In this document: positions 1 through 37,607 of the stretch, in pieces
Layout of the letters: each line of letters opens with the position of its first letter
Position numbering within the stretch: the first letter of the stretch is position 1
Position numbers and translations under genes: made by a program
Source of the DNA: Rhodopseudomonas sp. BR0M22
GTDB taxonomy: Bacteria; Pseudomonadota; Alphaproteobacteria; Rhizobiales; Xanthobacteraceae
Length of the DNA stretch: 37,607 nucleotides
Direction of reading: 5' to 3'
Assembly: GCF_010907035.1 (NCBI RefSeq)
Contig: NZ_QUMK01000057.1
Location: forward strand, 1-37,607
The notes under the pieces: generated by a model
What the model was told of the DNA's origin: nothing
Databases searched by the model: none
The model's input: only the letters and a program-made list of their open reading frames with translations

Positions 1-1
1 G

Positions 2-1309
2 GAAACTTCCGGGACTGCGCGCGGCAACGACCGGCCGCGTCCGAAAATGATCGCTGCGGCGGTCGCGGTGGTTGCGATCGGCGTCACTCTCGCCGCCACA
101 ATGTTGATCCAACGCGCCTCCGCTCCGGAGACGCGGACGATTGCTGTCCAGCCGTTCGAGACCAAGACGTCCGACCCGGCGGTCGCGGCGATGGCCTCGA
201 CTGTCGCCGATCGCCTCACCGACGGCCTGTCGAAGATCGGTAATGTGCGGGTGTTGGCGCCGGAGGCGCAGCCGGTCGTCGCCAACATCGCAGCACCGCC
301 CACCGCGAAGGCTGATCTTGTCGTGCGCGGTGAATTGCAGCGCGAAGACGATCAATGGCAGCTGCAGGCGCGGCTGATCGACTCGCACACCGGTCAGGTG
401 CAGTGGGCCGGCGGCATCCGTGTCTCAGTCAATACGATCAGCGAACGTTTGCAACAGAGCCGATTGACAGCGGGCATCGGCGCCCCGCTGGCGCTGCGTA
501 TTAATGCGCTGACTCAGCGTGCGATGCAGCCGGAATCCAAGATCATCGCCGAACAGGCCGCGGCGTTTCTGAATCAGACCAATCGCGAGCGCTTCAAGGT
601 CGCTCAAGAGCTGCTCGAGAAGTCGCACGCTGCCGCACCAAATGACGTCGAAATATCGGCGGCGCTGTCGGCCCATTTGATGCGCGGCGTGGCGATGGTG
701 TGGTATCCGCCGGACCAACTCGAAGGAATCGAAAAGCGCGCCAGGGATCTGCTCCGCGATGCGGTGAAGACCGAGCCGAGTTACATCCCTGTGCTTCAGG
801 CCTATTGCCGGCTGCTGCAGAACACCAACCAGTTTGCTGAAACGCTGGTGGCCTGCGAGAACGCGCTGCGGTTCGATCCGTGGGACGGTCTGGTGATGTT
901 CCAGATCGGCATGGCCCAGCTTCGCCTCGGCCGCTATCAGGATGCGCTGGCGACCTTCGAGCGGGCCGACGCCGCCGATACACCGGAAGTGTCTCGCTGG
1001 ACCTGGCTGCTCGGCGCCGGCCTGACGCTGACATTGATGGAACGCTACGACGATGCTCTGACGTGGCTGCACCGGTCGCGCGCGATCACGCCGGCAACCG
1101 GACGCACCGACTTCATGATCGCGACCTGCTATCAGGCGCTCGGTCGTTACGAAGAGGCGCGCGTTGCCGTCGCCACCGGCCTGCGGCTGCGGCCGGGCAC
1201 GACAGGCGAAACGGTCGGCCTGCCGCCCAAAAACGAAAGCCCGCGCTTCCTCGCCGATTCGGCGAAGGTTCGGGAGTTACTGGTAGCGGCGGGATTGCCG
1301 CCGAAATAA
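2..1309 (+). CDS. TPR-repeat protein with one membrane segment (5' end outside window)
   Basis: The frame is open to the left edge of the window, so this is the 3' part of a longer gene; the first in-frame ATG is at 47 and has no convincing ribosome binding site. A charged linker is followed by one hydrophobic segment (roughly the first 20 residues after that Met). Next comes a domain of about 100 residues with a VVRGELQ...WQLQARLID pattern, typical of the periplasmic part of adenylate-cyclase-like or winged-helix regulators of the wHTH-TM-TPR type. TPR-like helical repeats follow from about residue 170 to the end (for example AHLMRGVAMVWY, NALRFDPWDGLVMFQIGMAQL, IATCYQALGRYEEARVAVATGL). The usual N-terminal signalling or DNA-binding domain would lie upstream of the window. 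No functional link to the sulfur genes is visible. Family-level call only. Confidence 0.75.
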   Translation, partial: ETSGTARGNDRPRPKMIAAAVAVVAIGVTLAATMLIQRASAPETRTIAVQPFETKTSDPAVAAMASTVADRLTDGLSKIGNVRVLAPEAQPVVANIAAPPTAKADLVVRGELQREDDQWQLQARLIDSHTGQVQWAGGIRVSVNTISERLQQSRLTAGIGAPLALRINALTQRAMQPESKIIAEQAAAFLNQTNRERFKVAQELLEKSHAAAPNDVEISAALSAHLMRGVAMVWYPPDQLEGIEKRARDLLRDAVKTEPSYIPVLQAYCRLLQNTNQFAETLVACENALRFDPWDGLVMFQIGMAQLRLGRYQDALATFERADAADTPEVSRWTWLLGAGLTLTLMERYDDALTWLHRSRAITPATGRTDFMIATCYQALGRYEEARVAVATGLRLRPGTTGETVGLPPKNESPRFLADSAKVRELLVAAGLPPK

Positions 1310-1609
1310 CAAGCTCAACCTATCAACTCGTCATTCCAGATTCGCGCCTTCGGCGCGCCGCAAAAATGAGACTGTCCAGGGCTTGTAGTTGACTACGAAT
1401 GGGGCTAGCGCCGCCCTCCCCTTCCGCTTAGGCCTGTCCGCTTCTGGCCCATAGCGAACATCGTCCCGCGCTCACAAACGCCCGCTTTCCGTGTGAAGCA
1501 GACCCGCCGACGTTGACAGGGTTGGTGGGTATGGATGCCAAAACCGACCCGGGTTAATAATTCAACCGCGGCGTTGACCGCACGCCGCTATGATTGGGCA
1601 ACCCAGCTG
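1310..1609. other. Intergenic stretch, possible decayed palindromic repeat
   Basis: No credible gene is seen. Near 1331-1372 a CGTCATTCC start, a GCGCCTTCGGCGC hairpin core and a degenerate ATGAG end resemble a worn copy of the CGTCATTCC...GGAATGACG palindromes common in Bradyrhizobium and Rhodopseudomonas. The hairpin could also act as a weak terminator for the TPR gene, although it lacks a T-run. The rest of the stretch holds nothing recognisable. Confidence 0.3.
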
Positions 1610-2286
1610 TCAAGCCTTCGCTTCAACGATGGCATCGTTCGGAAACAACCTCGACCTCTGCTCCGCCGGGGTCGGGTTCAAGTATCGCATCAGCACCGCG
1701 ACGGTCTTGTGGCCGCTCTGCCGCATCAGCGTCTTGAGATCGGCGCCGCGCGCCGACATGCGGGACAGGGCTTCGTGCCGCAGATCGTGGATCCGGAGAT
1801 CCGGACATTGCGCCGTGATACGAATCTCATTTCGCCACGCGTTTTCGGCGACCCAGGACGAAGACCTGAACACTTTGCTGTCCGCCGGCTCCCGGTCGGT
1901 GAGGTCCAGCAAGCCGGCGTAGGCACGATCCGAGTTCGCCACGTGGCGCGCGCTGCTGTTCTTCGAGTCCGGAATGACGACGAAGCCGGGCTCCTGCCGA
2001 ATCCATGCGCACTCGATCGACATCGCCTCACCGAGGCGCATCCCGGTGTCGAGCAGAAGCGGAAACAGAGCCTTCCACTGCCGGCCCGCGGGGCCGCGAC
2101 TAGACCCGCGATGGCCTCGCTGATGGCCCTCTCCTCGCCTTGGCGCAGCCGTCGTTCCCGATGGCCGGAGGGTTGCGGCACGCCGCGCCGGCACTTCCCA
2201 CCGCCTGCGCGGTGCCCTCAAGGTTTGCGGATTTCGGGCAGCTCGAAGTCGCAGCTCTTGAGCATTCAGTACGGCTTGAATGCCAC
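1610..2286 (-). pseudogene. Decayed tyrosine recombinase (phage-type integrase), C-terminal remnant
   Basis: The lower part, from about 2080 down to 1610, reads as an intact integrase catalytic core. It shows the first catalytic Arg in DTGMRLGEAM, the HxxR box in IHDLRHEAL, then SGHK and the Tyr-bearing RYLNP. Upstream of about 2080-2100 the integrase-like reading (RERRLRQGEERAISEAI) continues in a different frame, which implies a frameshift. The N-terminal arm-binding and core-binding domains are missing. The remnant is about 225 residues against the usual 350-420 for the family. It directly abuts the 3' end of the K-like gene at 2287, so it may mark the edge of a former integrative element. 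No att site or tRNA was recognised beside it. Confidence 0.7.
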
Positions 2287-3561
2287 CTACGAACTGGCGG
2301 CGTTGTCGAGCGCCGCGATCGAACTGACAATTGCGTCCAGCAGCGCAACGCCGCCGCGAAAGCCACCGATGCCGGTGGTCAGGCCAAGCCTGTGGGTCGG
2401 CGCGGCGCACTCGATCAGCGGCACGCCGAGCCGCGCGGCCGCCGGACGCTCCAGAGCGCTGCCGAAGACGAACTCGGCGCCGCTACCGGCGATCAAGCGC
2501 GCGATTTCGTCGGCGTCTTCGCTGTAGTGCGCCGCCGCCAGATCCTGCTGCATCGCTTCGCGGGCACCGAGTGGCGGATCATCGGTGACAATGATCGTCG
2601 CCGGCGACCAGCCCAGCGTTTCGATCAGAAACCGGGCAAGGCCGGCAGCATACAGACTCGGCACCGCCACCGCAAAGCTGCGCGGCCCCCCCTGACTGTA
2701 CAGCGTTTCAAGCAGATGCTCGAGGCAATAGGCCTCGCGCCGGCGCTCCACCTCGATGAAGGCCCGTGCTGAACTGTCGTCGACTTCGCCGACCGAGGCG
2801 GCAACGCGTTCGAGGAGCTCGGTGGTAGTGATCGCCCCGACCGGCAGACTACCGCTGTCGATGAATGGAATGCCGAAGCCTTCATCGAGCGCCCGGGCCG
2901 CCGCAGCACCCCAGGGTGAGACCGACAGGCTGAGCTCGGCCTGTGCCACCGCGCGCAGGCCGGCCACGCCGCCAAGCGGGCCGAACAGCGGATTGGGCGT
3001 CAACCCTACTCCGGCGATCAGCCGCGACAGCTCCTCGATCTCGGCGAGCCAGAAAGCGTCCTGATGCGGCACCAGACCGAACAGATTGACCACCCCAGCG
3101 CGGCGTGTCTCTGTCCCGGTCGCTTTGGCGATTGCGCCTTTTAGAAACGATTCGTAGCCGTGATAGGCGGAGCCGCGAAATCCCGCCGTCGCCAGGTCGA
3201 GCACGTCGTCGCCGGCGTCACGGGCTTCCTGCGCCATCGCCTCGACGTCGTCGCCGATCATTTCCGCCGGACAGCCGGTCATCACCACCGTCAGCTCACC
3301 GCGCAGAATCCCGCCTGTGTTCTTGATCTGCTCGCGCAGCCGTGACGCTCCGCCGAACACGATGTGCTTCTCAGACAGGTTCGACGTGGCCCAGCCGCCG
3401 GATCCGCCGCAGCCGCTGCGGCGCTGCCAAAGCCCGGCCTGCAGACCGCAGCCAGGGGTGGCATGGACCAGCGGCGTCACACCATCGATCGCCGAGGCGG
3501 CATACAGCGCACCGTGCAGCGCACAGCCGGCCCGCGGCCGCACCAGGGACGCCGCCATCAT
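2287..3561 (-). CDS. Nitrogenase-like component 1, K-like subunit of uncharacterised system
   Basis: A 424-residue member of the NifD/NifK/BchN oxidoreductase superfamily. Three cysteines sit at P-cluster-type positions: C13 (AGCALHG), C38 (TPGCGLQ) and C97 (MTGCPAEMIGDD). The 25- and 59-residue spacings match NifK closely. The IVFGG and IGDDVEA motifs are typical of the family. Compared with MarK (460 residues) the sequence is shorter but ends with the same style of GFRGGVALLDAI C-terminus, so it looks complete. It overlaps the upstream D-like gene by ATGA, which implies translational coupling, and it is the last gene of a four-gene operon. By analogy with DPOR and COR it should form a heterotetramer with the D-like subunit, accept electrons from the NifH-like protein and hold an Fe-S cluster at the subunit interface. 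The substrate is unknown. Confidence 0.8.
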   Translation of the reverse strand: MMAASLVRPRAGCALHGALYAASAIDGVTPLVHATPGCGLQAGLWQRRSGCGGSGGWATSNLSEKHIVFGGASRLREQIKNTGGILRGELTVVMTGCPAEMIGDDVEAMAQEARDAGDDVLDLATAGFRGSAYHGYESFLKGAIAKATGTETRRAGVVNLFGLVPHQDAFWLAEIEELSRLIAGVGLTPNPLFGPLGGVAGLRAVAQAELSLSVSPWGAAAARALDEGFGIPFIDSGSLPVGAITTTELLERVAASVGEVDDSSARAFIEVERRREAYCLEHLLETLYSQGGPRSFAVAVPSLYAAGLARFLIETLGWSPATIIVTDDPPLGAREAMQQDLAAAHYSEDADEIARLIAGSGAEFVFGSALERPAAARLGVPLIECAAPTHRLGLTTGIGGFRGGVALLDAIVSSIAALDNAASS

Positions 3562-4919
3562 CTCACCTCGCGTTTGATGTGCCAGTCGGGACTACGCTTC
3601 AACCATCCCGGCAGATAGTTCGCCGTCGGCGAGACAAATCGCCGCTTCAGTGCCTCGCCGTCGAGCAGGCGCTGCAGCCGCGACGCCAGACGCGCTTCAC
3701 CGGCAGCGCCGAGCAGATCGTCGGCGCCGACCGCGACCGCGGCGATGCCCGCGCGGGTGGCGGTTGCGGCGGTCGCGGGCTTGCCGATCACCACCTCGGG
3801 CTTGATCCGGCCGAGCCAGTTCATCAGTTCGAACGGCTGTCCGGCGGCGACATGAAGGGGCAATTCGGGATGTGCCGCGGCGACGGCCCGAAGGCCACCG
3901 AGATGCAGACTGTCGATCCAATCGACGCTGAGGCCGGCAAGCTCGCCGCCGAACCGATCGACCAGGTCGACGACGGCCAGGGCTTGCGACGGCGGCAGTG
4001 CTACGACGACACGGCGGCCGTTCAAAATCCAAACGTCCTCACCGGTTGCACCCGACGGCGGCGCGGGCCGTTCGGTCGCAGCCGCGATCGCTGCGACAAA
4101 GCTTCGGGTCGCCTCCGCACCGACGGGCGGCGGCAGCCGCAGGAACGGCACGCCGTGCAGCCGGTCGAGTTCGCGTCGAAGCGCGTCGGTTTCGTCCTCG
4201 AACACCGCAACGCTGAGGGCGGCCTGGGCAGCCTTCGCGAACGCCGTCGGTCCAGCATCGACCGGAAACACGTTGACCTCGAGGCCGAGGCTCTCGATCG
4301 CTTGCGCGACGCCGACCAAACCCGGCCCGTGTTCGAACGCCAGCAGATTGATCAAATCGCGGCGGTGCGGCTGTCCCGGCTGCACGAGCGCCGCGATCGC
4401 CTGCGCGGCGACGTCGAAGCCGGTCGCCGCCACGCGGGAGCGGAATCCGTCGGTCCGCAGTTCGATCACCGGAATCCCGAGCTCGTCGCTCAGTTCTTCG
4501 GCGACTGCCTGGATGTCGTCGTTGTTGATCGCCACCACCGGCGTCGCCACCACCACGATCGCCCACGGCTGGTGCCGACGATGTAGCTGCCGCAATGTCC
4601 GTGCCAGAGCGCCATCGGCGCCGAGGATGGTGTCGCGCTGATCGAGATTGGTGACCGCCCAAGGGCGGTCGGCGCGCGCCGCGGCCAGAGCTCCCGCGCA
4701 TCCACGGGCGCCGTGAACCACGATGCCGAGCCCGTCAATCTCGGTCAAAACCTGCAGCGCGGCCGAAACGTCGTCGACCGCGACTTGCGAGAAGGTGCGG
4801 ATCCGCGTCACCGGCGGACCGTCCTCGAACTCGGCAATCAAAGACGTGACATCACCAAGATAGGCGCTGAGCGCGTTCAGCCGCCGTTCGCGCGTCGGCA
4901 GTTGCAGCGGCTTGGTCAC
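3558..4919 (-). CDS. Nitrogenase-like component 1, cysteine-poor D-like subunit
   Basis: A 453-residue superfamily member when started at the GTG at 4919. That GTG begins one base after the stop of the NifH-like gene and has GAGG 9 nt upstream; an in-frame ATG at 4958 would overlap the NifH-like gene and is less likely. Only one cysteine remains, C74 in HGARGCAG, equivalent to the middle P-cluster cysteine. The first is absent, and in the third motif proline replaces it (TPVVAINNDDI against T-C-VVALIGDDI in NifE). No later cysteine exists, so the Cys that ligates FeMo-co-type cofactors in NifD is also missing. The pair therefore offers 3+1 cysteines, as described for chlorophyllide reductase (BchYZ), and would suit one [4Fe-4S] cluster rather than a P-cluster plus a large cofactor. 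Product and substrate are unknown. Confidence 0.75.
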   Translation of the reverse strand: MTKPLQLPTRERRLNALSAYLGDVTSLIAEFEDGPPVTRIRTFSQVAVDDVSAALQVLTEIDGLGIVVHGARGCAGALAAARADRPWAVTNLDQRDTILGADGALARTLRQLHRRHQPWAIVVVATPVVAINNDDIQAVAEELSDELGIPVIELRTDGFRSRVAATGFDVAAQAIAALVQPGQPHRRDLINLLAFEHGPGLVGVAQAIESLGLEVNVFPVDAGPTAFAKAAQAALSVAVFEDETDALRRELDRLHGVPFLRLPPPVGAEATRSFVAAIAAATERPAPPSGATGEDVWILNGRRVVVALPPSQALAVVDLVDRFGGELAGLSVDWIDSLHLGGLRAVAAAHPELPLHVAAGQPFELMNWLGRIKPEVVIGKPATAATATRAGIAAVAVGADDLLGAAGEARLASRLQRLLDGEALKRRFVSPTANYLPGWLKRSPDWHIKREVR

Positions 4920-4920
4920 C

Positions 4921-5793
4921 TCACACCGCCTCGACCAACGGCCGGCCCGCGCGTACACCGAACACTCGGTCGCCCCATTGCTTGGCCCAGTCCTTCAGGG
5001 CCGGCCCGTCGAGCGGCTTCGGGATCGAGACCGGATGATCTCCCGCGATGTGGCGGGCGAGTTGGCGATAGACATCTGCCTGCTCGGATTGCGGCGCCGC
5101 CTCGATCACGGTCTGGCCGTATAATTCGCTCTGCGCCACGGCGAGCGAGCGCGGCACATAGCCGACAACTTTAGTCCCGGTCCGCGCCGCAAAATCGTCG
5201 ATCAGCGACGACGCGTAGGACGTCTGGATGCTGTTGGCGATCACACCGCCGAGCCGCGCACCGCCCGACGGCGCGTATTTGCTGATCGCCTTGAACAGAT
5301 TGTTGGCAGCGAAGATCGCCATGAAATCCGAAGAGGTGACCACGAAGGCGGACTCGGCGATGCCGTTGCGGATCGGCACCGCGAAGCCGCCGCAGACAAC
5401 GTCGCCGAGCACGTCATACAGCACGTAGTCGGGCTTGAATTCCTCGAACAGCTTCAGTTCGTGCAAGAGGTCGACCGCAGCGTTGATGCCGCGTCCGGCG
5501 CAGCCGACACCGGGCACCGGCCCCCCCGCCTCGATGCACAGCACTCCGCCGAAGCCGGTCGCCGACACATCGGCGATGCTCGGCCGCCCGCTGTCGCGCA
5601 GGCTGTCGAGCACTGTCGGCAGATCCTCGCCGCCGCGCAGGATGGTGGTCGAATCGCTCTTGGGATCGCAGCCGATCTGAACCACGCGGTAGCCGGCCTC
5701 CGCCAGCGCGGCGCTGATGTTCGACGTCGTGGTCGACTTGCCGATGCCGCCCTTGCCGTAGATCGCGATGTGCTTTGGCGCTACGCTGCTCAC
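4921..5793 (-). CDS. NifH/BchL-like ATP-dependent reductase of uncharacterised nitrogenase-like system
   Basis: A 290-residue homodimeric Fe-protein-type ATPase. The P-loop is GKGGIGKST at residues 13-21. The two cysteines that ligate the intersubunit [4Fe-4S] cluster are C98 (GVGCAGRG) and C134 ([10 protein letters not shown]). The gene starts with GTG preceded by GGAGGA at good spacing. By eye it is very similar to the MarH protein encoded at 16251-17126, which suggests common ancestry or duplication, yet it is encoded with a different catalytic pair. It should pass electrons, driven by ATP hydrolysis, to the D-like/K-like complex encoded directly downstream. It lies 39 nt after the radical SAM gene in the same operon. 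Confidence 0.88.
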
Positions 5794-5832
5794 AAATCCT
5801 CCGATCGTTCTCTATCGCGTGGGCTCTACGGT

Positions 5833-7050
5833 CTATTCGGCCGGCTCGAGGCGCTTGGCGGTCGCGAACACCGGCAGCAATTCGTCCTCGATCCGGTAGA
5901 TGTCGTGCTGCAAGGTGTCCGACGAAGCGTTACTGTCGAACACATGCTCATAGGTGATGCCGTTCCTCCTCCAGATCGTCACCAGCTTGTGCGCGAGATC
6001 GAGATACCAAGCCGGTACCGGCGGGCGATGGCCTTCGAGCTCGGAGCCCGGATTGGGGCACCAGACTGCGAAGGTGCCGACCACACCCTTGGATGCGAGA
6101 TATTCCAGTCCCGCCAGCGTCGAGCGTTTTGGCTCGATGCCGGCGACGATGTTGGAGCGCACTCGACCGTGACCGAACACCTTGACGGCATATTCCAGGG
6201 CTTTGACCCAGTGCTCCCAGCCGCCACCTCCGCGCGCCTTGCCGGGGCAGATCGCATCGTAGATGCCCTTGTCCCAGATCTCGATGTTCATCGCCGTGGT
6301 GCGATAGCCGGCTTCCTTGAACCGATCGAGATTCCGAAGGTCCAGCGGCGCCGCGATGGTCGCGGTGCCGTTGAAGTCCTGACGGCCAGTGTGCTGCTGG
6401 ATGGCTTCGGCGACGTCGAGATAGTATTCGAGTTCGCGCCGTTCGGGGATGACGCCGCCGCTGACAGTGAGATGGTCGATGGCGCCGTCATTGTACGCCC
6501 GCGCCGCGGTCTCACCGATCTGGCGGGCGTTCTTCCAGAACGCCCCACCCTTCTCGCCGTAGACGTCTTTGGTGTAGTTGATATTGCAGAACAGGCAGTC
6601 TTCGCCTTTCTCCTTGTAGGAGCACTCGTTGCTGTAGACGACGAAGAGATGCCGGTCGGCGTAGTGGGCGCCGATCTGCGACATGTCGATCCCGTCGGAC
6701 GTCTTGGCGCCATAGAATGACGGCCGCTCGCGGAATTTGACCTCGGCGACGACCTCACTGCGGTCGATGATGACCGTGCGATCGTCGATCAATTCGATCC
6801 GGTAACTCGATCTCGGATTCCAGCGGAACGGCACGCAGAGGCCGCGAGGCAGATAGAAGTGCGACGGCAGCTCGACGTCGTGGGTCTCGAAATCCATCTC
6901 AAACAGGCAATGCACCTGTTCCTGAGCCTTGACACCCGGCTGAACGAAGTCGAGCGCGTCGCTGCTGATAGCGATGCCATTGATACCAAGCTCCGCCTTC
7001 AGAGCCAGCTCCCGCCAAAGCCCGTCCTTCAGTTCACTCACCGTCGGCAT
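5833..7050 (-). CDS. Radical SAM protein with CX8CX2C motif, first gene of nitrogenase-like operon
   Basis: A 405-residue protein. After about 135 residues of N-terminal domain without a recognisable match, cysteines C143, C152 and C155 (ECSYKEKGEDCLFC) form a CX8CX2C set instead of the canonical CX3CX2C. A TIM-barrel-like section follows, with SGGVIP as a likely SAM-contact strand (GGE-like), NIEIWDKGIY and SNIVAGIEP. The layout recalls the BioB/HydE/ThiH-like group, not NifB: it lacks the NifB CNIDCAFC box and the C-terminal cysteine set. As first gene of the operon it may make or modify the substrate, or mature the partner complex. It is transcribed divergently from ssuA. The ATG at 7050 has only a weak upstream GGAC. 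The reaction cannot be named from sequence. Confidence 0.75.
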   Translation of the reverse strand: MPTVSELKDGLWRELALKAELGINGIAISSDALDFVQPGVKAQEQVHCLFEMDFETHDVELPSHFYLPRGLCVPFRWNPRSSYRIELIDDRTVIIDRSEVVAEVKFRERPSFYGAKTSDGIDMSQIGAHYADRHLFVVYSNECSYKEKGEDCLFCNINYTKDVYGEKGGAFWKNARQIGETAARAYNDGAIDHLTVSGGVIPERRELEYYLDVAEAIQQHTGRQDFNGTATIAAPLDLRNLDRFKEAGYRTTAMNIEIWDKGIYDAICPGKARGGGGWEHWVKALEYAVKVFGHGRVRSNIVAGIEPKRSTLAGLEYLASKGVVGTFAVWCPNPGSELEGHRPPVPAWYLDLAHKLVTIWRRNGITYEHVFDSNASSDTLQHDIYRIEDELLPVFATAKRLEPAE

Positions 7051-7514
7051 CTGTCATCGTCCGTCGCTGCTCAGCGCGCGACCACCGCGCGTCTGAGGAT
7101 CATCGGCGAACGGGCTCCCATCGACAATTCTGAAGATCGCCGATGTTGGAGAGGATTTCGGGCGGCGACAGCGGCATCGGAAGCATGGCGCCATCGTCGT
7201 GGTAATTGATTGCAGCGTCGCCCGCTTTCGACTTCGGCGCGTGACGCCGCCCCTTGCTAATCGCCCGCGAAATCCAACATATCCGGACGCTGACCTCGGT
7301 CACGGACGCGTGACTTCATCCATCGCGACGGAGTTCCGCAGCGTTCGGGGAGAACAGCAACTCCACTCCATCGTTCATCGGAGTAATTTATCACTCTGCA
7401 TTTCGGCGGACACAGGACTGACATTGCTATTTTTCCCGGTGTCTCGACAGCCCCCGCCGCACTGCCCATCATCCCGGTGCGATTGGATTGCATCGGGATC
7501 AACAGCGGGGCGTC
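7051..7514. promoter_or_regulatory. Divergent control region between the nitrogenase-like operon and the ssu operon
   Basis: A 464-bp gene-free stretch between two divergent operons, so it must hold both promoters. Visible features are an AT-rich patch around 7377-7440, a short dyad GAGTAATTTATCACTC (arms GAGT/ACTC) near 7380, and TTGCTATTTTTCC near 7424. The last resembles the TGCTATTTTCGC found at 27466, upstream of metQ. No sigma-54 type -24/-12 sequence was recognised. The exact promoters are not resolved. Confidence 0.4.
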
Positions 7515-8465
7515 ATGAAGCGTCGGGATTTTCTCACTCTGTCGGCCGGCGCGGCACTGCTGCCCGGCTTCGCCAGGCGCGCATGCGCCCAGCCCGCGAC
7601 GACCGAGATCCGGATCGGCTATCAGAAGAATGGCGTGCTGGTGATCGCGCGCCAGCGCCGCACGCTCGAGGATCACTTCGGGCCGCAAAACATCGGCGTA
7701 AAGTGGGTCGAATTCTCATCGGGCCCGCCGATGCTGGAAGCGATGAATGTCGGCAGTATCCATTACGGCGCGGTCGGCGACTCTCCGCCGATCTTCGCTC
7801 AGGCAGCCGGCGCCGCGATTGTGTACGCAGCAGGCCAGCCGATCACCAACGGCCAGGGCATCCTGGTCCCTCAGAGTTCACCAATTCGAACGCTAACTGA
7901 CCTCAAGGGCAAGCGCGTTGGCTTCACCAAGGGATCGAGCGCGCACAACGTCGTATTGTTGGCGCTGGCGAAGGCAGGCCTGAGCTACGCCGACATCACG
8001 CCGGTGTATCTCACTCCGCCCGATGCAGGTCCCGCCTTCGCGCAGGGCAGCATTGACGCCTGGTCGATCTGGGATCCGTATTTCGCTATCGGCGAGCTGA
8101 AGCAGAACGGCCGGATCCTGCTCAATGCTTCCGACGTCGGCCGGACTCATTCGTTCTACATCGCCAATCGCGAATTCGCCCAGCGGAACCGGCAGATTCT
8201 CAAGCAGATCATCGACGTCACCAGCGCCACCGCGCAGTGGGCGGAGCAGCACCGTGACGAGGTCGCGCAGTCGCTCGCCGCGGTCACCGGCATCGCACTC
8301 GACATCCAGACCATCGCCGCGAACCGTTCGTCGTTCGCGGTCGGGCTGATCACCGACGACATCATCGCGACACAGCAAGGCGTCGCCGACCGCTTTCATC
8401 AGCTCGGCCTGATTCCGCGGCCGATCGTAGTGCGCGACGCGGTCTGGACTCCGACCCAGGCTTGA
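7515..8465 (+). CDS. ssuA: Aliphatic sulfonate ABC transporter substrate-binding protein
   Basis: A periplasmic binding protein of the SsuA/TauA/NMT1 type, 316 residues. The ATG at 7515 is preferred over an upstream in-frame ATG at 7488 because it has GCGGGG just upstream and begins directly with a twin-arginine signal ([15 protein letters not shown]). The mature part begins near [10 protein letters not shown]. Family motifs include [33 protein letters not shown] and DAWSIWDPY. It should deliver alkanesulfonates to the permease and ATPase encoded downstream. It is first in an operon with ssuD, ssuC, ssuB and a flavin reductase. A paralogue with a Sec-type signal lies at 12160-13113. Confidence 0.9.
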
Positions 8466-8518
8466 TCGCGGCGGACCGGCTGGAAGCGGCACAACGACCA
8501 AAACAAGGGAGAACGCGG

Positions 8519-9694
8519 ATGAGTTCGATCCACACACCGGGCGCCAATTTCCTCTGGTTCCTGCCGACCCATGGCGACGGGCACTATCTCGGCACGAGCG
8601 CCGGCGGCCGCGAGGTCGATTTCGGCTATCTGCGCCAGATCGCACAGGCGGCCGACCAACTCGGCTATTTCGGCGTACTGTTGCCGACCGGGCGGAGCTG
8701 CGAAGATTCCTGGGTGGTCGCCTCCGCGGTGGCGCCGTGGACCGAGCGGCTCCGTTACCTGGTCGCCGTCCGACCCGGCCTGCAATCGCCCAGCGTCGCG
8801 GCCCGAATGACGGCGACGCTGGATCGCCTGATCGGCGGCCGGCTGCTGATTAACGTCGTCACCGGCGGCGATCCGGTCGAGAATAAAGGCGACGGCGTGT
8901 TCCTGTCCCACGACGAGCGCTACGAGGTGACGCGCGAATTTCTCAACGTCTATTCGGATCTGCTATCCGGCAAGACCGTCAACGTCGCCGGCAAGCACAT
9001 CACCATCGAGGACGGCCGATTGCTGTTTCCGCCGGCGCAGAGCCCTCGGCCGCCGCTGTATTTCGGCGGATCGTCGGACGCCGGCATCGACGTCGCCGCC
9101 GACACCGTCGACAAATATCTGACCTGGGGCGAGCCGCCGGCGCAGGTTGCCGACAAGGTTGCCCGCGTTCGCGCTGTCGCGGAGCCGCGCGGCCGCAAGC
9201 TGTCGTTCGGCATCCGGCTGCATGTGATTGTGCGCGAGACCAACGAGGCCGCCTGGGCCGCCGCCGACGACCTGATCCGCTACGTCACCGACGACACCAT
9301 CGCGGCGGCGCAGAAGGTGTTCGCGCGGATGGATTCGGTCGGGCAGCAGCGGATGTCGGAACTGCACGGCGGGCGACGCGACAAGCTGGAAATCAGCCCC
9401 AATCTGTGGGCCGGCGTCGGCCTCGTCCGCGGCGGCGCGGGCACCGCGCTCGTCGGCGATCCGCAGACCGTGGCGGCACGGATCAAGGAATATCAGGAGG
9501 TCGGCATCGATACCTTCATCCTGTCCGGCTACCCGCACCTGGAGGAGGCGTATCGCTTCGCCGAGCTGGTGTTCCCGCTGGTGAAGCCGCAGCACGAAGG
9601 CAACGTCACCAGGCTGCGCGCCAACACCGGCCCGTTCGGCGAGACCATCGCCAACGAACACGTCCCCCAAGCCAAACAGGCAGCCAAACCATGA
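8519..9694 (+). CDS. ssuD: FMNH2-dependent alkanesulfonate monooxygenase
   Basis: A 391-residue flavin-dependent monooxygenase of the bacterial luciferase superfamily. It cleaves the C-S bond of alkanesulfonates to give aldehyde and sulfite, using FMNH2 and O2. Diagnostic stretches are [15 protein letters not shown] at the N-terminus, [16 protein letters not shown] with the active-site Cys region, [16 protein letters not shown], and [11 protein letters not shown]. The length fits SsuD (about 380-390). The ATG at 8519 follows AGGGAG at proper spacing. It ends in an ATGA overlap with ssuC, so the operon is tightly coupled. Reduced flavin is probably supplied by the reductase encoded at 11365-11937. 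Confidence 0.95.
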
Positions 9695-10497
9695 GCCTTG
9701 TCGAAACGCTCGCCCGCCCGCGCGCCTGGCGCCTGCCGCGCCCCGACGGCCTGATCCAGTGGATCGTGCCGCTGCTGATCATCCTTGTCTGGCAGGCCGC
9801 CTGCATGTTCGGGCTGGTCTCGGCGCGGGTGCTGCCCGCGCCGACCGACGTGGTCGTCGCCGGGTGGAAGCTGCTGCAGTCCGGCGATCTGGCAAAGAAC
9901 ATCTGGGTCAGCTTCTGGCGCGCCTCGGTCGGCTTCGCTATCGGCGGCGCGATCGGCTTCGCCTTCGGCCTTGCCAACGGCCTGTCCAGCCTCAGCTCGA
10001 AGCTGTCGGACACGACGCTGCAGATGGTCCGCAACGTGCCGCATCTGGCGCTGATTCCGCTGGTGATCCTCTGGTTCGGCATCGACGAGCAGGCCAAGCT
10101 GTTCCTGGTCGCGCTCGGCGTGTTCTTCCCGATCTACCTGAACACGCTGCACGGCATCCGCACCGTCGATCCGCAACTGATCGAGATGGGCCGGATCTAC
10201 GGCATGAGCAATCTCGAGCTGTTCCGCCGGGTGATCTTCCCAGGCGCCCTGCCCTCGGTCTTCGTCGGCGTCCGCTTCGCGCTCGGCATCATGTGGCTCA
10301 CGCTGATCGTCGCCGAGACCATCGCGGCCTCGTCCGGCCTCGGCTACATGGCAATGCAGGCACGCGAATTCATGCTGATCGACGTCGTGGTGCTCAGCAT
10401 CTTGATCTACGCCCTGCTGGGCAAGGCCGCCGACAGCGCCTCGCGCCTGCTCGAACGCCTGACCCTGTCCTGGCATCCGGCGTTCCAGAAGAGCTGA
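9691..10497 (+). CDS. ssuC: Aliphatic sulfonate ABC transporter permease
   Basis: A 268-residue inner-membrane permease of the binding-protein-dependent (BPD_transp_1) type with about six hydrophobic helices. The first is [19 protein letters not shown]. The EAA loop that docks the ATPase is visible as [24 protein letters not shown]. Its start overlaps the ssuD stop by ATGA, and ssuB follows 8 nt after its end. Family and position both support an SsuC role in importing alkanesulfonates. Confidence 0.93.
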
Positions 10498-10505
10498 GGC
10501 GGGCG

Positions 10506-11357
10506 ATGTTGGAAGCGCTTCACTACATCCTCGCCGACAGTCGGGCCACCGAGGACGACCGGGTGGACACCGTGTCCGCCCCGACTGCGGCGCGCCGGAC
10601 CGGCGATGCCGCGACCCGCGGCCTGTCGCTGACTATCCGCGGGTTGCGCAAATCGTTCGGCGACAACGACGTACTTCGCGGCATCGACCTGCACATTCCT
10701 GCCGGACAATTCGTCACCATTGTCGGCAAGAGCGGTTGCGGCAAGAGCACACTGCTGCGGCTGATCGCGGGACTCGACGCCCCCACCGGCGGCAGCATCG
10801 CATTCGGCGAGCAGCGTCAGCAGGGCGATGTCCGCGTCATGTTCCAGGAGCCGCGGCTGCTACCGTGGGCGCGGGTGCTGTCCAATGTCGAGGTCGGACT
10901 CGGCGCCACCCGCAACTCGCCCGACGCGCGCAACCGCGCCGACGCCGCACTGATCGAGGTCGGTCTGGACGACAAGCGCAGCCAGTGGCCGGCGGTATTG
11001 TCCGGCGGCCAGAAACAGCGCGTGGCGCTGGCCCGCGCGCTGGTCAGCCAGCCGCGCGTGCTGGCGTTCGACGAGCCGCTCGGCGCGCTCGATGCGCTGA
11101 CCCGCATAGCGATGCAGCGGCTGCTCGAACAGGTCTGGACGGATCAGGGCTTCACCGCGATCCTGGTGACGCACGACGTCGCGGAAGCGGTCGCGCTCGC
11201 CGACCGTGTGCTGGTGATCGAGGACGGCCGGATCTCCAATGACATTCTGGTCGACCTTCCACGTCCGCGCCAGCGCGGCTCGGCGCAACTCGCGGCGCTC
11301 GAAGGCGAGATCCTCCGCGATCTATTGAAGGGCTCCGAGGGAGCCTTCGAACTGTGA
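10506..11357 (+). CDS. ssuB: Aliphatic sulfonate ABC transporter ATP-binding protein
   Basis: A 283-residue ABC ATPase. It has a Walker A motif ([10 protein letters not shown]), Q-loop ([11 protein letters not shown], typical of SsuB/TauB), signature LSGGQKQR, Walker [12 protein letters not shown] and H-loop LVTHD. About 40 residues precede the ATPase core, somewhat longer than E. coli SsuB; an internal start further downstream cannot be excluded, but the ATG at 10506 has GAGGCGGG upstream. The frame is also open before this ATG through ssuC, but that upstream part is antisense-like noise. It powers SsuC and follows it in the operon. Confidence 0.93.
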
Positions 11358-11364
11358 GGCCGCG

Positions 11365-11937
11365 ATGACTCTCCTATGCCGCGGCGACAGCTTCAAATCA
11401 GCTGCGCCGGCCGATTTCGCCCAAGCGATGCGCCAGCTCGCCAGCGGCGTCAGCGTGGTCACTGCCGGCGCGGGCAGCGAACGCATCGGCATGACCGCGA
11501 CCGCTGTCACCTCGCTATCGGCAACGCCGCCGTCCGTCATCGTCTGCCTGAATCAGCGCTCGTCAGCGGGCCCGCTGCTGGCACGGAGCCGTACCTTCGC
11601 GGTCAATATTCTCGCGGCCGATCAGATCGAGATCGGCGAACGCTTCGCCGGCAAAGGCGGACTGAAGGGCGCGGCGCGGTTCGCCGCCGGCGTATGGAGC
11701 ACGGGCGTCTCCGGCGCGCCAGTGCTGAGCGGATCGCTGGCGACGATCGAGTGCGAACTCGAGGAACTCCTCGAGCGCCACACCCACGCGATCCTCATCG
11801 GACGCGTCATCCACACCGCGACGCTGCCGCGAAAATCCTCGCTGACCTACTGGCAGGGCGGCTACGTGGCGATAGACCGCGACGAAGACTTGCTGCGGCT
11901 CGCCGAAGTGAGCGTACCGAGCCACAAATACGACTGA
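11365..11937 (+). CDS. Flavin reductase (HpaC/DIM6-type), likely FMNH2 supplier to SsuD
   Basis: A 190-residue flavin reductase-like domain protein. It carries the FAQAMRQLASGVSVVT start, IGMTATAVTSLSATPPSVIVCLN flavin-binding region and a C-terminal GGYVAIDR typical of the HpaC/short-chain flavin reductase family. It is not related by sequence to E. coli SsuE (flavodoxin-like fold) but sits in the SsuE position, 7 nt after ssuB, so it probably provides reduced FMN to SsuD. Flavin preference (FMN or FAD) and the NAD(P)H donor cannot be read from the sequence. Confidence 0.88.
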   Translation: MTLLCRGDSFKSAAPADFAQAMRQLASGVSVVTAGAGSERIGMTATAVTSLSATPPSVIVCLNQRSSAGPLLARSRTFAVNILAADQIEIGERFAGKGGLKGAARFAAGVWSTGVSGAPVLSGSLATIECELEELLERHTHAILIGRVIHTATLPRKSSLTYWQGGYVAIDRDEDLLRLAEVSVPSHKYD

Positions 11938-12159
11938 CGGCTCGCGACACGAAACTACGCCCGCATCGGCTTCGCGTTTCGCACGGCACGACGCTGACCT
12001 CACCCGGCTCAATTCAGACACGAAATACCCGAGAACGATTCAACTGATCGCGGAAGGCGTAAAGAATAGTTTGTACTTGGTCAGGCGATCTTTGGAATTC
12101 ACGCGGCCGATGTTCCCGCCTCTAATAATTGCCCATCAACGGATCGTCGGAGCCATCAC

Positions 12160-13113
12160 ATGATCACATCGCGCAGATCGCTGTTCGCCCTCGCCTTCGC
12201 CGCCTTCACCGCATCCGCTGTCGCGCCGGTAGTCGCGGCCGAGCTGAGGGAGGTTCGGATCGGCTTTCAGAAGGCGGGCATTCAACCCGCGGTCAAGGAA
12301 CGCGGGATTCTCGAAGCGGCGCTGAAGGAGAAAGGTCTCACGGTGAAGTGGGTCGAGTTCGCATTCGGCCCGCCTTTGCTCGAGGCCCTCAACACCGGCA
12401 ATATCGATTTCGGCTACACCGGCGACACTCCGCCGATCTTCGCGCAGGCAGCCACCGCCAACCTGCTCTACGTCGCGGCGTTGCCGGGCTCCGGCAAGAA
12501 CGAAGGCATCGTCGTGCCGGCAAATTCGCCGATCAAGACCGCCGTCGACCTGAAGGGTAAGCGGCTCGCGATTCCGAAGGGCTCGAGCGCGCACAACACC
12601 GCCGTAGCGATCCTCGAGAAGGCAGGGTTGCAGTTCTCCGACGTGACCCCGGTCTACCTCGCACCGGCCGACGGCACAGCGGCTTTCGCGGGCGGCACCG
12701 TCGATGCCTGGTCGATCTGGGATCCATATCTGGCGCTGGCGGAAAAGAGCGGCGCGCGGGTCGTCAATTTCGCCGGCGACGCACATGAGTCGATCGGCTT
12801 CTTCCTTGCCAATCGTGAATTTACCAACGCGCATGGCGACGTCGTCGCGCTGCTGAATCAGTCCTTCGCCAAGGAATCCGAATGGGCCAACGGTCACCGC
12901 GACGAGATCACCAAATCGCTCGCCGCCTCGACCGGCGTCGATCCGGCCGTGGTGAAGATCCTGGTCGATCGCTCGAACTTCGAGGTCACTCCGGTGTCCG
13001 AAAAATACATCGAGGAGCAGCAGAAGACCGCCGACCGGTTTCACAAGCTCGGCCTGATCCCGAAGCAGATCAACGTCCGCGACATCGTCTGGAAGTGGTC
13101 GCCGGCGTCCTGA
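12160..13113 (+). CDS. Second aliphatic sulfonate-type ABC substrate-binding protein
   Basis: A 317-residue SsuA-family protein with a Sec-type signal peptide (SLFALAFAAFTASAVAPVVAA) and a mature start near ELREVRIGFQKAG. It shares motifs with the first SsuA: VKWVEFAFGPPLLEALNTG, KGSSAHNTAV and [17 protein letters not shown]. It is separated from the flavin reductase gene by 222 bp, so it may have its own promoter; no permease or ATPase accompanies it. It probably feeds the same SsuBC with a different substrate range, perhaps sulfonates or sulfate esters. It ends before a strong hairpin at 13159-13184. Confidence 0.88.
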   Translation: MITSRRSLFALAFAAFTASAVAPVVAAELREVRIGFQKAGIQPAVKERGILEAALKEKGLTVKWVEFAFGPPLLEALNTGNIDFGYTGDTPPIFAQAATANLLYVAALPGSGKNEGIVVPANSPIKTAVDLKGKRLAIPKGSSAHNTAVAILEKAGLQFSDVTPVYLAPADGTAAFAGGTVDAWSIWDPYLALAEKSGARVVNFAGDAHESIGFFLANREFTNAHGDVVALLNQSFAKESEWANGHRDEITKSLAASTGVDPAVVKILVDRSNFEVTPVSEKYIEEQQKTADRFHKLGLIPKQINVRDIVWKWSPAS

Positions 13114-13158
13114 CCGCCGCGGCAAGCGCACCCACACCGCTCAGGCAACAAATACAAA

Positions 13159-13184
13159 CGGCCGGACCGATTGAGGTCCGGCCG
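13159..13184. terminator. Perfect 10-bp stem hairpin between convergent operons
   Basis: Arms CGGCCGGACC and GGTCCGGCCG are exact complements around a 6-nt GATTGA loop. The hairpin lies 45 bp after the second ssuA-type gene and 106 bp from the end of the convergent marK gene. The tail (GTTGCTT) is only modestly T-rich, so it could work as a terminator for one or both directions. The position and perfect stem support that role. Confidence 0.75.
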
Positions 13185-13290
13185 GTTGCTTGTGCCGATG
13201 GGCCGCCGCCGCAGAGGGCAAGGCGCCGTCAAACGCAATCGGCGGCGCTGTAGCGCCGCCGATCCCCCTTCCGCCCGATCCGGCCCGACG

Positions 13291-14673
13291 TCACGCGCTG
13301 TGGCTGACGACCGTGCTGTAGATCCTCTCGAGCAGCGACAGCGCGCCGCGATAGCCGACATAGCTGCGCGACAGAACGACCTCGTAGGACGCCGGAAACC
13401 CGACCTCGATCAGCGAGCCCTTCATCTCCTTGACCAGATCGCGCTCCCAGGTGGTCCCGAAGATGATCGGCGGCTTGTGGCCGAAATCCGCCTTCCGGAT
13501 CGCATCGTGGATCAGATAGCTGTCCTCGATGAAGTCGATCTCGACCGAGACGTCGTGATCGATCGCACGGAACTGCTCGCGGATCGAGTCGCGGTGTTCG
13601 ACCGGCGGATCCTCGGTGACGATCTGCTTGGCCGGGATCAGGCCGAGCTGGGTGACCAGAAACTTCGTCAGCGCCAGATTGTAGGCGCTGTCGCCGATCA
13701 CCGCGAACCGCGCCGGCAGGCCCCACCAATACTCCGAATAGAAATCGGTGAAGCCATCGATGTAATTGTAGTACCGCGTCTCTTCACGCACGATCACCTG
13801 TTCGACCGGCTCGGCCGGCAGCCCTGCGAACGCGGCGACCTGACGCAGGAATTCGCCGCTCTGGCGCGCACCGATCGGCAGCACCGGAAGATGCAGGAAC
13901 GGCTGGTCGTAGCGTTCTTCCAGCAGTTTCGCGGTCGCGAGCCCGAGCCACGGCGAAAGCACCAGATTGAACTGCGCCCGCGGAATGTCACGCCATTCGC
14001 TCAACCCGGCAGAGTCCGGGCCGAACAGCACGTTGACCTTGAGCCCGATGCTCTCGAGCAGTCGCTTGATCTCCTCCAGGTCGCCGCGCCAGAACGTGTT
14101 CTGGTACGGCAGCAGTGACCACAGATTGACCAGTCCCTGCTCGCGCACGCCGTCCCACGGCCCGAGATACTGCTCGATGATTGCCCGCGTCACCGCCTCG
14201 TGGCCGGTGAAATTGTTGCCACGAAAGCCACCCGTCTCGGCATAGACGATCGGCACGCCCTTCTTCTGGAAATCGCGCACCACAGAGCCGACGTCGTCGC
14301 CGACGAGATCCGGGATGCAGCCGGTCAGCACCACGAACAGGTCGGCGTCGAGCACGGTCTGCGAGGACTCGATCAGCTCGCGCAGCCGGTCGGCACCGCC
14401 GAAGATCACCTCACGCTGCGACGCGTTGGTGCTGGGCACCACAGGGCCGCCACCGTAGCCGCTGCCCTGGAAGCCGTTGTAGAAGGCGAGGTTCATGTAC
14501 TGCTTGTCGGCGCAGCCGGGACCGCAATGGGTGATCGGCACGACCCGCGGGATGGCCGCGGCACTCTGCATCGCGCCGATCGCACAGACGTAGCGCACCA
14601 GTTCAATCGGGCCAGATTTGTCGGCGTCCGGCGTGATCTCGGTCGGGCGCGACTTGAGAGCGAGTATGGCCAT
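13291..14673 (-). CDS. marK: Methylthio-alkane reductase component 1, beta (K) subunit
   Basis: A 460-residue NifK-like protein. P-cluster-type cysteines are C30 (RYVCAIGAM), C54 (CGPGCADKQ) and C119 (LTGCIPDLVGDD). Family features include EVIFGGADRL, TGGFRGNNFTGHEA and LPYQNTFWRGDLEEIKRLLESIGL. It is last in a marB-marH-marD-marK order identical to that known for the Rhodospirillum rubrum methylthio-alkane reductase, which reduces volatile organic sulfur compounds such as dimethyl sulfide and 2-methylthioethanol to methanethiol plus methane or ethylene. It starts 10 nt after marD and pairs with MarD in a heterotetramer. The mar assignment rests on operon order and family, not on a measured alignment. 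Confidence 0.85.
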   Translation of the reverse strand: MAILALKSRPTEITPDADKSGPIELVRYVCAIGAMQSAAAIPRVVPITHCGPGCADKQYMNLAFYNGFQGSGYGGGPVVPSTNASQREVIFGGADRLRELIESSQTVLDADLFVVLTGCIPDLVGDDVGSVVRDFQKKGVPIVYAETGGFRGNNFTGHEAVTRAIIEQYLGPWDGVREQGLVNLWSLLPYQNTFWRGDLEEIKRLLESIGLKVNVLFGPDSAGLSEWRDIPRAQFNLVLSPWLGLATAKLLEERYDQPFLHLPVLPIGARQSGEFLRQVAAFAGLPAEPVEQVIVREETRYYNYIDGFTDFYSEYWWGLPARFAVIGDSAYNLALTKFLVTQLGLIPAKQIVTEDPPVEHRDSIREQFRAIDHDVSVEIDFIEDSYLIHDAIRKADFGHKPPIIFGTTWERDLVKEMKGSLIEVGFPASYEVVLSRSYVGYRGALSLLERIYSTVVSHSA

Positions 14674-14683
14674 TAGGTGTCCT

Positions 14684-16195
14684 CTAGGCGACGGCTGCGC
14701 GAGACAGCGCGAACGGGTCCGTCTGCGCCAGCCAGGATTGCTTGTAGGGAAGGCTCACACGCCGCGCGATGTCCTGATGGAACTTGCGATGCTGCAGCGC
14801 CGCCAGGATCGACTCGCCGAGATTGACCATGCCCTGATAGCCGAGCGCATGATGCTCGTCGCCGAGCGGAATCGCCGGAATGCCGAGACGGGCAGCCAGC
14901 GGCGCAAGGCCGTTGTGGCGAATGATGATGAAGTCCGGCTTGACCCGCTGCAGCAGATTGTAGAACTGGTACTGCTGCCGATTGCCGACGGTGAAGTGTC
15001 TGACGTCGCCATAGTTCTCGACCAGATGGCCGAGCGAGTCCTGGCGCGGATCCTCGCTGTCGTAGACCGGGTCGTGGTGGAACACGAGCGAGCCGTCGAC
15101 CTCGACGCCGATCTCGCGCAGCACGCCGATCAGCCCGTGCGAATAGGCCGAGCCGGTGGCGACGTAGCCCTTGAGGCCTTTCAGCTTCGGCCGCAATTCG
15201 TCGAGCAGCGGCTTCACCCGCGCGTGCTCACGCGCGATGTAGTTCTCGGCCTGTGCCTCCCGGCCCGTGACGCGGGCGAGTTCGCGCAGCCAAGCGTCGG
15301 TTCCGGGAAAGCCGTAGGGCTGCGGCGCCTTGATCTGCTCGACTCCGAAGTCCTGCTCCAGCGCGGTCGCCAAATATGTCCCGAGCGTGTAGCAGAAGCT
15401 CACGGTCGCCCGCGCCTCCGACATCTGCGCCAGTTGCTCCACGGTCGACATATCGACGACGTAGTTCACCCGCAGCCCGAGCTCAGCCAGCATCGGGGTG
15501 AACACGTCGGTACCCCACAGATTGATGACGTTGATCAAATCGTCCTGACGCTTCTCCGGATTCTTGCGCACGATCTGCCGCAGGATGCCGTGCTGCGTGG
15601 CGTCGAATCCGGTCGACCAGTGCTTCGACTTGAAGCCCTCGCAATGCAGTGGGATCACCGGCACGCCGAACTCGGCTTCCAGCGCGCGGGCGACGCTCTC
15701 GACGTCATCGCCGATGATGCCGCTGGCGCAGGAGGTGGCGATGAACACCGCGTTCGGCTGGTGCCGTTCGAACGCGGCGCGGATCGCGACGGCCAGCTTG
15801 TCCACGCCGCCATAGACCATGTCGCGCTCGCGCAGATTGGTCGAGATGAAGCGGATGTTCTGCACCGGCAGGCCACGCATCGCCAGACCGTTGCGGTAGA
15901 TCGAATTGTAGATCACCTGCCCGGCTCCGCAGCCGATCGGCGAATGCTGGATCAGCACGGCGTCGCGGATGTTGCCGGCCTGGCATTCGACCATCTGCTC
16001 GCTGCACACCGATCCCTGGGTGAAGGGACCTTCCAGCTCGCAGATCCGCCGCGCCTTGGAGCCGCACCCACCGCAGTCGCCACGCGAAAATGCCGATTCA
16101 TCGGCGAGCTTCGATGCCGTGCCGTCCCAGCCGATGATGGTGCCGAGCCGCTGCTCGCGGGTCTCGACGGTCGAGGTCTTGAGATTGAGCGTCAT
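14684..16195 (-). CDS. marD: Methylthio-alkane reductase component 1, alpha (D) subunit
   Basis: A 503-residue NifD/NifE-like protein expected to carry the catalytic cofactor. P-cluster-type cysteines are C64 (GSVCSEQ), C89 (PIGCGAGQ) and C156 (TSCASGIIGDD). C268 in SFCYTLGTYLATALE aligns with the NifD/NifE cofactor cysteine. H448-H449 in DEHHALGYQGM sit where NifE carries its ERHHAYAGY motif. An extra CGGC cluster at residues 41-44 plus C52 lies at the N-terminus. A CEGFKSKHWSTG stretch (185-196) recalls the NifE CEGFRS-type region. The gene lies 55 nt after marH. The cofactor should derive from the NifB-like MarB. A paralogue at 21613-23118 differs at the H448-H449 position. Confidence 0.87.
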   Translation of the reverse strand: MTLNLKTSTVETREQRLGTIIGWDGTASKLADESAFSRGDCGGCGSKARRICELEGPFTQGSVCSEQMVECQAGNIRDAVLIQHSPIGCGAGQVIYNSIYRNGLAMRGLPVQNIRFISTNLRERDMVYGGVDKLAVAIRAAFERHQPNAVFIATSCASGIIGDDVESVARALEAEFGVPVIPLHCEGFKSKHWSTGFDATQHGILRQIVRKNPEKRQDDLINVINLWGTDVFTPMLAELGLRVNYVVDMSTVEQLAQMSEARATVSFCYTLGTYLATALEQDFGVEQIKAPQPYGFPGTDAWLRELARVTGREAQAENYIAREHARVKPLLDELRPKLKGLKGYVATGSAYSHGLIGVLREIGVEVDGSLVFHHDPVYDSEDPRQDSLGHLVENYGDVRHFTVGNRQQYQFYNLLQRVKPDFIIIRHNGLAPLAARLGIPAIPLGDEHHALGYQGMVNLGESILAALQHRKFHQDIARRVSLPYKQSWLAQTDPFALSRAAVA

Positions 16196-16250
16196 CCCGG
16201 ATGCTCCGCAGGTGATGGGAAAAGGCTGATGGTTTGTGCCCGATCGCGGA

Positions 16251-17126
16251 CTAGGCGATCTCGCGGCTGCGCTCCGCTTCCGCCCGCTCGGCCGCGACCA
16301 GATGATCGGCCCAGCGCGCCGACCACTCCCGCAGCTGCTGTGGATTGAGCGGCGTCGGCACCTTGGACTCGGTATGGTCTGCTATGCGCTTGGCGAGCTG
16401 CCGATAGACGTCGGCCTGTGCCGACTGCGGCGCCGCCTCGATCGTCGTGCGCCCGCTCAGCTCGGCCTGCGTGACCGTCAGCGAGCGCGGCACATACTGC
16501 ACGATCGGCGTATCGGTGCGGGCGGCGAAATCGTCGATGATCTCGCGCTGGAACTCGGTGTTGATCGAATTGGCGATGATGCCGCCGAGCAGCGCGCCAC
16601 CCGAGTTCGAAAATCGCTCGATGCCGCGGAATAGGTTGTTGGCGGCGTAGATCGCCATGAAATCCGACGACGACACCGTGAAGACGTGCTCGGCGATGCC
16701 CTCGCGCACCGGCACGGCGAAGCCGCCGCACACCACGTCGCCGAGCACGTCGTAGATCACGATGTCGATGTTCAATTCCTCGAACACGCGCTGCTGTTTC
16801 AGCAGTTCCACCGCCGTGATGATGCCGCGGCCGGCGCAGCCGACGCCGGGCTGCGGACCACCGGCCTCGACACAATAAATGCCTCCGAAGCCTTCGAAGA
16901 TCGCCTCATAGGCATCGACGCGCCGCCGCTCCGCCAGGAGATCGAGCACCGAGGGAATGTATTCGCCGCCGCGCAAGGTGTTGGTGGAGTCGGCCTTCGG
17001 ATCGGCGCCGAATTGCATCACCTTGTAGCCGGCCTCGGCCAGCGCGGCGCTGATGTTGGAGGTGGTGGTCGACTTGCCGATGCCGCCTTTGCCGTAGATC
17101 GCGATCTGTTTCAGCTTCCTGGCCAT
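16251..17126 (-). CDS. marH: Methylthio-alkane reductase iron protein (NifH-like)
   Basis: A 291-residue dimeric Fe-protein ATPase with P-loop GKGGIGKST (12-20) and [4Fe-4S] ligands C97 (GVGCAGRG) and C133 ([10 protein letters not shown]). The ATG at 17126 is chosen because it is preceded by GGAGA and the family's conserved sequence begins at once ([10 protein letters not shown]). A longer open frame to 17231 adds residues unlike any NifH and would overlap marB. It lies 34 nt after marB. It should donate electrons to MarDK and probably to the second D/K pair, which has no reductase gene of its own nearby. Confidence 0.92.
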   Translation of the reverse strand: MARKLKQIAIYGKGGIGKSTTTSNISAALAEAGYKVMQFGADPKADSTNTLRGGEYIPSVLDLLAERRRVDAYEAIFEGFGGIYCVEAGGPQPGVGCAGRGIITAVELLKQQRVFEELNIDIVIYDVLGDVVCGGFAVPVREGIAEHVFTVSSSDFMAIYAANNLFRGIERFSNSGGALLGGIIANSINTEFQREIIDDFAARTDTPIVQYVPRSLTVTQAELSGRTTIEAAPQSAQADVYRQLAKRIADHTESKVPTPLNPQQLREWSARWADHLVAAERAEAERSREIA

Positions 17127-17160
17127 GTGGCTTCTCCAGTTGGATGTCGGACGAACGGCT

Positions 17161-18123
17161 TCAGCCGTGTGAGAAAGTCGGCTCGGCGCTGATGCCGTCG
17201 CCGTAAAGCTGGGCGGCGTAGTCGCTGACACCGGGAATGCCGCAGGCGTCCGCGCGGCAGCGCTGGCAATGCGTGAACACCCGCAGATGCCGTTCGGCCG
17301 CGCGGCGTGCGGCGTGACGCATCAGCATTCCGGGTGCCGGCAGACCTGCGAAGCCGTGTTGCGGGATCAACGGGATGATGTTGATCAGATGCGCACCCGC
17401 GGCGGCGACCCGTTCGGCGACCGCCCCGATGTGGTCGTCGTTGAGGGTTGGGATCAGCACGGTGTTGACCTTGATGGTCAGACCGAGCGCCGCAGCGCGG
17501 GCGATGCCGTCGAGCTGATTGGCGATCAGCCTTTCGGCGGCGGCGACGTCGTCCAGGCGCTTACGCTGCCAAGCGATCTTCGGTGTGATCCGCGCCTGGA
17601 TCAGCGGATCGACCGAGTTGACGGTGACCGTCAGCGTCCGAACGCCGACCGCGGCGATGTCGTCGATCCGCTCCGGCAGCATCAGGCCATTGGTCGACAG
17701 GCACAGCACCAGATCCGGCCAGCGCGCGTGCACACCCGCGAAGGTGCGCAGCGCATGCGGCGTCGCCAGCGGATCGCCCGGCCCGGCGATGCCGACGACG
17801 TTGATGGTCGGACACAGCGCGAGCGCACGGTCGACGATGTCGACCGCCTGCTCCGGCGTCAACAGGCGCGTCGCCACGCCCGGACGCTGGTCGCGACGAT
17901 TAAAATCGCGAATGCAGAACGCGCAGTCGATGTTGCAGCCGGGGCTGACCGGAAGGTGCAGCCGCGCGCTGCGTGAATGACCCTCAGCCGTGGTACTGAA
18001 GCACGGATGGCGGCCCTCCAGTGCGGGAAACGCCGGCGTCGACGCCACCATGCGCATCGTCTGCGCCGGACAGGCACTTGCGCCCCCGACCGCATCTGGG
18101 ACGATGTTCGATGTACTATCCAT
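17161..18123 (-). CDS. marB: NifB-like radical SAM cofactor-maturation protein of the mar operon
   Basis: A 320-residue NifB-type radical SAM protein with CX3CX2C at C63, C67 and C70 (CNIDCAFC), GIAGPGDPLA as the SAM-binding strand, STNGLMLPE, and a C-terminal HCQRCRADACG matching the NifB CRQCRADAVG box. It ends soon after this box, with no fused NifX-like domain, as in short NifBs. In nitrogenase systems this enzyme builds the carbide-centred 8Fe cluster (NifB-co); here it should supply the Mar cofactor precursor. It is the first gene of marBHDK, downstream of the element at 18221-18297. The ATG at 18123 has a weak ribosome binding site, so a downstream start is possible. Confidence 0.88.
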   Translation of the reverse strand: MDSTSNIVPDAVGGASACPAQTMRMVASTPAFPALEGRHPCFSTTAEGHSRSARLHLPVSPGCNIDCAFCIRDFNRRDQRPGVATRLLTPEQAVDIVDRALALCPTINVVGIAGPGDPLATPHALRTFAGVHARWPDLVLCLSTNGLMLPERIDDIAAVGVRTLTVTVNSVDPLIQARITPKIAWQRKRLDDVAAAERLIANQLDGIARAAALGLTIKVNTVLIPTLNDDHIGAVAERVAAAGAHLINIIPLIPQHGFAGLPAPGMLMRHAARRAAERHLRVFTHCQRCRADACGIPGVSDYAAQLYGDGISAEPTFSHG

Positions 18124-18220
18124 CTGTTACTGCGCCAATTCCCGTTTCTCGTCCGCACAACAATAGAGCGATCGCTGCACGACGCCACGACATGACACCT
18201 GACTCGTAGCTCAAACTTCC

Positions 18221-18297
18221 GAGGATTGGCTTTCATAGTTGGAGCGGATGCGTGCGGGGTTTTCTGCTTCAGTGGAGTACGCGACGCATCGATGCTA
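18221..18297 (-). promoter_or_regulatory. Two-block element upstream of marB, shared with the second marB-type operon
   Basis: Reading on the minus strand, TAGCATCG (18297-18290) is followed after exactly 53 nt by ATGAAAGCCAATCCTC (18236-18221). The same two blocks with the same 53-nt spacing occur at 31484-31560, upstream of the NifX-like/NifB-like operon. A GCAGAA inside the spacer and a GCTAC 10 nt after the second block are also aligned in both. A dyad GCTA-CGGTGA-TAGC overlaps the first block. This is probably a promoter plus activator site, or a conserved leader start; the second block is 97 nt upstream of the marB ATG. Confidence 0.65.
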
Positions 18298-19097
18298 TCA
18301 CCGTAGCTACACGGTATGTACTTGCCGCTGATCCCGGCAGCGGCGTCCGACGACGATCACGAGCCGCGCTTCGCCGCGATCACTGCCAAGCTCATCGACG
18401 TGAGCCCCAACCTGATCCAGAACGCGCCCCACCAATCGGCGGCAAGCTGGACCGGATGCGGGCCCCGGCAAAGCACGCTGGCGATTTCGCAGATAGTGGA
18501 GCGCGCGACCAGACAGGCGGCGACTCCGGCGGGCTGAGATGGGCGTATCGCAATACGTCGTCCCTCCTACATGCCGACCGGGGCATCGGCGCAACGAATC
18601 TACCGCGCCACGAAGCCTCGACGACACCCGAGGTCGGCCAAAATGCGTGTCGACACGAAGCCGCAACAGCAATGATTGCAACGAGCCCGCCGGACGCATC
18701 GACGATGCCGTGGATCGCCGTCCCACTGCGAAAATAGATTGTCGCCGACGACGACCTCGATGCAATTTCGTACTGGCCGGCCGGGGTGCAAAAGTGGTTG
18801 CTACTTATTTTTCCAAACCTCTTGCCGAGTCCGCTTCATCCAGGCGACTCTGCAATTCATCAGGCACACTAATTTGCAACGTCAGTTTTCCCGTGACTCG
18901 ACTTGGTGATGTCATCACGTTCCAACGTTCACCGGCTGGCTGTCGCGCTGGCGCGGACGGTCGCGCTCTATGGCGCAGCAGCCCGCGCATCAAGATCCCG
19001 TCCTCGGCGGCACGCGGATTCGCCTTCGTCTGGACTCACGAGGATGGCCGGACCGCGAGCACGGCGGCGCACGTCGCCGTGACATAGGCGGATCCGC
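18298..19097. other. 800-bp stretch without a confident gene
   Basis: Several open frames exist on both strands but none shows a recognisable domain. Base composition becomes clearly more AT-rich around 18780-18920 than in the surrounding genes. The only candidate of note is the 36-codon frame at 18805-18915. The stretch may be decayed sequence or an old insertion between the mar operon and the aldolase gene. Confidence 0.4.
18805..18915 (-). CDS. Possible 36-residue ribbon-helix-helix-like protein or remnant
   Basis: Starts with ATG at 18915, preceded by GGAACGTG. The product includes KLTLQISVPDELQSRLDEA, a strand-turn-helix pattern seen in ribbon-helix-helix DNA-binding proteins such as antitoxins, and stops shortly afterwards. 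Full RHH proteins are usually longer, so this could be a truncated gene. The sequence is AT-rich compared with its neighbours. No toxin partner was recognised. Confidence 0.25.
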   Translation of the reverse strand: MTSPSRVTGKLTLQISVPDELQSRLDEADSARGLEK

Positions 19098-20210
19098 ATG
19101 GTGTACGCGCCCGTTCCCGACGATCCGAGCCTGCCGCCGATCCGGATCAACCTGTTCTCGGATACGCAAACCCGGCCGTGTCGCGCGATGCGGCAGGCGA
19201 TGGCAGATGCCGAGGTCGGCGACGAGCAGCTCGGCGCCGATCCAACGGTGAACAGCCTGTGCGATCGCGTCGCCGCGCTGCTCGGCAAGGAAGCCGCATT
19301 GTTCATGCCGTCGGGCACGATCTGCAACATCGCAGCCACGCTGGCGCACTGCCGGGCCGGCGACGAGATCCTGGCGCACGAAACATCGCACATCGTGTCG
19401 CTCGAAGGCTGCACCCATGCGGCACTCGGCGGGGTGCAAATCAGGCCGTTGCCCGGATCGAACGGGCAATTCACGCCCGACGATCTGAGCAAGGTTCTTC
19501 GTCCTCCCGATCGACATCTGGCTCGACAGACGATGGTGAGCGTCGAGCACACTACCAATCTCGGCGGCGGCACGATCTGGCGGCAATCGACGCTCGATCG
19601 GATTGCAGCGCTGGCGAAGGCCAACGGTCTCGCCACCCACATGGACGGCGCGCGGCTGCTGAATGCGAGCGTCGCCAGCGGTCTCAGCCCACGGGAGATG
19701 GTCGCGGGCTGGGACTCGGTCTGGATCGATTTCAGCAAAGGCCTCGGCGCCCCGCTCGGCGCCGTGATGGCGGGATCGCGCGGCTTCATCGACGAGGTCT
19801 GGCGCTGGAAACAGAGGCTCGGCGGCTCGTTGCGGCAGGCCGGCATCTGTGCGGCCGCCTGCCACTACGCACTGGATCACAACATCGATCGCCTCGTCGA
19901 CGATCACATCCAAGCCCAGCAGCTCGCCGCAGGACTGTCGCGATTGGAAGGCATCCACGTTCAACCGCCCGAGACCAACCTCGTGTTCTTCGATGTCGCC
20001 GGCACCGGCATCTCCAACGAGGAATTCGCGGCCGGGTTGCGCCGGCGCGGCGTGCTGATGTCGATCATGGGAGGCCGGATGCGGGCCTGCACCCATCTCG
20101 ACGTCGACGCCGCGATGATCGAGGAGACGCTCGACATCGTGCGCGACCTGCTTCAGCAGCACGCCGCCGGCGTCGATGACGAGAGGCCCGTCTACTCGGT
20201 CGCCGGTTAG
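19098..20210 (+). CDS. Threonine aldolase-type PLP enzyme (beta-eliminating lyase family)
   Basis: A 370-residue fold-type I PLP enzyme. It opens with LFSDTQTRPCRAMRQAM and has GDEQLGADPTVNSL (close to GDDVYGEDPTVNRLE of L-threonine aldolases), FMPSGTICNIAA, HMDGARLLNA with the PLP aspartate, and the Schiff-base lysine K214 in WIDFSKGLGAPLGAVMAG. It is a low-specificity threonine aldolase by family, splitting beta-hydroxy amino acids to glycine and an aldehyde; the exact substrate is not evident. It stands alone on the plus strand and ends only 13 bp from the convergent second marK. A role in the sulfur island (for instance recycling a C2 aldehyde) would be guesswork. Confidence 0.83.
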   Translation: MVYAPVPDDPSLPPIRINLFSDTQTRPCRAMRQAMADAEVGDEQLGADPTVNSLCDRVAALLGKEAALFMPSGTICNIAATLAHCRAGDEILAHETSHIVSLEGCTHAALGGVQIRPLPGSNGQFTPDDLSKVLRPPDRHLARQTMVSVEHTTNLGGGTIWRQSTLDRIAALAKANGLATHMDGARLLNASVASGLSPREMVAGWDSVWIDFSKGLGAPLGAVMAGSRGFIDEVWRWKQRLGGSLRQAGICAAACHYALDHNIDRLVDDHIQAQQLAAGLSRLEGIHVQPPETNLVFFDVAGTGISNEEFAAGLRRRGVLMSIMGGRMRACTHLDVDAAMIEETLDIVRDLLQQHAAGVDDERPVYSVAG

Positions 20211-20223
20211 CCTGCGCGGCGCC

Positions 20224-21603
20224 CTACCCCATCGTGCTGGCCCGAACCACCGTCGTATATGTGCGCTCGATCAGCGCCAGAGCGCCGCGATAACCGACAT
20301 AGGCCCGTGACAACACAACCTCGTCGGTGCACGGATAGCCGATCTCGACCAGCGGCGCCCCGATCGCGTCCGCCAGCGCCGCCTCCCAGGTCGAGCCGAA
20401 AACAATCGGCAGCTCTCCGGTCAGATCGGCTTGCCGGATCAGGTCGTGAATGCGGTGGCCGTCCTGTTCGAAGACCGCCTCGTTACCCGCGCCGTCGGCG
20501 AGTGATCGATATTGTTTCTGGATCGTCTCGCGAAAATCCACCGGCGGGTTCTCGCTGATCACCATCGGACCGGGATTGAGACCGAGCTGCTCGACCAGGA
20601 AACTCGCCACCGCGAGATTGTAGGCGCTTTCGCTGACCACGATCGCCGTCGACGGCAGCCGATACTGGCTGGTGCAACCGGCGTAGAACGAGGCGAAGTC
20701 GCGAAGATAGACGTAGTACTCCCTCTCCTCCTGCGTGATGAACGCCTCCGCGCGCTCGCGATCGAGGCCGGCGAAATCGACGACTTGGCGCAGGAATGCG
20801 CTGGTCGCTTTGGCGCCGATCGGAATCGTGGGTACGTGCAGGAACGGCTGACCGTAGAGGTCTTCGAGATGCGCGGCCGTGGCGAGGCCGAGCCAGGGCG
20901 ACAGCACCAGATTGAACTGCGCCCGCTGAATGGCGCGCCACTCCTCGACGCCCGCCGACGCCGGGCCGAACAGGATATTGACCTCGAGCCCGATGCCTTC
21001 GAGGATCCGCTTGATCTCGGTGAGATCGCCGCGCCAGAACGGATTCTGATACGGCAGCAGCGACCAGACATTGACCAGGCCATGCTGCAGCGGCGCATCG
21101 TTGGCATCGACGAACTGATCGATGATGGCGCGGATGATGGTTTCGTGGCCGGTGAAATTGTTGCCGCGATAACCGCTGGTCTCGGCGAACACGATTGGAA
21201 CGCCCTGCCTCTGATAGCTCCGCACGACGCTACCGACGTCGTCGCCGACCAGCCCGGGAACGCAGCCGGACTGCACCACGAACAGATCGGCTTGCATCAC
21301 CTTCAGCGTCGACCGGATCAGTTCGTCGAGGCGATCAGCACCGCCGAAGATCACTTCCTGATTGCCGATATTGCTGCTCGGCACATGAAATTCGCCGCCC
21401 TGATAGGCGTTGATGCCGGACAGCGCATGGAACTGCTTGGTGGCGCAGCCGGGTCCGCAATGCGTGATCGGCACGGCGCCGGGGATGGCAATCACGCTCG
21501 CCAGCGCGCCGAGACTGCAGCCGTAGCGGACTTGCTCGATCGCGCCCGGCGAACTGCAGAATGTGCCGGAGGCGTCGAGATTGTCGGTGACAGGAGACAG
21601 CAT
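20224..21603 (-). CDS. Second MarK-like (NifK-like) subunit
   Basis: A 459-residue paralogue of the MarK at 13291-14673. All three P-cluster-type cysteines are kept: C29 (RYGCSLGAL), C53 (CGPGCATKQ) and C114 (QSGCVPGLVGDD), along with SGYRGNNFTGHE and LPYQNPFWRGDLTEIKRILEGIGL. It starts 9 nt after the second marD-like gene and is last in the metQ-metN-metI-metY-marD-marK series. It should pair with the D-like protein encoded upstream. No NifH-like gene is adjacent, so electrons would come from MarH or the other NifH-like protein. It could be a second Mar with different substrates or a NifEN-like assembly scaffold. Confidence 0.83.
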   Translation of the reverse strand: MLSPVTDNLDASGTFCSSPGAIEQVRYGCSLGALASVIAIPGAVPITHCGPGCATKQFHALSGINAYQGGEFHVPSSNIGNQEVIFGGADRLDELIRSTLKVMQADLFVVQSGCVPGLVGDDVGSVVRSYQRQGVPIVFAETSGYRGNNFTGHETIIRAIIDQFVDANDAPLQHGLVNVWSLLPYQNPFWRGDLTEIKRILEGIGLEVNILFGPASAGVEEWRAIQRAQFNLVLSPWLGLATAAHLEDLYGQPFLHVPTIPIGAKATSAFLRQVVDFAGLDRERAEAFITQEEREYYVYLRDFASFYAGCTSQYRLPSTAIVVSESAYNLAVASFLVEQLGLNPGPMVISENPPVDFRETIQKQYRSLADGAGNEAVFEQDGHRIHDLIRQADLTGELPIVFGSTWEAALADAIGAPLVEIGYPCTDEVVLSRAYVGYRGALALIERTYTTVVRASTMG

Positions 21604-21612
21604 GGGTCGATC

Positions 21613-23118
21613 TCAGGCGGGTTCGGCGATGGGGGCATAGGGATCGGTCTGTGCCAGCCACCACGATTGATACGGGAAGGAGCTGTTCGCGGCGACGTCG
21701 TCATAGAACCGCTTGCGCGGCAACACGCGCAGGATGGCGCGGCCGATCGTGAGCAGGCCTTCGTAGCCGAGACCGTCGTTGGAATAGAAGATCGGCAGTA
21801 CCGGAATTCCCATTCGCCCGGCGAGCACCGCCATGGTGCCGGAATGGCGGCAGATGACGAAATCCGGCCGCGCACGCTGCAGCGCGGCGTGGGCCTGGAA
21901 ATGCTGGTCGGGACTCACCGTGTAGTTCGGCACGTCGCCCCAGACGTCGACGAGGTGACCGAGCGAATCCTGCTTTGGGTCGCCGCTGTCCGTGGTCGGA
22001 TCGTGGTGGAACGAGAACGCGCTGTCGACTTCGACGCCGAGTTCGCGCAGATCCGCCAGAAGGCCGTGCGCGAAGGCCGCGCCGGCAGCGACGAAGCCGC
22101 GCTTGCCTGTCAGCGCCTTGCGCAGCCGAGCCAGCTCCGGGGCGATCCGCGCCCGTTCGCCGGCGATCACCGCCTCGACCTTGTCGTCGTTGCCGGTCAG
22201 TCGCGCGATGTCGCGCAGCCAGTTGTCGGTGGCGTCGAGCCCGTAGGGCAACGGCGCCTTGACCTCGGGCACGCCGAACTCCTGCTCGAGGCCGGTGGCG
22301 AGATAGGACAGCACGAAGCACATCGTCACGGTCGCGGCCGCCTCCGACATCTGCGCCAGCCGCTCCAGCGTGTTGCCACCCATCACCAGATTGACGCGCA
22401 GCCCGAGCGGACCCAGCAACGGCGAGAACACATCCGGTCCGCCGAGATGGATGACGTTGATGAGATCCGGCTGGCGCTGCGGCGCGTGCGGCACCAGCCG
22501 CCGCAGGATCCCGTGCTCGATCACGTCCCAGCCGCTCGACCAGTGCTTCGACTTGAAGCCTTCGCAATGCAGCGTCACCACCGGAATGCCGATCTCGTCC
22601 TCGACCCGCTTCGCCGCGCCGTCGACATCGTCGCCGATGATGCCGGTGGCGCAGGAGGTGGCCACGAAGATCACGCGTGGCTGATGCCGCTCGAACGCGT
22701 CGCGGATGGTCTGTTCGAGGCGCTCGACCCCGCCGAACACCATGTCCTGCTCGCCGAGATTGGTGCAGATCGATTTCGGATCTTCCAGCGTCCAGCCGCG
22801 CCGCGCGGCAAGATCACGATAGTAGCGCGCGGTGAACGACTGGCTGGCGGCGCAGCCGATCGGCGCGTGCTGCACCACCACCGATTCCTGAATGATCGTG
22901 GCGTTGGTCACGGCGATGTGCTCGGCGCACATCGAGGCCTGCTGGAACGGGCTCGACTGCTCACACAGCCTCCGCCCGCCATTGTCGCAACCTTTGGAAC
23001 AGCCATAGGTGAAGGCGGAGTCGCGAACCAGCTGGTCGGCGCGACCATCCCACTGGGTGATGGTGCCGAGCCGTTGGTCGCGGGTTTCCACCTGCGGATT
23101 TTTCAGATTGAGCGCCAT
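21613..23118 (-). CDS. Second MarD-like (NifD/E-like) subunit with altered pocket motif
   Basis: A 501-residue paralogue of the MarD at 14684-16195, aligning over its whole length. P-cluster-type cysteines C64, C89 and C156, the cofactor-type cysteine C267 (TMCFVLSYLATGLE) and N-terminal C40, C44, C52 are all kept. The C-terminal pocket motif changes: where MarD has GDEHHALGYQG this copy has FYSNDGLGYEG, so both histidines are replaced by Asn-Asp. In nitrogenases, differences in this neighbourhood separate catalytic NifD from scaffold NifE, so this copy may bind a different cofactor state, act as scaffold, or take other substrates. It follows metY by 28 nt, which ties it to methionine genes. 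Confidence 0.85.
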   Translation of the reverse strand: MALNLKNPQVETRDQRLGTITQWDGRADQLVRDSAFTYGCSKGCDNGGRRLCEQSSPFQQASMCAEHIAVTNATIIQESVVVQHAPIGCAASQSFTARYYRDLAARRGWTLEDPKSICTNLGEQDMVFGGVERLEQTIRDAFERHQPRVIFVATSCATGIIGDDVDGAAKRVEDEIGIPVVTLHCEGFKSKHWSSGWDVIEHGILRRLVPHAPQRQPDLINVIHLGGPDVFSPLLGPLGLRVNLVMGGNTLERLAQMSEAAATVTMCFVLSYLATGLEQEFGVPEVKAPLPYGLDATDNWLRDIARLTGNDDKVEAVIAGERARIAPELARLRKALTGKRGFVAAGAAFAHGLLADLRELGVEVDSAFSFHHDPTTDSGDPKQDSLGHLVDVWGDVPNYTVSPDQHFQAHAALQRARPDFVICRHSGTMAVLAGRMGIPVLPIFYSNDGLGYEGLLTIGRAILRVLPRKRFYDDVAANSSFPYQSWWLAQTDPYAPIAEPA

Positions 23119-23146
23119 GGCGCGCCTCGCTCGCTGCGGTGTCGGA

Positions 23147-24460
23147 TCAGGCTTGGTCGAGCGCCTGCGCGATATCGGCGATGATGTCGTCGACGCTCTC
23201 GATGCCGACCGACAGCCGGACGTAGCCCGGCGTGACGCCGGCCGCGAGCTGCTTCTCCGGCGCGAGCTGCGCGTGCGTGGTCGACGACGGATGGATCGCC
23301 AGACTGTGCGCGTCGCCGATATTGGCGACGTGAAACAGCAGCTTCAGCGCATTGATGAAGCGACGGCCGGCGGCAAAACCGCCCGGCAGTTCGAAGCCGA
23401 CCAGCGCACCGTAGCCGCCCTTCAGATAGGTGTCGGCGCGCTTTCGCGCCTCGCCGCTCTGCAGGCCGGGATAGATCACGGTTTCGACCTTGGGGTGGCT
23501 CGACAGATACTCAGCGACACGCGCGGCGTTCGCGGTCTGCTGACGGATGCGCAGCGGCAGCGTCTCCAGCCCCTGAATCAGTTGGAACGCGTTCTGCGGC
23601 GACAGAGCCGGGCCGAGATCGCGCAGCAGACCGGCGCGTGCCGCGAAGGCGTAGGCCACCGGGCCGAAAGGCCGCGCAATGTCCGGCCAGTTGCGGCCGT
23701 TGTAGGACGGATCTGGGCCGGTGATGAGCCGGTGCCGCTCGCCGAACTCCTCCCACGGAAACTGCCCGCTATCGATGATGACGCCGCCGATCGTGGTACC
23801 GTGACCGCCGATGTACTTCGTCGCCGAATGCACCACGATCGACGCCCCATGGTCGATCGGCCGCGCCAGCAGAGGCGCCGCTGTGTTGTCGACGATCAGC
23901 GGGATACCGAAGCTGCGGCCGATCTCCGCGACTTCGCGGATCGGAAACACATTCAGCTTCGGGTTCGGCAGCGTCTCGCCGAAATACAGCCGAGTGCGGT
24001 CGTCGGTCGCCGCCCGGAACGCTTCAGGATCGGCCGGGTCGACGAAGCGGGCCTCGATGCCGAATTGCTTCAGGCGATTGGCGAAGAAATTCCAAGTGCC
24101 GCCATAGAGGTCAGTGCCTGTGACGATGTTGTCCCCGGCCTGCACCAGTGTCAGCACCGACAGCGCTACCGCCGCCTGCCCCGACGCCAGCGCCAGCGCC
24201 GCAGCGCCGCCCTCGATCGCCGCCAGCCGTTCCTCCAGCACATGAGCGGTGGGATTGCCGATCCGCGAATAGACGAAGCCGAACTCCTCGAAATTTACCA
24301 GGCGGTCGGCCCGCTCCGTGCTCTGCAGATCGAACGAGGTGCTCTGATAGATCGGCACCTGCGTCGCGCCGGTGGCCGGGTCGGCGCGAAACGAACCGCC
24401 GTGCAGCGCGAGCGTATCGATGTTGCCGGGATGAAGCGGTTGGACAGTTTGCAGCGACAT
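23147..24460 (-). CDS. metY: O-acetylhomoserine sulfhydrylase
   Basis: A 437-residue Cys/Met-metabolism PLP enzyme. The length (about 430), TLALHGGSFRADPATGATQVPIYQS, YSRIGNPT, ETLPNPKLNVFPI and the long insertion around SGQFPWEEFG are typical of O-acetylhomoserine sulfhydrylase rather than cystathionine synthases or lyases. The PLP lysine is K215 in HSATKYIGGHGT. The enzyme joins O-acetylhomoserine with sulfide to homocysteine, and enzymes of this family can use methanethiol to give methionine directly. Placed between metI and a marD/marK pair, it is the natural acceptor of methanethiol released by Mar. Confidence 0.92.
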   Translation of the reverse strand: MSLQTVQPLHPGNIDTLALHGGSFRADPATGATQVPIYQSTSFDLQSTERADRLVNFEEFGFVYSRIGNPTAHVLEERLAAIEGGAAALALASGQAAVALSVLTLVQAGDNIVTGTDLYGGTWNFFANRLKQFGIEARFVDPADPEAFRAATDDRTRLYFGETLPNPKLNVFPIREVAEIGRSFGIPLIVDNTAAPLLARPIDHGASIVVHSATKYIGGHGTTIGGVIIDSGQFPWEEFGERHRLITGPDPSYNGRNWPDIARPFGPVAYAFAARAGLLRDLGPALSPQNAFQLIQGLETLPLRIRQQTANAARVAEYLSSHPKVETVIYPGLQSGEARKRADTYLKGGYGALVGFELPGGFAAGRRFINALKLLFHVANIGDAHSLAIHPSSTTHAQLAPEKQLAAGVTPGYVRLSVGIESVDDIIADIAQALDQA

Positions 24461-24497
24461 GGTCGATGTCCTTCAGGTGGGCGGCGATGCGTGGCGG

Positions 24498-25193
24498 TCA
24501 GGAGGTCGATCGCTTGCCGCGGGCGATCCGATGATTGACGGCGCGTGCCGCTGCATCGCCGAGCAGTTGGACGCTCTGGACGATGGTGACGAGAACGATC
24601 ACCACGGCGATCATCACTTCCGGCATGAAGCGCTGATAACCGAAGCGCACCCCGAGGTCGCCGAGCCCGCCGCCGCCGACGGTGCCGGCCATCGCCGAAT
24701 AGCCGATCAGGCTCACCAGCGCGACAGTCTGTCCCGCCACAATGCTCGGCAGCGCCTCGGGAACGATGACGCGGAGGATGATCTGCAACGGAGAGGCGCC
24801 GATCGCTTCGGCCGCCTCGATCAGGCCGCGATCGACTTCCCGCATTGCCGTCTCCGCAAGGCGCGCGAACAGCGGCGTGATCGCGACCGTCAGCGGCACA
24901 ACCGCCGCGCTGGTCCCCACCGAGCTGCCGGCAATCACCCGTGTGAACGGAATGATCGCCACCATCAGGATGATGAAGGGCGTCGAGCGAACCAGATTGA
25001 CGGCCGTGCCAAGGATCCGATTGAAAACCGGCAGCGGAAGGATATGGCCGGGCAACGTGACCACCAGCAGCACGCCGAGCGGCAGGCCGAGCGCGGTGGA
25101 CACCACCGCCGCGATCGACACCATGTAGGCGGTCTGCTTCAGCGACTCAAACAGCAACGCCGTGACGGCAGGTGACAGCAGATCGAACGGCAT
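24498..25193 (-). CDS. metI: Methionine ABC transporter permease
   Basis: A 231-residue inner-membrane permease with five or so hydrophobic helices and the EAA loop EAAEAIGASPLQIILRVIVPEALPSI. The N-terminus (LLFESLKQTAYMVSIAAVVS) is like other MetI proteins. The ATG at 25193 is preferred over an in-frame TTG at 25220 because it has GGAAG upstream and fits family length; either start overlaps the end of metN. It imports D/L-methionine together with MetN and MetQ, and metY follows 37 nt downstream. Confidence 0.92.
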   Translation of the reverse strand: MPFDLLSPAVTALLFESLKQTAYMVSIAAVVSTALGLPLGVLLVVTLPGHILPLPVFNRILGTAVNLVRSTPFIILMVAIIPFTRVIAGSSVGTSAAVVPLTVAITPLFARLAETAMREVDRGLIEAAEAIGASPLQIILRVIVPEALPSIVAGQTVALVSLIGYSAMAGTVGGGGLGDLGVRFGYQRFMPEVMIAVVIVLVTIVQSVQLLGDAAARAVNHRIARGKRSTS

Positions 25194-26283
25194 GACCAAT
25201 GACTTCCACGAATAATCCAAGAGAAGCGAGGCGTGACAGCACGGCCGGAAGCCGCGGACCGGCGCCGCCGGCGACCAGCGTCAGCACGCCGAGCGGCCTG
25301 TCGCCGACATAATCGATCCGGCCGTGCAGGATGTTGGGGACGATCTGGAACTGCGACACCAGATCGGCGACGATCGGGTCGTGCGCCGCCTCGCCGGTGA
25401 AGACGATGCGCAGCACCGGATCGCTGCCGGGGACGGCTTCGGGCAACAGCCGCGCGGCGACCAGTGGCGGCAGCTCGTGCGCCACCAGGCCGGACAGGAA
25501 CGAGCGCGCCACCGCGGACTTCGGAAACGCCAATACGTTGAAGGTCGCCCCCTCCTCCACCAGCCGGCCGTGATCGAGCACGGCGACGCGCGTGGCGATG
25601 TCGCGCAGAACCTGCATTTCGTGCGTGATCAGCACGATGGTGAGGCCGAGCTTGCGATTGATGTCGCGCAGCAAAGCGAGAGTCTGTTCGGTCGTCTCCG
25701 GATCGAGCGCCGACGTCGCCTCGTCGCACAGCAGCACCGACGGATCGAGCGCGAGCGCCCGCGCGATACCGACCCGCTGTTTCTGGCCGCCGGACAGCTC
25801 CGACGGATAGGCGTCCGCCTTGTCGGACAGCCCGACCAACTCCAGCAGCGGCGGAATCCGTCGCGCGATCTCCGCGCGCGACAGCCCGGCCACCTTGAAC
25901 GGCAGCGCCACGTTGCCCGCGACCGTGCGCGACGACAGCACATTGAAGTGTTGGAAGATCATGCCGATGTCGCGCCGCGCAGTTCTCAGCGCACGGCCGC
26001 GCAGGCTGGTGATCTCGCGGCCGGACACGAACACCCGTCCCGCGCTCGGCCGCTCAAGCAAGTTAATGCAGCGGACCAGCGTGCTCTTGCCCGCGCCGGA
26101 GCGGCCGATGATGCCATGGACCTCGCCACGCTGGATCGTCAAGGAGACGTCATCGAGCACCGGCCCCGATGCCTTTGAAAAGGTCTTCGACAGCCCTTCA
26201 ATGCGCACGGCGGGCACGCCGGCCGGACCGTCGTCTCCGGCCGGTCTGGCGCTGAACTCCGAGATGGCCAAAACCGCGTTCAT
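25147..26283 (-). CDS. metN: Methionine ABC transporter ATP-binding protein
   Basis: A 378-residue ATPase with an N-terminal extension of about 25 residues, Walker A GRSGAGKST, Q-loop GMIFQHFNVL, signature [15 protein letters not shown], Walker B LLCDEATSALDPET and H-loop LITHEM. After the ATPase a regulatory NIL-type domain is visible from about residue 290 (VLRIVFTGEAAHDPIVADLV...GVLTLVAGG), which in MetN binds methionine for trans-inhibition. The 3' end overlaps the metI start by 47 bp. It follows metQ by 7 nt. Confidence 0.93.
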   Translation of the reverse strand: MNAVLAISEFSARPAGDDGPAGVPAVRIEGLSKTFSKASGPVLDDVSLTIQRGEVHGIIGRSGAGKSTLVRCINLLERPSAGRVFVSGREITSLRGRALRTARRDIGMIFQHFNVLSSRTVAGNVALPFKVAGLSRAEIARRIPPLLELVGLSDKADAYPSELSGGQKQRVGIARALALDPSVLLCDEATSALDPETTEQTLALLRDINRKLGLTIVLITHEMQVLRDIATRVAVLDHGRLVEEGATFNVLAFPKSAVARSFLSGLVAHELPPLVAARLLPEAVPGSDPVLRIVFTGEAAHDPIVADLVSQFQIVPNILHGRIDYVGDRPLGVLTLVAGGAGPRLPAVLSRLASLGLFVEVIGHAVRSAVTCRHGVAV

Positions 26284-26290
26284 CCGACCA

Positions 26291-27121
26291 TCACCACGCC
26301 GCGATGATGTTGCCGCTGAACTTCTTCTCGATGAACTCCTTCACCTCCGGAGACTGATAGCTGTCCACCAGGGCCTTGACCCACTCCTGGCCCGCATTCT
26401 TGCGGGCGACACCGATCAGACAGACATAGTCGGACTGCTGGCTCTCGATCAGCAGCGCGTCCCGGTTGGGAACCAGCCCCGCGCTGAGCGCGAAGAACGA
26501 GGTGATGACGGAGAAGTCGACGTCGTCGAGCGAGCGCGGCAGTTGCGCCGTCTCCATCGCCAGGATCTTCACGCTCTTCGGATTATCGGTGATGTCGAGT
26601 TCGGTCGCGCTGAACGTACTGCCTGGCGCGAGCTTGATCACACCGCCCGCTTCCAGCAGCTTCAATGCGCGGCCCCCATTGGTCGGATCGTTCGGAATCG
26701 AGATCTTCGCGCCGACCGGCAGATCGGCCAGGGACTTGTGCTTGCGAGAATAGCCCGCCATCGGCAGCAGGATGGTGCGCCCCACCGATACGACGTCGAG
26801 CCGGCGGTCGCGGTTCTGCTGGTCCAGATACGGCGTGTGCTGAAACGCATTGGCTTCCAGTTCACCCGCGTCAGTGGCGACGTCGATCAGGGCGCCGTCG
26901 GAGAATTCGACCAGCTTGACGTTCAGGCCTTTGGCCTTCGCCACCGGCAGCAGCGCCTCGGCGATCTGCGCGTGAGGCCCGCTGGTGACGCCCAGGCGGA
27001 TGGTTTGCGCGGCGGACGGCGCTGCCGCACCGATCACGGCGACCACCAGGGCACAGAATAGAGTCGATCGGCTCCACTTAATCCCCTCGAACTGTTTGGT
27101 GATAACCGATGCTCTCTTCAT
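26291..27121 (-). CDS. metQ: Methionine ABC transporter substrate-binding protein
   Basis: A 276-residue NlpA/MetQ-family periplasmic protein with TIRLGVTSGPHAQIAEALLPVAK, ANAFQHTPYLDQQN, ISIPNDPTNGGRALKLLE and TELDITDNPKSVKI. The signal peptide (about residues 15-38) ends in APSAAQ and has no lipobox cysteine, unlike the lipoprotein MetQ of E. coli, so it is probably a soluble periplasmic protein. It is the first recognised gene of the metQNI-metY-marDK series, with AGGGCGG just before the ATG. The upstream leader is long (about 420 bp) and holds a hairpin and a small open frame. Confidence 0.92.
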   Translation of the reverse strand: MKRASVITKQFEGIKWSRSTLFCALVVAVIGAAAPSAAQTIRLGVTSGPHAQIAEALLPVAKAKGLNVKLVEFSDGALIDVATDAGELEANAFQHTPYLDQQNRDRRLDVVSVGRTILLPMAGYSRKHKSLADLPVGAKISIPNDPTNGGRALKLLEAGGVIKLAPGSTFSATELDITDNPKSVKILAMETAQLPRSLDDVDFSVITSFFALSAGLVPNRDALLIESQQSDYVCLIGVARKNAGQEWVKALVDSYQSPEVKEFIEKKFSGNIIAAW

Positions 27122-27148
27122 CGCCGCCCTCTTGACCGATCAGATAAC

Positions 27149-27175
27149 AGCATTCGCGACTACCACGACAATGCT
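27149..27175 (-). promoter_or_regulatory. Hairpin in the metQ leader
   Basis: AGCATT and AATGCT are exact complements at the two ends of this 27-bp stretch, with partial inner pairing. It lies 27-54 nt upstream of the metQ ATG and could be a leader hairpin or operator. It does not match a SAM riboswitch pattern that I recognise. Confidence 0.3.
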
Positions 27176-27272
27176 AGGGAGCGTGCACAGCTTTGGCAAT
27201 CAGCACGGCGAGAAGGACCGTCCAAATTCAATGCGCATTGGGAAATGAGATTCGAAATTTCCGGCACTCTCG

Positions 27273-27401
27273 TTATTTGTTCGATCCGCCGGTAGATTCG
27301 CGCTCTACATGGCCTGCTATCAGCTTGATGATCGCAGCCGCGTCGTCGGACTGCCGCATGGCGGCCACGCCACAAATGGTCAAAGCCTGCGGAATGGTCA
27401 T
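27273..27401 (-). CDS. Possible 42-residue small protein upstream of metQ
   Basis: ATG at 27401 with GAGG about 12 nt upstream, ending in TAG or TAA-type stop at 27273-27275. The product (beginning MTIPQALTICGVAAMRQSDD and ending HVERESTGGSNK) has no signal peptide, and no family was recognised. It lies 60 nt after the TAGCATCG motif on the same strand. It may be a leader ORF of the met operon or chance. Confidence 0.25.
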   Translation of the reverse strand: MTIPQALTICGVAAMRQSDDAAAIIKLIAGHVERESTGGSNK

Positions 27402-27542
27402 CCATCCGCACCTCAGCCAGCGACACAAACTAATCGTTTCACCATGCCGACGCAGAACGCACGATGCTATTTTCGCGAACGGCTCGACAGCCGGGTGGAC
27501 CGCAATCATCATTTGCGCGATCGTCCAAACAGGAACAGACCG

Positions 27543-28589
27543 ATGCCGAATTCAGTCAGAACGCTTCCCGTCCTCGACCTCGCCAGATTCGACAAGGAGC
27601 CGGCGCAACGCGACGCGTTCCTGCGCAATGTCCGCGATGCGGCGTTCGGCCCGGGCTTCTTCTATCTGGTCGGGCACGGCATCTCCGACCGGCTGATCCG
27701 CGACGTGTTGACCGCCTCGCGCAATTTCTTCTCGCTTCCCGAAGCCGACAAGCTGTCGATTGAAATGGTGAACTCGCCCCATTTCCGCGGCTACACCAGG
27801 GCCGGGCGGGAATTCACGCGGGGCGCAGCGGACTGGCGCGAACAGCTCGACGTCGGCGCCGAGCGCGAAGCGTTTCCGTTCAGCCGGGCGGCGCCGGCCT
27901 GGACACGTCTGCAAGGTCCGAACCAGTGGCCGAGCGCTCAGCCGGAACTCAAGCCTCTGCTGCTGCGCTATCAGCAGGAGGTCACCGCGCTGGCGATCAA
28001 GGTGCTGCGCGTGTTCGCCGCGGCGCTCGACCAGCCCGAGGATGTGTTCGAACCGATCTATGCGCCGTCGCCGCACCAGCTCATCAAGATCATCCGCTAT
28101 CCCGGCCGCGCCGCGACCGAGAGTGATCAAGGCGTCGGCGCCCACAAGGACTCCGGGTTCGTCACCATTCTGCTGCAAGATTCGGTCGCTGGCCTGCAGG
28201 TCGAGACCGACGACGGCTGGATCGATGCGCCGCCGCTGCCAGGGTCTTTCGTGGTCAATATCGGCGAGATTCTCGAACTCGCCTCCAACGGAACGCTGCG
28301 CGCGAACGTCCATCGCGTGGTGTCGCCGCCGGCCGGGACCGACCGGCTGTCGGTCGCCTTCTTCCTCGGCGCCCGACTGGACGCCAGCGTGCCAGTTCTG
28401 CAGCTGCCGCCCACTCTCGCGCCGCATGCCAGGGGCATCACGCAGGATCCAAAGAATCCGCTGTTCCGCGAGGTCGGCCGCAACTACCTGAAAGGCCGGC
28501 TGCGGTCACATCCGGACGTCGCCCGGCGCCACCATGCCGATCTGCTCGAGGATGCCGTCAACGAACCGGACCTCGCGTCCGCCTATTAG
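27543..28589 (+). CDS. 2-oxoglutarate/Fe(II)-dependent oxygenase of the isopenicillin N synthase family
   Basis: A 348-residue non-haem iron oxygenase. Iron ligands are H201 and D203 (GAHKDSGF) and H257 (NVHRVV); R268-x-S270 (DRLSVAFF) is the co-substrate carboxylate site. The N-terminal DIOX_N-type domain shows PVLDLARF and GFFYLVGHGI. The ATG at 27543 follows AGGAA at good distance. The family includes isopenicillin N synthase, ACC oxidase and the 2OG ethylene-forming enzyme, so the reaction cannot be assigned. It diverges from metQ and ends 18 bp from the convergent cystathionine gene, so a role in oxidising a sulfur amino acid or thioether is plausible. Confidence 0.82.
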   Translation: MPNSVRTLPVLDLARFDKEPAQRDAFLRNVRDAAFGPGFFYLVGHGISDRLIRDVLTASRNFFSLPEADKLSIEMVNSPHFRGYTRAGREFTRGAADWREQLDVGAEREAFPFSRAAPAWTRLQGPNQWPSAQPELKPLLLRYQQEVTALAIKVLRVFAAALDQPEDVFEPIYAPSPHQLIKIIRYPGRAATESDQGVGAHKDSGFVTILLQDSVAGLQVETDDGWIDAPPLPGSFVVNIGEILELASNGTLRANVHRVVSPPAGTDRLSVAFFLGARLDASVPVLQLPPTLAPHARGITQDPKNPLFREVGRNYLKGRLRSHPDVARRHHADLLEDAVNEPDLASAY

Positions 28590-28607
28590 CGGGGCGGAGC
28601 CTGCAGA

Positions 28608-29780
28608 TCAAAGCACCGAGAGGGCCTGTTCGAGATCGTCGATCAGGTCCTCGGCGTCCTCGATCCCAACCGACAGCCGGATCAAATTCGGCCGGATGCC
28701 GCGAGCCAGCCGATCGGCCTCCGGCAGCGACGCATGGCTCATACTCCAAGGCTGGCCGACGAGGCTCTCGACCGCACCGAGGCTTTCCGCCAGGGCAAAT
28801 AGCCGGAAACGGCTGAGCACCGCCACGGTCCGCTGGTCGTCGGCGTCGAGATAGGCCGCGACCATTCCGCCGCCGCCGTCCATCTGCCTCGCCGCCAGTG
28901 CGTGCTGCGGATGGCTGGCGAGACCCGGATAGATCACCCCCTCCACCTTCGGATGCGATTCGAGCCAGCGCGCCACCGCCAGGGCGTTGGCGCTGTGCCG
29001 CTGCAGCCGCAACGGCAGAGTCTTGATGCCGCGCAGCGCCAGGAAACTCGAGAACGGATCGAGGATGCCGCCGGTGGCGTTCTGCAGGAACTGCAGCCTC
29101 CGAGTCAGCTCGGGGTCGCGCACGACAATGGCGCCGCCGACGATGTCGGAATGGCCGCCGATATATTTGGTGACCGAATGCACGACGATGTCGATGCCAT
29201 GCTCCAGCGGTCGCTGCACCGCCGGCGAGGCGAAGGTGTTGTCGACGACAGTGAGCACCTTGTGCTCGCGTCCGATCGCTGCGATCGCCTCGAGATCGGA
29301 CAGCCGCAGCGTCGGATTGCTCGGCGTCTCGATCCAGATGAAGGCGGTGTTCGGCTTGATCGCCGCGCGGAGCGCATCGAGATCAGCGGGATCGACATGG
29401 TCGATGGTGAGGCCGGCCGAATAGCTGCGCACGCGATGGAACAGCCGCCAGCTCCCGCCGTAGAGATCATCCGAGGCAACGATGTGGCTCCCCTGTGCGG
29501 CCAATTCGAGCAGCGCGGCTTCCGCCGCGAGCCCGGAGGCGAATGCGAAGCCGGCGGTGCCGCGCTCGGCATCGGCGATCGCCGCTTCGAACGCGGCCCG
29601 TGTCGGGTTCTGCGAGCGCGCGTATTCGTAGCCGCTGTGCACGCCTGGGGCCGATTGAACGAATGTGGAGGTGGCGTAGATCGGCGTCGTCACCGCGCCT
29701 GTCGACGGGTCGGGATGCTGCCCGCCGTGCACGGCCCGGGTGTTGGCGCCTCGCGTCCGGACGTTGGTCGACTTATCCAT
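28608..29780 (-). CDS. Cystathionine gamma-lyase or gamma-synthase
   Basis: A 390-residue Cys/Met-metabolism PLP enzyme. Motifs are RAVHGGQHPDPSTGAVTTPIY, YEYARSQNPTR, ETPSNPTLRLSDL and the PLP lysine K205 (HSVTKYIGGHSD). Length and motifs fit the gamma-lyase/gamma-synthase group. Because the gene starts one base after the stop of a cystathionine beta-synthase gene, gamma-lyase (cystathionine to cysteine, reverse transsulfuration) is the better guess. Substrate choice in this family cannot be settled by eye. Confidence 0.87.
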   Translation of the reverse strand: MDKSTNVRTRGANTRAVHGGQHPDPSTGAVTTPIYATSTFVQSAPGVHSGYEYARSQNPTRAAFEAAIADAERGTAGFAFASGLAAEAALLELAAQGSHIVASDDLYGGSWRLFHRVRSYSAGLTIDHVDPADLDALRAAIKPNTAFIWIETPSNPTLRLSDLEAIAAIGREHKVLTVVDNTFASPAVQRPLEHGIDIVVHSVTKYIGGHSDIVGGAIVVRDPELTRRLQFLQNATGGILDPFSSFLALRGIKTLPLRLQRHSANALAVARWLESHPKVEGVIYPGLASHPQHALAARQMDGGGGMVAAYLDADDQRTVAVLSRFRLFALAESLGAVESLVGQPWSMSHASLPEADRLARGIRPNLIRLSVGIEDAEDLIDDLEQALSVL

Positions 29781-29781
29781 T

Positions 29782-31179
29782 TCAGTGAACCTTGCTGCGG
29801 AGGTGGTTGATCAAGTCGATCCTGGTAATCAGACCGAGAAAACGAACGCCGTCGACGACCACGACGACATGGCCCCGGTTGAAAACCGGCATCAGGCTTT
29901 CGAACGGCGCCGAGGCCTGCACGGTTTCGACGCGCTTGCTCATCGCCAGGTGCACCGGCTCGGCGAACTTCGCCGGATTGCCGATCGTCGCCATCAGCAG
30001 ATCGGATTCGTCGATGATTCCGACCACCTGATCGTCGACCAGCACCGGGAGTTGCGAGATTTCGTAGAGCTTCATCCGCGAATAGGCGAAGTTCAACGTG
30101 TCGTCGGGGCCGACCGTGATCGAGGCCCCCTCGTCGTGGCGGCGCACGATCAGATCGCGTAGGTCGCCGTCGTGGCGGCGTTCGATGAAACCTTGGTCCG
30201 CCATCCAGGTGTCGTTGAACATCTTCGACAGATATTTGTTGCCACCGTCGGGCAGCAGCGTGACGACACGCTTGGGACGATCCTGCTCGCGACAGTAGCG
30301 TAGCGCCGCCGCGAGTAGCGTTCCGGACGACGAGCCGGCCAGGATTCCTTCGCGACCGAGCAGTTCGCGAGCGGCATGAAATGATTCCGCATCGGTGACG
30401 GTGTAGCCGCGCGTGATCAGCCGCAAATCCGCATTGTCCGGCACGAAATCCTCGCCGATGCCTTCGACCAGCCAGCTTCCGACTTCGCCAGGCTTCCGGC
30501 CTTCGGCAACGTCGACCAGCACCGAACCTTTCGGATCGGCGAGAATGATTTCGGTCGACGGAGACGCCCGCGCGAAGAACCTGCCGATTCCGGTCAGTGT
30601 GCCGCCGGAGCCGATGCCGCAAACCACGGCGTCGACCCGCCTGTCCATCTGCTCCCAGATTTCCGGTGCGGTACCGGATTCATGCGCCAGCGGATTGGCC
30701 GGGTTGGAGAACTGATTGACGAACACCGCGCCGGGCGTCGTCGCGGTGATCGTCTGAGCGAGATCCTGATAGTAGGCCGGATGTCCCTTGCCTACATCGG
30801 ACCGGGTCATCACCACCTCGGCGCCCATCGCCCGCAGATGCAGCACCTTCTCCCGGCTCATCTTGTCCGGGATCACCAGAACCAGCCGATAGCCTTTGAG
30901 GGCTGCGATCAGTGCGAGTCCAAGGCCGGTGTTGCCGGCGGTAGCCTCGACCAAGGTCCCGCCGGGGCGCAATTCGCCGCTGCGCTCCAACGCTTCGATC
31001 ATCGCCAGCGCCGGACGGTCCTTGATCGATCCGCCCGGGTTCTGACCTTCCAGCTTCGCGAACAGGCGGCACGGACCGGTGTCCAGCCGTGTGAGCTGAA
31101 CCAGAGGGGTGTTACCGATGAGGTCGATCACTCCTTTCGGCACGCGATCCGTCCGTCTTGCGAATTCTGCCAAGCTCAC
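29782..31179 (-). CDS. Cystathionine beta-synthase with C-terminal CBS pair
   Basis: A 465-residue protein. The PLP domain has GNTPLVQL, the Schiff-base lysine K53 in GGSIKDR, EATAGNTGLGLAL and CGIGSGGTLTGIGR. The ending LLPDGGNKYLSKMFND of this domain is typical of cystathionine beta-synthase rather than plain cysteine synthase. Two CBS motifs follow from about residue 345 to the end, which in relatives bind SAM or adenosine nucleotides. It starts at GTG 31179 with GAGGGA upstream; no good ATG start exists nearby. It condenses homocysteine with serine and forms a two-gene operon with the lyase downstream. Confidence 0.88.
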   Translation of the reverse strand: MSLAEFARRTDRVPKGVIDLIGNTPLVQLTRLDTGPCRLFAKLEGQNPGGSIKDRPALAMIEALERSGELRPGGTLVEATAGNTGLGLALIAALKGYRLVLVIPDKMSREKVLHLRAMGAEVVMTRSDVGKGHPAYYQDLAQTITATTPGAVFVNQFSNPANPLAHESGTAPEIWEQMDRRVDAVVCGIGSGGTLTGIGRFFARASPSTEIILADPKGSVLVDVAEGRKPGEVGSWLVEGIGEDFVPDNADLRLITRGYTVTDAESFHAARELLGREGILAGSSSGTLLAAALRYCREQDRPKRVVTLLPDGGNKYLSKMFNDTWMADQGFIERRHDGDLRDLIVRRHDEGASITVGPDDTLNFAYSRMKLYEISQLPVLVDDQVVGIIDESDLLMATIGNPAKFAEPVHLAMSKRVETVQASAPFESLMPVFNRGHVVVVVDGVRFLGLITRIDLINHLRSKVH

Positions 31180-31483
31180 GATCCGTCCCTCGATCTTTCG
31201 CGCCAGCTGGTCGTCACGTCACGACCGACGAAGCGCAACCTGATCCTTCGCCCGAAGCGCCGTCAATACACCCGGCTGAGTTCAGCAAAACGCCGCCTCG
31301 CCCTGGACAATCGCAGTACAGTTGTTTCAACGACAGACCGCCGAGAGAAACTCGCTTCTCAATCGGCGCGCGGCCGGAATGTGACGATCACATCCACTCA
31401 CAGGCATGACAGAGTCGCTGCCGCGATCCCGCCGTCACTACCTGTGCCATCCCAGTCGTGCGCGTGCCGGCTCATTCTACGAG
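31180..31483. other. Upstream region of the CBS operon
   Basis: About 300 bp between the GTG start of the CBS gene and the shared element of the divergent NifX/NifB-like operon. It should hold the minus-strand promoter for the CBS-CGL pair. No coding sequence, riboswitch or clear promoter boxes were recognised. Confidence 0.35.
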
Positions 31484-31560
31484 TAGCATCGCTCTCCATG
31501 ATCAGACCGGATCGCAGAACGCATCGCCCGACGACCTGCCGACAATGAAAGCCAATCCTC
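31484..31560 (+). promoter_or_regulatory. Two-block element upstream of NifX/NifB-like operon
   Basis: TAGCATCG (31484-31491), a 53-nt spacer, then ATGAAAGCCAATCCTC (31545-31560): the same blocks and the same spacing as upstream of marB (18297-18221, minus strand). The first block overlaps a dyad CTAC-GA-GTAG. The second block lies 77 nt before the ATG at 31638. Read as codons it begins M-K-A-N-P and stops after 18 codons here, but the marB copy stays open, so a conserved leader peptide is not supported. Confidence 0.65.
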
Positions 31561-31637
31561 CTGCAGATGCGCTACAGATCGGACATTCGCGGCGCGAATG
31601 ATTAGTCCGGATCCGGTTCAGAGATTGCGCGGTGCTT

Positions 31638-32018
31638 ATGGATTCGCCGAACCTTCCACCTCCGCCGATCAAGGTGGCGATCGCGACCGGTAACGGCGTC
31701 ACCGTGACCGAACATTTCGGCTACGCCACCCAGTTTCAGATCTGGAATTTCTCCGACGCCCCACCCCGCCTGCTCGAAACGCGGACCAACCAGCCCGCCT
31801 GCGGCCCCGGCCGCCGCGAGGCACGGCGCGAACCGATGGACGTTTCGGTCGAGCTGGTCGCCGATTGCAAGGCCGTCATCGTCGCCCGGATCGGCGAATG
31901 CGGCATCGACCGGCTGACGGCGCTCGGCATACTGGCGTTCGAAACCGAGGATGCGGTCGACACCGCGGTGCGCGAGCTTGCGGACAGTGGCCTGCTGCAT
32001 CGGAGCGCCGTGTCATGA
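31638..32018 (+). CDS. NifX/NafY-like cofactor-binding domain protein
   Basis: A 126-residue protein of the dinitrogenase iron-molybdenum cofactor biosynthesis family (NifX, NafY and the C-terminus of long NifBs). It shows IKVAIATGNGVTVTEHFGYATQFQIW at the start and CKAVIVARIGECGIDRLTALGILAFETEDAVDTAV. The start may be ATG 31638 or GTG 31632. The product likely binds or carries an Fe-S cofactor precursor. It overlaps the downstream NifB-like gene by ATGA, so together they look like a split form of a NifB-NifX fusion. Confidence 0.82.
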   Translation: MDSPNLPPPPIKVAIATGNGVTVTEHFGYATQFQIWNFSDAPPRLLETRTNQPACGPGRREARREPMDVSVELVADCKAVIVARIGECGIDRLTALGILAFETEDAVDTAVRELADSGLLHRSAVS

Positions 32019-32935
32019 CCGAGGGCAGCGGCGGCCTGTTACAAGCGGCCGAACCGCTGCCCTATCCCGTGCCGGGCTTTCATCCTCGCGAACCGCAGCG
32101 ATCGGCACACTTGGTGGCGCAGGTCGCGCGACTGCATCTGCCGGTCAGTCCGGCCTGCAATATCGACTGCGCGTTCTGCGGCCATGCGTTCGATCAGCCG
32201 GACCATCGCGCCAAGGACACCGCCGTGCGGCTGCTCGATCCGGCGCAGGCGGTCGAGCTGGTCGAGCGGGTGCGCGCCCGCTCGCCGGCGCTGACGGTAA
32301 TCGGAATTGCCGGTCCCGGCGAGCCGCTGGCGACTCACCACGCGCTCGACACCGCTGCACGGGTGCACGAACGCTGGCCCGACCTCGCGATCTGCCTCTC
32401 GACTAATGGGCTTCTGCTGCCCGAACTGGCCGACCGGATCGCCGCGGCGGGCGTAACGACACTGACGGTCACGGTGAACGCGGTCGATCCCGCGATCCAG
32501 GCACGGATCACGCGGACTATTGTCCGGGACCACCGCAGACTGCACGGATACGCCGCCGCCGCGCGGCTGATCGACAACCAGATGGAAGGCATCGCGCGGG
32601 CTGCGACGCTCGGCATCGCCATCAAAGTCAACACCGTACTGATCCCGACCGTCAACGAGGACCACATCAGCGACATCGCCGAGCGCGTCGCGCAAGCCGG
32701 CGCTGACGTCATCAACATCATCCCGCTGCTGCCGCAGCACCGCTTCGCGCATCTGCCCGCGCCGGGATTGATGAAACGCTATGTCGCGCGCGCCGATGCG
32801 GAACGCCACCTGCGCGTCTCGAACCACTGCCAGCAGTGTTTCGCCGGCGCCTGCGGGGCAGCACCGGGCGGTGACGCCAACGCGTCGCTCTGCGACGTCG
32901 ACCTTCGCACCAAACAGACCTATTCGCACGGCTGA
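32015..32935 (+). CDS. Second NifB-like radical SAM cofactor-maturation protein
   Basis: A 306-residue paralogue of the MarB at 17161-18123. The radical SAM cysteines are C48, C52 and C55 (CNIDCAFC), followed by GIAGPGEPLATHHALDTAARVHERWP and STNGLLLPE. The C-terminal box reads HCQQCFAGACGAAPGG, changed from HCQRCRADACG in MarB. Both proteins end in a TxSHG tail. It is coupled to the NifX-like gene (ATGA) and its operon carries the same upstream element as marB, so both maturases are probably induced together. It may serve the second D/K pair, which lacks its own NifB-like gene. Confidence 0.86.
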   Translation: MTEGSGGLLQAAEPLPYPVPGFHPREPQRSAHLVAQVARLHLPVSPACNIDCAFCGHAFDQPDHRAKDTAVRLLDPAQAVELVERVRARSPALTVIGIAGPGEPLATHHALDTAARVHERWPDLAICLSTNGLLLPELADRIAAAGVTTLTVTVNAVDPAIQARITRTIVRDHRRLHGYAAAARLIDNQMEGIARAATLGIAIKVNTVLIPTVNEDHISDIAERVAQAGADVINIIPLLPQHRFAHLPAPGLMKRYVARADAERHLRVSNHCQQCFAGACGAAPGGDANASLCDVDLRTKQTYSHG

Positions 32936-32987
32936 GACGCCCCCCACGCGTTCCCGCAGCGTTGTGGTAAACCGAGGACCACCACAT

Positions 32988-33485
32988 ATGGCTATTCTGT
33001 TGTTCGAAGACGGACATCAAGCGACCGGCGAGGACATCGCGCGGCTGGCACAAACCCATCGAATCGTCGTCGAACATCATCCGGTTCCGGAACAGCTTGC
33101 GCCACTGCTGAATCGGCCGCTGCTTGATGCCTCAGCGGAGACGGAGGTACTTGCTGCGGTTCCGCCGCGTCCAGCGTTTCCGGCACGCGATCTGATCGCG
33201 CTTCATCCCGATCGCTCAGACTACGAACAATTGGCGACCAAATTCGAGAGTTGGCACCGGCACGGCGGTGACGAAATCCGTCATATCCTCGACGGCGCCG
33301 GCATCTTCGGTATCGTCGTCGACGGCCGGCGCGCCGACCTCCATGTCGGCCCCGGCGACTTTGTCGTGGTGCCGGCCGGGCTGGAGCACAATTTCCGGCT
33401 GACCAGCGCCAGGCGGATCAAGGCGGTGCGCTATCTCAGCGACTCGGTCGGCTGGGCCGCGGAGTTCACCGGACGCGCGGCGTAG
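32988..33485 (+). CDS. mtnD: Acireductone dioxygenase-family cupin
   Basis: A 165-residue cupin. DLIALHPDRSDYEQLATKFESWHRHGGDEIRHILDG and GDFVVVPAGLEHNF are strongly like acireductone dioxygenase. Metal ligands are H90, H92, E96 and H134. C-terminal IKAVRYLSDSVGWAAEFTG fits the family RLF...GW ending. Acireductone dioxygenase uses O2 to convert the acireductone of the methionine salvage pathway to 2-oxo-4-methylthiobutyrate. It is slightly short for the family (about 180). It follows the second marB-like gene by 52 bp in the same direction. No other salvage gene (mtnA, mtnK, mtnC) is in the window, and a related methylsulfurylase cupin role cannot be ruled out. Confidence 0.78.
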   Translation: MAILLFEDGHQATGEDIARLAQTHRIVVEHHPVPEQLAPLLNRPLLDASAETEVLAAVPPRPAFPARDLIALHPDRSDYEQLATKFESWHRHGGDEIRHILDGAGIFGIVVDGRRADLHVGPGDFVVVPAGLEHNFRLTSARRIKAVRYLSDSVGWAAEFTGRAA

Positions 33486-33776
33486 TACCCCACGCGTCAG
33501 GTGATCTGCACACCATGTGGCGCCGAGCTTGGCCCGGCGACGCCGCACTACGCGTGAGTTCGAAAATGATCACCTCATCAACCGCATCGCAAGGAGTGAG
33601 ACATTCTCCGCAGGACACCTTGCAGGGAAGGTGATTTCAAACTGTTTGCAAGCCGTTGTGTTTGATCCCGCGGCACCGTTAGATCGCGGGCACCACCCCG
33701 CTGCACCCATGCACGTCGCATCTGCGTGGCAGGTCACGCGGCCTTGATGTCAACCGATCCCAGGTAATCGACCGAC
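33486..33776. other. Intergenic region with two hairpins before the Lrp gene
   Basis: Two perfect 6-bp stems are visible: CACCTT/AAGGTG (33616-33633) and CCCGCG/CGCGGG (33667-33690, 12-nt loop). Between them the sequence TGATTTCAAACTGTTTGCAAGC loosely recalls part of a SAM-II riboswitch, but the matching stem is not convincing. The second hairpin may end the mtnD transcript or be part of the leader of the Lrp gene. Confidence 0.35.
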
Positions 33777-34250
33777 ATGTCCCGACCGCTGGATGCCATC
33801 GACCGCAAGATCCTGCAGGTGATGCAGGAAAATGCGTCCCTCTCGGTCGCGGAGATTGCCAGCCGCATCAGTCTGTCGTCGACGCCGTGTTGGAAACGGA
33901 TGCAGCGGCTGGAGATGGACGGTGTCATCACTGGCCGCGTCGCACTGGTCGATCAGGCCAAGATCGGCCTCGGCCTGTCCGTGTTCGTGTTTGTCGAAAG
34001 CGGCGACCATTCCAAGAGCTGGCAGGCGCGCTTTTCGCAGAGTCTCAGCGCCATGCCGGAGGTCGTGGAGATCTACCGGATGGCCGGCGACGTCGACTAC
34101 GTGCTTCGTGTGGTCGCGGCCGATATTAAGAGTTTCGATAGTTTCTACCGAAAACTGATCACCACGGCCTCACTCAAGAACGTCACCTCTCGGTTCGCGA
34201 TGGAAAAGATCAAGTCCGTCACCGCGCTTCCGGTCCCGATGCCCGAATAA
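33777..34250 (+). CDS. Lrp/AsnC-family transcriptional regulator
   Basis: A 157-residue protein with an N-terminal helix-turn-helix (LDAIDRKILQVMQENASLSVAEIASRI...STPCWKRMQRLEMDGVI, residues about 5-52) and a C-terminal AsnC/RAM ligand-binding domain (VFVFVESGDH...YRMAGDVDYVLRVVAADIKSFDSFYRKLI). Regulators of this family usually respond to an amino acid. Its place at the end of the sulfur island suggests methionine or another sulfur amino acid as effector, but no target site is identified. Confidence 0.9.
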   Translation: MSRPLDAIDRKILQVMQENASLSVAEIASRISLSSTPCWKRMQRLEMDGVITGRVALVDQAKIGLGLSVFVFVESGDHSKSWQARFSQSLSAMPEVVEIYRMAGDVDYVLRVVAADIKSFDSFYRKLITTASLKNVTSRFAMEKIKSVTALPVPMPE

Positions 34251-34270
34251 TCGCGCGCGGCAATTTCCAC

Positions 34271-34383
34271 CCTTCGCTCAAACGAAGGCGCCGCTGCGGG
34301 CCCCGCCATGGCTGCGGAAGCATACACAGCGTCGGCAGATAGTGGCCGGGCCCGTTCGATGAGACGGAGGGAAAACGCTTCCC
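34271..34383. terminator. Two hairpins between convergent lrp and lysR genes
   Basis: CCTTCG-CTCAAA-CGAAGG (34271-34288) lies 21 bp after the Lrp stop. GGGAA-AACGC-TTCCC (34369-34383) lies 29 bp from the end of the convergent LysR gene. Neither has a long T-run. Position between convergent genes supports a terminator role. Nothing else was seen in this 161-bp gap. Confidence 0.5.
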
Positions 34384-34411
34384 CCTATGGGTGGTGAATT
34401 CAAGAGTAACT

Positions 34412-35314
34412 TCAGTCCAAACGTGTCTTCATCCGCGTAACGAGCAGGTCGGCGACCATTCGGCATGACGGCGACATGTTGCGAGACGCGAGCCGCACCA
34501 GCGTCACCTGGGTCGCTTCCAGCCGATTATCCCGCAGCGGCACGGCCACCAGCCGGCCGGCCTCGATAGCCGGCATCGCGGTGTCGCGTGGCAGGAACGT
34601 CGCCAGGTCGGTGCGCGAGGCCATCATCTGCGCGAACGCCAGCGAATTGGTCTCGCTGCAGACCTCGAGCCGAACCTTGGCGTTGGCGCAGGCGCGGTCG
34701 ATCTCCTGCCGAATTCCGAACGACGGATCGGGCATCACCGTCCGAAGACCGGCGAGCTCCTTCACCGTGCAGCTCCGTCGGTCTGCCAGCGGGTGGCGCG
34801 GCGACACGATCAAGCACAGCGACTGCCGCATTCGTGCCAGCTCGATCAGGTCGCGACGCGGTGCCCGGCCGAACACCAGACCGAGATCGACCTCGTTCCG
34901 CCCCACTATCTCGGCGACCGTACGCGAACCGATCACGGTGATGGACACCGAGATCCCCGGGTAGTCGTGCGACAGCCCGATCAGAAAATTCGACAGAAAG
35001 TTGGAGAGCATGCCCTCCACGGTCGCGAACTTGATCTGGCCGCGGCGCATCGTCTCGAATTCCTGCACCTTGGCGCGGATGCTGTCGAGCTGGCTGCGGT
35101 TGTCGACTGCATAGCGATACAGCAGACGCCCGGCATCGGTGAGCACCATGCCGCGGACACCGCGGTCGAACAGCTTGACCGACAGTTCCTCCTCGATCGC
35201 CTGAATCTGGCGGCTGATCGCGCTCGGCGCGATCCGCAGCGCTACGGCGGCCTGCTTGATCGAGCCGGCTTCTGTCACCTCGCGGAAATAGCGGATCGCG
35301 GCGGATTCGATCAT
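34412..35314 (-). CDS. LysR-family transcriptional regulator
   Basis: A 300-residue LysR-type regulator. The HTH is at residues about 1-60 (IRYFREVTEAGSIKQAAVALRIAPSAISRQIQAIEEELSVKLFDR) and the effector domain from about 90. The ATG at 35314 is set by GGAGGA just upstream and by the typical start of the HTH; the frame stays open far upstream only because it runs antisense to the binding-protein gene. Related regulators with SIKQAA...ISRQIQ HTHs control divergent catabolic or transport genes. It diverges from the branched-chain-type ABC operon across 153 bp holding CGAAT palindromes. Confidence 0.92.
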   Translation of the reverse strand: MIESAAIRYFREVTEAGSIKQAAVALRIAPSAISRQIQAIEEELSVKLFDRGVRGMVLTDAGRLLYRYAVDNRSQLDSIRAKVQEFETMRRGQIKFATVEGMLSNFLSNFLIGLSHDYPGISVSITVIGSRTVAEIVGRNEVDLGLVFGRAPRRDLIELARMRQSLCLIVSPRHPLADRRSCTVKELAGLRTVMPDPSFGIRQEIDRACANAKVRLEVCSETNSLAFAQMMASRTDLATFLPRDTAMPAIEAGRLVAVPLRDNRLEATQVTLVRLASRNMSPSCRMVADLLVTRMKTRLD

Positions 35315-35369
35315 CGGCAGGTCCTCCGGCCGACACTGCCCAGAACCGCGGCAGCGCCCGACCATCGTT

Positions 35370-35416
35370 CGAATTATTCGATCCGACACCTCGAATTTCA
35401 ATGCTTTTATTCGAAT
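35370..35416. promoter_or_regulatory. CGAAT/ATTCG palindromes between lysR and the ABC operon
   Basis: CGAATTATTCG (35370-35380) is a perfect palindrome around one base. A second pair, CGAAT (35392-35396) and ATTCG (35409-35413, inside ATTCGAAT), follows. Repeated half-sites in a LysR/target divergent gap are typical operator layout, so these are likely binding sites of the adjacent LysR protein. Confidence 0.5.
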
Positions 35417-35467
35417 ACATCGTTTGGCAGGATCATCCCCGTCCAAGCGCCAAGGAGAAACAACAAC

Positions 35468-36691
35468 ATGCATCACTCGTGGATTGCTCGCTGCGTTCGC
35501 CTCCTCTGCGTCCCGCTCGGTGGGCTCGCGCTCGGATACGCCGGTCATGCCAGCCCCGCCTCGGCGGACGACGTCATCAAGATCGGCGCGCCGCTGCCGA
35601 TCACCGGACCGCTGGCGCCGGAAGCCGTGAAGCAGCAGCAAGGCTACAATCTGTGGGCCGAGCAGGCCAACAAGGCCGGCGGCATCTCGGTCGGCGGCAA
35701 GAATTACAAGGTCGAAATCGTCTACACCGACTACCAGTCGAACACGCCCCGCGCCGTCCAGGCGACCGAGCAGCTGATCACGCAGAGCAACGTCAACTTC
35801 ATGTTCGCGCCGTTCGGCTCGGGCGCCGCCAAGGCGGCGAGCACCGTGTCGGAGAAATACAAGGTGCCGACACTGGCCGCGACCGCATCGTCGGTCCAGG
35901 TCTACGACCAGAACTACAAATACCTGTTCGGCACCTTCACCCCGAACGACACCCTGACCACCCCGCTGACCAAGATGGTCAAGGAGAAGGTCCCGGAGGT
36001 GAAGAAGATCGCGATCCTCGCCCGCAACGACCTGTTCCCGCTGGCGATCGCGCAGGAGATGGAGAAGTCGGCCAAGACCGGTGGCTTCGAGGTGGTGTAC
36101 TTCGAGAAATACGCGATCGGCACCCTCGACCATTCCGCCGCGCTGTCGGCGATCAAGGCGCTGTCGCCGGAATGGATCTTCGTCACCGGCTATACCAACG
36201 ACCTGCTGCAGATCCGCAAGCAGATGGCCGACCAGCAGATGAAGGCCAAGGTGGTGTCGATGATCGCCGGCCCGGCCTATCAGGAATTCATCGATGCGCT
36301 CGGCAAGGGCGCCGAGAACGTCTCGAGCGCCGCCTGGTGGCATCCGGCCGAACAATACGACGGCAAGGACATCTTCGGTTCGACGGCGAACTTCGTGAAG
36401 CTGTTCAAGGCGAAATACAACGCCGAGCCGGACTACGCCCATGCCTCGGCGGCGCTGTGCGGAGCGCTGTTCCAGATCGCGATCGAAAAGGCCGGCTCGC
36501 TCGACCGCGACAAGGTGCGCGACGCGCTGGCCTCGCTCGATGTCGTCACCTTCTTCGGCCCGGTGAGGTTCGGCGCCAACGGCCAGATCAACTCGCTCGA
36601 TCCGCCGGTCTTCCAGATCCAGAGCGGCAAGCCGGTGGTGCTGTTCCCGCAGGCGATCAAGCAGGGCGACCTCAAGATCGGCGTCGAGTAA
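35468..36691 (+). CDS. Branched-chain amino acid-type ABC substrate-binding protein
   Basis: A 407-residue periplasmic binding protein of the HAAT (LivJ-like, type 1 fold) family. The signal peptide covers about residues 1-34 (RLLCVPLGGLALGYAGHASP...ADD). The mature part has VIKIGAPLPITGPLAPEAVKQ, VEIVYTDYQSN, FAPFGSGAAKAAS and ALCGALFQIAIEKAG. The ATG at 35468 follows AAGGAG. The family takes up amino acids, aromatic acids or amides, so the ligand cannot be named. The permease gene follows after a 214-bp gap containing a palindromic repeat. It is divergent from the LysR gene. Confidence 0.9.
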   Translation: MHHSWIARCVRLLCVPLGGLALGYAGHASPASADDVIKIGAPLPITGPLAPEAVKQQQGYNLWAEQANKAGGISVGGKNYKVEIVYTDYQSNTPRAVQATEQLITQSNVNFMFAPFGSGAAKAASTVSEKYKVPTLAATASSVQVYDQNYKYLFGTFTPNDTLTTPLTKMVKEKVPEVKKIAILARNDLFPLAIAQEMEKSAKTGGFEVVYFEKYAIGTLDHSAALSAIKALSPEWIFVTGYTNDLLQIRKQMADQQMKAKVVSMIAGPAYQEFIDALGKGAENVSSAAWWHPAEQYDGKDIFGSTANFVKLFKAKYNAEPDYAHASAALCGALFQIAIEKAGSLDRDKVRDALASLDVVTFFGPVRFGANGQINSLDPPVFQIQSGKPVVLFPQAIKQGDLKIGVE

Positions 36692-36731
36692 GTCGCTCGG
36701 GATCCGTACTCTCCAAATCCCTCGACCTCCG

Positions 36732-36809
36732 TCATTGCGAGGAGCGCAGCGACGAAGCAATCCAGCTCCGTGCACTACGCTCTAGATTACTTCGCTGCGC
36801 TCGCAATGA
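36732..36809. repeat. REP-like imperfect palindrome
   Basis: TCATTGCGAGGAGCGCAGCG at the left end and its near-complement (TTCGCTGCGCTCGCAATGA) at the right end form a long imperfect hairpin. This TCATTGCGAGGAGCGCAGCGA type of sequence is a familiar dispersed intergenic repeat of Rhodopseudomonas and Bradyrhizobium genomes. It sits between the binding-protein gene and the permease gene and may modulate differential expression of the two. Confidence 0.75.
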
Positions 36810-36905
36810 GGGGGCAAATGCCTCGTTAAACCAACCGACCCGGCGCCCTTGTGCCGTTTCTTCCAAGCGACCGCCCCTGGCCTCCAACCAAGCAAAACCG
36901 CACTC

Positions 36906-37607
36906 ATGCAAGCCATCCAGATCCTGATCAACGCGCTGGTGCTCGGCAGCCTGTACGGCTGCATCGCGATCGGGTTCTCGCTGGTCTGGGGCGTGCTCAA
37001 CGTCATCAACCTGATCCACGGCTCGTTCATCGTGCTCGGCGCCTATCTGGCGTTCGGACTGTACCAGAGCCTGCATCTGTCACCGTGGTACGCGATCGTG
37101 ATCGCCGCGCCGCTGTTCTTCGCGCTCGGCTATGTCGTGCAGCGGCTGATCCTGAACCGGGTGATCACCGCCCCGGTACTGGTGACGCTGACGCTGACCT
37201 TCGGGCTCGACCTGATCCTCAACAACGCGATGCTGTATTTCTTCACCGCCGACTATCGCAAGCTGACGCTGACGCCACCGCTCGGCTCGGTGTCGCTGGG
37301 AGGCGCGGTGGTGCCGGTCGACCGCCTGATCGCCACTGCAACCGCGCTGCTGCTGACCGGCCTGTTGTATCTGCTTTTACGGCGGTCGCGGGTCGGCCGC
37401 GCCATCGTCGCGGTGCGGCTCGATCGCGACGCCGCCGTGCTGATGGGGGTCGACGTCAAATCGATCTACGCCGTCGCCTTCGGCCTCGGCGCCGCGCTCG
37501 CTGGCTGTGCCGGCGTGCTGATGGCCCTGATCTTCCCGATCTCGCCGCTGACCTCGTCGACCTACCTCGGCAAGGCGTTCGTGGTTTGCGTCCTCGGCGG
37601 TCTCGGC
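36906..37607 (+). CDS. Branched-chain amino acid-type ABC permease, LivH-like (3' end outside window)
   Basis: The first 234 residues of a LivH-family inner-membrane permease; the frame is open at the right edge. It shows the typical start (LINALVLGSLYGCIAIGFSLVWGVLNVINLIHG), several hydrophobic helices and a cytoplasmic stretch SRVGRAIVAVRLDRDAAVLMGVDV matching the LivH RAxxxDxxxAxLxGI region. The ATG at 36906 has no strong ribosome binding site. It partners with the binding protein upstream; the LivM, LivG and LivF partners would lie beyond the window. Confidence 0.9.
   Translation, partial: MQAIQILINALVLGSLYGCIAIGFSLVWGVLNVINLIHGSFIVLGAYLAFGLYQSLHLSPWYAIVIAAPLFFALGYVVQRLILNRVITAPVLVTLTLTFGLDLILNNAMLYFFTADYRKLTLTPPLGSVSLGGAVVPVDRLIATATALLLTGLLYLLLRRSRVGRAIVAVRLDRDAAVLMGVDVKSIYAVAFGLGAALAGCAGVLMALIFPISPLTSSTYLGKAFVVCVLGGLG

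Follow-up and report, generated by a model that had tools for sequence, protein, structure and literature searches.

An isrBHDK-type operon beside ssu genes in Rhodopseudomonas sp. BR0M22, probably for anaerobic sulfite release from a sulfonate

The window analysed here, 37,607 nucleotides of Rhodopseudomonas sp. BR0M22, holds a nitrogenase-like gene set with its own radical SAM gene, and the question it raises is which enzyme this set encodes and on which substrate the enzyme would act. The genes are the following:

5833..7050, minus strand: isrB-type radical SAM protein (405 aa; C143-x8-C152-x2-C155; NF045502, E 5e-134)
4921..5793, minus strand: isrH-type NifH-like Fe protein (290 aa; P-loop; C98/C134)
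3558..4919, minus strand: isrD-type subunit (453 aa from GTG 4919; single Cys74; PF00148)
2287..3561, minus strand: isrK-type subunit (424 aa; 43.7 kDa; P-cluster-type Cys13/38/97; PF00148)

The open reading frame of the D subunit covers 3558-4958 on the minus strand, its probable true start being the GTG at 4919. By their layout the four genes form one operon, since D starts 1 base from the stop of H, D and K overlap in ATGA and H has the ribosome site GGAGG; the single operon of the original prediction (7050-2287, minus strand) agrees with this layout. PF00148 scores D at 161 bits and K at 234 bits, and H reaches 373 bits with the NifH model TIGR01287, which is under the cut-off of 394. The P-loop and two [4Fe-4S] cysteines are both present in H, which is 62% identical to the H of a methylthio-alkane reductase (Mar)-type set of the window and 45% identical to the NifH of its own genome. 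The radical SAM protein reaches 447 bits (cut-off 125) with NF045502, a domain-level NCBIfam family of variant radical SAM proteins whose description names no function, and has no nifB match.

A D subunit with one cysteine, a proline at the third P-cluster position and no cofactor-ligating cysteine, next to a K subunit with three P-cluster-type cysteines, had also been predicted, and the alignments agree. Numbered from the GTG start, the D chain has exactly one cysteine, C74; in 18/18 aligned D-type sequences its equivalent is the only P-cluster-type cysteine. P140 (P0002 numbering) stands in the column of the third NifD P-cluster cysteine, where 17 of these sequences have proline and 1 has serine, and F253 stands in the NifD cofactor-cysteine column. 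The column of NifD Cys275, a FeMoco ligand, is without cysteine in 17 of the 18 D-type rows, the Geobacter row alone having one; that of the FeMoco ligand His442 holds glycine in the window D, in a poorly aligned region. An arginine 33 residues N-terminal of Cys74 is invariant (16/16), in an N-terminal part whose alignment with NifD Cys62 is unreliable. The cysteines of K are C13, C38, C51, C97, C279 and C385; of these, C13, C38 and C97 occupy the P-cluster positions of NifK in the alignment and are kept in all 17 K-type sequences aligned. The pattern is not due to chance or artefact, because relatives from alphaproteobacteria, Geobacter and clostridia all show it. The D/K alignment and tree leave out L014-L016, which repeat L009, L010 and L013, and the K of G851, which is truncated where the analysed stretch ends; an R. 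palustris MAG lacks K and has a D that is cut short but retained; the alignment row labelled NifN is a second NifE reading, and the tree uses NifN proper.

The original prediction called the operon uncharacterised, which is wrong, since Morimoto et al. 2024 (PMC11423573) had described such a set. According to the available text of that paper, the nflBHDK genes of R. capsulatus (rcc02237-02234) were renamed isrBHDK, for isethionate reductase, and were studied with mutants, by RNA-seq and by transfer to another host, and the IsrDK complex was purified. Without isrB, isrH or isrDK, R. capsulatus no longer grows anaerobically on isethionate; IsrD and IsrK are recovered together on purification, as an iron-sulfur complex; and R. 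sphaeroides gains the ability to use isethionate when given isrBHDK together with ssuCAB. With this system, as presented there, the window operon shares the B-H-D-K order, the lone Cys74 of D, the lack of a FeMoco cysteine, the position beside Mar and a nearby ssu transporter (ssuCAB in a 26-kb locus of R. capsulatus). The remaining values are close: K cysteines 12/37/96 from the second Met of the window protein versus 12/37/99 in IsrK, H cysteines 98/134 versus 99/135, and a K of 43.7 kDa versus a 44-kDa IsrK band. R. capsulatus IsrD keeps only the equivalent of NifD Cys88, with Pro/Ser at Cys154 and Arg at Cys62 (PMC11423573), and the proline at the third D position, serine in one relative, matches this "Pro/Ser". 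The neighbours differ, being ssuD and two Mar-type sets in the window but xsc/tpa/tauABC in R. capsulatus. An ATP-driven reductase with 3+1 cysteines and a sulfur-related substrate, as originally predicted, agrees both with our data and with the available text of that study. The family is already known, and the window operon is a further member of it, in Rhodopseudomonas.

The D clade (100/99) and the K clade (100/98) of the tree are each sister to Mar, which the D clade joins at 98/96. The pair had been expected outside the functionally known clades; in substance it lies within one, because the D and K clades carry the published Isr signature, in a tree that contains no R. capsulatus sequence. 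Judged from sequence, orthology to R. capsulatus isrBHDK is most likely, resting on the shared gene order, cysteine signature, clades and ssu neighbours. The clostridial K scores slightly better in pairwise comparison with the window MarK than with the window IsrK, and the tree groups it with IsrK. Nitrogenase membership (Nif/Vnf/Anf) was rejected: D and K are under the NCBIfam cut-offs (K best nifK, 67 of 427 bits; D nifE 71 of 505 and nifD 40 of 654), the six-cysteine pattern is absent and the clades are separate.

At E up to 1e-60 the radical SAM gene was found in one of 385 genomes of the class sample, the window's own; further searches found it in neither of the 2 genomes of a genus picked via AnfD (present in 2/385 of the class sample) and in none of 394 genomes (393 genera, about one each) of a family picked via BchZ (26/385) and a reaction-centre comparison. 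A scan of genome contigs based on the radical SAM alignment turned up nine loci, and Rhodobacter was the source of none of them. Among plasmids there was no IsrB, and K had two distant records only, at 30-31%.

Upstream of the operon and divergent from it, as predicted, lie ssu genes, beginning with an ssuA whose product is above the SsuA_fam cut-off:

7051..7514: region between the divergent isrB and ssuA; two blocks, at about 7117-7137 and about 7424-7449, are conserved across six Rhodopseudomonas loci
7515..8465, plus strand: SsuA-type sulfonate-binding protein (TIGR01728, SsuA_fam, 244 bits, cut-off 163.5)
8519..9694, plus strand: SsuD-type FMNH2-dependent alkanesulfonate monooxygenase (NF001939, 680 bits, cut-off 510)
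9688..10497, plus strand: SsuC-type permease (NF008470, 344 bits, just under the cut-off of 347)
10500..11357 (start approximate), plus strand: SsuB-type ABC ATPase (best match NF008420, aliphatic sulfonates ATPase, 330 bits, under the cut-off of 395)

No inverted repeats were found in the divergent region 7051..7514. An ssuA-type gene adjoins the operon in five other Rhodopseudomonas loci. The window also carries two Mar-type D/K sets and, at 17161-18123 and 32012-32935, NifB-like radical SAM genes whose scores of 256 and 206 bits fall short of the 344 cut-off. Inside 37 kb this Rhodopseudomonas thus keeps one Isr set, one Ssu set and two sets of Mar type.

One could argue that the operon is a divergent Mar, cleaving thioether C-S bonds with nitrogenase-type clusters. 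Mar (MarBHDK; PMC12552129, PDB 9FMG) is the closest solved relative (K, P0001, to 9d9u_C at E 1e-56; D, P0002, to 9fmg_A/9d9u_A at 5e-26), C-S bond cleavage would be common to both, and the window itself holds two D/K sets of Mar type. However, Mar has, according to the available text of PMC12552129, a six-cysteine P-cluster and an [Fe8S9C] cofactor, whereas of the six P-cluster cysteines the window operon keeps just 1+3, and a cysteine for the cofactor is missing. The clades are separate, and the radical SAM partner is not NifB-like, unlike that of the window's Mar-type set. Mar membership was rejected on these grounds, and such a reaction is highly improbable. DPOR (BchLNB) and COR (BchXYZ) likewise combine a NifH-type ATPase with a D/K-type complex and have one [4Fe-4S] cluster without FeMoco, and the BchB model matches K at 84 bits; this is far under its cut-off of 509, and the best match of D is also BchB, with 49 of 490 bits. 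As all Bch model scores are under cut-off and the clades are separate, this membership was rejected too. The substrates of DPOR and COR are tetrapyrroles, unlike the sulfonate proposed here, bchNB and bchYZ proper lie elsewhere in the genome, and together with the tree and the sulfonate neighbourhood this leaves a tetrapyrrole reductase with a close to negligible probability. We know of no radical SAM partner of DPOR or COR. In DPOR, BchN supplies three Cys ligands of the cluster and BchB supplies one Asp (available text of PMC11423573); the three-cysteine side is thus D-like in DPOR but K-like in the window operon.

A different sulfonate, for example a taurine-derived or C3 one, could be processed by the same machine in Rhodopseudomonas. 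The alphaproteobacterial IsrB proteins are diverse (that of Rhodoblastus is 64% identical to the window's), and the substrate is established for R. capsulatus only; on the other hand, the gene order and the cysteine signature of D, K and H are those of R. capsulatus, and we regard a different sulfonate as distinctly unlikely. More broadly, the substrate could be another organosulfur compound, since the genome also holds ssuD and two Mar-type sets. Among the papers listed in a literature search, and judged from the listing, none tests growth of Rhodopseudomonas palustris on isethionate.

The role of IsrB needs separate consideration. IsrHDK itself might reduce the C-S bond of isethionate to give sulfite and ethanol, with IsrB only maturing or activating the complex in the manner of NifB or a glycyl-radical activase. 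This agrees with IsrB being essential in R. capsulatus (available text of PMC11423573) and with the one copy in each of the eight alphaproteobacterial genomes counted. However, the radical SAM gene, which ranges from 1 to 6 copies, is present in 2-6 copies in 6 of 16 genomes beside an IsrD that is single in 16/16, and it is hard to see why a maturase should multiply. The single-copy statement covers IsrD only, as the MAG G447 has two IsrK-type genes and one IsrD. The E threshold for counting radical SAM copies was 0.001, 1e-40 or 1e-60, depending on the search, and a stop was flagged in 4 of 19 radical SAM matches, being the gene's own stop in L086 and L088 and an interruption of the gene in L091 and L095. 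Moreover, two clostridial radical SAM copies cluster with alphaproteobacterial IsrB while their D stays clostridial, and a FeMoco-type cysteine ligand for a NifB-like product is lacking. The predicted structure of IsrB (mean pLDDT 87.5) has LipA, HydE, PylB and BioB as its nearest, though weak, Foldseek matches (TM by query 0.41-0.47); among the 50 matches listed NifB ranks 49, and none is a glycyl-radical activase by title. In LipA, HydE, PylB and BioB the radical acts on a small molecule or a pendant group. Thus a maturase role for IsrB is rather unlikely, if still to be reckoned with.

The copy-number and clade evidence favours an IsrB that would act on the sulfonate rather than mature a cofactor, because the radical SAM gene has multiplied while IsrD stayed single, because the clades of the two do not match, and because of the clostridial metK. 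A further metK is present in 6/7 clostridial loci; as proof of SAM consumption it is weakened by SAM riboswitches in the stretches of 4/7 clostridial genomes (G450, G969, G887 and G907) and by T-box leaders in the G851 and G887 stretches, and metK may be a neighbour from a sulfur regulon. An SsuA-type gene lies within 600 bases of 10 of the 22 clostridial and Geobacter radical SAM copies examined (23 found). C143, C152 and C155 of IsrB are kept in 27/27 aligned sequences, in an alignment that leaves out two interrupted G907 copies and four near-identical Rhodopseudomonas copies (L002-L005). The copy-number, clade-mismatch and metK observations go beyond the available text of PMC11423573.

Taken together, we hold it highly probable that the operon is isrBHDK and serves ATP-driven sulfite release under sulfate scarcity, its most likely function being to free sulfite anaerobically from isethionate or a closely similar sulfonate. 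Uptake of the sulfonate would be the task of SsuABC, and the sulfonate group would be removed by SsuD with oxygen and by IsrBHDK without oxygen. As a NifH-type dimer that carries a single [4Fe-4S] cluster, IsrH would spend ATP and pass low-potential electrons to IsrDK. The latter would have no FeMoco-type site and would carry a cluster, most likely [4Fe-4S], on three K cysteines and one D cysteine; their predicted meeting at one cluster rests on the alignment and on the Mar ligands named in the available text of PMC12552129. IsrB, with its C-x8-C-x2-C motif, would be required and most likely acts on the sulfonate itself and not on a cofactor. We infer that the substrate is the same in Rhodopseudomonas, how the work is shared with SsuD, which type of cluster is present and in which order IsrB and IsrHDK act.

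What looked like an unknown relative of nitrogenase can thus be linked to a function already in the literature, the assimilation of sulfonate sulfur under anaerobic conditions. The contrast in copy number between IsrB and IsrD offers a way to approach the role of a radical SAM enzyme in a nitrogenase-like system seemingly without a complex cofactor to build. Tentatively, IsrB could be the exchangeable, substrate-choosing part, each paralogue radicalising a particular sulfonate by using SAM, and the shared IsrHDK the ATP-driven electron source or reductase. If so, the carbon product of isethionate would be acetaldehyde, with 5'-deoxyadenosine formed per turnover, and not ethanol, and some anaerobes would own a modular anaerobic desulfonation kit in which a single nitrogenase-like engine is combined with several radical SAM heads and a dedicated metK.

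The nitrogenase-like operon of Rhodopseudomonas sp. BR0M22 is real, but it belongs to a known family and does not encode an unknown enzyme. The original prediction had called it uncharacterised, whereas the system has already been described in Rhodobacter capsulatus, where nflBHDK was renamed isrBHDK (Morimoto et al., mSphere 2024; PMC11423573). The operon very probably encodes an isethionate reductase (Isr).

Nitrogenase-like genes of the window. PDB 9FMG is methylthio-alkane reductase (Mar).
7050-2287, minus strand: isr operon, consisting of the next four genes
first gene, minus strand: isrB-type radical SAM protein, 405 aa, variant radical SAM family NF045502 (E 5e-134)
minus strand: isrH-type NifH-like protein, 290 aa, 373 bits to NifH, just below the nifH cut-off of 394
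minus strand: isrD-type subunit, 453 aa from the GTG at 4919, nitrogenase component 1 (PF00148)
minus strand: isrK-type subunit, 424 aa, 43.7 kDa, nitrogenase component 1 (PF00148)
13291-18123: Mar-type D/K set 1, D 917 bits to 9FMG, with H and a NifB-like gene
20224-23118: Mar-type D/K set 2, D 589 bits to 9FMG

The layout makes the four isr genes one operon: a GGAGG site lies 5' of isrH, a single base separates the isrH stop from the isrD start, and isrD and isrK overlap in ATGA. The longest isrD reading frame begins at 4958, within isrH, and the 453-aa form starts at the GTG. None of the NCBIfam D and K models listed came near its cut-off with the window's D and K. At 1610-2410 (minus strand) a reading frame carrying a phage-integrase domain (PF00589) overlaps isrK at its end; the operon may thus stand at the edge of an old mobile element.

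In the 50-row maximum-likelihood tree the window D grouped with 17 D-type relatives (100/99) and the window K with 16 K-type relatives (100/98), and these clades were sister to MarD (98/96) and MarK (100/100), respectively. The relatives came from six other Rhodopseudomonas genomes, an Acetobacteraceae MAG, two Rhodoblastus, Geobacter sp. UBA698, and Clostridium luticellarii with six members of its family. Nif/Anf and Bch fell outside both Isr/Mar groupings, the deeper order being unsure because the Bch and Nif branches are long. By pairwise scores several clostridial K sequences are slightly nearer to the window MarK than to the window IsrK. IsrD and IsrK of R. capsulatus would be expected to fall within these D and K clades.

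The observations of the original prediction were confirmed at every tested point: four genes in one operon, a single cysteine in D (C74, numbered from the GTG start), proline at the third P-cluster position of D, and three P-cluster-type cysteines in K (C13, C38 and C97 of six). The alignment references were NifD/E/K/N, AnfD/K and BchN/Y/B/Z from the same genome, nine of them named by NCBIfam above cut-off and NifN identified from its operon position, together with the two Mar-type sets. The lone D cysteine corresponds to NifD Cys88. Among the 18 D-type sequences aligned, the third NifD position holds proline in 17 and serine in one, and all 17 K-type sequences retain the three K cysteines. 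Mar is reported to hold six P-cluster ligands, namely MarK Cys32, 56 and 121 and MarD Cys66, 91 and 158 (passages of PMC12552129). The published Isr, as described in passages of PMC11423573, has Cys74 as the sole conserved cysteine of IsrD and likewise Pro/Ser at the third position; IsrK has cysteines 12, 37 and 99 (window 12, 37 and 96, counted from the second Met), IsrH 99 and 135 (window 98 and 134), and the IsrK band is at 44 kDa (window 43.7 kDa, calculated).

The same passages report that R. capsulatus isrBHDK is induced more than thousandfold and is required when the bacterium grows phototrophically without oxygen on isethionate as its source of sulfur, that isrB, isrH and isrDK are all needed, that IsrDK is a redox-active iron-sulfur protein, and that isrBHDK with ssuCAB conferred isethionate use on R. 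sphaeroides. Isethionate lyase can substitute for the DK step, and sulfite release was deduced there from this IslAB replacement. Rhodopseudomonas appears in the main text of that paper only in the reference list, and its distribution figure and supplements may include the genus; the three open-access papers found to name both Rhodopseudomonas palustris and isethionate do so once each.

Six of 16 genomes of the genus (the window's counted) carry isrB at an identity of at least 86%. Outside the genus isrB is rare: it was present in one of 385 genomes sampled from the class (the window's own) and in seven of 194 of the C. luticellarii family. Facing the operon, in the window and in the five other loci of the Rhodopseudomonas set, are genes for SsuA, SsuD, SsuC and SsuB, a flavin-reductase-like gene and another SsuA gene. 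Two blocks between isrB and ssuA (about 7117-7137 and 7424-7449), conserved in these six loci, may be promoter elements or sites for a regulator. In an R. palustris MAG (L009 13883, the same locus as L014 12158) the match to the window ends abruptly at about residue 355 of isrD, the frame continues into a histidine-kinase-like ORF, and isrK was not found there, which reflects either a deletion or an assembly chimera. The isrH of Rhodopseudomonas sp. AAP120 (L010 12038-12902, repeated as L015) is split across two frames, by either a frameshift or a sequencing error.

From family knowledge, IsrH would spend ATP to reduce IsrDK, in which one [4Fe-4S] cluster would be bound by the three K cysteines and D Cys74. 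IsrB would make the radical on the sulfonate; C-S scission would then free sulfite, with IsrHDK giving electrons at some step. Alternatively, IsrDK possibly reduces isethionate directly to ethanol, with IsrB as its activator. The structure predicted for IsrB is of good quality, with a mean pLDDT of 87.5, and lipoyl synthase, HydE, PylB and biotin synthase are the nearest structural matches listed; among the best 50 of 77 (E ≤0.001) the diol dehydratase AprD4 ranked 42 and NifB 49, all 50 being partial matches since TM by query was 0.25-0.47. By sequence, IsrB matched no PDB chain at E ≤0.001. C143, C152 and C155 are kept in 27/27 aligned IsrB copies.

Copy number and linkage fit an IsrB that acts on the sulfonate and consumes SAM better than a maturase role. 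Exactly one IsrD-type gene was found in each of 16 genomes searched (at least 241 bits; next best at most 136), while isrB occurs once in each of eight alphaproteobacterial genomes counted, four times in tandem in Geobacter sp. UBA698, and in the clostridial genomes three times in G450, four in G851, once in G887, six in G907 (two interrupted), twice in G969, twice in G1000 and once in G1010. Six of the 16 genomes thus hold several radical SAM genes per IsrD. One IsrB copy each of G907 and G851 clusters with alphaproteobacterial IsrB (99/98 and 100/97), and their D groups with clostridial D (100/98), so the two histories are uncoupled; these genomes are related, single-gene horizontal transfer is possible, and the IsrB tree leaves nine of its 24 inner branches open. 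Of the 22 clostridial and Geobacter isrB copies examined (23 found), 10 have an SsuA-type gene, as defined by clustering, no more than 600 bases away on their own strand; none of the four Geobacter copies is among them. A methionine adenosyltransferase gene (metK) is present in six of seven clostridial isr stretches, and a fragment of one in the seventh; every one of these genomes has at least one further metK. The linked metK is possibly part of a regulon and not a sign of SAM use by IsrB, as SAM riboswitches and T-box leaders occur in some of these stretches. In G887 (L103 10732-12368) isrH is flanked by a gene for a pyridoxal-phosphate enzyme (PF00291) and by the decayed remnant of a metK. 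A related ORF family recurs in four clostridial isr stretches (L096 684-2147, L101 16284-17741, L102 1-1401, L105 3208-4653), and arylsulfotransferase-like domains (PF05935) were recognised in the one member tested, that of L101. Neither the multiplicity of IsrB nor the linked metK was found described in the open-access literature searched, which included the main text of PMC11423573 and passages of PMC12330013, PMC11659671 and PMC10708946.

A second NifB-like radical SAM gene lies at 32012-32935 of the window (206 bits to the nifB model, below cut-off), and no D/K ORF was seen adjoining it. The window also carries an O-acetylhomoserine sulfhydrylase and a cystathionine beta-synthase-like gene together with the ssu genes, and since three nitrogenase-like systems stand beside them within 37 kb, we regard this region as a sulfur-scavenging island. 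For the family, we put forward tentatively, leaning slightly against it, that IsrB paralogues are exchangeable modules, each of which would pick its own sulfonate and make the radical with SAM, and that one shared IsrHDK may serve them all.
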